Shown here: in pieces, positions 1-64,000 of the stretch
Numbering within the stretch: the stretch's first letter is position 1
How the letters are laid out: every line of letters begins with the position of its first letter
NCBI GenBank assembly: GCA_964036195.1
Contig: OZ038459.1
Span: 21,883,206-21,947,205, forward strand
DNA from: Sphaerolaimus hirsutus
Lineage: Eukaryota > Nematoda > Chromadorea > Monhysterida > Sphaerolaimidae
Reading direction: 5' to 3'
Length of the DNA: 64,000 nt
The notes under the pieces: model-generated
Database searches by the model: none
What the model was told of the DNA's origin: nothing
Seen by the model: the letters and a program-made list of their open reading frames with translations, nothing else
Translations under genes and position numbers: made by a program

Positions 1-234
1 TGGTTCATAAAATATCAGCTTTTTTTAGCAGCTGTAGGGGTTGAACACCCATTCAAAGAGTCAAGAAAAATGAAATAAAAAGTATTTCTTTATTAATAAA
101 ATTTAATAATAATATATATATATATATATTTCATAAAATAAAATAAAATAATATAATTGGATCAAAAAAATCCATCAGCAAACATTTTAAAATCACCAAA
201 ATTTATATAAATCAAAAATAAACAATAATAATGT
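1..234. other. 3' flank of the first gene, AT-rich
   Basis: No coding feature is visible here. The stretch holds a short TA run near 112-130 and, on the minus strand, AATAAA-like hexamers around 88-150 that could serve the minus-strand gene ending at 235. Confidence 0.5.
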
Positions 235-1923
235 TCAAGTGTAAGAATTGACATTGAATTTTTGATTGCCATAACGAGATAACTGTTGATAACGTTGCTG
301 TTGTGTTATTAACTTGGCTTCATATTCTTTCTTTTTTGCTTCCGCTTGTTTTAGAGCGATGGTAAAGAAATCTTCAAATTTCCCCTTGAATAGATCAAAT
401 ATCAAGCTGTCGCCAATGGGGATCTGGAATAAAATTTATATAACAGTATTTGGTATATTGTACAGGGGTGCGCATCTTCAATTACCGCTGGGAAAATGCG
501 ATAGATTGAGCTATAGTTGAGCTATCGGAATGAAATTTTAACACAATGGAGTAAACTCCATAGGACACCTATTCTGAAGTTTGCAACCCAAACGACCACA
601 TTTTGGGTGAATTCTGGAACACACGGGTTTAGTGTAATTTTGTGAGTTGGCGTCACCCATAGAGTAAATCGAGGGTGGCATTTGAGGGGGGCATCGGTCG
701 TTGGTGTCATCCCATTCTGTCGTACATCGATCGATGTTGATGCCCTTTGAGTATGTTGTGGTTGGGCTTACTACTAAATTCTTTTTTACTCAAATAGTCC
801 CGAGATAAGGGAGGTGAAGTCACAAAATTACACTAAAAACTGTGTGTTCCACAAGTCCTCCAAACTGTGGCCGTTTGGGTTGTAAACTTCAGCATAGGTG
901 TCCTATGGAGTCTACTCTATTGTGTTAAAATTTCATTGTGATAGCTCAACTGTAGGTCAAGCTATTGCGTTTTTCCAGCGCTAACTGAAGATGCCCACCT
1001 CTGTATAATAATTATATTAAAAATGATTATAATTATTATATAATTAAACTTACCTCAGCTACTGATTTAAATTGGGTGTTAGCGTTTGCCCATGGAGATG
1101 ACCTTGAAGGTCGAAAGGTTGTTGTAATCCTATCATATTCAAAACTTCCAATCTGGGTAGAGTTATGTATACTTTTAATTTTTTAATTTTTCTGTTGAAA
1201 AAACTTTAAAATCAATACCTGTAAATATGGTAGAAAATCCTTAAATATGATACGAAAAGCTTCAGATTGATTTTTCTTTGACAGCCAGACCAATTCTGAA
1301 GCAATTAAGTTGTTAGTGATTTCTTCTTTTTGCTTATTTTGTTTTTCTTCAAAGTCTTGTTGATATTGGGCTTCAATATTATCATTTTGGACATTAATTG
1401 GTGGTAAGTCTGTGTTAATAAGAGAAGGGTTAATACATCTATTAATTAGGTGAAATCTATAACTCTTATCTATTTAGAAAGTGGAGGTTACTTAGTATTC
1501 ATATCTGCGACCAAAACCCCGTTTGTAATTGGATAATAGACATCATCTGAAGAGGAGTAACCAAAATAATTCCAATTTTCTTTTAAAAATTTATTTCACA
1601 TTGATGTTATAGCAATAATATAATAGGACTTATGTTAATTAATAAATATATTAATTTTATCCTCGAGTTCAGCAAATGCATAACCCAAGGTAATGGAGTA
1701 AATGATTTGAAAAACACATACCATCTGGCACAACTGTTTTCATACGTTTTAATTTGGGGATAGTTTCTTTCTTTGACAAATTCTTGCGAAGTTTTGGGGG
1801 TTGAGGTGTGTTATCTTCCTCGTCTAATTCACTTTCTGTTTTGTTATCTTCTTCAATCTCCTCCTGCTCTTCGATAGAAACCAGCGGGTTCAATTTCTTA
1901 GACTTCTTCTTCAGGTTGTCCAT
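235..1923 (-). CDS. Unknown 254-aa protein, five exons
   Basis: I do not recognise the family. Minus-strand exons are 1923-1722, 1546-1492, 1438-1219, 1152-1054 and 423-235. Every junction is GT-AG, the phases agree (1, 0, 0 and so on) and the total is 765 nt including TGA, which is strong support. The start is the ATG at 1923. The N-terminal 67 residues are highly charged: a lysine-rich stretch, then an acidic Glu/Asp run, then another basic block, suggesting a nuclear or nucleic-acid-associated protein (inference). The middle exon is Gln/Glu/Lys-rich and probably helical; the last exon contains a further helical, Gln/Lys-rich segment. There is no signal peptide or membrane segment. The last intron is 630 nt and is mostly a foldback element; the others are 53-175 nt. 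It is divergent from the gene starting at 3337. Confidence 0.85.
441..1012. mobile_element. Foldback element in intron 4 of the 254-aa gene
   Basis: The two ends are imperfect inverted copies about 180-200 nt long. The left arm (about 460-650) carries 'cataggacacctattctgaa' and the right arm (about 850-1010) its complement with 'cataggtgtcctatggag'. The outer ends 'acaggggtgcgcatcttca' and 'tgaagatgcccacctctgt' also pair. No transposase is present, so this is a MITE-like non-autonomous element. It occupies about nine tenths of the intron. Confidence 0.75.
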
Positions 1924-2311
1924 GGTTTTTCCTTTTTTGAGAAGGGAATGAGGAGTAAGAGAAAGTGAGCTTGGTTTTATACTGATCCAGCAGCTCTTAT
2001 CAGTTCTTTTTTATGAACATTCCAACCCACAAAATCAACAAAGAAATGACTCATACACATTTAATTATGTCTAGACTACCATGTCTAGCATGTCATGTCT
2101 AGACCTAGACCTTTATCTAAACCCATAATGTATTATGTCTAGACTGCGACTTCTATACTCATGTCTGGAACTTCCTGTATAAATTCGATGAACTGGAACT
2201 GATAACTCACTGAAAAATAATTTATTTTAGATGAATCTGTATCCAGGGAGCCTTCTCGTGGCCAGAATCGAACATTTTACTCTCTTTCTGTAGAGTAAAA
2301 TGACTAATACC
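1924..2311. other. Intergenic; cluster of ATGTCTAGA-like motifs
   Basis: Around 2060-2175 the sequence 'atgtctagac' and close variants recur five or more times within 120 bp. No open frame is supported. This is the shared upstream region of divergent genes, so the motif cluster could be regulatory (inference) or a decayed repeat. Confidence 0.4.
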
Positions 2312-2822
2312 CTGCTTAAGCTTCAATTTCAACCCAGAAAGTAACGTGGAATTTTCGAAGCAACTGGTGGAAACTGTCCAAAGTTTTAGTTATCACACTA
2401 GTTAACACACTTCTGGGTCACCACCTATAAATTTGCCATATCTTTTGACACTTTGCATCTCATTGTCATTTTATAGCGTATTTTAAAGGCTCTGCAACCT
2501 TTTGTTGACAATGACGATACTTTACGATGCATCACATACCCATTTGTGCAATGTTTTTAGTAAATCTATATCATAGAAATGTCACTTGAGGTCAGGTTAT
2601 TTTCACCTTTTTCAGGGTTCGTTAAATATGATCAAAATCCATGTGTGCCAAAATGGTTGTGATCATGTGACTCATTACTTTTACCTGAAAACTAGTTGCA
2701 CACAGTCATTTTGCGTAGAACCATTTTGTGCATATGTAACGAACCGTGAAAAAGGTGGAAATGACTTGTCTGTGATCCTTTGAAAATTCCACTTTACTTT
2801 CTGGGTTGAAGTTGAAATATCC
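2312..2822. mobile_element. Nested inverted-repeat element
   Basis: The outer arms pair: 'caacccagaaagtaacgtgg' near 2333 against its complement 'ctttactttctgggttgaag' near 2795. An inner palindrome (about 2510-2780) has 'cctttttcagggttcgtta' opposite 'taacgaaccgtgaaaaagg'. The inner part is homologous to the element at about 17150-17490, which shares the terminal 'cgatgcatcacatacccatt'. The short ORF inside has no support as a gene. Confidence 0.7.
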
Positions 2823-3336
2823 AGATCATTTCCCAATCATTTTTCCATGGTGTTGTGGATTTACATTTCAGACTTTTACAGGTTCGAAGATTGAGTCAGA
2901 TAAAAGCCCAAAACATTTCCATGACATTTTCAATGGACTCGGTATTATTTCAGGACTCAGTCTCAACTGACAGCTTTTAAAGTACGGTGTCAACTTTAAA
3001 TATAATACTATCAAGTAGAGAAAAAGTTGACACTGAAAATTTGACACCTAAAATCGGTGTCATACCAATGAACAAGAAGAAAATGTTGTTCACCCATCTA
3101 CCTGGAAAGAAAACCTTTGTGATTTTATTGGTCGTTAAATTGCGATTTTTCTAACGATGGTTACTTGTTTGGTTATATTTTGTAAAAACTTTTCAAAAAT
3201 GGTTCTCAGGCGTGTAATTTGATAAATTTATGAGCCGAAAATAATTATTTGCAAATTCAAGGTCGCTAAAACTAAACAAAACAAAACATCATAACATGGA
3301 TTATCCTTCACTCGGAACTTGCTCAAAATTATCAAA
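2823..3336. other. Intergenic, nothing recognised
   Basis: AT-rich sequence upstream of the plus-strand gene starting at 3337. I see no coding frame or clear repeat. Confidence 0.4.
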
Positions 3337-4840
3337 ATGGATCCTTCAACGGAGACAAATGTTTTTACTCATTGTGCCATCATTCGATTTCATGGTGATT
3401 TTTCCAAGATGGGAGAACCATTCATACGTCGCTACCCCAGCTTGAAAAACATAGTCCTGGGTTTTATCACTCCTGGTATCACTTCTAAATCCTCTAAAAT
3501 ATTTTACAAGATAATCAAAACTCATGTTAGTGACAATGAAATGATAAAATATGCTTGTGAAGTCTCGTGAAACATCTAGAATGCGGTGAAGTGCCTTTCA
3601 GGCTGAGAAACCATGTCAGCGCGAAGGCACTTTCACCACACATCACTGTACACCCAGTTTTTACTATGTGAAAATAATTTTTTTCACATTCCCTTTCACA
3701 TTTTCATTTTCGAAAATAGGTCAAAATGTAAATAAAATGAAAAAATGCGGATAAAACATACTTTCACATAGTGAAAAAATGGATATGCAGTGATGTGCGG
3801 TTAAGTGCCTTTCCACTGACATCCCTTTCACATTTTTCATGACCACACATCACTCTACACCCATTTTTTACTATGTGAAAGTAATTTTTATTCACATTCC
3901 CTTTCACATTTTCATTTTCGAAAATAGGTCAAAATGTAAATAAAATAAAAAAATGCGGATAAAAAATACTTTCACATAGTGAAAAAATGGATATGCAGTG
4001 ATGTGCGGTTAAGTGCCTTTCCACTAACATCCCTTTCACATTTTTCATGAACTTCACTGCATTCTAGATGTTTCACGACACTTCACGAGAATTTTTATCA
4101 TTGCATTCTCACTAACATGAATTTCAATTATTTTATGAAATAATTTACAGGGTTTAGAAGTGTCACTTGATCTAAATATCGATGAACGAGTGCAGCATCT
4201 AGGTGAAATGAAAAGACTTGATGTCAATGCGCCACAGTGAGTTAGAAATTAAAAACAAGGTACTTCAACAGAAAAATGTTTTCCTCCCACTGCAGACAAC
4301 ATATTTTCGCGTATACAAAAACTGATTCTGGTTGCATGGTAGAAATTGAAATTGTGACACATGCAGAATGCCCAATGCATTGTCCCAGTGCATTTCAACT
4401 ACCAGATTTCAGGGTATTTTTTCTATTTGGGAATTAATATTTCATATCGTTTTCTGGGATGTATTCAAAAAAGTTCTCATTTCATTAGAAATTTCTTGTA
4501 TCTGAAATATGGTATTTATCGGTATAGTTAATTAAAAATTAATAGACACAAAATTTTGAAATTAAAAATTAAAACTTAAAACTTTTTAAATACAGGTCGA
4601 ACATGGATTATTGAGGGAACACTCTGAACTGCATGTTAGTGAAACAAAACAGCAATTGATTGATCGAAAATCAAAAATATTCAAATATTTTACATTCAGA
4701 TACCTTCAATGCCGGAAACTATCTTTGCTGAAGAAATCCACGTGGCTCTTGATTTAAAAAGTCCTGAGCGACCAAATGCTAAAGTTTTGTTTCTTATTGA
4801 ACCAGACAATGCTTATACATTGGACATTACGTTTACTTGA
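3337..4840 (+). CDS. Unknown 202-aa protein, five exons
   Basis: Exons are 3337-3561, 4151-4236, 4296-4413, 4596-4634 and 4700-4840. All have GT-AG borders and matching phases and total 609 nt including TGA. The family is not recognised. The product is soluble-looking, with no signal peptide or membrane segment. Cysteines cluster in exon 3 (three Cys within about 20 residues around 'HAECPMHCPS'), and the last exon ends in a beta-rich stretch. Intron 1 (589 nt) is an inverted-repeat element whose arms reach into exon 1, so about the last 22 codons of exon 1 may derive from the element. Introns 2-4 are 59-182 nt. An alternative is that exon 1 ends earlier, but the chosen donor is the only one before the in-frame TGA that preserves phase. 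Confidence 0.78.
3494..4150. mobile_element. Foldback element spanning exon 1 end and intron 1
   Basis: The complement of 4078-4150 (intron 3' end, up to and including the acceptor AG) aligns with 3494-3562 (end of exon 1 and the donor) at roughly 75-80% by eye, sharing 'catgttagtg' and 'atgataaaa'. The inner parts pair better: 'cgtgaaacatctagaatgc' (3570) against 'gcattctagatgtttcacg' (4060). The centre holds two direct copies of a 170-nt segment carrying 'actatgtgaaa' and 'atggatatgcagtgatgtgc'. It is related to the element in the intron at 12939-13398. Confidence 0.7.
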
Positions 4841-5240
4841 TCAATTTTTTCTCAACCTTGCATTTTAAGTAAATAATTTCCAGTTTTTGATTTTCATCTA
4901 AAGTTTCTCAAAAAGATTACCGCTGTATGTTTCATATTTTTATCATTTATTTACCGTGTTTTCTCGAATTACATCCGAGTTTTATTTTTCTTTTGAACGT
5001 CTATTACACATTTTCTGTATCACAAAATCATAATATCTCCTTTGAGGGTTTCCCAGGGATGTATTTTCGAGGAAATAAGGTAATTAAATGGCGCATTTTT
5101 AAAAAAGGTGGGGGTGACAAAACAATTTTTAGCACTTCGACGCATTAAATTAAAAAAATAAAACAATCGACATCATTCAAATAGTAATTTAATACTCTTT
5201 TTATCACAAAAACTGCTCAATCAAACATCAGACGCGTTCC
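4841..5240. other. Short convergent intergenic region
   Basis: It separates the stop of the plus-strand 202-aa gene (4840) from the stop of the minus-strand repeat protein (5241). AT-rich, with no supported gene. It must contain both polyadenylation regions. Confidence 0.45.
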
Positions 5241-6111
5241 TCACAATGCACACCTTTTTTGGCTTTGAATGCAGATCTGAAAAAAATGTTTTCCACTACT
5301 ATTAATTGAACTAGCAGAATGAAAGTTTATATATATTACTTGGCGTGGAGTGGGTCGGCATATTTCGTGATGTAGTAGGAAAAATCGTTGACAATGATGC
5401 CATTTCTTCCACCTCAAAAATATCCTCTTCTGCGCGATTTTCAGGTGCTGGTGGACACTCCAAATTCCTGTCAAGTTAAAAACATCACTTTATGTAAAAA
5501 AGTACATAAAAAATAACCAGTCATTTTTAGACTGTAATTTCTATTTATGATTTATCAATTTACGGAAGTGGGATTTCACATCTTCAGTTCCGGAAATTTC
5601 GATGTATTTCCAGAACTGAAAATGTGAAATCTCACTTCCGGAAATTGATAAGGCGCAAATAGAAATTACAGTGTAAAAATGACTGGGTATTTTCTGATGT
5701 GGTTTTTACATAAAGTGTTATATTTTATTCCATACAACAAGTTGGAATGTCACCAGGTGGGCCAGAGTCTTCAAATTCGACCAAATTTCTTCTTTCTGGT
5801 TTTTTACACAACTTTACCACCCAAAATCCAATGCTGATTATCACCGAAACCTGGAAATAAAATTATTTACATTTATTTTTAATAGAATTTATGATTTAGC
5901 TTTATAAGTATTTTTAACTCACAATTGTATTTCCAATAATTTTAGTCAGACTTAATTCACCAAAATCATGAAACGTCTTTTGAATTCTAGACTCATTTAG
6001 AGAGGTTTTCTGTAGTGTTTCATCGCATATTTTTACAGCCGGATTTAGAATTAGCGCCGTAAATACCCAGACAACGCCAATCAGCCGCAGGCAGAAATCT
6101 AGAAATTGATA

Positions 6112-6165
<54 letters not shown>

Positions 6166-9100
6166 GATTAATTATACATTTATGACACATAAATATTGAA
6201 AAATGTAAAAAATGGAACTTACCAGGCACTTTCTCCCATTTTAATTCCATTTTAATTGGACCAACCCAATGCTCATTCACAAATTTGCTGAAAAAGTTAG
6301 TTAGTAAATAACTCAAACTCAACACAAAACTGTTAAACACACACCGTGCAATTAATGGTTTTGAATTCAAGGGTTGAGTCATTCAATAACATCCATTCCA
6401 TTTTCCAATAATTTGAAGCATTTAAATAATGCATTTTCTGGTCCAGTGCACATTGTAGTCTATTATTTAAATTTTCAGATTTTTTAAGAATAATTTCCAG
6501 CCAATAAGTAAGATTTTTGCTCTCAACATTAGCCAAAAATAATTTAGTTTGGCACTGTTCCAAATTAGATTCCAAAATCATCACCCGATTTGAATAATAA
6601 TCCGTCTCATTTTGATCATTATTAGCCGTGAGATTATTGACATACTCGGGCAACCCCAAGGATAAATTTTGAGTGCAGTGATTTAATTGCTCTTCCACAA
6701 CGGTTTTTTCAGAAAAACAGGATTTCAAAGCAGCTTTTTTTATTTCAACCATTTCCATCAATTCAGTAGCCTGTGTATTTGCCACATTTTTCATTTGTCC
6801 CAATTCATTTCGACATTGGGTAATATTAAGACTGTATTCTGGAAGCCGTAATAGTAGCCGCTTGTAGTGGGGATAGAAATGAGATAAATTAGCCCACAAA
6901 ACAGCTTTTTCATCTTCACATTTAGTAAAATTTGTGTTCACATTTGCCAAAGCCATAGTGGAGTGGGTCATTTTTTGTTTGCAACCAATCAATAGTGATT
7001 TTACTTCTCCCAAGTCTGAGAAAATATGAATAAAAATTCGGAGGAAAAAAGTAAAACAAAAAAAGAAAATTTAATATTCACCTTCAGTACAGATGTTTCT
7101 CTCTTTGAGGCAGTTTCGATTTGTAATTATTTCACCACTGAATTTTTGATTTTCTGCCAAACAAGAATTTAGTCTCACTGATGCATTTTCCACCAAAATA
7201 TTCAATCTACTCTTAGTCTCCAAACATGATGTTAAATTTGTCTTTTTTATAGCCAGAAAAATTTGTGCATTTGTGTTGTTTTTTTGACAAATTCCCAGTG
7301 CATTTTTCGCGCTCAGAAACTCTGGAATGATTAGTAAAACACTTTATTAGAAAAATACTTTAAAATACTCCAAAATATTTAAAATAAAACAAATATTAAA
7401 ACCTTTTTTGTAATTTTGATTCTCTGCCAGACAAGAATTCATTCTCATTGAAGCATTTTCCGCTAAAGTGTTCAATCCAATGTTAGCGTCCAAACACGAT
7501 GTCAAATTTCTCATTTTTATAGTCACCAAATTTTGTGAATTTGTGTAGTTTTTTTGACAAATTTGTAGTGCATTTTGAGCGCTCAGAAACTCTGGAAGGA
7601 TTGTGTATGCTGTTAACAAGAAAAATACCTTTTAACATACTTTTTAAAAATCAAGTTAAAATATAAATATCTAAAAATAAAAAATAAATAGTAAAACCTT
7701 TTTTGTAAAATGTCTTTTTAAATATTCACCTTCACTGCAGTTCTTCCTTTCTTTGAGACAGTTTCGATTTGTAAGTATTTCACCACTGAATTTTTGATTT
7801 TCTGTCAAACAAGAATTTAGTCTCACTGAATCATTTTCCACCAAAATGGTCAATCTACGCTTAGCCTCCAAACATGTTGTTAAATTTGTCTTTGTTCTAG
7901 CCAGAAAAAATTTTCCATTTGTGTTGTTTTTTTGACAAATTCCCAGTGCATTTTTCGCGCTCAGAAACTCTGGAATGATTGGTAAAACACTTAATTAGAA
8001 AATACTATAAACTACTCTAAAATATTTGAAATAAAACAAATATTAAAACCTTTTTTGTAATTTTGATTCTCTGCCAGACAAGAATTTATTCTCATTGAAG
8101 CATTTTCCGCCAAAATCTTCAATCCAATGTTAGCGTCCAAACACGATGTCAAATTTGTCATTTTTATAGTCGCCAAATTTTGTGAATTTGTGTAGTTTTT
8201 TTGACAAATTTGTAATGCATTTTGAGCCCTCAGAAACTCTGGAAGAATTGGGTATGCTGTTAACTAGAAAAATACTTTTTAAAATACTTTTTAAAAATCA
8301 AGTCAAAATATAATATCTAAAAAATAAAAAATAAATAGTAAAATGTCTTTTTAAAATATTCACCTTCACTGCAGATATTCCTTTCTTTCAGACAGTTTCG
8401 ATTTGTAAGTATTTCACCACTGAATTTTTGATTTTCTGCCAAACAAGAATTTAGTCTCAGTGATTCATTTTCCTTCAAAATGGTCAATCTACTCTTAGCC
8501 TCCAAACATGATGATAAATTTGTCTTTGTTTTAGCCAGAAAAATTTTTGCATTTGTGTTGTTTTTTTGACAAATTCCCAGTGCATTTTTTGCGCTCAGAA
8601 ACTCTGGAATGATTAATAAAAGACTTTATTAGAAACATACTTTAAAATACTTCAAAATATTTAAAATAAAACAAATATTAAAACCTTTTTTGTAATTTTG
8701 ATTCTCTGCCAGACAAGAATTTATTCTCATTGATGCATTTTCCGCCAAAATGTTCAATCCAATGCTAGCGTCCAAACACGATGTCAAATCTGTCATTTTT
8801 GTTCTCACCAAATTTTGTGAATTTGTGTAGTTTTTTTGACAAATTCGTAGTGCATTTTGAGCGCTCAGAAAGTCTGGAAGGATTGAGTATACTGTTAAAT
8901 AGAAAAAAATAATTTTTAAAAATCAAGTCAAAATATCAAAAATATAAATATCTAAAAATAAAAAATAAATAGTAAAACCTTTTTTGTAAAATGTCTTCTA
9001 AATATTCACCTTCACTGCAGATGTTCCTTTCTTTAAGACAGTTTCGATTTGTAATTATTTCACCGCTGAATTTTTGATTTTCCGCCAAACAAGAATTTAG

Positions 9101-9882
9101 TCTCACTGATTCATTTTCCACCAAAATCCTCAATCTACTCTGAGCCTCCAAACATGATGATAAATTTGTCTTTGTTTTAGCCAGAAAAATTTTTGCATTT
9201 GTGTTGTTTTTTTGACAAATTCCCAGTGCATTTTTTGCGCTCAGAAACTCTGGAATGATTAATAAAAGACTTTATTAGAAAATACTATAAACTACTCTAA
9301 AATATTTGAAATAAAACAAATATTAAAACCTTTTTTGTAATTTTGATTCTCTGCCAGACAAGAATTTATTCTCATTGAACCATTTTCCGCCAAAATGTTC
9401 AATCCAATGTTAGCCTCCAAACACGATGTCAAATTTGTCATTTTTATAGTCGCCAAATTTTGTGAATTTGTGTAGTTTTTTTTACAAATTTGTAGTGCAT
9501 TTTGAGTGCTCAGAAACTCTGGAAGGATTGGGTATGCTGTTAACTAGAAAAATAGTTTTTAAAATACTTTTTAAAAATCAAGTCAAAATATCAAAAATAT
9601 AAATATCTTAAAAATAAAAAATAAATAGTGAACCTTTTTTGTAAAATGTCTTCTCCTGTGTGCACTGAGTTATTGAATGATTCAACCCGATATTAGCCTC
9701 CAGTGTTAAAGAATATTTGTTAAAAATGGCAGTTGTGTTAGCTGTTAACGAATGCTTCTCATCCATGCATCGAGATAGATTAAATTCTCCCACATTATTT
9801 TTATTATCAGCCGAACGAAGATTAGTATCGCATTCATGCAACCTCACATTTAAATTTTGCAGGTCTGGAATTTAATAATATT

Positions 9883-9939
<57 letters not shown>

Positions 9940-11812
9940 TAAATATAATTCATAAAAATAGACCTGTTTCTTTTAAATTGACAGTTCTCAAACAATTTTC
10001 AAATGACCCATTGAAATGAGCATTTTCCTGGCGTAAATTTTGTACGGTCAAATTCAATTTCAGAAAATCTGCAGCCAACAACAACTTTCCACGTTCGCAT
10101 TCACTCAATTCAACAGAATAATCAAGTCCACATGGGTAATTAGTTGTTATTTCCGAAGTTATGTCACTGATTGTTGACGCGCTGGTTGTCTAAAAAAAGT
10201 AGAATTTGATCATAGAATCGAGATTTTGCTATAACATACCGGGTGGAATATACTATAAAAATATTTTTTTATTGTTTTTAAAACTTTTTGTTCTTAACAA
10301 TCACAGTGGGATTATATTTCTTGGTTGTTTTTGAAACTTTTTGTTCTTAACAATCACAGTGGAATTATATTTTTTGGGAAATTTTAAAAGTTATTTTATT
10401 CACTGGTTGGGAAAAAGTTTTGAAAAAATAAAAAATATTTTTAATAGTATTTTCAAACTGGCACTCTTGATAAAGTTTGTTTTGTGCGTAGTAAACTTGA
10501 CAGTCTCTGTTTTGAAAATATATGTTTTCACAGTGGATCAAATGTCGCACGCTTGGAATTAACTGAAATATTTTGATTGAAATTAGAAATTTTAAGAACT
10601 TTTATGAATATTTTTTAATGAACACACCATTTCATCACTTCCAATAGACATCAAAGCTTCAGGTAAATCAGTCACAACCGAAAAAACCTTGATTACCTGG
10701 TGTTGCTGTTGCCCTTGTGTTTGACGAATTGATGGTCCATCTTGTAACACAGCTGGCACGGTTGTTGGCGCCGCGTGAATTTCCGTGGCCAAATGATACG
10801 GTTCCTCTGTTTGCACAGAAATTTGATTGACCGGGGCCTGAAACATATGGTTGTTTTACCTCACTATAAATCGTAGTTATTTCATCTTCCTCGTTTTACT
10901 TCCCATAATCGATATTAATGTTAATTTTGAATACTTCAGCTCAATGGCAACTTGACACAGAAATTGTAGTTATTTCATCTTCCTCGTTTTACTTCCCATA
11001 ATCGATATTAATGTTAATTTTGAATACTTCAGCTCAATGGCAACTTGACACAGAAATTGAGAAGTGAAAATAATAAAATACAAAATGCGGAGATAAAAAG
11101 GGATTTTTATTTTTCTGTTTTATTGCCGGAAGTGAAAATGTGAAACAGAGATTTCTTTACTTCCCCTGTAAATAAAAGGGAAAATGCGCATAAAATACAT
11201 TATGATGTATTTCCAGAAATGAAAATGTGAAAGGGAAATAGACTACCCTTCGTATTTCCCGTTTTATTTACATTCTAATGCATTTACGGAAATGAAAATG
11301 TGAATACCTTTCGCATTTCCCGTTTTATTTACAATCTAATGTCCAGAAAAAATGTCAGAATGTATTTTATTCGCGTTTTCCGTTTTATTTATATTCTGAT
11401 GCATTTCTGGAAGTGAAAATGATGTGAAAGGGAAATACAAATTTAGCAGTTTGAATTTCTCTTTCACATTTTTATTTCCAAAAATAGTAGAAAAGATCAA
11501 TGGGACCTCAACGGAAAATGCAAAATATAAAACTAAAATATCATCTTGACATGTTTTGGGCCAACTCCAGTCATTCCAAGTTGATAAATCCTATTTCTAA
11601 CCTGTGTAATGTGTAATCCACTGCCCTCCGTCGTGCTGCAGAGCGCAATTTCAACATGGTCGCTGGTTAAACGAGGGTTAGCCGCTGTAATTCCATTCAA
11701 AAACGATTCGCCGATACCAGGTGGAATACAGCCATCAATTGCAACCTTCACAAATACCAAATTTCGACGCAGATTTCCAAAATCCGTTGGGAGTGTGGGG
11801 CAGTACGCGATT
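5241..11812 (-). CDS. Large repeat-built membrane glycoprotein, about 1.2 kb of residues
   Basis: Not a family I can name. Phase-consistent minus-strand exons: 11812-11602, 10837-10697, 10189-9964, 9864-9634; then four alternating pairs B 9518-9330, A 9249-9010, B 8873-8685, A 8603-8364, B 8238-8050, A 7969-7730, B 7591-7403, A 7321-7082; then 7015-6343, 6287-6223, 6098-5923, 5850-5754, 5467-5340, 5276-5241. The A exons (240 nt) and B exons (189 nt) are all phase 1-1. Each repeat begins with an 'EFLSAxNALxICQKN'-like segment and contains 'SCL' and 'NSCLAENQ' motifs, with many N-x-S/T sites and heptad-like Leu/Ile spacing. The 224-residue exon keeps the Cys spacing in degenerate form. Near the C-terminus are two hydrophobic segments (in 6098-5923 and in 5850-5754), followed by a short tail, so it is probably membrane-anchored with a long glycosylated extracellular rod. 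The 5' end is unresolved: a 17-nt candidate first exon (11879-11863) would fit phase but gives no signal peptide. Confidence 0.75.
5484..5735. mobile_element. Foldback element filling an intron of the repeat protein
   Basis: Arms of about 110 nt around a centre near 5600: 'gtgggatttcacatcttcag' opposite its complement, with the outer 'catcactttatgtaaaaaa' (5491) against 'tttttacataaagtgttat' (5704). It occupies all but about 20-30 nt at each end of intron 5468-5753. The core shares 'tttccggaagtg...aatgtgaaa' words with the repeat region at 11100-11480. Confidence 0.75.
6112..6164. repeat. (TA)n microsatellite in an intron
   Basis: About 25 TA dinucleotides in the intron between exons 6287-6223 and 6098-5923 of the repeat protein. 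In several frames it yields meaningless Tyr-Ile ORFs. Confidence 0.95.
7082..9518 (-). repeat. Four tandem copies of an exon pair (about 640-660 bp)
   Basis: The B-intron-A-intron unit recurs with starts at 9518, 8873, 8238 and 7591. Exon lengths are exactly conserved (189 and 240 nt) while the introns vary slightly. The high similarity, introns included, points to recent unequal crossing-over within the gene. All exons begin and end in phase 1, so gain or loss of a unit never breaks the frame. Confidence 0.9.
9884..9935. repeat. (AT)n microsatellite in an intron
   Basis: About 24 AT dinucleotides within the intron between exons 9964 and 9864 of the repeat protein. Confidence 0.93.
10271..10376. 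repeat. Two tandem copies of a 53-bp unit
   Basis: 'ttcttaacaatcacagtgg' occurs at 10291 and again about 53 bp later with matching flanks. It lies inside the intron 10190-10696 of the repeat protein. The ORFs drawn over it on both strands are not supported. Confidence 0.8.
10873..11480. repeat. Intronic repeat block: 93-bp duplication plus degenerate inverted repeats
   Basis: 10873-10965 and 10966-11058 are near-identical direct copies (shared 'gtagttatttcatcttcc' start). From 11100 to 11480 the words 'gaaaatgtgaaa', 'tttccggaagtg' and 'cccgttttattta' recur in both orientations. The block fills most of the 764-nt intron 10838-11601. Confidence 0.8.
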
Positions 11813-11885
11813 CTGCGACCCCGTATTGACTTTTATTTCAATAGTATAATGAGGATACCAACGTTGAATTCAAAAGCATTTTGTA

Positions 11886-12370
11886 GATAAATCCTGATTT
11901 CGATGTAGGTGGAGCCTAAATTTTCATGATTTTCCAGAACGATTTCTAAGTCAAAGGAACAAGTCCCAAAGTTAAAAACTAAAAAGCGCAACCTATTTTT
12001 CTGCTGATTTTTATGGAAGATTCCCGCTAATTGTGTAGATAAACTGTGATTTCAATGTAGGCGGAGTCTAAATTTTCATGATTTTCCAGAACGATTTCTA
12101 AGTCAAAGGAAGAACTCCCAAAGTTAAAACCAAAAAGCGCAACCTATTTTTCTGTTGAGTTTTACGGAAGATTGTCGGTAATTAACGAAATCTCATCACC
12201 AATCTTTTGATAATATAGGCGGAGCTTAAATTTTCATGCTTTTTTTAACAACAGTTTCTCAATCAAAGTAAGAATAAGAAAGTCAAAAAATGAAATCCAT
12301 AACCTATTTTTCCGCTATATTACCAGAGATTTTCGCTAATGAACGAAATCTCAGAAACCAAACTTTTTGA
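11886..12370. repeat. Three degenerate direct repeats of about 150-160 bp
   Basis: Each unit runs 'ggagcctaaattttcatg', then 'agtcaaagga', then 'gcaacctatttttctg', ending with 'ggaagattcccgctaat'-like sequence. The third copy is the most diverged. They lie upstream of the repeat protein, between it and the membrane protein ending at 12815. No coding exon is evident in 12371-12814. Confidence 0.75.
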
Positions 12371-12814
12371 AAAATATGGCACACCGCCAAAAACTTCTCA
12401 AATACTTTCTGAAGGTCCTTGCGTGAGGAAAAATGCGCAAAACTCACGGGCCAAGATGCTCATCACTCCAAAACACGCTGCACTCTTCTACACTATCGGT
12501 AAAACGAATAAATAGCCATAATAAATAAATAACAACCCTCATTTTCTGAAACGATTTCGAAATTTTTATTTATTTACTATTTTAAAATATAACAACGTAT
12601 TTGGATAAAAACTTCTCCTAAGGGAGGAAATAAATATTTTTCTAGCAACATCAAACAGTTGTTCTATGAAAAATAACTAAAAAAACTAAAAAAATCTCAT
12701 AAATCATGTTTCAAAATACGCCACTAAGTATCCTCTTTCATCCTGCGTAAGAAAAACTGCAACTGGATTTTTGAAACAAGGAAAGCATTTGCAGTTTCGT
12801 AAAACTTATTAACT

Positions 12815-14074
12815 CTATAACAAACAATTTTCGTCAGATTCTGCATCGTGCATTTGCCCAGCACCAAAAACGGGGTTGTCCATTTCCATCTGATATGAGC
12901 GCCTTCTGAAGCATAGGCGCCATTTGCAAGTGCGATGTCTGAAATGTCGAGTTTTGAAATGTGTGTTCCAAACAGACATAACACATTCTTATCACGTGAA
13001 GACACTTCACTGCATTCCAATTGCTTCACGATACTTTTACGGGACTTTATCATGGGTTACGGAAATAAATCCTAGTGAAGTATCGTGAAGCAATTGGAAT
13101 GCAGTGAAGTGTCTTCACGCCGGCACTCTGCATCAGTGTGAACTAACTTCACCGCGCATCATCGTGATTAATCTAGTTCACGTGAAGACACTTCACGGCT
13201 TTCTAGATGCCTTACGGGATTTTATGAACTCTGTGTTATAGAAATAAATCCTAGTACTTTATCGTGAAGCATTTGGAATTTTGGCATTGTGCATCACCGT
13301 GAACTAACTTTACCACGCATCCCGTGATTAATGTAGGAATTAATTCTAATATTAAAATCAATGAAAAGTAAAAAAAGCGGGGATTTAAAAATCCATACTT
13401 TTTCCAGTAGAGGACTCCAAAAATAATCCCCATAATTGCAACACAGCCTCCCAAAATGCCAAGGATCACCCCCAATGACCCCTCTCGAGTATTTGTCTGC
13501 TCATCGCTCGACATCGTTGTTCTTGGGCTTATCGTGGTGGTTACTTAAAAAGTAAACTTTTTATTATAAGTATAATATAGGGACATTTTCTATAGAATTC
13601 AAAACTTACCGCAAATAGGCGCACCCACAATATCCAACATTTTCTCACACGGGGTCACACATGGACAATCTATAGTCAATTTCATGTGGGTCAAAAATGG
13701 ATACATGGAATATCAAAAGTAAAAAGTAAAATTGTTTGATTATTTTTGCATTTTTTCCTGTTTTCTTGTTCGGAATCTACATTTTTTCCACACATGAAAC
13801 AGACACCTGGTTTCTCATAAAAAATTTGTTTGAGAGTAGGAAATGCCAAAGCAATGCCAGAACAATTCAATTCTGTGCAAGCATAAAAGTCAATTTTGGA
13901 CAATTTGTTGCTGGTGTAGGTCGAATTATCTGGCCAGAAATCCTCATTTTCATCACAATAACCTTCACTAAAATCGTGAGATTCAAGGCAGCAAAAGAGT
14001 CCAATTTTGGTGCATGTTAAATTCACTTGACCAAAAATAAATAAGCTCAACACAAAACGAAAAAATTGGGACAT
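12815..14074 (-). CDS. Small type I membrane protein, 232 aa, Cys-rich ectodomain
   Basis: Minus-strand exons 14074-13705, 13669-13610, 13543-13399 and 12938-12815 total 699 nt with consistent phases. The N-terminus 'MSQFFRFVLSLFIFG' is a typical signal peptide. It is followed by about 120 residues with 10 or more cysteines (including adjacent CC) and N-glycosylation sites, then a Ser/Thr-rich stalk in exon 3. A single hydrophobic membrane segment lies at about residues 167-191 ('GVILGILGGCVAIMGIIFGV'), followed by Lys-Lys and a very basic juxtamembrane stretch of about 15 residues in exon 4, then an acidic tail. This architecture suits a cell-surface receptor or adhesion protein; no named domain is recognised. 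The first intron is only 35 nt, which is unusually short, and the last (460 nt) contains a foldback element. It lies 158 bp downstream of the 146-aa gene on the same strand. Confidence 0.8.
12995..13270. mobile_element. Foldback element in the last intron of the 232-aa gene
   Basis: 'cactgcattccaattgcttc' (13009) pairs with 'gaagcaattggaatgcagtg' (13090), and 'agtatcgtgaag' words repeat in both orientations up to 13270. It shares the 'cgtgaag...ctagaa...gtgaagtg' vocabulary with the element at 3494-4150, so the two are one family. Confidence 0.75.
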
Positions 14075-14232
14075 TTTATAACGTTAGTGTAGTAATTTAT
14101 TTACGTAATTATTTTTGCCACTTCAAAAACATACAAATGTGTTGTAAGACTAGGAACGGCATAAAATCACAAATATTAAGGTGTTCCAATATTTCTGAGA
14201 CAAATATTTAATAAGCATAAAAATGTCTCATT

Positions 14233-14862
14233 TTATTTCAGATTGTCATCATTAAAATCTTTGAATAAATCTGGACAGTATGCCAAAGCAATCCGATCCA
14301 CATCTCGAGAAGTGTATGGGTTCAATATGTATGTCCCGGTAAGTCCATTTACCTAAAATAATATAGAGAACTGATTTGTCTTTAACATTTCCGGTAAAAA
14401 ATTAATATTTTCAAACCACAGGGAGTGCTTTTGCTTTTTGAAATCCAAATAGTTCATAAACAAGAGCACCAGATTTTGGATCCTGCACTTCATTTATTGG
14501 ATTTGTAGAAGCTGCAAACTGATCAACAATCTGACTGAAAAAATAAATAAATTGAATAATCTGAACACAGCTACTATAACGCATAAAAATTACCTCAATG
14601 CGTCCAATGCAATTTTTCCACGTTGAAGTTCCCGTAAATTTGTACTTCTCCTTAAAATATGATAAATTTTAAAAAACAGAAACAATTAAAAATATTTATA
14701 TGGATTAAATAACCAGATAAATGGAGCCACAATTTGACAAGGATTTTGAAATTGAGGTTTCGGAATTGTGATATCATTCCCATGTAAGACATATTGATTT
14801 AACAAATTTTCAATTTCACCATGACCTGGTGACATCCTAATCATTTTTTTACCACTAGACAT
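14233..14862 (-). CDS. Unknown 146-aa protein, four exons
   Basis: Exons 14862-14714, 14650-14594, 14534-14420 and 14352-14233, all GT-AG, phases consistent, 441 nt including TAA. The introns are about 60-70 nt. The product has no signal peptide or membrane segment and is predicted soluble. An N-terminal basic segment is followed by helical stretches and a C-terminal exon rich in Asp and aromatics ('YCPDLFKDFNDDN'). I do not recognise the family. The same orientation and the small gap (158 bp) to the 232-aa membrane protein suggest closely packed or co-transcribed genes. It is divergent from the 279-aa gene at 15947. The first AUG was chosen; a second in-frame Met lies six codons downstream. 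Confidence 0.83.
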
Positions 14863-15274
14863 TTTTTAAAGTGTTGAATTACCTATACTTTGAGCTCCTT
14901 TTATAGTTGAAAACAGTAAACAATGTCTCAGAACTTAAAACACACCTATAAACCTCTGTGGTTGGTGTTATCACTAACGTTATTAGATGTCAGGAATCTA
15001 AAGGGTGTTTTTAAATAACTAAATAAAAATCAAATAAAAATAAAAATAAAAAAGCAGGAGATGTATAGGTGATTGGAGTGTTAGTAATTTATGCATGAGT
15101 GCATTTAAATATAAAATGTTATCTAAAAATCAAATCTCCAAACGTCTCGTTCAACTAGTAATTTCTCCTAAAGATAAAACATGGTTAAAAAAGTAATTTA
15201 AGTGTTGAGTGTTCTAAAACACATAAATTTATTCTTTGCAGTGTCTAAGTGAGAACTACTACCTAGGTATTAAA
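14863..15274. other. Shared upstream region of divergent genes
   Basis: AT-rich sequence between the minus-strand start at 14862 and the palindrome beginning about 15275. There are short AAAT-type simple repeats near 15030 and no supported coding frame. Confidence 0.4.
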
Positions 15275-15850
15275 AATATAACTAAGTGCCAGTTTTGACA
15301 TGACACCATAAAAATTTGGTGTCGGTTCTGCAAATGGCACATAGAGAATATTTTTGTACCTAGATTTCTCAGACTGTCTAGGTACCACTTCAAACATGAA
15401 ACCATAAAAACTTGATATCCGAGTGTTCTAAAATACATAAATTGTGGTGTGACTCAGGAAGTGGTACACAGACCACCCTTCGTATCTAGGGACACGTTGG
15501 CACACAGTACCTCTTCTGGCATGACACCATAAAAAATTTAACGGTTAATTCAAGAAAAAATTGGTCTCATTTCTGGAGGTCTGTAAGTTACACTTCTGAA
15601 AAGGATATAAATTTTTTACCTGAGTCAATATCAAATTTTTTATGGTCTCATACCAAAGAGGTACCTAGACTGTCTGTGTGCCAACGCGTGCCTAGATACA
15701 AAGGGGTGGTCTGTGTACCACTTCCGGACTAGCCACCAAATTTTTGTGATCTCATGCTAGTAGTGACACATAGACAGTCTGTGTGTCATTTCTGACCAGG
15801 TACAAATTTGGTATCATTTTTGAAGTGGCACCATAAAAGAGTTGGTACCA
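15275..15850. mobile_element. Long palindromic element upstream of the 279-aa gene
   Basis: The arms pair across a centre near 15590: 'gaagtggtacacagaccacc' (15460) against 'ggtggtctgtgtaccacttc' (15705), and 'ctagggacacgttggcacac' against its complement near 15680. 'gacaccataaaa' and its inverse recur at the outer ends. It sits about 100 bp before the start codon at 15947. Confidence 0.75.
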
Positions 15851-15946
15851 ATCAACACCACCATTTATAAACATCATAAAAGAAATGCTTGTATAAAAGA
15901 AAGCAGCTTGCACAAAATTTTCAAAAGCAAGAAAAGACACAAGAAA

Positions 15947-17038
15947 ATGGCGTCTTACATGCCTGAAGAAGCTGAAAGGTACATATTTCACCTTTGACTC
16001 TTCATAAAAATTTTAACTTATTCCTGAATTTATATTTTAGGCAAAATGGACTGTTAATGGACCCGACCACTGATGAAACTAAGACAACCCTAAAAGGAAA
16101 ATGTAAATGAAATATTTTACTTAAACTTAATAGTTTTTAACATCTTCACTCAAAATATATTTTCAGCTCTAAAGGAACTGAAACAACATTTTGGAAGAAT
16201 AAAACAAAGAGCGCTCAAAAAATACCAAAAAAATTCAAAATATGAAAAGGTAAATACAAAAAAAGCAAATAAAGCAGCGAGAAAAGCCGCCCAAGCATTT
16301 GCTTGCTACAAAGTAACGAATGTAACATTGGATTTAATTGAAAAATCTGAGAATGGGGTGAACCTGACAGAAGGTGAGCAAGAATTCCTTCTTGCTGAAA
16401 ATATGGGAGAAATTATTTCTGCACAGGAGGGCTTGAACAATGAAATGAATGAAACCGCTGAAGAAGTAAGTAAAATAAATAGATATTTATATTTTAAATA
16501 TTTAAAAAAATATATTAAAATATATTTAAACAGGAATTTGTGGACGTTGAGAAACCATCTGGGAATGAGAATGCCTCGTCTTCAAATATGATGGTTGGAA
16601 CCACTTTGTCATTTTTTCTGAAATAAAAACACACAAATACATTTATTATAGTGGTATCCAACCATTGGAATGCTCCCGCCGCCTCCCACACCACCAATCT
16701 TCAGTGAACATGGATTTCCTGAATCACCCCCAGAGAGTTTTAATGGGTGTGGTCATGTTTGCAATGGGCTGTGGAAAAATGGTGCACTGTCTAAGAACCA
16801 AGAAAACGACATGGCAAAGACCACTGAAAATGATCAAACTCAAAATATCACAACACAATTGAAGAAGACCCTCAAAAAGAATGAAATACCAAAATCCCGC
16901 AAAATACCAATGCCCCCCAAACGACAACCTTTGTTACTATCGACCCACGGTTTAACATCATCAAGTGACGATGATCAAGACGTTGATTGGAATCAGTTGA
17001 GAAATGAATTGGAAAAGGTTAATTTAGATGCTCACTGA
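15947..17038 (+). CDS. Unknown 279-aa basic/acidic protein, five exons
   Basis: Exons 15947-15978, 16041-16102, 16167-16465, 16534-16593 and 16652-17038; all junctions GT-AG, phases agree, 840 nt including TGA. It begins at an ATG in a good context, 'aaaatggcg'. Residues about 35-75 are very Lys/Arg-rich, which would suit DNA, RNA or histone contact (inference). A proline-rich patch 'LPPPPTPP' follows in the last exon, then Lys-rich sequence and an acidic Ser-Asp cluster 'SSSDDDQDVDW', which resembles casein-kinase-2 sites. The end is predicted helical. There is no signal peptide or membrane segment. The family is unknown. The 3' end is duplicated downstream at 17505-17746. Confidence 0.87.
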
Positions 17039-17149
17039 CTCTAAAAAGCCTGAAAACCTTCTAGTCTGAAAATCTTCTATCGGGTTTTAACAATTTAAAT
17101 CAATCTAAACTATATAACAGCAGACTTAGAAATTTAAACCTTTGTTGGC

Positions 17150-17490
17150 AATAGGAATACTTCACGATGCATCACATACCCATTTCTGCAATGTTTTTAG
17201 TAAATCTATATCACAGACAAGTCATTTCCACCTTTTTCACGGTTCGTTACATATGCACAAAATTCTTGTACGCCAAATGACTGTGTCCAACTAGTTTTCA
17301 GGTAAAAGTAATGACTCACATGGGCACAACCATTTTGGGCACACATGCATTTTGTCCATAAGTAACGAACCCTGAAAAAGGTGAAAATAACCTGACCTCA
17401 AGTGACATTTCTATGATATAGATTTAGAAAAAACATTGCAGAAATGGGTATGTGATGCATCGTGAAGTATTCCCATTGCCAACAAAGGTT
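17150..17490. mobile_element. Palindromic element, copy related to 2510-2780
   Basis: 'cacgatgcatcacataccca' (17162) and its complement 'tgggtatgtgatgcatcgtg' (17445) mark the arms. Inside, 'cctttttcacggttcgtta' opposes 'taacgaaccctgaaaaagg'. It lies between the 279-aa gene and its partial duplicate. Confidence 0.85.
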
Positions 17491-17504
17491 TAAATTTCTA
17501 AGCT

Positions 17505-17746
17505 TGGTGTTACAACTTATAGAAGGTATTTGTCCCAAATGTAAATATATTCCATCAAAAATACTTACGCAGAAAGCTGATAAATGTCCAGAAAATATAC
17601 CAAAACCACGTAAAATAGCAATGCCCACCAAAAAACCTTTGTTAGTATCGACCCGCTGTTTGACATCATCAAGTGACGATGATCAAGACGTTGACTGGAA
17701 TCAGTTGCGAAATGAATTGGAAAAGGTTAATTTAAATGCTCACTGA
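17505..17746 (+). pseudogene. Duplicated 3' end of the 279-aa gene
   Basis: From about 17590 the frame repeats the last 50 or so codons of the 279-aa protein with scattered substitutions, including the 'SSSDDDQDVDW' motif and the final Ala-His-stop. No upstream exons of the parent are present, so it is a partial copy. The segment before it (17505-17600) is repeated again at about 17985-18080 just before the next gene, indicating two rounds of local duplication. Confidence 0.8.
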
Positions 17747-17837
17747 CTGTAAAAAGCCTGAAAACCTTCTATCGGGTTGTAACAATTTAAATCAATTTTC
17801 TTAACAATCTAACACCAGGCTTAGAAATTTAAACCTT

Positions 17838-17965
17838 ATTGACAATGACGAGACTTCACGATGCATTAGATACCCATTTCTGCTGTATAATATTTATAAT
17901 AATATACAGCAGTAATGGGTATCTAATGCATTGTGAAGTGTCGTCATTGTCAACAAGCTGTAAAT
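17838..17965. repeat. Near-perfect hairpin
   Basis: 'gacaatgacgagacttcacg' (17841) pairs with 'tgtgaagtgtcgtcattgtc' (17935) around a centre rich in 'ataatatttataataat'. The terminal sequence matches the arms of the elements at 17150 and 2510, so this is a deleted member of the same family. Confidence 0.85.
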
Positions 17966-18086
17966 TTCTAAACCTGCTGTTAGAACTTATAGAAGGTATT
18001 TCTCCCAAATCTAAAATATTCCATCATAAATACTTACGCAGAAAGCTGATAAATGTCCAGAAAATACTGAAAGACAAATACTCATA

Positions 18087-19388
18087 ATGAACACTCATAA
18101 TGACAATGAAATGGAAACAAATCATGATCCAGTTACTGAGCCCAATAAAAAACCTCCGTGGTACCGGAAAATTTGTGCACAGGATATCAATTTTACACCA
18201 ACTATTCCCTCAACAGTACCAGTGATCATCCCCACTGTAAATCCAACAGGTAGCCTATCTTATGAGTTTTACATTATATTTATGTATTTTATAATCAATT
18301 AAAAAAGCAGGAATGCTGGCTATTTGGGAATCAAATGTAAAAATTGCACGAAGAGTTCATGTCTCAACTTCCCATCCGATGGCACAAATCGATGCTAATT
18401 TTATCATTCAACCCGATGAACTCTTCTCTACCGCTGAAGCAAAGAACTCTCAAGGACATCCTGAAGCAGGTAACAAATACATAAATACTTACTTAAATCT
18501 ATTTATACCGAAATCTATACTTAACCTACAGAAGCTGAAGAATCCCGAATATATGGACAAAGTACAGAAAACAATGGTCCAATATTCTCAGAAAATCAAA
18601 ATCAAAAGCAGAACCCTTTAATGGCCCATGATCACTATAATGAATTAGGTGGAATAGGAATCAATGCAACTCACTCATGCGATTCCTGTTACAATATTTT
18701 TTTGGCTGAAAGAGATCAATATCCACCAATGCATATAGTGGTAAACATTTCATCTCATTACATTCATTATACTATACCCAAAAGTACTAACAAGCACACA
18801 AAACACAGAGTCATACAGAACTTGATGGGGGCGCTCTGAAAAATCGCATTCGTATTGGATGTGATAAACAGGCAATTGAAGAAAAAATCGAGGAACTGGA
18901 AAATCTCGCTGTAATGGAAGGTATGTAAAAAGATTATAACTAAAAAGATATCATTTTTGATACTGTGTGACACTGTTTTTCCAGATCATATACCTGAGGG
19001 GCGCTTTGTCCACTTCCATACATCAATTCAAAATGCAATAAATTGTCTATCTCCTGAAGAAAGATGTCGCACAGCTGTCCAAAAACTGAAACTGCAAATA
19101 TCCTACCCAGTTTCTGATGGAAAAATCTTTTATTTAAGGTAAAACTCCATTTTTGTGGTGAGTCTAAAACTATCAATTTTTTGATTTTACACCTGTATAC
19201 TACCCAGGTGCCACGGACAGTGCATGACACCACAAACACATATACTTGTGTTAAGATGCCTTACGTGCGGGGAAATGGAAAATGTGCGCTTCCCACCGCA
19301 AAATCTACGCAACACAAAACTTATTTTAGGGAAGCTTGACATTGATGAAACCAGCAAGCAGGAGGGAATAACAAAAGAATGGTATTAA
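18087..19388 (+). CDS. Unknown 325-aa protein with zinc-ribbon-like C-terminus
   Basis: Exons 18087-18249, 18311-18469, 18532-18740, 18809-18920, 18985-19138 and 19208-19388; GT-AG throughout, phases consistent, 978 nt including TAA. The introns are 61-69 nt. The N-terminus is polar and proline-containing. A CxxC pair ('HSCDSC') lies near residues 157-160. The last exon has 'CHGQC', then 17 residues, then 'CLTC', a C-x3-C...C-x2-C arrangement that could bind zinc (inference). A Glu-rich helix and a central conserved-looking block precede it. No membrane segment. The family is not recognised. It begins only 341 bp after the partial duplicate of the 279-aa gene and is on the same strand. Confidence 0.86.
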
Positions 19389-19890
19389 GAAGGTTATTTT
19401 TGATATTTTTTAATTTATAAATACCCACAATACTCACATAAATCAAAGATCACCAACCTCATATAAATACCCACATTAAACTTATAGAAATAGAGTTGAA
19501 AAGTTGTTTAAATAAGCGCCATAAACAAAATTTAATTCAACATTATCGGCACATAACATATTCAGGTATACATAGTAAATGCATACTCTTTACAAAATAC
19601 TTTTCTCCAACGACATGGGATCAGTAAAAAATGGCAGAGTATTTTCCCTTACAGTTGAATTTGATTTATTATGACATGTTTTACTTTACTAGAAAACGGA
19701 AAATGAAATAGAAAACAGATAAATTTCCCTTCGGAAAGCGGAAAACGGAAAAATGCTTTCCACTTGCCATATAAGGGAACAGGAAACTGGAAAATGGAAA
19801 AACGGAAAACACGAAGTTGATACCCTTAAAATCTTAATTAACCCATGAAATGAAAAAGTATGAAAGCCTTTTTCCCTTTCCTTTTTATAG
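19389..19890. other. Intergenic or intronic, purine-rich
   Basis: 19625-19830 contains many 'ggaaaacggaaaa'-like words. I found no exon with the phase needed to join the downstream exon at 19891, so the 5' part of that gene may lie here undetected. Confidence 0.4.
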
Positions 19891-20717
19891 GTTCACAACG
19901 ACTATAGTATTGTATTCTGTGATGTATTTCAGTCTTTTGGAACACATGTTTCTGGGACTACTCAATATTCTATCATACATTTCCAACCAGAAGGTGGACA
20001 CAGAATGGATATTGGACAAATTGGTGAATTAAATGTTGCCTGGCGCATGATAAACTACAGTAACGATGATAATTCTATATCTGTTCTACAAAATACAATA
20101 GAAAATGAAGGTATTCAATTTATTATCAAACTTATGGGATAAATCGCTTAATCTTCATAATACGCATTGTTCACAGTGATTAAAATATTTACCGTATTAC
20201 CTCAAATTATCCCCCCTTGAATTAAAACCCCCTCGAATTAACCCCCCTCAAAATGGACTGGGGAAATAATAAACCCCCTCGAAATACCCACCCTTCGGAA
20301 TGATATACGTCATGTACATAATAAATACGTCATGTATGCAATGTACATGATGTATATTACTGTTAATTTGCATTGGAGTAGTTTGTGTAGCTATCTAGGT
20401 TTTTATGTATAAATATATCCTGTTTGGACATATTTATTACCTATTTTGGGTACGCAAATGCTTAGTATTTACTAAGTTCCTTACGAAAATTGCTGACGAA
20501 ATAATAAAACCCTCCTCAAATAAACCCCTCGAATTAACCCCCCTCAAATTTTGCTGGCGAAATAATAAACCCCCATCGGGGTATTTCGAGGTAATATGAT
20601 AATCTCACAATTTGATAAATAATTCAACCAATAAATCAAAATAAGCTCCCAAATGTTATGAATATACTTAGCGTAGAAATCTTTCCAACAGAAACACTTA
20701 TTAATTTAAAGTCCTAA
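19891..20717 (+). CDS. Partial gene model, last two exons (81 codons)
   Basis: An acceptor 'ctttttatag' opens a 220-nt exon (19891-20110) with a clean frame ending at a GT in phase 1. A second exon, 20692-20717, completes the codon and ends in TAA eight codons later. The encoded segment is soluble, with beta-like pattern and aromatic and His residues; the family is unknown. The upstream exon is missing. It could instead be an alternative 3' end of the 325-aa gene, but no in-phase donor convinces me. The 581-nt intron is mostly a foldback element. The stop lies about 42 bp from the convergent stop of the minus-strand gene at 20760. Confidence 0.6.
20189..20602. mobile_element. 'Regex-like' foldback element with CCCCTCGAAATA arms, intronic
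   Basis: It starts 'accgtattacctcaaatta' and ends 'ggggtatttcgaggtaatat', with C-rich words 'accccctcgaa' inside. The same family occurs at 22494-22690, 27520-27915, 34350-34790 and 39465-39815. It occupies most of the intron 20111-20691. Confidence 0.85.
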
Positions 20718-20759
20718 AAATAAAAAAAGGTCTCACATCCCTTGAGAGAATATAAAACA

Positions 20760-21676
20760 CTAGTGACTACTCGATGGCATTGTTGAAGAAAGATCATACT
20801 TACTACTCGATGCCATTGTTGAAGAACCGCCATACTTACTACTCGATGTCATTGTTGAAGAACTGCCGTATAAAAATGTCTGCGCTCTATCGACAACTTG
20901 AACATCCTTAGAATCATCAGGTTGAGCTTCTATCAGTTTAAAACGAATTGAATGATTTATCATTCCACTTTCACTTTTTTCAGTAATAGCTCTCAAATGA
21001 ACACGTTGATCCCCATTTACGGCAACTCCAACAATAATTTTTGAGCCACCAATGTCGGCAATACATTTTAGGCTAGACAGAATAACATCTCATAATAATA
21101 TCAATAAAAGATATAATTTTTCTCGTGATTTTTAAGAAATTCGTGGGAATTCGAGGGCTAATTCGAGAAAAAATACAACATATCTTGTATTTATATTATT
21201 TTTGATAAATTATTATGTATAGCACTGTAGCAGCAGGGCACGTGCACTGAAAGTTCACCAGAGACAACAATATTCGTCGCCTGGATCCTCCCCGGTCGAT
21301 TTCCCAACCCATCAAAAATACCTATCATAAGGAGACCATTTGGACCCTGCAAAACTTCCATTTCTTAACGATCTTTAAAATAAAATTCCATAAGAAGTGT
21401 CGAAATTTCAAAAAACTCACAGTTACCATAGTCCCATGAAAACGTTTCCTTGGGTCATTTCCTGGTAACGGTGGGTAAGCTTTCAAATCCACAGTTAAAT
21501 GAATACCCATAAATTCACCACTGTATATCCATTCGCCTTCTAAAAGTAAAATACCAGATGAAAAATTTACATAATAAATCTTTTTCCAAAAATTGCATGA
21601 ATATCTCACCACTGTTGAACTGGTAGTGAGCAACTCGTTTAAATCCTGGATTATATTCCCTAACCACTTCAGACAT
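20760..21676 (-). CDS. Paralogue 1 of a three-gene cluster, 200 aa
   Basis: Minus-strand exons 21676-21610, 21539-21421, 21346-21259 and 21088-20760, phases consistent, 603 nt including TAG. The family is unknown, but it is clearly related to the two genes upstream (21776-22400 and 22819-23501). All share an early 'G-x-aromatic-x-x-x-G-x-x-x-G' segment, a first core intron in phase 0 just after a hydrophobic strand, and a C-terminal beta-rich block. The C-terminus here is a low-complexity tail with three 'SSTMxSSSK' repeats, absent from the paralogues. An in-frame ATG seven codons upstream (21697) is possible; 21676 was chosen because it gives the Met-Ser-Glu start seen in paralogue 2. Confidence 0.8.
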
Positions 21677-21775
21677 TTTTGTTTTGACACTTTTCATGCA
21701 AAATATTTCAACTAAACGAAGCTCAAAACGTTTTAGAACTGATAGCAGTAAAAACTAGTGTTTCTAGAAAGTTGG

Positions 21776-22400
21776 CTAAGTAGTAAAAATGTCGGTAATG
21801 CAAACATTCAGAAGGGGCATCTTTTGGGCATTCGATACAGTATTCACTAAATCTGAGACCACATCAATTATTTCAGGAGCCCCAGGCAAATCACCAAAAT
21901 CAATACAATAATTTAGTTTACTGGGCTGCGTTCCAAACTCCATCATAATTGCCAAAAACGAATCCCCTAAACGTGGATTCACAACACCCCTAAAATGAAA
22001 TGAACTATTAGACAGAATAGATTCAACCATCATCACAATCCTGATATCTTCCAGAAAACCTAAACCAAAAGAAAATGGAAGACCGGTAGAAATTTCACCC
22101 AGAATTTCCACTTTTGTACTTTTTACTTGTTGACTTTCAAACGGCTGCATATCGACAAACAACATGCACTGTCCAGAATTGCTCTAAAAATAGACAAAGC
22201 TTTGCCTCTATTAAAGACTTCAAAACAAAATCACAAACCATTGTGATACGTCCAATCATATCTTTTCCATTTTTCACTGGTGGAAATGCTTGGAGAAATA
22301 TGTGAACATTAATGCCATTTAGTTTTCCAAAAAAACGCCAAATTCCGCACACTTTTGAAAACTTTGAGGCAAACACCTCTTCTATTTTTCCCTCAGACAT
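21776..22400 (-). CDS. Paralogue 2 of a three-gene cluster, 172 aa
   Basis: Exons 22400-22239, 22183-22099 and 22047-21776 give 519 nt including TAG. The 51-nt second intron was called because its position and phase (G|AT) match exactly the intron of paralogue 1; reading through would also stay open, so retention is possible. The product is beta-rich and soluble, starts Met-Ser-Glu and has no signal peptide. It ends 100 bp before the start of paralogue 1 on the same strand. Function unknown. Confidence 0.78.
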
Positions 22401-22493
22401 AACGTAAATATTGAAATATTAAAAATTTTCAATTCACTAAAATGTTGGATGGTTTGGAACTAAGCTCAGAAAAAAAGACATTAATTTTTATTA

Positions 22494-22690
22494 GATACCA
22501 TATTTCCTTGATATTTTCCCAGGGGGTTTATTCTAAGTGGTGTATTATTTCATCAAAAAATTTTGGTAAAGTTGGGTTATGGGTATTTTGAGAGATATAT
22601 TTTTTTCTCAGCTTAAACATACCTGGGGGAATAGTATTTATGAGGGGGTTAATTCAAAGTTGGGTGGAGATATTTCAAGAAAATATGGTC
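22494..22690. mobile_element. Small foldback element between paralogues
   Basis: 'ataccatatttccttgata' at the left and 'tttcaagaaaatatggtc' at the right are inverted ends of the same family as 20189-20602; the interior has 'gggggtttattc' and 'gagggggttaattc'. Confidence 0.7.
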
Positions 22691-22818
22691 TCTTAAATTT
22701 GGAAAAAATACCACAAGTGTTCTTATCAAAACTTAAATGAGCTATTAAAGTGTGTGGAACATAAATGTAAAATGGAAGAAAACGAGACGTTCCTATTTTT
22801 ATGGTATACACACACATA

Positions 22819-23501
22819 TTAAACCGAAAAACGGCGTTTCAATTTTTGGCGACATAAAGTTTCATCCAAGCGTTCAAAATGGGACTGAAGACTGTTAAAT
22901 TTAAATGGGACTACAATCATATTATGTCGCAAATATGCACCAGCAGCAAAATGTAGCATTTTCCCAGCTTCACTTTCATTCAATATACCCACCAAAATAC
23001 CGCGTTTCATGACCTTTCCAACATAAAATAAGCTAGATTGTTGGGGCTTCAAATTACCCAAATGCGCACAATCAATAGCCAATGATATCGTATTCAAATG
23101 CGTCAATGGACTCAATTCAATTATTGGACCATTTGCGGCATTCTGGAATATAACAACTTTACACTTGGGACAAAAGAAATAAAAAAGATGAAAATGTGAA
23201 ATAAAATACATCCCCATGCCACTCAAAAATACAAAATTTACCATTTGCAATTGAACTTTGATGCAAGAACCGAATGGTATAGCCTCTCCTGGTATAAGTG
23301 TAACCGAGATCAAAATGGAATGTTCAAACCAAACTCCGCGAAATTTCCATTCATAAAAATAGACACCGTCCAATGCACCATGGGGGGGATCCATTTCACC
23401 TTCGAATATTTTGACATTATAGTAAGTATAAACAAAAATATAATTTGCGAACTAAAAATACCACGAATTTCAGTTTGACGCCAGTTCATAACAATAGACA
23501 T
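22819..23501 (-). CDS. Paralogue 3 of a three-gene cluster, 173 aa
   Basis: Exons 23501-23462, 23399-23242 and 23142-22819, phases consistent, 522 nt including TAA. The middle exon aligns with the second exon of paralogues 1 and 2 (aromatic-Gly segment, then alternating hydrophobic strand), and the 'SSLFYVGKV...GILVGIL' region aligns with their C-terminal block. The phase-1 intron seen in paralogues 1 and 2 is absent here. The C-terminus is basic. No membrane segment. Function unknown. Confidence 0.78.
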
Positions 23502-23719
23502 TTTCAACTTTTTAAATAACTTGGAAGGTAAAACAACTTGTCCGTTGAAACTTGAACAGACTAAAAAACATGCATTAGGATATAAAACGCTATCTAAAAC
23601 AAACAAGACTGAGCGCTAGTTTATTACCTAAGACTTGTGGATTAAAAAGGGGTATTGGTTGGTTAGAATCAGAGCATCGGTCATGTTGCTAACTTTTGTC
23701 AAGTTAACAAAATGTTCAT
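23502..23719. other. Upstream region of paralogue 3
   Basis: No gene seen. Possible promoter of the minus-strand paralogue. Confidence 0.35.
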
Positions 23720-25050
23720 TAGGTAGATAGTAAATAGATTAGAATTCCAAGTGGAAAATGAGCGGCTGTCCCCACACCGCACCGACGCTCTCGTATTGCG
23801 ACAAGGGACCCTGAATTGCCCCCCCCCCAACAGGGAAACAATCGGCGATACGATGAGCGTCGGGTCGGTTCGGGCTACAGCGTCGCGTTTTTCTCCTTCA
23901 AAAAAAGAATTTAACTGGGATCCAAATACGTGAGGGAGCAATTCAGGGCTCCTTCGGACACGTCGTGCGATACTGACTGACGTGTCCGAAGGGGCCCTTG
24001 ATTGCCCCCCCATCAAGATATTAGGTAGATAGGTAGATAGATAGTATATAGATGACTTCAGCTATCCACTCAATTATTTAGATGTTAGCTAGGTGGTACC
24101 CACTACAACATTAGGTAGATAGTAAAAAAAATTAGAATTCCAAGTGGAAAATGAGCGGCTGTCCCCACACCGCACCGACGCTCTCGTATTGCGACAAGGG
24201 GCCCTGAATTGCCCCCCCCAACAGAGAAACAATCGGCGATACGATGAGCGTCGGGTCGGTTCGGGCTACAGCGTCGCGTTTTTCTCCTTCAAAAAAAGAA
24301 TTTAACTGGGATCCAAATACGTGAGGGAGCAATTCAGTGCTCCTTCGGACACGTCGTGCGATACTGACTGACGTGTCCGAAGGGGCACTTGATTGCCCCC
24401 CCATCAAGATATTAGGTAGATAGGTAGATAGATAGTATATAGATGACTTCAGCTATCCACTGAATTATTTAGATGTTAGCTAGGTGGTACCCACTACAAC
24501 ATTAGGTAGATAGTAAAAAAATTAGAATTCCAAGTGGAAAATGAGCGGCTGTCCCCACACCGGACCGACGCTCTCGTATTGCGACAAGGGGCCCTGAATT
24601 GCCCCCCCCAACAGGGAAACAATCGGCGATACGATGAGCGTCGGGTCGGTTCGGGCTACAGCGTCGCGTTTTTCTCCTTCAAAAAAAGAATTTAACTGGG
24701 ATCCAAATACGTGAGGGAGCAATTCAGGGCTCCTTCGGACACGTCGTGCGATACTGACTGACGTGTCGGAAGGGGCCCTTGATTGCCCCCCCATCAAGAT
24801 ATTAGGTAGATAGATAGATAGATAGTATATAGATAGACTTCAGCTATCCACTCAATTATTTAGATGTTAGCTAGGTACCCACTACAACATTAGGTAAATA
24901 GTAAATAGATTAGAATTCCAAGTGGAAAATTAGCGACTGTCCCCACACCGGACCGACGCTCTCGTATCGCGATAAGGGGCCCTGAAATGCCCCCCCACAG
25001 GGAAACAATCGGCGATAAGATGAGCGTCGGTTCGGTTTGGTCTACAGCGA
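23720..25050. repeat. 390-bp satellite, about 3.4 tandem copies
   Basis: The word 'aagtggaaaatgagcggctg' recurs at about 23750, 24142, 24533 and (diverged) 24922. Each unit has a GC-rich core with internal inverted words ('ccttcggacacgtc' opposite 'gacgtgtccgaagg', 'gggccctgaattgcccccc' opposite 'gggcccttgattgcccccc'), joined by 'aggtagatag' simple repeats. The core is thus a foldback element in tandem. The 91-105 codon ORFs on the minus strand repeat with the unit and show no sign of being genes. Confidence 0.92.
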
Positions 25051-25227
25051 TACACACATCTTAATAATTTATATTAGTATAAAAAGATTAGGTAGATTAG
25101 TATAAATATAATATGTTATGAAATCAGCTTAAACCACCTTCTGGATATCCACTACTTGAATAATACCTGAAACATTGATTCGACGGGTTTTGCAAATTCA
25201 TCTAAGCATTGACTTGAAGTCAAATAG
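25051..25227. other. AT-rich spacer, nothing recognised
   Basis: Short sequence between the satellite and the next palindrome. Confidence 0.4.
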
Positions 25228-25440
25228 ATATTGACCAAATACCAAAAATGGTAACCTTTTATAGGAATTTGACCAATGTCCATTTCTGCATGTGAAAGAA
25301 TGTGTATGAGAGCAGTGCGCCAATGTGCATCTGCATTTGAAAAGCACATGCACACAAGCATGACACACACATTCTTTCACATGCAGAAATGGAGATTGAC
25401 CAAATTCCTATAAAAGGTTACCATTTTTGGTATCCGGTCA
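25228..25440. mobile_element. Palindromic element
   Basis: 'aaaaatggtaaccttttata' (25243) pairs with 'tataaaaggttaccattttt' (25410); 'tttctgcatgtgaaagaatg' pairs with its complement near 25375. Confidence 0.85.
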
Positions 25441-25519
25441 GAAATTTAAATTCGTTTACACTTAAAACGAATGAAAAAAGAAAACGAGGTCAAAGGGAAA
25501 TGGAGTAATGTCAAACATC

Positions 25520-25965
25520 CCCGAGACATGAACCTAGGCTAGAGAGCGAAATTTTACAATATTAGAGTTCAATTCGAGTATACAAGCGAATAAACACCAT
25601 ATCACTTTCTAGCCTATGTGGAATGCATTAACCAAGTAGCTATATTGCATATTGAGGGTTGCATTAAGCAAGTTCCTATCAATTTATCTAGAGTGGCGAA
25701 ACCCGCGAAAATCATGTTTCGCTCAACCTAGGCTGGAGATAGAAAATGATCCCAATTGAGCCCTTTCACCGTGGCAGCGGTGAAAAAGCAACCAAAATTG
25801 GGCGCGGCACGGTATACAACCACTCGCTGCGCCCATATGGATCCAACCAAATTGGACAAAATCTCGGCAGCCCGCCAGAAAGGCAGGCTGGATCAAATAG
25901 GTAAAATTTCGCTCTCTAGCCTAGGTTGAGCGAAACATGATTTTCACGGGTTCGCAACTGAACTG
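25520..25965. mobile_element. Foldback element with TAGCCTAGG ends
   Basis: 'aacctaggctagagagcgaa' at 25531 pairs with 'tcgctctctagcctaggttg' at 25910. A second inner pair involves 'aaaatcatgtttcgctcaac' and 'gcgaaacatgattttcacgg'. Confidence 0.75.
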
Positions 25966-26111
25966 GACATTGTATAGCCTAATGTGTGTCAAACGTCACG
26001 CAAAAGTGTCAAAATATTATGGAATATTGACATTATTAAATTTTACAATTTTTAAGAAATTGATTTTATGTTATCTGTATACCATATTCCCCCTTTTTGA
26101 ATGTATTTGTT

Positions 26112-26390
26112 CTCGGGAGTGTGGATTATTTTTTGTCATGATCTGTGCATGACATAGAGTAGTTTATAGTCAGCCAAGAAACGTCTGGCGCAAAGTTTAG
26201 ATGTGTGAAATATTACACCCAACCGCACTGAAGGTCGTTGAGCGGAAAGCGAAACGACCTTCAGTAAAATGCGGTGGGGTGTAATATTTCACACATCTAA
26301 ACTTTGCGCCAGACGTTTCTTGGCTGACTATAAACTACTCTATGTCATGCACAGATCATGACAAAAAATAATCCCCACTCCCACTACTGT
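26112..26390. repeat. Near-perfect 280-bp palindrome
   Basis: Both arms are about 125 nt and almost identical ('tttgtcatgatctgtgcatg', 'gtcagccaagaaacgtctgg', 'ttagatgtgtgaaatattac'), with a loop of under 20 nt around 'gagcggaaagcg'. High arm identity implies recent formation or gene conversion between arms. Confidence 0.92.
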
Positions 26391-27330
26391 AGTGATGTTA
26401 AAGGCACCGGGAAAAATGGCACCGCACCGCACCGGCACCTTTGCCAACGCATGAAAAGGGCACCTGGCACCCTGGGGCACCGGCCAGAAAATGGCACCGC
26501 ACCGCACCGGCACCGGTGCCTTTTGGAAAAAATGGCACCGGCACCGAAGGGCACCGGCGGGTTGCCGGTGCTAGCACCGAAAGGCACCGCACCGGGCTAG
26601 AATTTCTGAAGTAAATATCAGGCAGTTTCTCGGTGGCCACACCTTCGGAAGTGCATATTTCCATGAATTTTCAACCAATTTTAATGGTTGAGCACTTCAA
26701 ATGATCAGAATGATGTGGCAATCACTTTTATGAAGCAATTTCAATGATTACAAATGAAAGATAAAATATTTAATTCACTGCAATGTCCATAGCCACTTTT
26801 GTCTACTGATCGGAGTCGTTGCTGTACAGAGAATGGAACTATCTCTGTCATAAACTGACAACAAATTTTGAACAAACAAGTAAGATAAATATAAAATATA
26901 AAAATGATTTAAAATTCGACAAAATTTTAGATTCGCTCATCAGATCACGTATCGGGTTAAATGGATTTCACAGTAGGTATATTTATTTGATGGGAGGTTT
27001 ACAAAATAGGCAAAAACGGTTGGGTAAATATATCGCTGTTTTTTGAAATATGAATAAGCACATACTATGGACAAAATTGCACAGCACATGAAGCCGTGGC
27101 CAGTGCCTTTCCCGGTGCCTTTTACTTTGGCCCTGGTGCTAGCACCTTTGGCACCAGCAAAAAAATGGCACCGCACCGCACCGGCACCGGTGCTATTCTG
27201 AAAAAAATGGCACCGGCACCGGCATGGCACCCCTGAAGATTGCAATGGCACCGCACCAGCACCGGTGCTGGTGCCCTTCGGTGCCCAGCACCGGGGAACC
27301 GGTGCCCCGGTGCCTTTACATCACTATCCC
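26390..27330. mobile_element. Foldback element with GGCACC-repeat arms
   Basis: The left end 'tagtgatgttaaaggcaccg' (about 26391) pairs with the right end 'cggtgcctttacatcacta'. The arms are degenerate (GCACCG)n-type repeats of about 210 and 240 nt around a unique AT-rich centre (26600-27060). Confidence 0.85.
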
Positions 27331-28140
27331 TGAGTTCAGTCAACGTAAACTAAATTTTTTTACTTTTACTCATGAGTAAACGTGAGTAAACGTACTTCTC
27401 CTCTCAGAAAACGTAAACGTGAGTACTTTTGCGAAATGTTGTCAAAATTTTCACTCAGAATAACTCATTTTCATAACTATCTGCCTATTTTTCGCAATTT
27501 TTGACCATATATTTGTTTCTACCGTATTTCCTCGAAATACCCCCCCCCCCCCTCTCGAGACCACTATGAAACAATCACCCCCCCCCCCCTTCGAAATACC
27601 CCCCCCCCCCAGATTGAGTGTAAAGAGAACGTACATGACAAATACGGCAGTTTGTGTTCTGCGTAGTGCAGAACACACGTTAAAACAATGTTGGAATCAC
27701 GTTAGAACAGTGTTTATACCATCTACGTACTAATGTTAGTATACAGGAGTCTATACATGTCAGTTATTGATGCATTTTTCTACCCCAGCGCACATCACAG
27801 ACCACGATTTTGTACTAGGATTTCAAACAATTTCCTCTGAAATAATAACCCCCCCCCCTCTCGGGAGCACTATGAAACAATCACCCCCCGGGGGGCATTT
27901 CGAGGAAATACGGTATACACATTTTTGACCAGTTTCCCATATCTTTAGCATATTTTCACCCACCTTTAAAAATCCATATAAAAGACGTTTGAAATACGTT
28001 TTCTGTACTCGAGTACTTTCAAAAATATACGTAAATGCGAGTACAGGAACTGTTTTCGGAGGAAACGTAAACGTATTTACTCTGTACTCGAGTATACGTA
28101 TTTATCGAGTAAAAGTAAATACGTTTTAACAACTGTGTGC
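27331..28140. mobile_element. Foldback element with nested C-rich foldback element
   Basis: The outer arms carry degenerate 'gagtaaacgtaaa' words at 27345-27440 and inverse words at 28010-28130. Nested at about 27520-27915 is a copy of the 'accgtatttcctcgaaatac' family with long poly-C arms. The words 'gtacatgacaaatac' and 'agtttgtgttctgcgtagtg' are shared with the copy at 34350-34790. Confidence 0.85.
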
Positions 28141-28883
28141 CACTGTGACTCCGATATGAAACTTACCGTATTTCCTCGAATAACCCCCCGGGGGTGATTG
28201 TTTCATGGTGCAAATTTTGCTTCAGGGGGGTTCTGGGTTTTTTGGGGAGGTTCTTTCTAGGGTGCAAACGGGACCAGTTTTCGGGACCGGGACCAGAAAG
28301 TTTACAATGTCGGGACCGGGACCGGGCCCAGGACTGGGTGGTCGGTACCGGGACCGGGACCAGGAATTTCACTTCTCACTTTGCGGAACTGGCACCATGT
28401 GGCGCCAAAGGAGCCATGGCGCTTATCAGAATAAAAATACCGGGAGATCGCCGATAAACGATACAAACGTTAAGACCGTGGGAGATAGCGGGTGTCAGAA
28501 ATTTATGTGGTTGCAATTTTTTTGGCGCAGAGCCAGGTAAAATAAAAAAGCCAGATGCTTTTGCTGGGGGCAGTTCCGCACCTGTAAAGTGTCAAGTAAA
28601 GTGTCAAAAGCCACACAACAATTTGTATGGCATTTTCCGTAACAGTTGATAATTGAGGCTTTTGGTTCCGTAACTCCGTAACCGTAGCGTAACCGGTTCC
28701 GTAACCGTAGCGCGTTATCGACAAAACATAAGTAATTTTGAATGCATACTTTGTGGTCCGCCGAGTATAACAATAATTAAACCTTGCAATTCTATTCATC
28801 AGATCGAAAAAGTAGTAATTTTGTGGGTAACATAGCACGCGGGTTTAATTGTGTTTACAGTAAATGGTAATTTGCAGTGTCCC
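28141..28883. repeat. Mixed simple-repeat remnants
   Basis: 28166-28200 is one end of the C-rich foldback family. 28255-28370 is a (GGGACC)n block starting 'gggtgcaaacgggaccag', related to 41535-42378. 28575-28625 carries 'cacctgtaaagtgtcaag' words resembling the introner family interior. 28660-28715 repeats 'ccgtaaccgtagcg'. No gene is supported; the overlapping ORFs are products of the repeats. Confidence 0.65.
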
Positions 28884-29586
28884 AACTAGGGTTGGAAAAA
28901 AAACGTTTTTTTTTAACTCGATGTTTTTTTTATAAAAAAAACGTTTTTTTAAAAAAAACAACGTTTTAAAAAAAAAAACGTTTTTTTTAAAAGCTCCCAG
29001 ATATGACCTTGTGTCAACATATATAGGTATATCAGACAGTGGCAATACTCTGTGATGTTATATATGACCATATAATGGCTGTGGAGCCATGGGATACCAT
29101 TATAAGTGGTGATTTGTGTCAAAAATATCCATTTTTTGTCAACATATCGTTCGTATATCGCCTTATAGTCGAATGTTCGTGACTTCAGGTGAAGTTTGGC
29201 ACGGAATAGTGATCAAACAAGGTTATAAAAGGAGGTTGTTACTTTGGGAGTGAAGTTACACACTGTTGAGGTACATGGAAGCACATTACCTCAATAGTAT
29301 ATAGTACAGCAACATATGACGGCTTATTAACCCATGGTAGCACATAGAAATGGATATTTTGATACTAAAAATGCCACAAAACCAATGAAAACAACCACCA
29401 ATGTCAATTTGTGTGTGAAATTGCGTGCTTGCGCGCAAAAATTTTGCAAAATACCTAGTGCTTAGTACTAAAAATTTTGGTCGATGTTTTTTTTTTAAAA
29501 AAAACATTTCAGACGTCATGTTTAAAAAAAAAAAAAACGTTTAAAAAAAATAAACGTTTAAAAAAACATCGGCCAACCCTAGTCCC
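28884..29586. mobile_element. Foldback element with poly-A/T arms
   Basis: 'ctagggttgg' (28886) and 'ccaaccctag' (29573) are terminal. The arms are runs of A and T with embedded 'aacgttt' words; the centre, 29040-29480, is unique sequence. Confidence 0.85.
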
Positions 29587-30341
29587 AACATCAATACAGG
29601 ATATTAAATTTTAAAAATCTCGTTTCCGCGTTGCCATCAACAGAGATAATAAATATATAAAAATGTGCATTCACCGGTGTGTTGTGAGATAAATAAGCGA
29701 TAATTTTTTTTGCATACGAAATGTTCCCGCTTTTGAAAACTTGAAAATCGTTTTTGGCTTCCTGAAACCCCCCCCCTTTATTCCTCTTGATAAAATGTCT
29801 CGGACAACTTCAATCAGAGAACAGAGGCAGTCCAGCATACTGTTACATGCCTTGTAAAATGTCAAATGACATGCAAAGTGTCAAAAGTTATGTAAAATAC
29901 TTGGAAAATGTCAAATGTCATGCAAAGTGTCAAATCATGCAAAATATAAGTATACGATAAGTGGCAATTACTTCCAATTGCCAATTTACCTGTCACTAGG
30001 TTTACAAGCTCTAGTCCTTTTATTTATCGCTTGTCACTATACTCATCACTAATTACTTATCTTTTGATTCGTTTAATTACAGTATTGACCATACCTAGGC
30101 TTATCATAAAATCACATGTCATTTCAATTTGTTAGTTAACTATAAACACGCAAAAACCCCAAACTCCCTTAACGTGCTCAGTGGACATCTATACCCCCTG
30201 GACATCCAGCGCACACACACAGTGTGCTGGAGCACTTACTGGGTTGTCGTAATGATCTTGAATTGAATTTGGTAATGATCTAAATTTCGAACACATTTTC
30301 ATTGATTATTCTTTTTTACACGCACAGAACTGACTTCAACT
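29587..30341. other. Intergenic region upstream of the receptor gene
   Basis: 29845-29945 has direct repeats of 'aaaatgtcaaatg.catgcaaagtgtcaaa' words like the interior of the introner-like elements, but no recognisable ends. Just before the receptor ATG there is a strong splice-acceptor-like tract, 'cttttttacacgcacag' (30311-30327). Confidence 0.5.
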
Positions 30342-33300
30342 ATGTGCAACACCAGTCTACATCTAGAATTAAATACAGCACAAATCATTGAGCTATACTC
30401 ATCATTGACATTGGCATTGTTTGGAATATTGACGAATGTGGCACTTTTTACAGTTTCATACATGACCCAACTATTGGACCCATGTGTGAGGTGGCAATTT
30501 CTCAACTTGGCTGTGACACTGTTTATATGGCTGGGCAATATGGTAGCTGTGAAAGGACATACAATTTGGTTCATGTATAGGGTGTCCAGAAAATTGTGGC
30601 CTTATTGGCTGCTCAAATGTCATCAAACGAAACACATTCTTTGTTGATTTTTAGGAATTCGTGATGATTAGGATAATTATTTAGGACCTTTTGATACTGA
30701 TCTAAATTTTTCCAAAATTTCTGATCCTGACTTTTTGTATTAAATAATATGAAATGTGCTTTATGTCTAATATTCCCAACAAGACATTTGATGGCATTTG
30801 TGTCAAAATAAAAAACAACATTCAGACAGCATTATCAACATTGTTCAAAATCAACATTTGGTATTCAATATGAAGTGACACACATCATTTGGATAACATA
30901 TATGTGGTTCCAATGATTCAGGTCCATCGTTTTGGTCCCACAATACACAAATGAATGTTTTGTCTTTTACCTAATGCCAGCACAAAAAAGTATATCATTG
31001 TTCCATCATCACTAAATATTTAGTGGTTAGTTTTTTCTGTGCTTACAGCAGGGACAAAATGAACAATATGGTTCAGGCATTGCACGCAAGTAAAAACAGT
31101 GTACATCATGCTACACATGTTCTTATCTTTTTTGCTGAAATCAAAATAATCCCAAACAATTTTTAACAGTTTTGTGAAATTTTGAAAACAATGATGTCAT
31201 AGTAGTTGAAAATGTGCACCGCATTTTCCTGGACACCTGGTATATTCTGAAAGATCAATGCCAACTGATGGTAAGTAAATAAATATCCTAGAGTGTGAAA
31301 CAGGTGGTGAGGGAAAATGAAACACAGGACGGAAACACAGGGGAGCACATCTCATTTGCCCTCAACGCATCTATGCATGTGGTGGTGCAGCAGCCAATGG
31401 CATAATCAGAGATTTTGGCTATGCTGTACCCCAATTGAAGATTTTAAGTCCTGCAAAATTTTGGCAGTTATTTTCCAACTCTTGTTCAGAAGTTTGACTG
31501 GTGTTTCCATTTGAAATTCCAGCCAGTTTTTCAAACAATTGTGTGAAATAAATACTAACATGTGTTTGCATGAAATTCCAACCAGTGTATGAAAAACATG
31601 AATGAAATTGAAAATGCAGACACTAATCCGAATTTCCAGATATAAGACAATTAAGAATTTCAAGAAATAGATTTTTGTACATACATGGGATGTTTCATTT
31701 GTGCCACTGTTATTGTCTTGGCACAGTGCCATCCCCTTTCATTGTGCTGCCACACAAACGCACAGGATGCATAGATGTGCTGAGAGCATATTTACATGTG
31801 CTGGGACTAAATATGTGCAGAGAGTGTGGATGCACTGAGGGACACCACCAACAAGAACAGTGAAAAAGACACACTTAACATTTGAAAATTTAAAAAAATC
31901 AGGTGACAAGAACATATTTATGAAAATACAGATGGAAAGACAAACATGCAGCATCATTTTATGGCCTCAAGCATCTCAGTACTGTACAATGGTGTTCATC
32001 TACACAATTTTGGCATTACGCCAAATTTGGATTACTGCAAAACTGTCAAAAGATATGGGGACAGGCAAAACTTTGAAACCTATTCTAAATGAGGATGATA
32101 CAAGTCGTGTCAGCAAAGTTTTCATGATAGGTGGGTGAGAAAGTTGTTTTTATCTTTAGACTGTAAACATATTAAGAGTATTGCAACCATGCACACAAGT
32201 ATGTACACTATTATAATTTGGGAAACTCATAAATTGTTTTGAGCACATTTGAGTTGACAAGAATCAAAGTTTTTCTGTTGACAATCAACAGTAGTTGACA
32301 AACTTCTCATTCTGGTAAACTAAAATGTGTTCAAAACAAATTTCAGTGGTGTACTCATGTGCGCTGCGCCATTCAACTACAACTTCGCAGTTTTGCCGTG
32401 GCTCCTTGGATGGCTTCTAGTTGGACAGCGCGTGATTGTCTATCAATTCATAGAGCCCTACGCATCTCTCGCACAGGTGCCACTCCCAGACCCTGTAGAA
32501 AGCCCTGTAAAATGTCAAATGTCATGCAAAGTGTCAAAAGTCACGGAAAATGCCTTGCAAAATGACAACCGAGTCGCCATTTTGCAGGGCATTTTCCATG
32601 ACGTTTGAAATTTTACAGGGCTTTTTACAGGGTCTAGGAGTGCCCCCAGGACATCCTACCACTGTGCATCCTCGACGAAGTTATCGGAGTAACATTTCTC
32701 GATCAATTTCTGCAAGTTACGCTAATTTTTCTGGCACTTTTCTGTCTAATTGTCAATGTGGTGACCCTAAAAATGAGCAAAGCATTTTGGAATGATTTTG
32801 GGAGGCAGCCGCAGCCGCTACTGGTGCCACTCCCAGACCCTGTAAAATGTCAAATGTCGTGCAAAGTGCCAAAAGGCATGGAGAATGCCCTGCACAATGG
32901 CGACTCGGTTTCCATTTTGCGGGGCATTTTCCATGACTTTTGACACTTTGTATGACATTTGATGTTTTACAGAGCTTTTACAGGGTCTGGGAGTGCCCCC
33001 AGGTGAGGCTTAGAATTAAAAGGAGTATACTCAATACAAGGTGAGTATTTATATATACTGAAGATGCACATTTGTCTGTAAAGAGGCAAATTTCTGAACC
33101 AAGAACACAACCTAATATTTATGAAGTAGTGTAAGAAAAGTTTCAAATGTTAACCAGAATTAAAATTCAAGTAAAAATTGATTTGCCTCGGATGTCTAGG
33201 GCATACAAATGTGCACATTGAATGCACAAAAGTCCAGAAATTGCTGTTGTCTAGGAGTCATTGATGTCAGCACCACAGCTGCAGTGTTTCATTGAAATAC

Positions 33301-33733
33301 CAGTGTTTTTCAAAAATACAGCCAAAACAAATTTGATTGAAAAATATCAACCAAAAAATCATTGCATTTCACACGCAGAGCCATGCTCAAATTCATAGCA
33401 TTCCACGGATGCATGTCATTTGTGACGGTCACACTATACAGCGTATGGCAATTTTTGGGACATGAAATGTGGCAAGTCACAGCTTGGATATCAATGGCGG
33501 TATACACTTTCGCACTTTTCAGTCCCTGTTTTGGCCCAATTTTATTGATACAATCACAAGATGCGCTCCATAATACGTATATACATTTGAAATGGAAAAT
33601 GATGTTTTGGAACAATGCCAATTTAGACAAAAATAACCCAAATGGACGTGGCGCTGATCGGATGTCGAGAATTGTGAATTCGGCGCGCGGAGAAAACGCT
33701 CAGAAGACATATTTTGTGTTGTACAAATTTTGA
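30342..33733 (+). CDS. Seven-transmembrane receptor, rhodopsin-GPCR-like, 379 aa
   Basis: Exons 30342-30581, 31932-32134, 32347-32476, 32650-32823, 33003-33040 and 33379-33733 total 1140 nt including TGA with consistent phases. The N-terminus is short and extracellular with an N-x-S site. TM1 contains 'GILTNVALF' (G-x-x-x-N pattern) and TM2 'LNLAVTLFIW', very like the LNLAVAD motif of rhodopsin-class receptors. TM3 and TM4 are in exons 2-3, TM5 in exon 4. Exon 5 (12 codons) is a basic third intracellular loop. TM6 and TM7 are in exon 6, where TM7 ends 'SPCFGPILLI' in the place of NPxxY, followed by a basic tail of about 60 residues. The DRY motif is not clear. Ligand unknown; a divergent, probably lineage-specific receptor at the plasma membrane. 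Introns 3 and 4 (32477-32649 and 32824-33002) are exactly two inverted-repeat elements. Confidence 0.83.
32477..32649 (+). mobile_element. Introner-like element 1 = complete intron 3 of the receptor
   Basis: A 173-nt foldback element: the left end 'gtgccactcccagaccctgt' and the right end 'acagggtctaggagtgcccc' followed by cag are inverted copies. The interior has 'aaatgtcaaatgtcatgc' words and an inner palindrome around 'cattttgcagggcattttcc'. Its first bases are the GT donor and its last the AG acceptor. The exons join ...GCA CAG|GAC ATC... in phase 0. CAG precedes it and also forms its last three bases, compatible with a 3-bp target duplication that supplies the acceptor. Confidence 0.85.
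32824..33002 (+). mobile_element. Introner-like element 2 = complete intron 4 of the receptor
   Basis: A 179-nt second copy of the same element in the same orientation, starting 'gtgccactcccagaccctgt' and ending 'gggagtgcccccag'. The exons join ...CTA CTG|GTG AGG... in phase 0. Interior words match copy 1 with substitutions and small indels, so the two are separate, older insertions rather than one recent duplication. The flank is CTG on the left and CAG on the right. Confidence 0.85.
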
Positions 33734-33827
33734 TGGACCACATTTTCAAAATTCATATTTTCGTTGTTGTTGTCTTTGGATTTTTTTCAGTATACTAGGC
33801 ATTGTATACTTAGTATCTTCAAATTTT

Positions 33828-34170
33828 GGCAAGGAAGTATCCCGGGGAGGGGGGGGGGCTGCAGCCCGTTCCCCGGGTGAGACGAGACAAATCGACGAAC
33901 ATGCAAATTTCAGTATGAATTTATCATTTCTCCACCAAACATCAGGTAATCTCACCAGATCGGCTCCTGTAAACCAAGATTATTGAAAAGCAGCAAATGG
34001 TGAGCTTTTCGCTGTATATTTACACACATATACAGCGGTTCTGGGAGCTAGCGTCAACGCAAATGGCGCCAGCGGGGGGGGGCTAACCCCCCCCCCCCCC
34101 GTTCGCGGGGCTCCGTAAACAAGCAGCCCCCTCCGCTCAAAAATCCTGGATACGTCCATGAAATTGCGCC
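33828..34170. mobile_element. GC-rich foldback element
   Basis: The left end has 'aagtatcccggggagggg' and 'gcagcccgttccccgggtga'; the right end has 'aaaaatcctggatacgtcc', with G and C runs between. It shares ends and 'tgcagcc' G-runs with the larger copy at 39848-40305. Confidence 0.75.
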
Positions 34171-34349
34171 ACGATGCGTACATACACAAAATAGTAGACT
34201 ACCGAGATTTCGAAAACTCATTATTCAACCTTGAACAAATTTAGTTCCAAGACAATGCGAGAATAAGTCATTTTGAATTTCGTCGCTTGCCGTTAATTGA
34301 CACCTCATTACGGTAAACCCAAAGCTGATTTGTGAGTATTCGAAACTAC

Positions 34350-34790
34350 CGTATTTCCTCGAAATACCCCCCCCCCCTCGTTTGACCCCCCCCCTCTCGA
34401 GACCACTATGAAACAATCACCCCCCCCCTCGAAATACCCCCCCCCAAATTGAGTGTAAAGAGAACGTACATGACAAATACTGCAGTTTGTGTTCTGCGTA
34501 GTGCAGAACACACCTTAAAACAATGTCGGAATCACGTTAGAACAGTGTTTATACCATCTACGTACTAATATTAGTCTACAGAACCTTATAAATGGCGGTT
34601 TTTGTTGCATTTTTCGACGTCTGCATACGTTTCAGACGACAATTTCGTACTTGGTTTTCAAAAATTTTCTTGTGAAATAATAACCCCCCCCTTCGAAATA
34701 CCCCCCCCCCCTCGTTTGACCCCCCCCCCTCTCGGGACCACTATGTAACAATCACCCCTCTGGGGGTATTTCGAGGAAATACGGTAGTAC
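34350..34790. mobile_element. C-rich foldback element
   Basis: Starts 'accgtatttcctcgaaatac' and ends 'gtatttcgaggaaatacggt'; poly-C arms, interior matching 27600-27850. Confidence 0.9.
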
Positions 34791-36570
34791 ACTAGTGTGT
34801 GAAGGGGTCATCCCTCAATCTGCACTTAAATGTGCTTGGTATTTATGGTTTTTAACTGGTCGTTTGACATTTTACACTCCGGTCCGTGAGCAGGTTTTGA
34901 ATTATGATGGGAACCAGTAAATATTTGGTGCCCTTGTCAACTAATGCACGTAGCACCTTTACATACACGCGGCACCTTTACATACACGCGGCTGACCGCA
35001 AAGTATGTGCAGAACCGTACCATAATTTACCAAATAAAATGTTGTGATAAATTTCGAAATTAATTACTCTATAGTAAAAATAAAATATAATTAAAAACTG
35101 CATAATATTTGGTTAATTATTCAGATGGGTTACGGTAGGTTTCCAATGTGATGTCCGCCGAGTATAGCTACTGCAGGCAGCTCACAAAAACACAACATAT
35201 TCACCTTGAGTTCTGCCCTGCGCAGTATTTCCCTCCGTACAAGACGAACTAGCTCTCACTTGGGCGGGGCTAGAAGATTGGCGCCTTAAACTATTGCAAG
35301 CAGCAGTCTGACGTGAAATGTCAAGTTGTTCCCTGACACTGTGACGTGAAATGATGATGACGTGAAATGATAAAAATTGAATTTTTCAATTCGCTCTAGT
35401 TGTGGCTGATAACACTCAGTATTGGACACGATTAAGGTATTGATTCATATATTATCCTTAGAAAATTGTAGACCCGTAGCATGATCCACACTCATGTAAT
35501 TAATTTCACGACGTCATTTCACGTCGAATCGACGCTGAGCTCTAATTCCGGCCTAAGGGGTCCCCTCCGCGATTTTGGCCACCTGAAAAGTTGGGGGGGG
35601 GGGGGGTTATTGAGAAAAATAAAGTGTGATTTTTGTTTCTGATTGGATCAATCCTTTCAGGGTGTTTTGTAGTTGTGAAATTGTCGCTGCACTAGTGATG
35701 GGAAAAGCGCCAAGGTTTTGAGAGTTCTGGCGCCATTGGACGATTGCGTTTGAACGTCGATCGTCAGCAAGCTTTGAATCGGGACCGGCACCAGTTGACA
35801 TTTGGTGTCGATGTCAACTAGCGTGTGGGGGCCCAAAGAAACGTAAATTGTACTCGCTTTCACGCATTCCTGGGAAAAAAATACTCGCATTTACGCTTTC
35901 TTGGGAAAAACAGTATTTTACTCTCGTTTACTCGCGAGTAAAAGTAAATTATTTTCACTTGACGCTTTCTCAAGGGGTGAGTAAAAACAAAATACTTTAC
36001 GCATATGCATACTTTGAAAAAAGGTTGGTACTTTTAACAACTCTGGTTCACGGTTAACTTCACCGTCATTTCATATCATCTCAGACCAACATATCTGTGT
36101 ATACATTGCGTGGCACACTTGTGAACGTCAAACTAGGAACTGCGACTTGCTGCAATAAGTGAATATGAAAAGCAAGTATTGTAACTTGGTTATTTATTGT
36201 TATATACATGGTGATTTCTTGGCAAAAAGAGGCGTCATATTTTTGCATTTGGTTTTTTACTTGTGTCCTGTAGCAGTCCTTTATAGAGTGAAATCTGATG
36301 CTATTTAGTCAATCATAAAATGAACATTGAACTGTTCATTTTAGCAAGTCATTAACTGTTGAAGATTGAAGATACAATTCAAATCATACTTGAGCAGAGA
36401 ATATGGCGATTGATTGAGCTTAAACTTCGAGTTATCAGCGTTGCTTTTCACCAACTCATGAGCCTTGAGCCTTGAAAATTGTTGGGCCTCATTTGTATTG
36501 TTATTTGCCCTTTGTGTTTGCCCACCGCGCCGATGGGTGCACACGCGCCGCCAGTCGTGCCCCCCACGCT
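34791..36570. other. Intergenic repeat remnants, no supported gene
   Basis: 34956-34995 duplicates 'tttacatacacgcggc'. 35595-35610 is a G run. 35840-36020 repeats 'tactcgcatttacgctt'-like words related to the arms of 27331-28140. I see no spliced gene here. Confidence 0.5.
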
Positions 36571-36730
36571 AATCTTTAACCCGGCCCGAATGAATACCCG
36601 GTCCGAATGTATGCCCGCTCCGAAGGTAAGCCCGGCCCGCAGGTAGCATCAGTTACCTTCGGACCGGGCTTACCTTCGGAGCGGGTATGCTTCCATGCGG
36701 TGCGGGTATACATTCGGAGAGGCGCAGGCT
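36571..36730. repeat. GC-rich inverted repeat in AT-rich DNA
   Basis: 'ccgctccgaaggtaagcccg' (36609) pairs with 'cgggcttaccttcggagcgg' (36665). Related words 'cccggtccgaatgtatgcc' recur in the left arm. Confidence 0.8.
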
Positions 36731-37985
36731 CTTATTTTCCATAGTGGAAATTTTGAGGGGGTTATTCGAGGGCGGTATTTCCAGAATTATTATTTCGCCA
36801 GAATTTCCCTGAACTCCCAGTACTAATTCGTTGTTTGTAACGTATGCAGACGTAAAAAAATGTAATGTATAAGGGTCTACAGACTTCAGTATATAAGTAT
36901 TTATGTAGATGGTATAAAACATGATCTGAAGGAATGAAGGGATGTAACATGATAAGAAACAAGTGTTTTTGAAAAAATGATAAACTTTCAGTTTTTTTTT
37001 CAGTAGCAATATGGTAGATTTCATTGTAAATAGTGTTATCATTCTACTTTATTCATTATGAAGTTTCAAATTTATCTCATTACAATAGAAACTCTCAATT
37101 ATTTATAAGTAACTTAACCAAATCGCTAAGAAAACAGAAAGCACACAATATCTTTTCTGACGAAATTTTAATACAGAAGCATCACATGAAATCACCTTAC
37201 TGGCCGTAGCATATTGAACATTATCAACAATGTCAAAAAAAGTCGATTTTAATTGCCAAAGAAACTTTAAATCAAGTCTTAGAAAATGGAAAACAAGCTG
37301 TACACCAACTAGCCAATTCTGAAAGCTTTAAGAAACCTCTGTAAATAGTTCATTACTCTCATGCAAATGTGACATGTTTATGTATGTTTGACTAAAAAAT
37401 TATTATGGTAAATATATATATATATATATATGGTATATATATATATATATTATGGTATATATATATTGATCCTTACATTTATGATTTTAACTGAATATAT
37501 ATATATTGATCCTTACATTTATGATTTTAACTGAATATCCCAGTGTTTTTTACCAAAAAATGAACAGAGAATCCTGAAACATGTGCTTCAAAAAGCAACT
37601 TGGTGATACAAACTTTGCCACACTTTCTTTTTTGCCATTTTATCCAAAGATAACTTCTGAAAAACTATCAGGATCATTTCATTTTAGATCAGCAGATGCA
37701 CTGAAGAAGTGGGCAGATTGAGCATGAATTTTCCCAATTTTTTTACACTCATCTACAAATAAATCATTGCTAAAATACAAAATATTCATTCCTTAAGCTA
37801 CAACAGCTGAAGAAGTGACAAGTTTTAAACAGCCCGTACAGTTGTGACAAGCTCAGTGACAAGTTCTAAGAGACAAGTATCAGAAATCACTTGGTACAGA
37901 ACCTTTATCACCACTAAACTTTCCACTCATACATTACTTACTAAATACTTCCCTTGCCACTTGTCCACTTGCAAATTGGCACCCA
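36731..37985. other. Intergenic; duplicated AT-microsatellite segment
   Basis: 37405-37465 is a (TA)n tract; 37464-37500 and 37501-37540 are direct copies of 'tgatccttacatttatgat' plus flank. No gene is supported in the rest. Confidence 0.5.
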
Positions 37986-38231
37986 GCGCCACTCCAGGCC
38001 CTGTAAAATGCCAAATGGCATGCAAAATGTCAAAAGTCATGGAAAATGGCAAACAGTTTGACATTTTACAGGGTCTGTGAGTGTTCTCGGAGGTACCCTA
38101 TGTAAAATGTCTGGAAAATGTCAAATTTTATTCGTATTATTTACTGGTTATTTGACATTTTACAAAACTTTTGCCACTTTGCATGACATTTTATTTTTTA
38201 CAAGGAACTACAGGGTCTGGGAATGCCCCAG
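37986..38231 (+). mobile_element. Intergenic relative of the introner-like element
   Basis: Left end 'cgccactccaggccctgt', right end 'ctacagggtctgggaatgcc' followed by ccag. It is preceded by CAG and ends in CAG, as in element 1. The interior contains an extra half-copy (about 38040-38110 ends with 'acagggtctgtgagtg'). At the donor position it has C-G-C instead of G-T, so this copy could not splice. Confidence 0.75.
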
Positions 38232-38279
38232 AGCAGCTAAAACAGGTGCCAATTCCGCAAGTGGAATCGTCTTGATGTG

Positions 38280-38520
38280 CCTACACACACTAGTTTTCAC
38301 CGTGACTACGTGTGAAAACTGAAGTTTTTTCAAATGCAAATTAATGAACATGGTTGAACGAGTTTATTAAGTTGAAATTTGAATTAAAATAAATGAAAGT
38401 TAAAATTTGAAAAGTTGAAAACTCAAACACGTATAGCATACAAAAAGAGTAGGTTGGATGTGGCCATGTGGCCATTTCAGTTTTCACATCGGTCACGGTG
38501 AAAACTAGTGTGTGTAGGGC
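38280..38520. mobile_element. Palindromic element with CTACACACACTAGTTTTCACC ends
   Basis: 'ctacacacactagttttcac' (38281) and 'gtgaaaactagtgtgtgtag' (38498) are perfect inverted termini. A second copy, split by other repeats, is at 41467-42557. Confidence 0.93.
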
Positions 38521-39189
38521 CGATACTTGCCATTTCACTTCTCACTTCTCGTTTTACTTATCTTTTTAGTTTTTACTTATCACGTCTCTGTTCACTTGTC
38601 GCTTCTCAAACAGTTTTTGACTTCTCCACTTGCGGAACTGACAATGTGAATGTAACTCTTCTAAGTATAATGGCACCATGTTACAATAAAGCAAAATAGA
38701 ATAAGGTTTTATACATTTAGAAAACATTTATTTCTAAACAACAACCAGGATATAAAAGGATATATGATACAGAAAATCACCAAGTCAACAAAACTTATCA
38801 GCTCCGCATTTGTGAAATTCTAATTCTAATTACCATTTGAAATGCTACACTATCCATCATAAAGGTTTCGTATTTCTCGATTAAAAGGGTAAAAATTGAG
38901 CTCTTCTACTCAAACTAAATAAATACTGGTCCCTGACAAACCGAAAATAAAAATAAGGGGTCCCTTTATTATAAGAAATACGGTACAAACCACAATAACT
39001 CGACTAAAACTACAAAAGTCATTATGTACAGTGTCCAATAAAAATCAACCCATTGTAAAAAGTCACAACAAAAAAACTCTCACACGTTCTCAGAATTGTC
39101 GGATGTCTTGTGCACCTGGTGGATGTCTTGCGCACCATTTCTGGCAGTATGAACTCGGGGCTGTGGCAAGGCTTGATTTTCTGGATTTT
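38521..39189. other. Intergenic, remnants only
   Basis: 38520-38640 repeats 'cacttctc' words. 38870-38990 ends in 'aagaaatacggta' and looks like a decayed member of the C-rich foldback family. No gene seen. Confidence 0.4.
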
Positions 39190-39445
39190 CATCGCTGCAC
39201 GCGGGTTCAAGCTGAGAGGGGGAAAACCCAAAATCCAAACAGCTCATAATCCAAACAGCATTATCCAAACACTTTTGTAGCATAATCCAACCACTTTTTT
39301 GTTCCACCAACTGCAGCATAATCCAAACAAAAGCAGGCAGAATCCAAACAAAAATGTGGCACAAGAATATGTTTGGATTTTGCCTCATTTTTGTTTGGAT
39401 TATGCACTGCTTGGATTTTGATGCAGACTCGCCGAGAGTGGGGTT
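39190..39445. repeat. ATCCAAAC-repeat foldback
   Basis: 'aatccaaac' or close variants occur at least eight times on the plus strand (39225-39345), followed by inverse 'gtttggatt' copies (39370-39425), giving a foldback structure. Confidence 0.85.
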
Positions 39446-39464
39446 TATAAATGTCTAGATGCAT

Positions 39465-39815
39465 ACCGTATATCCTCGATTATGCCCCCCCTCGAATAAC
39501 TCCCCCATGTTAGCTGACCGAGGAAAAAATAACCCCCCTTTCGAATACCCCCCTCATTAATGTGTGACAAAGACGTCCGTGTATGAAATACGTTTTTATG
39601 TATGTTTTCTCCAAAAGACATGTACTTTTTTGCAGCTAATGTTCACTAGCATTGATCTCATTGCATGAATTATGGAATTTCAACCCTTTTCATACAAGAT
39701 ATTGATCATGCATGTTACTTAATATTCTGACGAAAAAATAACTCCCCCCTCTCGAATAAATCCCCCCTCAAAAAGTTCTGACCGGGGACTTATTGGAGGA
39801 TATACGGTATCTGTG
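39465..39815. mobile_element. C-rich foldback element, variant ends
   Basis: Starts 'accgtatatcctcgattatg' and ends 'ggaggatatacggtat'; contains 'aataacccccctttcgaata'. Same superfamily as 34350-34790 with different terminal bases. Confidence 0.88.
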
Positions 39816-39847
39816 ATGTTGCTGTAGAATACAATAAATGCAATTAT

Positions 39848-40305
39848 TTACCAGGGACATATCCAGGATTTTGGAGCGGGGGGGGCTACTTGTTTACGGA
39901 ACCCGGCGAACGGGGGGGGGCTCAGTCCCCCCCCCCCCCGTAAATTTTTACCTATAGGGTGACGGAATGGCGCCAGGGCGCTGGCGCCATTAGTAGGCGC
40001 CACGCCATGGCGCTATTGGCGTTGGCGCCAGCGCCATACACGCTGTATATGTATGTAAATTTAAATACAAATACAGCGATAAACACACCGTTGAGCGAAT
40101 TTCAAAGGAAGTGTGGAAACAGGGGTCAAAATGGTAATATCCCTTATGTCATTTAGAACAATGCGCGCTTGCGCGCGAAATTTTTTGCATTGCACCTTGC
40201 AAAATAGTACCGAAAGTCGCATTTTACCGTAATTTTCAGGTCTCACCCGGGGAACGGGAGGGGGGCTGCAGCCCCCCCCCCCCCCTGGATACGTCCTTGC
40301 CATTT
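39848..40305. mobile_element. GC-rich foldback element
   Basis: 'gggacatatccaggattttg' (39852) opposes 'ccctggatacgtcc' (40284); G and C runs and a GGCGCC-rich segment lie inside. Larger relative of 33828-34170. Confidence 0.85.
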
Positions 40306-41466
40306 ACCGAAAACCAAACACCTAAAATCAATATTCAGGTAATAAATAAATTATTACATGGCTTATTACATATCCATCTCAATATTTCTCAAAAATTGTC
40401 ACCTGAGGACAGTCCCGCACCCTGTAACGTGCCAAGTAAAGTATCAAATGTGGTGTAGAACGTCAATTAAAATGAAAAGATGCATTTTTCGGGCCAGGCC
40501 TATTACGCATGTAAACCCGTTACGCATGTAGACTCATTATAGACACAATATGCCTGCAGGGGTAAGAAATGGGGCAGGTAACCCCACCGCAAACCGCCCA
40601 GCTATCTATCAATCAGAGGCAAAATTTTGGGCTACTTTTCTCTGAACAGCCCCCCCCCCCCCCGCAAATTGCCTGGCTATCTAGCTATCTGGAGCGCTTT
40701 TGAGAAATTTCATCATCTTTTTCTCCCAAAGTCGCTAATTTTCATACTTTTTCAGATTGTCACCTTTAAAATCACTAGGCAATATGTTTTATTGCTTATT
40801 TTCAGCATGTCTGGTATAGTGGAATGCATGCTGGGTCTGCATGCGTGATGGGTTTACATGCGTTATGGCACAGGGCCGCATTCTTCACGTCTCACCCCAG
40901 GAACGCCCCCCCCTGATACAGATACCAACACAAAAAACCCTCAAAACCCGCACCTCCGTGGCGTCAGCAGTACTCGATTGTGGCTCCTGGCGCCCGGCGC
41001 CATTGGCACCCGACCTATCAGCTTCGTAGGCGGGGTTTTCGAAGCCGCTGGCGCTCGCGTGGCGCCGCCTTCTATGGCGCTTGTGGCGGTGTTTGGCACC
41101 TGAAATTGGGGAGGGGGGTATTTAAGAGTGCTGGCTAAAATGTGGGCTTGTAGTGGATCAGTTTACCAGTGTGCACCAAATGTCTACTGGTTCCCATCCC
41201 AATTCAAAGCTTGCTCACGGCTATCTAGCCACCTGTAGCGATTTTTGGAAAATGTCGCTTCAATTTTTTCGCGAATCACATGTCGGGCACAAATCAAATC
41301 AATGTAGATGTACTTTACCCTTTATCCCCTATTTTCAGCTACAAGTGTTTTATCTACCTATTATACCCATATCTTTATAGCTATTTCTCCTTTTTCTACC
41401 TTCCACACCTTGAAAAAGCCTACATATTGAACCCAACAGCGGTTCAAATCTAAAAGGCCTATCGGC
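40306..41466. other. Intergenic repeat debris
   Basis: 40405-40460 has 'cccgcaccctgtaacgtgcc', related to the 28575 block. 40640-40660 is a C run. 40955-41100 is rich in GGCGCC words. No spliced gene is supported. Confidence 0.45.
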
Positions 41467-42557
41467 CCTACACACACTAGTTTTCACCGTGACTGATGTG
41501 AAAACTGAAATGGCCACATGGCGACATCCAGCCTAGGGTTCAAACGGGACCGCGGTCCCGGTACATGGTTCGGCAAAAAGTCGGGACTGGGGCGGTCCCG
41601 GTCCCGGTCCCGACACCCCAGTCCCGGTCCCGGTCCCGACAATTAAAAAAGCCAGTCCCGGTCCCGGTCCCGACCACCCAGTCCCGGTCCCGGAATTTTA
41701 TAGCGGTCCCGTCAAGGGATGGAAAAAACGTATTTTTCTAAAAATTTTGCCAGAAATAACACTTTTCTAAAGCGATTTTGTAGGAACATCTAAAATTTTT
41801 TTGCGCGCAAGCGCGCAAATACCCAGCCAATGATTACTATGTATTTTACCATAATGTGACAGCGTTAGAAAGGTCCCCAACGTGATTCTAGTACGATAAG
41901 TATATAAAGATACCTATATTGTAGACGTTGGCGCCAACACCAGCACCAATACTGGCATGGCGTTGCCACCTACAACTGGCGCCCGCCCTCCCAAAAAAAT
42001 CCTGCGTACATTGCGTTTCATCATATATTCACAACTTCAAGTGAAGATGACAATGGAATACTGCTTGAATAATGTTATAAGAAAAGGCTAATACATTGAG
42101 AGTGGTCCTTCACACAGTGGAGGTGGGTGGAACAACATTGGCTGGATATTACATACCAATAAGGTTCAAACAATACCGCGGTGCTGGTAACTGGTTCGGC
42201 AAATCCCAGTCCCGGGCCCGACCCCCCAGTCCCGGTCCCGGTCCCGACAATTGAAAAAAGCCAGTCCCGGTCCCGGTCCCGACCCCCCAGTCCCGGTCCC
42301 GGTCCCGGTCCCGGTCCCGACATTAGAAAATTTCTGGTCCCGGTCCCGGTCCGAAAAACTGGTCCCGTTTGAACCCTAATCCAGCCTACTCTTTTTGTAC
42401 GCTGAATGTGTTTTAGTTTTAAAATTTTTAAATGTCAACTTTCATTTATTTAAATTCCAATAAAAATTAAATAAAATCATTGAACCGTGTTCATTAGTTT
42501 GCATTTGAAAAAATTTCAGTTTTCCCACGAAGTCACGGTGAAAACTAGTGTGTGTAG
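41467..42557. mobile_element. Palindromic element split by (GGTCCC)n elements
   Basis: The outer ends are the same termini as 38280-38520. Inside, at about 41535-42378, is an insertion beginning 'agggttcaaacgggaccg' and ending 'ggtcccgtttgaaccct', with arms of (tcccgg)n. Between them a further copy starts near 42163 ('aaggttcaaacaatacc'). This is a three-level nest. The right terminus at 42557 directly abuts the candidate LTR. Confidence 0.85.
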
Positions 42558-42991
42558 TGTTGTATCATGCGGGTAGTGTTGACACGTGTAGGCGGGTTTC
42601 ATGCAGGCGGCATGAACCCGCAAGATTTAGGTTTCACGCAGCGTAGTGATTGTGGCCGCGTGGCATGTATTCATTCACTTTTTCACGCAGATTTTCAGAG
42701 TTCGGTTTTTGAAGGTGTTTTGGGGTTTTCTCGCCCGTTTTCTTTGCTCAGTGCGCGTGCACTTTTCCATGTTCTAGAATAAATGGCGGTGTTTTAGAAT
42801 CGGGGAAACGCTTATCAGAAAACCACCTCCATCCAAATGAAAAGTAGAATCACGCTCACTGAACTTTCTCACACGCCGAGAAGAGCACTTGAGACCGGAC
42901 TTAACACTTGCTAGTTAAGGTCCGGAACGTGCTAGGCTGTCGTTCCGTGGCGCACGGGAGTTTTTGAGACTTGAGAGCCGTGGGCTCAACA
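42558..42991 (+). other. Candidate 5' LTR of retrotransposon 1
   Basis: Begins TGTTGT and ends CAACA, immediately followed by 'tggtgatcgtacctaact', a plausible tRNA primer-binding site (starts TGG). No second LTR is present in the window, so the boundaries are inferred only from the TG...CA ends and position 165 nt before gag. Confidence 0.5.
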
Positions 42992-43156
42992 TGGTGATCG
43001 TACCTAACTAGAAACGTATCCAGTTTCTAGTCGAACCCCCCGCGCAGTTTTACACAGGGTGGTGCACCCGGCCGAGCGTCGGCTCAAGGTACTGCGTACG
43101 CTCAGGGTGCCTGAGCGGCAAGTTAAGAAGGACGCTCGTGGAGCGCAAAATCGTAG

Positions 43157-46100
43157 ATGAGCGACGATAGTTTTTTTAGCCCAGAGAGTGGAAAAACAGC
43201 CAGAATGGCAGGAAAATTGCAGTTTACGAGCGGTGAATTCACCGCGAAAATTACAGATCTGCTGGCGGGCAGAAAGCGTGCAGCCCTTGTGTTTATCGCG
43301 TTTCAGCTGCGAGAAAAGCGGCAACCCACGTGGCCAAAAGTGAAAAATCCAGCCGATTTAACCACGAAAAATTTGGCAAAAGCCCTGCAGAGCATGGCCG
43401 CAGCATATTTCGCGACAAGCGACACACTAACCATCGAGGATCCAGATACAGACGATGCAGGGGGCCAAAGCGACCCCGCAGAACCGGACGACGACGGGGA
43501 CACAGCTAACAGGGTCGATGATTTGATCCAACTGGTGCAAACCACCATGAAACAGCACCAATCCGCGTTGCAACAACAGCAGGCGGATATCGCGCATCTA
43601 ATGCAGGCACAGGGATCATCGACAAGCACGCAGAGTCCAACCCCAGATGTGAAACCCGCGATTCCAGCCACGACGGACATAGATCATTGGAAATTAAAAA
43701 CAGAGCACCGCCTGGCAATGTTGCGGCGGGACACGCTGCTGAACCAAATAATTCAATACATTGAGCTTTTTGTCATGACACCCGCAGACCACACACAGTC
43801 CCTATCGCAAGCGGCACTGCTGACCACAGCACGCGACAAAATGGGTGCTGGACATGTGGCAGGGGCAGCAAAGAAGCAACAGCAATTCGACGGGGAATCG
43901 AACGCGACCACAGGACCATTTCGGTGGTGGCTACAGGGAATCGCGCAGCAAGCAATTGGCGTCCCAGAAGCGCACCAGCAGATGTTCTGGAATCTAGTTT
44001 TTGCTCACTGTCTGACAGGGGAGGCCCAGAAACGGTACCAGGCGGTACGCGCAGACCGCCGCCACGACCCTTTGTTTGTGATTGACAGATTGACGCATAT
44101 TTACTGCGTGGACCACAGGCTATATTCAGTCACGGACTGGTACGCACTAAAAGCCAAACCAGGCGACTCAGTAGTGGATCTGCAGACACAGCTGAGTGCC
44201 GCTTTTCATCACGTCAGCGACACAATGGCGGATGATGACCGCGAAAAAATGATTGGAGACAAATTATTCATCGAAGTAGTAAAACTACTCCCTTCGTCGT
44301 GCTGGTATACGTGGCGCCAACGCTGGCAAGAGAAATCGTGCGACCTAGACACAGCGGTGTCAATGATGGAAGCGGCCAGAATCGAAATACAAAAAAACAG
44401 AGCGCAGAAACGCGAAGACCAGAGAGACAGACGCCAGAATTGGAACTCGAATTACAAAGCGCAGAGCGCGGCAGCAAGGGAACCTGAAGTCAAGGCAACA
44501 TTTGACCCTAAGACGCACACAGGACCATGGTGCACGCATTTCATGCACAGGGAGCCCATGCCGCACGACCCAGCCAAGTGCTACGTAAATCCAAGTTCCA
44601 CACAGTTCCGGCCAGAAAGAGCGGAAAGTATACGAAAAGGACTAGCGCGCAAAGGGAAGACAGAGGAAGATGCAATCGCATCTATGAGGAAAAAATGCCA
44701 GGAAATGGGAGTGGCATATCAGGACGAAGCCAGGGTGGCCAGCTGCGCCCCAGAGGATTTGCCCCACAACGACTGGGATGCGTCAGAATCCGAGTCAGAA
44801 GAGGGCGGAGACATCAACGATTTCTGCCCGATGGCATTCTGGACGCAGAGCACAGAAGGCGAACCCAAGTGTGCACAACTGGGGGAACCCGACCCAGTGG
44901 CCACAATCCAGTTCATGGGGGTAGACATTCAGGGGCACATCGACACCGGCTGTAATATTGGCATTTTTATCGAAGACACACTGCTGGAACAGGTGTGGGC
45001 AAAAGTGGGCTGCAACGCGGCCAAAGAAAGGGAAAAATTTAAACCCTACCCCTACAGCAGAATTAGAACCTCAGGCGAAGCCATTCAAGGGAAAAACCTG
45101 CGAGTGTATGAGATGCAAGTAGCGCACACAACGCCCGACAAAACAACGCGAAGAGATACACTGCCAGCAGTGGTCAAGTTGATGGCACACCTACCCCCAG
45201 CAGACCCCCTGCTCCTGGGAAGAGCAGCAATTTGGGGGAAATTGCAGATTATCCAAGACGCCCATGCAGAATTAGACAGACTGGCGCAGGTTTATGATGA
45301 AACGCAACAGGTATTCGCAACGGGTGACAAAAATAGCAGTTTCAGGACGGCAGACGTCTGCACATTAGAACCCATGACAATCCCAGCGGGAGCGCGGCAG
45401 CGCATCACAGTGGGCACACAAAAAATACCCGAGTGGATTAGCAAACCAGGGAAAGGCTCGGGAATGGCGCTGGACCCGTATTACAGAAACAGCGAAGGGG
45501 AAATGGCCACATTTGTGCCAGGCCTAGTGTGCAACACAACCCTGCACCCGCGCCACGACTGGATTGAACAAGCAAGTTTCCCACTGCACGTAGTCAACCA
45601 GACGGGACACGAACAGTTTTTGCCAAGAAACACAAAAGTTGCAGAGGTATTTTTTGTCACAGAAGCCCTGGTAGAAGACGAGCAAAGCATAAAGGCAACA
45701 GGGACAACAGCCCTGCCCGAACCCCCCCCACCAAGCGACCAGCAAGGGGGCACCGATGTGCCACTTACAGAAGAACAGGTAGCACAGATTGAGGAAATCT
45801 GGCGACGACTACCAGCAGAAAGCCGAGATGCCCTCCCAAAAGAACAAGCGGAGCAATTTAAGTACCTGTTGGCGCGACAAACGGGACTATTCAGCCTGAC
45901 TGAATATGACATAGGGGAGACACAAATTCTAGATCACAAAATCACGCTGGTCGACGGCGCAGAGCCGGTAAAGTGTGCAGCACGGTTCGAAACCCCCCCA
46001 AAACGCGCATTCGTATGGCGCACAGTGGATGAAATGGTCAAAAAAGGGCTGATTGTGCCGTCCACATCGCCATGGGCATTCCCGCTGGTGATAGTGCCCA

Positions 46101-48295
46101 AAGGCAAGGACGATTACCGCCTCTGTTTAGACTTCAGGAAATTGAACGAACTCACAATCCGCGATGCATACCCATTGCCGCGAATCACAGACATGTTCCA
46201 ACAGATGAGCGGCCGGAGCATGTTTTCCACCATGGACGCGAGTTTTGGATACTACAATGTTCGAATTGCCGACCCAGCCACCCAAGAAATGGTCACATTT
46301 GTGTGTAGCAAGGGGCAATTTTCGTACACGCGGATGCCGCTGGGTCTAGTGAATGCAGGCGCGAGTTTCCAGAGACTCATGGACTGCGTCCTAGCGGGGT
46401 TAAACACAGAAGCAGAAAGACCGGCGTTCTTCGCCTACATTGACGATGTACTGGTGGCCAGCAACAACACGACACAGCACATGCAGCACCTGGTGCAGCT
46501 GTTCAACAGACTAAAATGGGCCGGAATCCGGCTGAAGCCAGAAAAATGTTTTTTCTTTTGCCGCACAGTGAAATTCCTAGGTTTTGAATTAAGCGAGAAA
46601 GGAATTGCTCCAAAACGCAGCAATATCGCAGCGATCTTGGAAATGCCAGTCCCAACGACAAAGCAAAACATCAAAACATTCCTGGGGAAAGCAGGTTACT
46701 TTAGCCAGCACATACCAGGGTTCCAACGACTGGCGGCACCATTGAACGAAATGGCGAAGGGAAAATACAGAGTGAATGGGAATGACCCAATTCCGGAATA
46801 CGCAGAGTGGTCAGAAGAGGCCAAGGAGGCATGGGACACATTGAAGAAGCGACTGAGCACAGCACCAGTACTAGCACACCCGGACAGAAAAAACCGTATT
46901 ACCTGTACACTGACGCATGTGATTACGGGTTAGGGGCGGTACTGATGCAGCGGGATGACATGACAAGCGGGAAGTTGCGCCCAGTATCTTTTGTGTCGAA
47001 ACGCCTCCCGACAAGCCACAAAAATTGGTCAACAATTGAAAAGGAGGCCCTGGCATGCACATGGGCCCTGGACCGGCTAGGCGATTTTATAGATGGGCAA
47101 AAGGTCGTCCTAAGAACAGACCACAAAGCACTAGTGAGCGCCCTGTTAAAACCAGCCAAGGGAAAAGTAGAACGATGGACTCACCGGTGGGCAGTTCGAC
47201 TGTCCCTGAAAGATTTAGTCATTGAATACTGCCCCGGGGAACAGAACGTGATTGCGGATGCGCTGAGTAGGAACCCGATAGCGGACGCCGACGACATTGC
47301 ATTCCAACAAGCCAGCGAAGTGATTCGAGTCCCGCTGGAAAAACTGTGCCCGCACATGTCGCAGAACACAACCGCAGGAACTATAGACTGGGTCGTGGAA
47401 CAGGGAAAAGACAAAAAAATCGTAGACATTAGGGGAAAATTGAAGGGAAACCAGATGGGCGGAATACAGTACAGCTTACAAAGGGACATTGTGCTGTACA
47501 ACGCCACACAGGGCGCAGTCCCTATGGTACCCAATCACCTACGAGCACAACTAATTGCACAAGCCCACGCAGGTCTGACGGGCACGCATGGCGGCGTAGA
47601 ACGAACACTACAGAGACTGGCGCAGCAGGCAGGGTGGCCAGCGATGCGCAAAGACATCACCGAATTTGTGGAACAGTGTGCAACATGTAAATTGACTAAA
47701 GATGCACAAAGAACATGTGTAAGCCCACTATTCCCAGTGGCACCAGGAACGCGACCATGGGCCAAGGTAGCGATGGACACAACCCCGATGCCTGTGTTCG
47801 CAAATTACCGACATATGCTAGTCATAACAGACTACTTGACCCGCGCGGTTATCTTGGCACCTTTGAGACACCTCACAGGCACACAAATCGCAGAATCAAT
47901 AGAAAAACGTCTGATTTTCCAGTTCGGGGCACCACAAGAGGTGGTTTGCGACAACGGCACCGAATTCATCAACAAAGACATCGACCGGCTCGCAGACAAA
48001 TGGGGTTTCACTATGCGCCCAACCACGCCATATCATTCCCAATCAAACGGGTTGGCGGAAAGGTCCCTTCGAAGCGCAGAGCAATTAGTGCGCCAGTGGG
48101 CCCAAGCAAATAATCAATCTCGCAACTGGCCAAGCGCACTGCCGGAAATTTCGCTCCGAATGAATGTGGCGTACAACCGAGATATCGCACATGCCCCATT
48201 CGAATTACTTTTTGGGTACATGCCCTCTATTTTAGGCAAAACAGGAGTGAGAACAGATAAAATCTGTCCAGAAAGGAAACAAGAACCACCACCAC
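43157..48295 (+). pseudogene. Ty3/gypsy-type gag-pol, copy 1 (full gag, frameshifted, 3'-truncated)
   Basis: The frame opens at ATG 43157 and runs as one gag-pol ORF to 46933. One base is missing near 46889 compared with copies 2 and 3, and the reading resumes in another frame to 48312. Domains in order: a long gag with no classical CCHC knuckle; protease with 'HIDTGCNIG' (about 44940); reverse transcriptase with 'FAYIDDVLV' (about 46430); RNase H with 'YTDACDYG' and 'TDHKAL'; integrase with the HHCC zinc region and the Asp, Asp, Glu triad ('DTTPMP', 'CDNGTEF', 'AERSLRS'). The domain order RT-RH-IN is that of Ty3/gypsy. The sequence stops inside integrase where the next copy begins. It is notably GC-rich for this region. 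Confidence 0.9.
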
Positions 48296-51200
48296 GGACT
48301 GGTACGCACTAAAAGCCAAACCAGGCGACTCAGTAGTGGATCTGCAGACACAGCTGAGTGCCGCTTTTCATCACGTCAGCGACACAATGGCGGATGATGA
48401 CCGCGAAAAAATGATCGGAGACAAATTATTCATCGAAGTAGTAAAACTACTCCCTTCGTCGTGCTGGTATACGTGGCGCCAACGCTGGCAAGAGAAATCG
48501 TGCGACCTAGACACAGCGGTGTCAATGATGGAAGCGGCCAGAATCGAAATACAAAAAAACAGAGCGCAGAAACGCGAAGACCAGAGAGACAGACGCCAGA
48601 ATTGGAACTCGAATTACAAAGCGCAGAGCGCGGCAGCAAGGGAACCTGAAGTCAAGGCAACATTTGACCCTAAGACGCACACAGGACCATGGTGCACGCA
48701 TTTCATGCACAGGGAGCCCATGCCGCACGACCCAGCCAAGTGCTACGTAAATCCAAGTTCCACACAGTTCCGGCCAGAAAGAGCGGAAAGTATACGAAAA
48801 GGACTAGCGCGCAAAGGGAAGACAGAGGAAGATGCAATCGCATCTATGAGGAAAAAATGCCAGGAAATGGGAGTGGCATATCAGGACGAAGCCAGGGTGG
48901 CCAGCTGCGCCCCAGAGGATTTGCCCCACAACGACTGGGATGCGTCAGAATCCGAGTCAGAAGAGGGCGGAGACATCAACGATTTCTGCCCGATGGCATT
49001 CTGGACGCAGAGCACAGAAGGCGAACCCAAGTGTGCACAACTGGGGGAACCCGACCCAGTGGCCACAATCCAGTTCATGGGGGTAGACATTCAGGGGCAC
49101 ATCGACACCGGCTGTAATATTGGCATTTTTATCGAAGACACACTGCTGGAACAGGTGTGGGCAAAAGTGGGCTGCGACGCGGCCAAAGAAAGGGAAAAAT
49201 TTAAACCCTACCCCTACAGCAGAATTAGAACCTCAGGCGAAGCCATTCAAGGGAAAAACCTGCGAGTGTATGAGATGCAAGTAGCGCACACAATGCCCGA
49301 CAAAACAACGCGAAGAGATACACTGCCAGCAGTGGTCAAGTTGATGGCACACCTACCCCCAGCAGACCCCCTGCTCCTGGGAAGAGCAGCAATTTGGGGG
49401 AAATTGCAGATTATCCAAGACGCCCATGCAGAATTAGACAGACTGGCGCAGGTTTATGATGAAACGCAACAGGTATTCGCAACGGGTGACAAAAATAGCA
49501 GTTTCAGGACGGCAGACGTCTGCACATTAGAACCCATGACAATCCCAGCGGGAGCGCGGCAGCGCATCACAGTGGGCACACAAAAAATACCCGAGTGGAT
49601 TAGCAAACCAGGGAAAGGCTCGGGAATGGCGCTGGACCCGTATTACAGAAACAGCGAAGGGGAAATGGCCACATTTGTGCCAGGCCTAGTGTGCAACACA
49701 ACCCTGCACCCGCGCCACGACTGGATTGAACAAGCAAGTTTCCCACTGCACGTAGTCAACCAGACGGGACACGAACAGTTTTTGCCAAGAAACACAAAAG
49801 TTGCAGAGGTATTTTTTGTCACAGAAGCCCTGGTAGAAGACGAGCAAAGCATAAAGGCAACAGGGACAACAGCCCTGCCCGAACCCCCCCCACCAAGCGA
49901 CCAGCAAGGGGGCACCGATGTGCCACTTACAGAAGAACAGGTAGCACAGATTGAGGAAATCTGGCGACGACTACCAGCAGAAAGCCGAGATGCCCTCCCA
50001 AAAGAACAAGCGGAGCAATTTAAGTACCTGTTGGCGCGACAAACGGGACTATTCAGCCTGACCGAATATGACATAGGGGAGACACAAATTCTAGATCACA
50101 AAATCACGCTGGTCGACGGCGCAGAGCCGGTAAAGTGTGCAGCACGGTTCGAAACCCCCCCAAAACGCGCATTCGTATGGCGCACAGTGGATGAAATGGT
50201 CAAAAAAGGGCTGATTGTGCCGTCCACATCGCCATGGGCATTCCCGCTGGTGATAGTGCCCAAAGGCAAGGACGATTACCGCCTCTGTTTAGACTTCAGG
50301 AAATTGAACGAACTCACAATCCGCGATGCATACCCATTGCCGCGAATCACAGACATGTTCCAACAGATGAGCGGCCGGAGCATGTTTTCCACCATGGACG
50401 CGAGTTTTGGATACTACAATGTTCGAATTGCCGACCCAGCCACCCAAGAAATGGTCACATTTGTGTGTAGCAAGGGGCAATTTTCGTACACGCGGATGCC
50501 GCTGGGTCTAGTGAATGCAGGCGCGAGTTTCCAGAGACTCATGGACTGCGTCCTAGCGGGGTTAAACACAGAAGCAGAAAGACCGGCGTTCTTCGCCTAC
50601 ATTGACGATGTACTGGTGGCCAGCAACAACACGACACAGCACATGCAGCACCTGGTGCAGCTGTTCAACAGACTAAAATGGGCCGGAATCCGGCTGAAGC
50701 CAGAAAAATGTTTTTTCTTTTGCCGCACAGTGAAATTCCTAGGTTTTGAATTAAGCGAGAAAGGAATTGCTCCAAAACGCAGCAATATCGCAGCGATCTT
50801 GGAAATGCCAGTCCCAACGACAAAGCAAAACATCAAAACATTCCTGGGGAAAGCAGGTTACTTTAGCCAGCACATACCAGGGTTCCAACGACTGGCGGCA
50901 CCATTGAACGAAATGGCGAAGGGAAAATACAGAGTGAATGGGAATGACCCAATTCCGGAATACGCAGAGTGGTCAGAAGAGGCCAAGGAGGCATGGGACA
51001 CATTGAAGAAGCGACTGAGCACAGCACCAGTACTAGCACACCCGGACAGAACAAAACCGTATTACCTGTACACTGACGCATGTGATTACGGGTTAGGGGC
51101 GGTACTGATGCAGCGGGATGACATGACAAGCGGGAAGTTGCGCCCAGTATCTTTTGTGTCGAAACGCCTCCCGACAAGCCACAAAAATTGGTCAACAATT

Positions 51201-52458
51201 GAAAAGGAGGCCCTGGCATGCACATGGGCCCTGGACCGGCTAGGCGATTTTATAGATGGGCAAAAGGTCGTCCTAAGAACAGACCACAAAGCACTAGTGA
51301 GCGCCCTGTTAAAACCAGCCAAGGGAAAAGTAGAACGATGGACTCACCGGTGGGCAGTTCGACTGTCCCTGAAAGATTTAGTCATTGAATACTGCCCCGG
51401 GGAACAGAACGTGATTGCGGATGCGCTGAGTAGGAACCCGATAGCGGACGCCGACGACATTGCATTCCAACAAGCCAGCGAAGTGATTCGAGTCCCGCTG
51501 GAAAAACTGTGCCCGCACATGTCGCAGAACACAACCGCAGGAACTATAGACTGGGTCGTGGAACAGGGAAAAGACAAAAAAATCGTAGACATTAGGGGAA
51601 AATTGAAGGGAAACCAGATGGGCGGAATACAGTACAGCTTACAAAGGGACATTGTGCTGTACAACGCCACACAGGGCGCAGTCCCTATGGTACCCAATCA
51701 CCTACGAGCACAACTAATTGCACAAGCCCACGCAGGTCTGACGGGCACGCATGGCGGCGTAGAACGAACACTACAGAGACTGGCGCAGCAGGCAGGGTGG
51801 CCAGCGATGCGCAAAGACATCACCGAATTTGTGGAACAGTGTGCAACATGTAAATTGACTAAAGATGCACAAAGAACATGTGTAAGCCCACTATTCCCAG
51901 TGGCACCAGGAACGCGACCATGGGCCAAGGTAGCGATGGACACAACCCCGATGCCTGTGTTCGCAAATTACCGACATATGCTAGTCATAACAGACTACTT
52001 GACCCGCGCGGTTATCTTGGCACCTTTGAGACACCTCACAGGCACACAAATCGCAGAATCAATAGAAAAACGTCTGATTTTCCAGTTCGGGGCACCACAA
52101 GAGGTGGTTTGCGACAACGGCACCGAATTCATCAACAAAGACATCGACCGGCTCGCAGACAAATGGGGTTTCACTATGCGCCCAACCACGCCATATCATT
52201 CCCAATCAAACGGGTTGGCGGAAAGGTCCCTTCGAAGCGCAGAGCAATTAGTGCGCCAGTGGGCCCAAGCAAATAATCAATCTCGCAACTGGCCAAGCGC
52301 ACTGCCGGAAATTTCGCTCCGAATGAATGTGGCGTACAACCGAGATATCGCACATGCCCCATTCGAATTACTTTTTGGGTACATGCCCTCTATTTTAGGC
52401 AAAACAGGAGTGAGAACAGATAAAATCTGTCCAGAAAGGAAACAAGAACCACCACCAC
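48296..52458 (+). pseudogene. Ty3/gypsy-type element, tandem copy 2 (5'- and 3'-truncated)
   Basis: A 4163-bp unit starting in the last third of gag and ending at the same integrase point as copy 1. It has a single uninterrupted frame of 1379 codons (48336-52475) covering partial gag, protease, reverse transcriptase, RNase H and most of integrase. The first codon called is GTG, so no authentic start is present. It differs from copy 1 by only a few substitutions plus the restored base near 51050. There is no LTR between copies. Confidence 0.9.
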
Positions 52459-55400
52459 GGACTGGTACGCACTAAAAGCCAAACCAGGCGACTCAGTAGT
52501 GGATCTGCAGACACAGCTGAGTGCCGCTTTTCATCACGTCAGCGACACAATGGCGGATGATGACCGCGAAAAAATGATTGGAGACAAATTATTCATCGAA
52601 GTAGTAAAACTACTCCCTTCGTCGTGCTGGTATACGTGGCGCCAACGCTGGCAAGAGAAATCGTGCGACCTAGACACAGCGGTGTCAATGATGGAAGCGG
52701 CCAGAATCGAAATACAAAAAAACAGAGCGCAGAAACGCGAAGACCAGAGAGACAGACGCCAGAATTGGAACTCGAATTACAAAGCGCAGAGCGCGGCAGC
52801 AAGGGAACCTGAAGTCAAGGCAACATTTGACCCTAAGACGCACACAGGACCATGGTGCACGCATTTCATGCACAGGGAGCCCATGCCGCACGACCCAGCC
52901 AAGTGCTACGTAAATCCAAGTTCCACACAGTTCCGGCCAGAAAGAGCGGAAAGTATACGAAAAGGACTAGCGCGCAAAGGGAAGACAGAGGAAGATGCAA
53001 TCGCATCTATGAGGAAAAAATGCCAGGAAATGGGAGTGGCATATCAGGACGAAGCCAGGGTGGCCAGCTGCGCCCCAGAGGATTTGCCCCACAACGACTG
53101 GGATGCGTCAGAATCCGAGTCAGAAGAGGGCGGAGACATCAACGATTTCTGCCCGATGGCATTCTGGACGCAGAGCACAGAAGGCGAACCCAAGTGTGCA
53201 CAACTGGGGGAACCCGACCCAGTGGCCACAATCCAGTTCATGGGGGTAGACATTCAGGGGCACATCGACACCGGCTGTAATATTGGCATTTTTATCGAAG
53301 ACACACTGCTGGAACAGGTGTGGGCAAAAGTGGGCTGCGACGCGGCCAAAGAAAGGGAAAAATTTAAACCCTACCCCTACAGCAGAATTAGAACCTCAGG
53401 CGAAGCCATTCAAGGGAAAAACCTGCGAGTGTATGAGATGCAAGTAGCGCACACAACGCCCGACAAAACAACGCGAAGAGATACACTGCCAGCAGTGGTC
53501 AAGTTGATGGCACACCTACCCCCAGCAGACCCCCTGCTCCTGGGAAGAGCAGCAATTTGGGGGAAATTGCAGATTATCCAAGACGCCCATGCAGAATTAG
53601 ACAGACTGGCGCAGGTTTATGATGAAACGCAACAGGTATTCGCAACGGGTGACAAAAATAGCAGTTTCAGGACGGCAGACGTCTGCACATTAGAACCCAT
53701 GACAATCCCAGCGGGAGCGCGGCAGCGCATCACAGTGGGCACACAAAAAATACCCGAGTGGATTAGCAAACCAGGGAAAGGCTCGGGAATGGCGCTGGAC
53801 CCGTATTACAGAAACAGCGAAGGGGAAATGGCCACATTTGTGCCAGGCCTAGTGTGCAACACAACCCTGCACCCGCGCCACGACTGGATTGAACAAGCAA
53901 GTTTCCCACTGCACGTAGTCAACCAGACGGGACACGAACAGTTTTTGCCAAGAAACACAAAAGTTGCAGAGGTATTTTTTGTCACAGAAGCCCTGGTAGA
54001 AGACGAGCAAAGCATAAAGGCAACAGGGACAACAGCCCTGCCCGAACCCCCCCCACCAAGCGACCAGCAAGGGGGCACCGATGTGCCACTTACAGAAGAA
54101 CAGGTAGCACAGATTGAGGAAATCTGGCGACGACTACCAGCAGAAAGCCGAGATGCCCTCCCAAAAGAACAAGCGGAGCAATTTAAGTACCTGTTGGTGC
54201 GACAAACGGGACTATTCAGCCTGACCGAATATGACATAGGGGAGACACAAATTCTAGATCACAAAATCACGCTGGTCGACGGCGCAGAGCCGGTAAAGTG
54301 TGCAGCACGGTTCGAAACCCCCCCAAAACGCGCATTCGTATGGCGCACAGTGGATGAAATGGTCAAAAAAGGGCTGATTGTGCCGTCCACATCGCCATGG
54401 GCATTCCCGCTGGTGATAGTGCCCAAAGGCAAGGACGATTACCGCCTCTGTTTAGACTTCAGGAAATTGAACGAACTCACAATCCGCGATGCATACCCAT
54501 TGCCGCGAATCACAGACATGTTCCAACAGATGAGCGGCCGGAGCATGTTTTCCACCATGGACGCGAGTTTTGGATACTACAATGTTCGAATTGCCGACCC
54601 AGCCACCCAAGAAATGGTCACATTTGTGTGTAGCAAGGGGCAATTTTCGTACACGCGGATGCCGCTGGGTCTAGTGAATGCAGGCGCGAGTTTCCAGAGA
54701 CTCATGGACTGCGTCCTAGCGGGGTTAAACACAGAAGCAGAAAGACCGGCGTTCTTCGCCTACATTGACGATGTACTGGTGGCCAGCAACAACACGACAC
54801 AGCACATGCAGCACCTGGTGCAGCTGTTCAACAGACTAAAATGGGCCGGAATCCGGCTGAAGCCAGAAAAATGTTTTTTCTTTTGCCGCACAGTGAAATT
54901 CCTAGGTTTTGAATTAAGCGAGAAAGGAATTGCTCCAAAACGCAGCAATATCGCAGCGATCTTGGAAATGCCAGTCCCAACGACAAAGCAAAACATCAAA
55001 ACATTCCTGGGGAAAGCAGGTTACTTTAGCCAGCACATACCAGGGTTCCAATGACTGGCGGCACCATTGAACGAAATGGCGAAGGGAAAATACAGAGTGA
55101 ATGGGAATGACCCAATTCCGGAATACGCAGAGTGGTCAGAAGAGGCCAAGGAGGCATGGGACACATTGAAGAAGCGACTGAGCACAGCACCAGTACTAGC
55201 ACACCCGGACAGAACAAAACCGTATTACCTGTACACTGACGCATGTGATTACGGGTTAGGGGCGGTACTGATGCAGCGGGATGACATGACAAGCGGGAAG
55301 TTGCGCCCAGTATCTTTTGTGTCGAAACGCCTCCCGACAAGCCACAAAAATTGGTCAACAATTGAAAAGGAGGCCCTGGCATGCACATGGGCCCTGGACC

Positions 55401-55690
55401 GGCTAGGCGATTTTATAGATGGGCAAAAGGTCGTCCTAAGAACAGACCACAAAGCACTAGTGAGCGCCCTGTTAAAACCAGCCAAGGGAAAAGTAGAACG
55501 ATGGACTCACCGGTGGGCAGTTCGACTGTCCCTGAAAGATTTAGTCATTGAATACTGCCCCGGGGAACAGAACGTGATTGCGGATGCGCTGAGTAGGAAC
55601 CCGATAGCGGACGCCGACGACATTGCATTCCAACAAGCCAGCGAAGTGATTCGAGTCCCGCTGGAAAAACTGTGCCCGCACATGTCGCAG
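52459..55690 (+). pseudogene. Ty3/gypsy-type element, tandem copy 3 (cut after RNase H)
   Basis: The same unit starts again at the identical junction. A C-to-T change creates a TGA near 55052, splitting the frame (52499-55054, then 55067 onward). Homology stops at 55690, just before integrase, and a few bases later the candidate LTR of retrotransposon 2 begins. Confidence 0.9.
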
Positions 55691-55696
55691 CAAAGG

Positions 55697-55845
55697 TGTT
55701 GTGATTTTGATAACAATGCGAATTCAGATATATTTGATTACTTCTGATTGTGGTAGTATTTAAGCCTTCACTTGGAAGGCTTAAACAGTTTACAGAATTC
55801 CCCAATAAAAAAGGCACTCGAAGAAGTTGATAGACTCATAACACA
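55697..55845 (+). other. Candidate short 5' LTR of retrotransposon 2
   Basis: Starts TGTTGTGA, contains a TATA-like 'agtatttaagcc' and an AATAAA signal near 55804, and ends ACACA, followed after one base by 'tggtggacgagc', a possible primer-binding site. No matching 3' copy was found after 61812, so this remains provisional. Confidence 0.5.
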
Positions 55846-56024
55846 TTGGTGGACGAGCTATTCTTCTTTCATTGCTTTGGTGGGGTGGGACTTACTGTTA
55901 AACTGCATAATTTGGCTACTGCCATTTATGCCAGGAGTCTGCTGATCCTGGGCGTGGCTGGTCCATACCCTTAAGGGTGAAAGCACACGTCCATTGAATA
56001 TTGCTCTTCTTCAGTGTCAATATC

Positions 56025-57212
56025 ATGTCAAATACCCCACCAAGAGTTCTGACAAGGTCAGCACAACCCAACATAGCTTTGGGTGCAAGCGATTTTGAAT
56101 TTTTCGCCAATGCTAATATGCAAAGGCAAACAGCTGAACGATACAGATGGAGATCGGCAGCGAATTTGGCTCAAAATGAGCAAAATGTGGACGCTAATGT
56201 GGCCACGCATAGCCGAAGATCGGCTGGATATGGTGCAGGGCACGAAAATAGTGCTGCACATGGCAATGGTGCGACGCATGGCAATCCGTTGAACGATGTG
56301 AGTTTTTCAACGGCGACCGCGGCAGGTCAGTGTTTGACACCGGAAGTAAACAATTCCGGACAACGATTTTCGCTTTTGGACACACAGTCACCATTTTTGA
56401 ATGATTCTGCGTGCGTGGTAGGCGAAACGGGGCCGATTCAAAATGGCCCATATCAACAGATGAATTTGAACGATAGTGATGCCAATTTGCAACATTCGCA
56501 AATGAGACAAATGAGTAAACAAATGCAAGATTTGACGAATTTAGTGCATGACATGCAATTGACAATTGTGCAGTCGGTTCAACTGTCTACAGTAACCACA
56601 AATAATGAAATTGCGCTTATAAAAGATCGATTGGACATTTTGGATGCGGAAAAAATCCATCCCACTAACCCCCCAAATAAGCTGCCAAGTGAAACTGAAA
56701 CGGTAAATTTGGTAGACAATTTGACAGGGGGGCAAAATGACATTTCGCAGAATTCAAGCATGGGCACAGGCGCAATGCCCTTACAGGTAGTAATCACGTC
56801 TATTCCCACCTTTTCTGGAGAAGCCCCAGACATCTTCAAAGATTGGAAAGAGATTGTTGAACAACATTTATTCATGGTACCAGAAGTTTTGCTTGCTAGA
56901 TTTTGGTACATGATATTCACGGCTAAATTTGTGTTGTCAGCAAAAAATTTGTGGAAATCATTCACAAATGAACAAAAACAAAATTACAAATTTGTGTTGG
57001 CTGAATTTGGAAAGTGTTTTAAATCGCACACACAGCGCATGACAGTTAGTCAATGGGAAAAACAAACGCAATTTGAAAATGAAACATGCATGACATTTTG
57101 CATGCGCCTTGTAGGAAAACTCCCTGTTGAGTATAAAAAAAAGACCACAAGAAGAACAAAATTTCTGCATTCTAATCAGATTTGTTTTGGGAGTAAAAAG
57201 GGAACTATTTGA
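56025..57212 (+). pseudogene. gag 5' part of retrotransposon 2 (frameshifted)
   Basis: Frame from ATG 56025 to 57212, about 395 codons. The N-terminal half is Asn/Gln-rich; the C-terminal half resembles a gypsy capsid region. Near 57134-57145, at a run of eight A, the sense continues in another frame, so gag is split by a single-base-type indel. The remaining gag, including the zinc knuckle, is in the next entry. Confidence 0.8.
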
Positions 57213-60200
57213 ACAAAATGTGCTAGTAACTCTGCAACGAGACATTGAGAATAAGGTAATTACTGAGCCTAGAGAGGCTGCACAGCGATTGGATAATTAT
57301 CTGTTTGAATTGACTAGGCTTGGCCTTCGCCCAAAAAACCCCTCAATTGCAAAGTCAACATTTAAGGTACCATTTGAAAAACCGAGATTTGCCCGCAATT
57401 CCACAATACAATGTAATTATTGCAAAAAAATGGGGCACAAAGAGGACAGTTGTTTTTCGAAGAAAAATAATGATAATAAAAAATTACCCCCAACTGCAGG
57501 TTACAGTGGAGTAAAGAGTTTTGGCCCGTCTGCAACACACAACACAACACTGAAACCACAAGTGTCTTCAATGAAAGGGCCATTGGCATACAAAGTGCAT
57601 GCAAATTTGGTGAATTTGGTGGACAATGTGAAACACTTATCAGAGTGCCTGCAAACTGCCTTTGTTAGTGACACTCCGATTACGTTAAATACTGATATTG
57701 ATGATAAAAAGTTAATTTTGTGCCAAAAATCCTTGCAGTGCACAGAGACCGAGGTCACAGAATCGCCAGCGAATTCAGATAATGAGGGCACACTGGAAAA
57801 TAAGAGTGCTAAATCGGAAAGTGGTGAGTTTCTTTCACCACTATTTGATGTCAAAAACAGATCAAAAGCAAGACATTCAAACCATTCCCCTTCACAGACA
57901 CCCTTGCCAATGAAACTCTTGATGATAATGGCAATGTTGATGCAAATTTTGGTGAAATCGTGCCAGGATTTATGGAATAAATCCTCTTGTCTTTTGAAAG
58001 GATTCAGTACCATTTTAAATGTGATTTTCAATGTTGCAGAATTTTTCCATGGTGCATTTTACAATTCAATAATCCATAGATATGTGAATTATTGTAGATT
58101 TTACTTTACTAGTTTACAATATAAAGCTCTAGTAAATGTATATAAATATAATTTGACGGACATCAAAACTAATTTGATAATGGCACCAATTACTCTTTTT
58201 GGACATTTATGTACATCAGTAATCGATACGGGCGCAACAAGGAGTATCATTAGCAAAAACATTTTGGTAAAAATTCTAGAGGCTGTAAAAATACGAACTC
58301 CACTTTCAAAATTGCTAAAGCCAGCAAATGTAGTTATACATCATGCTGGAGGGACAGTTTCACCAGAACAGATAAAACAAATATCCATCCCAGTAACACA
58401 TACCGATTTAAATGGAGTCACCTATCAAAAAATAGTTTCTTTTTTGGTAAATTTATCTGCAAATGCAACAAACAAAATTTTGATTGGTTTGGATTTGCTA
58501 CCACATATGAACTTCATTGGAACTATAAAAAACCATTTTAAGAATAAACTTTTGTCACAAACATCATTACATGCAACACAAAAAATTATGATTAATTCAA
58601 AAAAGCCCTTGAAGTCGCAATCAAAAAATAAGAAAATTCGAAAATTGCATAAACAAGAAAATATGATTTCGCTGTCGGAACCATACATTTTGCAACCTAA
58701 TTCAGTTACTAAAATTAATTTTGTGCTGCAAAATATTGTCCAAAATAAATCTTCTTTGTCAGGAATTTGTGAATTTTCAGTTTTTCAGAAAAATAACCCT
58801 TGGTTAGATATATATGATATCTATTTATCTGAGTGTAATGATAGCACATTACAAACTGTTGTCTTAAATAACACAAACACAACAATACAATTGAAAACTA
58901 ATGTGAAAATTGGCGAATTTCACCCAACAAATAAAATTTATAATTTTGTTCATCAGGACTCAATCAAAATTGATGATTTCATTGCAGTGGCAGATAAAAA
59001 ACCACCTGACTTCGTTCCTGCAAAACCAGATTTTCCTTTGAAACAAAGTGAAAGATACCACTATATAAAGGAAAATTTACCATCCAAGGACATGTTCAAA
59101 CTTTCATGTGATCAAAGGTGTACTTTTGAAAATCTTATTAGAAATTTCCATGATGTTTTCTCATGTGGAGAATTTGATGTAGGGTGTACTTCTCTGGTCG
59201 CACATTTTATAAGAATTGACCCTTCACAAAAGCCAATAAAACAGGCCGTTCGTTATGAAGCACCCCAAAAACGACCATATATACAATCAACCATTGAACA
59301 GATGCTAGCTAGAGGGATAATAGAACCCTGTGATTCACCGTGGGCCAGCCCCATAAATGTGGTCAGAAAAGGTGAAAATGATTGGAGACTTACAGTAGAC
59401 TACAGACTAGTAAACTTAATCTCACAAGTGCAATCTTATCCATTGCCACAAATAGGCCATATATTAACAGAATTGGCTGGTAGAAAAGTTTTCACTTCTT
59501 TGGATCTCAAACATGGATTTTACAATTTACCACTTGGAGATGAACAAACGAAAGACACAACAGCTTTTGTTTGCAGCATGGGACAATTTAGATTTTTGCG
59601 ATGTCCCATGGGAGCCTGTGGAAGCCCAGCGTCTTTTCAGAGATTAATGAATGTTATGTTAAGAGGATTAGTCCAACCTCACGAAGCCTCAAGGCCATGG
59701 GTTCGAAGTTATCTAGATGATCTATTAATCACTACAGACACAATTGATTCCCATTTGTTGGCAATAGAAAAAATTTTCAAACGATTACGATGGGCTGGTT
59801 TGAAATTAGGGCCGAAAAAATGCCTCTTTTTGGTCCATAAATTACGATATTTAGGACATGACATCGATTCAAATGGAATAAAACCAGCTTTTGATAGAGT
59901 AAAAGCTGTATTGGACCAACCAGAACCACAATCTATGCAAGATTTACGTAGATTCTTAGGAAAAACAACATATTTCAGTCATTTCATTCCCTGTTATGCA
60001 GACATTTCAGCATCTCTATACCATGCTATATCTGGAAAATTTCCAAAAAAGGGAATCACACCTTTGAATTGGACACATGACATGAAAACATCATGGAATT
60101 TATTAAAAAATGCCTTGACAAATCCACCATGTTTGGCACACCCAAAATATGATGGACGTGAATTTTTCATTCAAACTGATGCATGCAGGTATGGCTTAGC

Positions 60201-61812
60201 AGCAGTTTTATTGCAGAAAGATGATAATTCAAAATTTCATCCATTGGCATTCATTAGCAAACGTGTTCATGCAGAATATCGAAATTGGAGTGCAGCCATG
60301 CTTGAAGCATTAGCCGTAGCATATGCCTGTCGGCGCTTTTCACCAATCATAGATGGCCAAAAAATTGTCATACAAACAGATAATTCAGGCATTGTACAAG
60401 CGTACAAATCACCAAATGTGTCCATTTTGGAACGCTGGTCTATGTACCTACAAAATACCATAACCAGAATAGAACATCGACCAGCAAATATGAACAAAAT
60501 TGCTGATCAATTAAGCAGAAACCCTATCGACATAAATGACAGTGAAGATGAAAAGCTATTGTCAGAAGTAGCTGATTTAATCGATACCATCCCAGGCATA
60601 AACAACACAGAAACAATTTTCACAGCCGAAACTGATCCAATCAAACCTTTCTCATGGGAAAAAGAACAAACAAAAGACCCAGAAATTCTGAAATATAAAA
60701 CCAGTATTCAAAATGGACACACTTTTGACAATGCCTGTATTATTCAAAATGTAGTTCATGTTTTAACCCCCTATCATAAAAACAATTTTGTTAAATGGAT
60801 CCCTCAACACATGAAACATGCATTTTTGGCACAAGCACATGCTGGCTTATATGGTTCCCATGGTGGAGTTGAAAAAACTCTAGCTTTACTGACAAAATAT
60901 GGTGCTTGGCCGAATATGAAATCTGATATAATAAAATACTGCCAACACTGTTCAGATTGCCATCGTTTCAAAATTCACAAACATGGCAAAGCACCCTTGT
61001 TATCAACACCTACACCATCAGAACCATTCAACACTGTGCATATTGACATCACCGAACTTCCCAAAATCCAAAAATTTAAATATTTATTGGTAGTTGTTTG
61101 CGCTCTAACAAGATATGCTGTTACCATTCCACTGACTACCCGAAAATCGGACACAATTATAAAATTGCTGAAAAAACATTTTTTCCATGTTTATGGAATG
61201 CCAGAAAAAATTATAACCGATAACGGACCTGAATTTATGTCAAGAAAATTTTCTTCAATGTGTTCAGAATTTGATATTCAACACATTACTGGGCAAACTT
61301 ATCATCCACAAACAAATGGCATTGCAGAGCGCACTATACAATCAATTTGCAACATTTTGCGTATTTTTCCAAATACAGAATCTTGGGTACAAAATATTTC
61401 TCTAGCAACTCTAAAATATAATATGGCTGCAAATACCATTACCAAATATCCACCGTTTTTACTAATCTACCATCGACTACCGAGAATAAATCATTTTTCT
61501 AATTCAATTTTAAGTGCAGAAAATCCGCAGAAATTATGGAGATTTGCTGAATTAAACACAGAAATGGCAAAAAAGAAATACATTTCTTGGTTTAACAATA
61601 AACGCTCTGTTAAAATTCTAGACAAAATTATTCCAGGAAATATGGTAATGATGAAAAACGTTTCCGATAAAAAATTATCAGAAAAATATTTAGGCCCATT
61701 TCTTGTTATTTCAATCAAAAATAATCAAGCCACTTTAGCGAATCCTTCATTGAACAATAAACAGTTCAATTCGCGAATCGAAAATCTTTATCAAATTCCA
61801 CAAGAAATTTGA
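57127..61812 (+). CDS. gag end plus pol of retrotransposon 2 (Ty3/gypsy type)
   Basis: One open frame of about 1560 codons. The first part is the C-terminus of gag, with a CCHC knuckle 'CNYCKKMGHKEDSC' (about 57411). Then come protease 'VIDTGATRS' (about 58220), reverse transcriptase with 'SYLDDLL' (about 59708), RNase H ('QTDACRYG', 'QTDNSG'), and integrase with the HHCC region (about 60835-60965) and catalytic motifs 'HIDITEL', 'TDNGPEF', 'AERTIQS'. It ends with a GPF-like 'LGPFLVI' module. All catalytic motifs are present and there is no env. AT-rich codon use matches the host, unlike element 1. The activity of this copy is doubtful because of the gag frameshift and missing 3' LTR. Confidence 0.9.
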   Translation: MSIKKRPQEEQNFCILIRFVLGVKRELFEQNVLVTLQRDIENKVITEPREAAQRLDNYLFELTRLGLRPKNPSIAKSTFKVPFEKPRFARNSTIQCNYCKKMGHKEDSCFSKKNNDNKKLPPTAGYSGVKSFGPSATHNTTLKPQVSSMKGPLAYKVHANLVNLVDNVKHLSECLQTAFVSDTPITLNTDIDDKKLILCQKSLQCTETEVTESPANSDNEGTLENKSAKSESGEFLSPLFDVKNRSKARHSNHSPSQTPLPMKLLMIMAMLMQILVKSCQDLWNKSSCLLKGFSTILNVIFNVAEFFHGAFYNSIIHRYVNYCRFYFTSLQYKALVNVYKYNLTDIKTNLIMAPITLFGHLCTSVIDTGATRSIISKNILVKILEAVKIRTPLSKLLKPANVVIHHAGGTVSPEQIKQISIPVTHTDLNGVTYQKIVSFLVNLSANATNKILIGLDLLPHMNFIGTIKNHFKNKLLSQTSLHATQKIMINSKKPLKSQSKNKKIRKLHKQENMISLSEPYILQPNSVTKINFVLQNIVQNKSSLSGICEFSVFQKNNPWLDIYDIYLSECNDSTLQTVVLNNTNTTIQLKTNVKIGEFHPTNKIYNFVHQDSIKIDDFIAVADKKPPDFVPAKPDFPLKQSERYHYIKENLPSKDMFKLSCDQRCTFENLIRNFHDVFSCGEFDVGCTSLVAHFIRIDPSQKPIKQAVRYEAPQKRPYIQSTIEQMLARGIIEPCDSPWASPINVVRKGENDWRLTVDYRLVNLISQVQSYPLPQIGHILTELAGRKVFTSLDLKHGFYNLPLGDEQTKDTTAFVCSMGQFRFLRCPMGACGSPASFQRLMNVMLRGLVQPHEASRPWVRSYLDDLLITTDTIDSHLLAIEKIFKRLRWAGLKLGPKKCLFLVHKLRYLGHDIDSNGIKPAFDRVKAVLDQPEPQSMQDLRRFLGKTTYFSHFIPCYADISASLYHAISGKFPKKGITPLNWTHDMKTSWNLLKNALTNPPCLAHPKYDGREFFIQTDACRYGLAAVLLQKDDNSKFHPLAFISKRVHAEYRNWSAAMLEALAVAYACRRFSPIIDGQKIVIQTDNSGIVQAYKSPNVSILERWSMYLQNTITRIEHRPANMNKIADQLSRNPIDINDSEDEKLLSEVADLIDTIPGINNTETIFTAETDPIKPFSWEKEQTKDPEILKYKTSIQNGHTFDNACIIQNVVHVLTPYHKNNFVKWIPQHMKHAFLAQAHAGLYGSHGGVEKTLALLTKYGAWPNMKSDIIKYCQHCSDCHRFKIHKHGKAPLLSTPTPSEPFNTVHIDITELPKIQKFKYLLVVVCALTRYAVTIPLTTRKSDTIIKLLKKHFFHVYGMPEKIITDNGPEFMSRKFSSMCSEFDIQHITGQTYHPQTNGIAERTIQSICNILRIFPNTESWVQNISLATLKYNMAANTITKYPPFLLIYHRLPRINHFSNSILSAENPQKLWRFAELNTEMAKKKYISWFNNKRSVKILDKIIPGNMVMMKNVSDKKLSEKYLGPFLVISIKNNQATLANPSLNNKQFNSRIENLYQIPQEI

Positions 61813-62068
61813 ACTTTATTATATTTTCACACAAAAATTCGTAGCCTTTAGAAATAGCAACATAAAACGTCAACACAAAAAAGCAACACAAAAAAGCACT
61901 AAGATTTTTAAAAATAATCAAAAACTCAAGCTAACTAAATTCAAGCAACTACTTTCAAACAACTATTTTAGAGCGACTAGTACATATCAACTAGCAACTA
62001 AAAATTCGCGCCAAAACTTACTCGGAACACAAAAAACGGTCAAAACTGCGCCTTTTAAACCAATCAAT
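61813..62068. other. A-rich 3' flank of retrotransposon 2
   Basis: Contains 'aacacaaaaaagcaacac'-type repeats. No 3' LTR resembling 55697-55845 is visible, and the minus-strand gene's stop follows at 62069. Confidence 0.45.
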
Positions 62069-63566
62069 CTACACCACCTTATCAAAATCTCCGTAAACTG
62101 GCGCCATGTAAACATCACCTTCATTGGAGCCAGCCTGGTGGGTTCCAACTGTTCCAATTTCATGAGCAAAATGAGTGCTTTGCACATATCCATTCTGTTT
62201 TTGAAAATAGAAAAACGATGAATTGTTCTCTTTCAAATAGCGCGATTCTTTGTCCAAGAATTGCATTCGATCGTGGTGCAACAGCATTTTCAGCAGCCCC
62301 TTGAATTCGACGTTCTGAAAAAATAAACATAGTTTATCACCAATTCTAAAAAGAAAAATTTGAAAATTTCACTTAAAATAAAATTTAAAAGAAAAATTAC
62401 TAACTACATCAGCACTTACAACATTCTCCATGAAACTGTCTCGCTCAAATCCAATAAACGACAACATCGAAATTTTTCGTTGTTCGAAACTACAAATTTT
62501 CAAGATGGTTCCAAATGTTTTGCATGGAATTTTAGCACATTGATTCACTATCGTGATCTGTAAAAGAACACCAACATTTTAAAGTCCGAAGTCCAAAGTC
62601 TAAAGTAAATTTGAATAAATCACTGACTTTACACCCATATCGGCTACTCGGATAAATATTCAACATGTCCAAATCAGATATGGCCCTAGATTGAAATGCG
62701 TTGCAACAATCCCGGGCGCAACATTCAATCCACAATGTGCGCGAGGGAACTTGGACGGAGTCGAACAGACAGATCGGTTTGCAAATGTCATTTAACCGGA
62801 AATATGTCTGCAAATTTTACAGCTGTCAGGTATTGTTCACTTTTGATATCACAATGTCAATTATATGTTTAAAAACATAAATGTCAACTACCATAAATGT
62901 CAAACACACAAAAAACATACCTGCGGCTGGCAAAATTCCACAACTTCAACATTATACCCATAGGGACTTTTGCAAATAGCCTCGTCAGAAGTAATGCGCT
63001 TCGCATGATCGGCATCAGAAAAATCAACCATACGAATATAAATTTCATCGATCTTTCCCGAAAGACGAGCACCAATTACCTAAAATAAAATAACAGATTA
63101 TAAATTTTTATAACCATAAAATATTAAAAAGATGAACCTCTCTAAATGGAGAGCATTCCAAATATCCCAAAACATCCCAAAAATGTTCTAGAATGTTCCA
63201 AATGTCCCAAAGCGTTCCAAAATAGAAATTCATGCTGAACCGCAAATTGAAAATCAACAAAACAACGAGCAAAATAACAAACTTGAGCCTTTTCGTACGA
63301 CGACAAAATCACACGAGCAGCGTCGGACAACATCATTTTATCAATATGACACCCATTTTTGAGCCACAGTTCTGGAGTGATACGAATCTGTCCGTCAGAC
63401 CAGAATTCATCACAATTCGGATGGGGAACTCTTTTCTCCAGTTCCCGACGCGCCAAATCCTTCAACGTCGGACAACCTAGAAAATAAATATTTAAATTAA
63501 AATCTATATTTTAATATTCATTAAAATAAGCCCTAAAAACAGACTTTCTAGCGTAGAAACATCCAT
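62069..63566 (-). CDS. Unknown 312-aa protein, six exons
   Basis: Minus-strand exons 63566-63545, 63476-63283, 63079-62921, 62807-62628, 62557-62420 and 62314-62069; GT-AG, phases consistent, 939 nt including TAG. Exon 1 encodes only seven codons plus one base. The protein has no signal peptide or membrane segment. Cysteines concentrate in exon 4 (a CC...CC arrangement, 'CCARDCC') and exon 5, possibly metal- or disulfide-linked. The C-terminal exon is aromatic-rich with 'HEIGTVGTHQAG'. The family is not recognised. The intron 63080-63282 contains 'gttctagaatgttcc' inverted repeats. It is head-to-head with the gene at 63727. Confidence 0.84.
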
Positions 63567-63726
63567 TTTCGCAACAGACAATTCAAATTCAAAATTTTTC
63601 TTTTTTCAGAAAAAATAAAAACTGGATACGGTCGGTCTTTTCCACTTCCGCGTTAAACAGTAAATAAGTAACAATATAACAGGAAAAAACTTTTAAATTG
63701 CAAAAAATATCTGTTGGAAATAAAAC
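63567..63726. promoter_or_regulatory. Likely bidirectional promoter (160 bp)
   Basis: It separates the start codons of two divergent genes. It contains a GC-richer island, 'gtcggtcttttccacttccg', in AT-rich surroundings. Promoter function is inferred from position only. Confidence 0.45.
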
Positions 63727-64000
63727 ATGGACCAACAACAAAGCAATAAAAAATTAGAACAACAAATCTTCAATGGTTTTTGTTTTACGGTCCGGCAACA
63801 TGTAAACACATGCCGACGGTGTGGCCCGTTTCTGAAAGAGATTTGCGCAGAAGTGGTTAAGAGAGAAGACCAAAACAAAGTGCTGGCATCGAAATTGTTG
63901 AACTCCAAAGATCAGTTTGATAAATTGAATGCAACTCATGAAAAATGTGACATCATCAAACGGGAATTTGACATTTTGAAAGAAAAACTGCATCAGGTCT
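63727..64000 (+). CDS. Partial unknown coiled-coil protein, N-terminus (window end)
   Basis: ATG at 63727 opens a frame that stays open to the window edge (91 codons seen). It has a CxxC pair 'CRRCGPFL' near residue 29 and then a heptad-like, Lys/Glu-rich helix typical of a coiled coil. No signal peptide. The gene probably continues beyond 64000; no donor is seen before the end. Family unknown. Confidence 0.7.
   Translation, partial: MDQQQSNKKLEQQIFNGFCFTVRQHVNTCRRCGPFLKEICAEVVKREDQNKVLASKLLNSKDQFDKLNATHEKCDIIKREFDILKEKLHQV

What the first reader, a model, noticed from the sequence alone, without database searches (positions are those of the whole stretch)
32477..33002. Two receptor introns are complete copies of one inverted-repeat element (introner-like intron birth)
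Introns 3 and 4 of the 7-TM receptor contain nothing but copies of the same 173-179-nt foldback element. The element's first bases are the GT and its last are the AG. Both are phase 0, in the same orientation, and excising both restores one 379-codon frame with TM5, the third loop and TM6 intact. No older intron sequence remains, so the simplest reading is that each insertion created an intron. Element ends are asymmetric (GTGCC... versus ...CCCCCAG), as if shaped to carry splice sites. Introners are known from several algae and fungi, and MITE-derived introns from a larvacean, but this family appears unnamed as far as I can judge.
Basis: partly seen in the sequence, partly recalled or inferred. 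Interest (0 to 1): 0.92.

Follow-up and report, generated by a model that had tools for sequence, protein, structure and literature searches.

The report
Jumping DNA that becomes introns
A short hairpin-shaped transposon, present in over two thousand copies in what looks like an animal genome, inserts into genes at CAG or CTG sites in such a way that the insert has the shape of a ready-made intron, so this genome seems to show how new introns are born.

Summary
Confirmed. Introns 3 (32477-32649) and 4 (32824-33002) of a seven-helix receptor gene are nothing but copies of one foldback element: a MITE with a 3-bp CWG target duplication and ends GTGCCA.../GGGGCA..., close to the published signature of NuwaI (PIF/Harbinger-related) transposons. 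The element's first bases (GT) form the donor; the duplicated target CAG forms the acceptor, so removing GT...CAG restores the target exactly. The AG is thus duplicated target, not element.

Gain is supported by paralogs in the same genome: 10 of 10 loci aligned across the first site and 9 of 9 across the second read straight through (tandem duplicate excepted), and paralogs carry copies at other positions. One intron of the main PIGW gene is exactly one copy. The exact 24-base GT end occurs 2,588 times. In 81 sampled copies codon phase mostly continues across exact excision, and the GT end mostly faces the gene's 5' side.

Against a plain GT-AG account, 24 of 81 copies end in CTG, yet look equally in frame (AMPK gamma, trypsin). 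Whether these use TG, an inner AG, or damage genes is open. No RNA data, no transposase and no species comparison were available. Verdict: introner, new variant of a known kind.

The parts
32474..32476 (+). left target-site duplication CAG, last codon (Gln) of exon 3
   Evidence: sequence; family-wide CWG flanks
32477..32649 (+). intron 3: element copy 1 (body 32477-32646) plus right target-site duplication CAG (32647-32649); 173 nt
   Evidence: absent from 10 of 10 paralogous loci aligned across the site
32821..32823 (+). left target-site copy CTG, last codon (Leu) of exon 4; the right copy reads CAG, so the pair differs at the middle base
   Evidence: sequence
32824..33002 (+). intron 4: element copy 2 (body 32824-32999) plus right target copy CAG (33000-33002); 179 nt
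   Evidence: absent from 9 of 9 paralogous loci aligned across the site
32347..32476 (+). receptor exon 3
   Evidence: reading frame, paralogs
32650..32823 (+). receptor exon 4 (TM5 region)
33003..33040 (+). receptor exon 5
33379..33733 (+). receptor exon 6 with stop
   Evidence: paralogs
   Evidence: paralogs
37984..38231 (+). diverged relative of the element, flanked by CAG on both sides (ends read by eye); gene context not tested
28564..28674 (+). partial relative, left end preceded by CTG (by eye)
29828..29945 (+). partial relative, left end preceded by CAG (by eye)
40403..40529 (+). partial relative, left end preceded by CTG (by eye)

Best explanation
Both introns were created when a short non-autonomous DNA transposon, resembling the NuwaI branch of the PIF/Harbinger superfamily, inserted into exons. 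It targets CWG (within C-CWG-G) and duplicates it. One terminal repeat begins GTGCCA, so beside the target it reads CAG|GT or CTG|GT, a donor. The other begins GGGGCA, so the far end plus duplicated target reads TGCCCC-CAG|, an acceptor. The near-perfect foldback leaves GT 4 bases before and AG within 7 bases after the stem. Removing GT...CAG leaves one target copy, so the mRNA is unchanged; insertions at CAG with GT upstream survive in exons as new introns. Where the target was CTG, a T-to-A change at the far copy would make an AG, as intron 4 suggests. Shown: the element, the target duplication, asymmetric ends, in-frame position in coding sequence, absence from paralogs, gains at several positions. 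Inferred: splicing at these ends, the transposase, the T-to-A step.
For: CWG flanks: 27 paired copies in 20 loci gave CAG/CAG 8, CTG/CTG 8, CTG/CAG 6, five others; 81 copies gave 32, 23, 10, sixteen others; wider target C-CWG-G, with C before in 50 of 72 and G after in 37 of 72. Ends: 2,588 exact GT ends and 2,175 exact GG ends, reversed controls 0; 19 of 19 exact pairs are GT/GG. Gain: 10 of 10 and 9 of 9 paralogous loci aligned across intron 3 and intron 4 sites read through. Removing copies at four other positions with GT...AG ends restores the receptor alignment. PIGW intron. Phase: exact excision is the best frame in 54 of 81 against 13 and 14 for joins shifted by 1 and 2 (75 nt); with target plus 6 bases each side masked 45/21/15, 42/19/20, 53/16/12 at 75, 90, 120 nt; mismatched-flank control 22-35 of about 80. 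Direction: clear coding copies have GT on the gene's 5' side in 16-19 cases, the other way in 2-3.
Against: No transcript evidence. The donor GTGCCA is weak and the C-rich acceptor lacks a T tract; better-looking inner signals exist (GTAAAA 18 nt inside, in frame; TTTTACAG 19 nt before the end, out of frame), read by eye. A CTG-ending class (24 of 81) has no AG at the junction but sits in coding sequence as regularly. One end starts GTG, not GGG as is usual in NuwaI, and no transposase was found because that search did not complete (and repeats). Codon-strand calls use a generic model; a first weaker ORF vote gave only 30.5/22/19.5 of 72, and 2-3 clear copies point the other way.
Confidence: 0.88

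Rival explanations
1. Ordinary older introns stood at both positions and the transposon later landed in them or replaced their contents.
For: Transposons in introns are common; intron 1 itself seems to hold another one (seen by eye).
Against: 10 of 10 and 9 of 9 paralogous loci aligned across the sites have no intron there, while alignments of several paralogs break near residue 257, as expected if intron 5 is shared. No other intron sequence remains. Copies lie at other positions in other paralogs.
Confidence: 0.04
2. The copies spread as RNA: a spliced intron was reverse-spliced into new transcripts and copied back (the model proposed for fungal introners).
For: CTG/CAG copies (10 of 81) look like a fixed ...CAG end next to a variable exon end; right ends are CAG more often than CTG. 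Copies sit mostly near exon-like DNA.
Against: CTG/CTG copies are common (23 of 81) and the two flanking W bases agree in 55 of 66 copies with CWG on both sides (counts), which needs a target duplication. Terminal inverted repeats and a palindromic target fit DNA transposition.
Confidence: 0.04
3. The copies are not spliced: they are recent insertions that break genes or are removed at the DNA level, and the regular in-frame position only reflects insertion into exons.
For: Several CTG-ending copies lie in genes with a second locus (AMPK gamma, PIGW C13). PIF/Harbinger-type excision can be precise (recalled). The C13 PIGW locus holds three copies.
Against: Insertion alone gives no reason for GT to face the gene's 5' side (16-19 against 2-3). 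The main PIGW locus has a GT...CAG copy. Receptor introns 3 and 4 persisted through a gene duplication with 91.5-96.6% exon identity and open exons.
Confidence: 0.07

Closest known systems
Introners from DNA transposons (Gozashti et al. 2022, PMC9860276; section 7 and passages read)
   Same: Multicopy elements whose ends coincide with intron ends; one described type carries the 5' splice site and takes the 3' splice site from the target duplication (Chrysochromulina, 4-bp TSD); most leave the mRNA unchanged.
   Different: Here the duplication is 3-bp CWG, the terminal repeats are long and differ at their first bases, and the host appears to be an animal; that survey reports introners in only two animal groups. 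Whether this species was in that survey is unknown.
NuwaI transposons of the PHIS (PIF/Harbinger, ISL2EU, Spy) superfamily (PMC4482050; passages read)
   Same: 5'-CWG-3' target duplication and terminal repeats usually starting GGG; reported only from animals.
   Different: Short foldback without coding capacity; one end starts GTG instead of GGG; the passages seen and a term search of that paper show no mention of introns; transposase not identified here.
Huff et al. 2016 model of intron creation by DNA transposons in algae (recalled; paper not held; cited in other papers)
   Same: Target duplication and terminal repeat together make the splice sites.
   Different: Recalled as 8-bp duplications in two algae; here a 3-bp CWG.
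Transposon-derived introns of the larvacean Fritillaria (recalled; only citing papers seen)
   Same: Animal host and relaxed splice-site rules are discussed there.
   Different: Sequence and target not compared here.
TG 3' splice sites in human U2 introns (PMC2374985; abstract section and outline read)
   Same: A TG used as 3' splice site, as the CTG-ending class would need.
   Different: In human only as an alternative to a nearby AG, never alone.

Membership tests
Introner | family of similar sequences whose ends coincide with intron ends in several genes | tested here: met
   receptor introns 3 and 4, paralogs, PIGW C3; coding phase across exact excision in 81 copies
Introner | introns recently gained, absent from homologs | tested here: met
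   paralogs only: 10 of 10 and 9 of 9 loci; AMPK gamma paralog on C2 has no intron at the site; no other species available
Introner | spliced from transcripts | not testable with these tools
   no RNA data
MITE | short, high copy, inverted repeats | tested here: met
   lengths 103-317 nt in 50 copies, median 176.5; 2,588 exact GT ends; foldback
MITE | target-site duplication | tested here: met
   CWG; identical on both sides in 55 of 81 copies (CAG/CAG 32, CTG/CTG 23)
NuwaI (PHIS superfamily) | CWG target-site duplication | tested here: met
   definition from PMC4482050
NuwaI (PHIS superfamily) | terminal repeats usually starting GGG | tested here: inconclusive
   one end GGGG (31 of 50), the other GTG by selection of the sample
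NuwaI (PHIS superfamily) | DDE transposase plus Myb/SANT protein in the autonomous element | not tested
   search for PF13359 in the genome was sent 12 times and never answered
NuwaI (PHIS superfamily) | paralogous empty sites | tested here: inconclusive
   shown at protein level in paralogs, not as DNA empty sites
RNA-propagated introner-like elements of fungi | no target duplication and no terminal inverted repeats (as described in PMC9860276) | tested here: not met
   both are present

The most novel reading that the evidence does not exclude
The family makes introns whichever target it hits: at CAG a GT-AG intron, at CTG a GT-TG intron that is removed all the same, because the near-perfect hairpin brings the ends together and relieves the need for an AG. 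3' splice sites without AG would then exist in large numbers in one animal genome. Supporting: all 8-9 clear coding copies of the CTG class have GT on the gene's 5' side and none the other way (8-10 and 0 with masking); AMPK gamma, trypsin and a receptor paralog on C9 align without a gap across exact excision of a CTG...CTG copy.
Probability: 0.27. Interest if true: 0.93.

Novelty: new variant of a known kind. Interest (0 to 1): 0.8.

Why it matters
Where new introns come from is an old question, and few cases are known in animals (two animal groups in the survey PMC9860276). Here one genome offers over two thousand copies, a simple rule (a transposon target that equals a proto-splice site), intron-less paralogs in the same genome and several separate gains in one receptor family, so the birth, survival and repair of introns can be measured. 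The CTG-ending class lets one ask whether a spliceosome can do without AG when RNA structure joins the ends.

Tried and rejected
Receptor homologs: no Pfam family; none of 2674 candidates at E 1e-3 in the protein collection. The species and phylum stay unknown; 'animal' is my inference from the gene types. Rfam and tRNA scans of the window gave nothing. A longest-ORF comparison could not decide, and the first ORF frame vote was weak (30.5/22/19.5 of 72). An EM codon model drifted to mirror-image strand labels that contradict the trypsin gene and was dropped for a fixed generic model. Two C15 paralogs gave no exons for the intron 3/4 region. Pfam on junction peptides: of 9, Trypsin and GWT1 passed the cut-off across the junction and one hit was chance-like; of 20, only an LRR family passed, its best stretch lying right of the junction; VWD, cadherin and zinc-finger hits were below cut-off. 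Dropped before counting: 10 of 60 C1 places whose second end my matcher could not pair, copies too near a locus end, duplicates, the receptor's tandem copy L009, and 2 of 83 rows without a GT end. In 7 of 83 rows the right boundary was moved by 1-2 bases to a CWG, which favours CWG. The sample is not random: 19 loci were best matches to copy 1, the rest lie in the first 9.3 Mb of contig C1, and 13 were chosen for exact ends.

Full report
What is in the window. Intron 3 (32477-32649) and intron 4 (32824-33002) of a seven-helix receptor gene each consist of one foldback element and its target duplication. The two copies match at E 3e-34 in direct and 9e-47 in inverted orientation, and share 141 of 160 ungapped columns with 32 gap columns. 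As RNA they fold at -101.9 and -112.5 kcal/mol, z -15.9 and -14.5; GT lies 4 bases before the stem and AG within 7 bases after it. Both lengths are 2 mod 3 and both hold in-frame stops, so the frame continues only if each is removed. The 379-codon length is not certain: one search found 29 open combinations of intron 1 and 2 boundaries among those tried.

What the element is. In the window, nine recognisable ends of six related copies all follow CAG or CTG; I read these by eye. In 20 fetched loci 27 copies could be paired: CAG/CAG 8, CTG/CTG 8, CTG/CAG 6, five others. Of 60 further places on contig C1, 50 could be paired. Together with 13 more chosen for exact ends this gave 83 distinct copies, 81 of them with a GT end: CAG/CAG 32, CTG/CTG 23, CTG/CAG 10, others 16, after moving 7 right boundaries to a CWG. 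The wider target is C-CWG-G (C before in 50 of 72, G after in 37 and A in 22 of 72). The two ends differ: one begins GTGCCA, the other mostly GGGGCA. Where both ends matched their 24-base patterns exactly, 19 of 19 pairs were GT/GG (C1 below 9.24 Mb). The exact GT end occurs 2,588 times in the genome and the exact GG end 2,175 times; the reversed patterns do not occur.

Kinship. A CWG target duplication and terminal repeats usually starting GGG are what PMC4482050 gives for NuwaI transposons, found in 16 animal genomes (passages). The GTG end departs from that. I sent a search for the transposase family PF13359 twelve times and it did not complete (and once more as 137, so thirteen in all), so membership is unproven.

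How it would make an intron. The left target copy (CAG or CTG) stays in the exon, the element supplies GT, and the right target copy supplies CAG. Cutting GT...CAG leaves the original target. The same logic, with a 4-bp duplication, is described for one algal introner in PMC9860276 (section 7).

Evidence for gain. The receptor search of the genome gave 55 matches. A tandem duplicate 48 kb away has both introns; its exons 3-5 are 91.5, 96.6 and 92.1% identical and intron 3 is 94.2% identical. I aligned 14 paralog loci. All 10 whose alignment crosses residue 186/187 read through (L036, L037, L040, L041, L043, L046, L047, L049, L055, L056), and all 9 whose alignment crosses 244/245 (L036, L037, L040, L041, L043, L049, L055, L056, L058). 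L058 carries its own copy beside the first site and was left out of the first count; some loci on C508 and C14 are probably copies of one another. Several alignments break near residue 257, as expected if intron 5 is shared. On checking I also fetched the C9 paralog, whose exon matches break nearby: it reads through 186/187 but holds an insert of a related element (GTGTCAGTTCCGC...GCGGAACTGGCCC, CTG on both sides, 233 nt with one target copy) two codons later, where exact removal gives ANEL|VAHCDHH.

Other insertions in the receptor family. Removing copies restores the protein alignment at residues 34 (L055), 187/188 (L058), 194/195 (L050-L052) and 330/331 (L040, L041); in gene orientation these begin GT and end CAG. 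Three further inserts have no AG at the junction: 218/219 (L046, L047), 71 (L040) and the C9 insert.

Beyond receptors. PIGW/GWT1 gave 7 matches at two loci, C3 and C13. In the stronger C3 locus a 163-nt CAG/CAG copy lies exactly between exons. The weaker C13 locus has two CTG/CTG copies that interrupt continuous coding sequence and a third with degraded flanks; the C3 locus reads through the first of these sites. A trypsin domain (Pfam 6e-10; solved structures) and AMPK gamma (solved AMPK gamma-1, E 4e-34) align without a gap across exact excision of CTG/CTG copies. A second AMPK gamma locus on C2 reads through with no intron. L129 (CAG/CAG) reads like the start of OSCP1, a name that I recall and did not test.

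Population tests. GC of the flanks falls from 0.522 next to the element to 0.39-0.40 at 300-400 nt (72 copies), as expected around GC-rich exons. GC periodicity continues in phase across the exact junction in 39 of 70 copies against 10 and 21 for shifted joins (90 nt). A fixed generic codon model prefers exact excision in 54 of 81 against 13 and 14 (75 nt). With the target and 6 bases on each side masked the counts are 45/21/15, 42/19/20 and 53/16/12 at 75, 90 and 120 nt; joining flanks of different copies gave 22-35 of about 80 over 12 shuffles. Among copies with a clear coding strand GT faces the gene's 5' side in 16-19 and the other way in 2-3; over all 81 copies the masked test gives 55/26, 52/29 and 55/26. 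A weaker ORF vote was not decisive.

What does not fit. CTG-ending copies (24 of 81) should be rare in genes if only GT-AG splicing rescues them. Yet all 8-9 clear coding copies of this class have GT on the 5' side and none the other way (8-10 and 0 when masked). Inner acceptors may serve some: an AG 9 nt upstream keeps frame in about half of the CTG-ending copies listed, and in AMPK gamma an AG 18 nt upstream does. In L018 no in-frame AG lies within the range scanned; L071 has one only 51 nt upstream, L076 one 27 nt downstream, L122 one 33 nt downstream. Either TG can serve when the hairpin joins the ends, or these copies harm genes that have a spare: AMPK gamma and PIGW have a second locus. 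In human genes TG sites occur only as alternatives to AG (PMC2374985, abstract section). CTG/CAG exceeds CAG/CTG 10 to 1 and 6 to 1 in the earlier, overlapping sample, which suggests selection for AG at the right end.

Literature. 'Introner' with 'Harbinger' gave one paper, seen as a listing only. 'NuwaI' or 'PHIS superfamily' gave 82 papers of which 15 were listed; two concern transposons. Searches on introner with nematode, tunicate, MITE/intron gain and horizontal transfer were also run. Within these searches of open-licence papers I saw no report of introns made by CWG-target transposons; subscription papers and preprints are largely missing. PMC9169325 and PMC13326754 were seen as passages.

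Verdict. Very probably a real introner family, with a clear and testable mechanism; new in transposon type and probably host, not in principle. The CTG class could make it considerably more unusual.

Noticed in passing
30578-31242: Intron 1 seems to hold another DNA transposon: TA|GGGTGTCCAGAAAAT ... ATTTTCCTGGACACC(TGG)|TA, seen by eye.
   Followed up: no
43157-55747: Gypsy-like gag-pol reading frames repeated in tandem with a period of about 4,162 bases, pol running on into an inner part of gag; a tandem array or an assembly effect.
   Followed up: no
55998-61812: A second, different Gypsy-like element with a long open frame.
   Followed up: no
L140:133-368; L046:1315-1506; L047:1702-1893: A related element with ends GTGYCAGTTCCGC and other inner sequence, also flanked by CTG, inside receptor paralogs; C9 and C2 paralogs carry different elements at the same codon boundary.
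   Followed up: partly
family-wide: Mixed flanks are nearly always CTG on the left and CAG on the right (10 against 1), although a target duplication should be identical on both sides.
   Followed up: partly
L066:1325-3093: The second PIGW locus holds three copies of the element within 1.8 kb.
   Followed up: partly
27500-28200 and 34350-34450: Repeats built on CGAAATACCCCCCC with long C runs, in direct and inverted copies.
   Followed up: no
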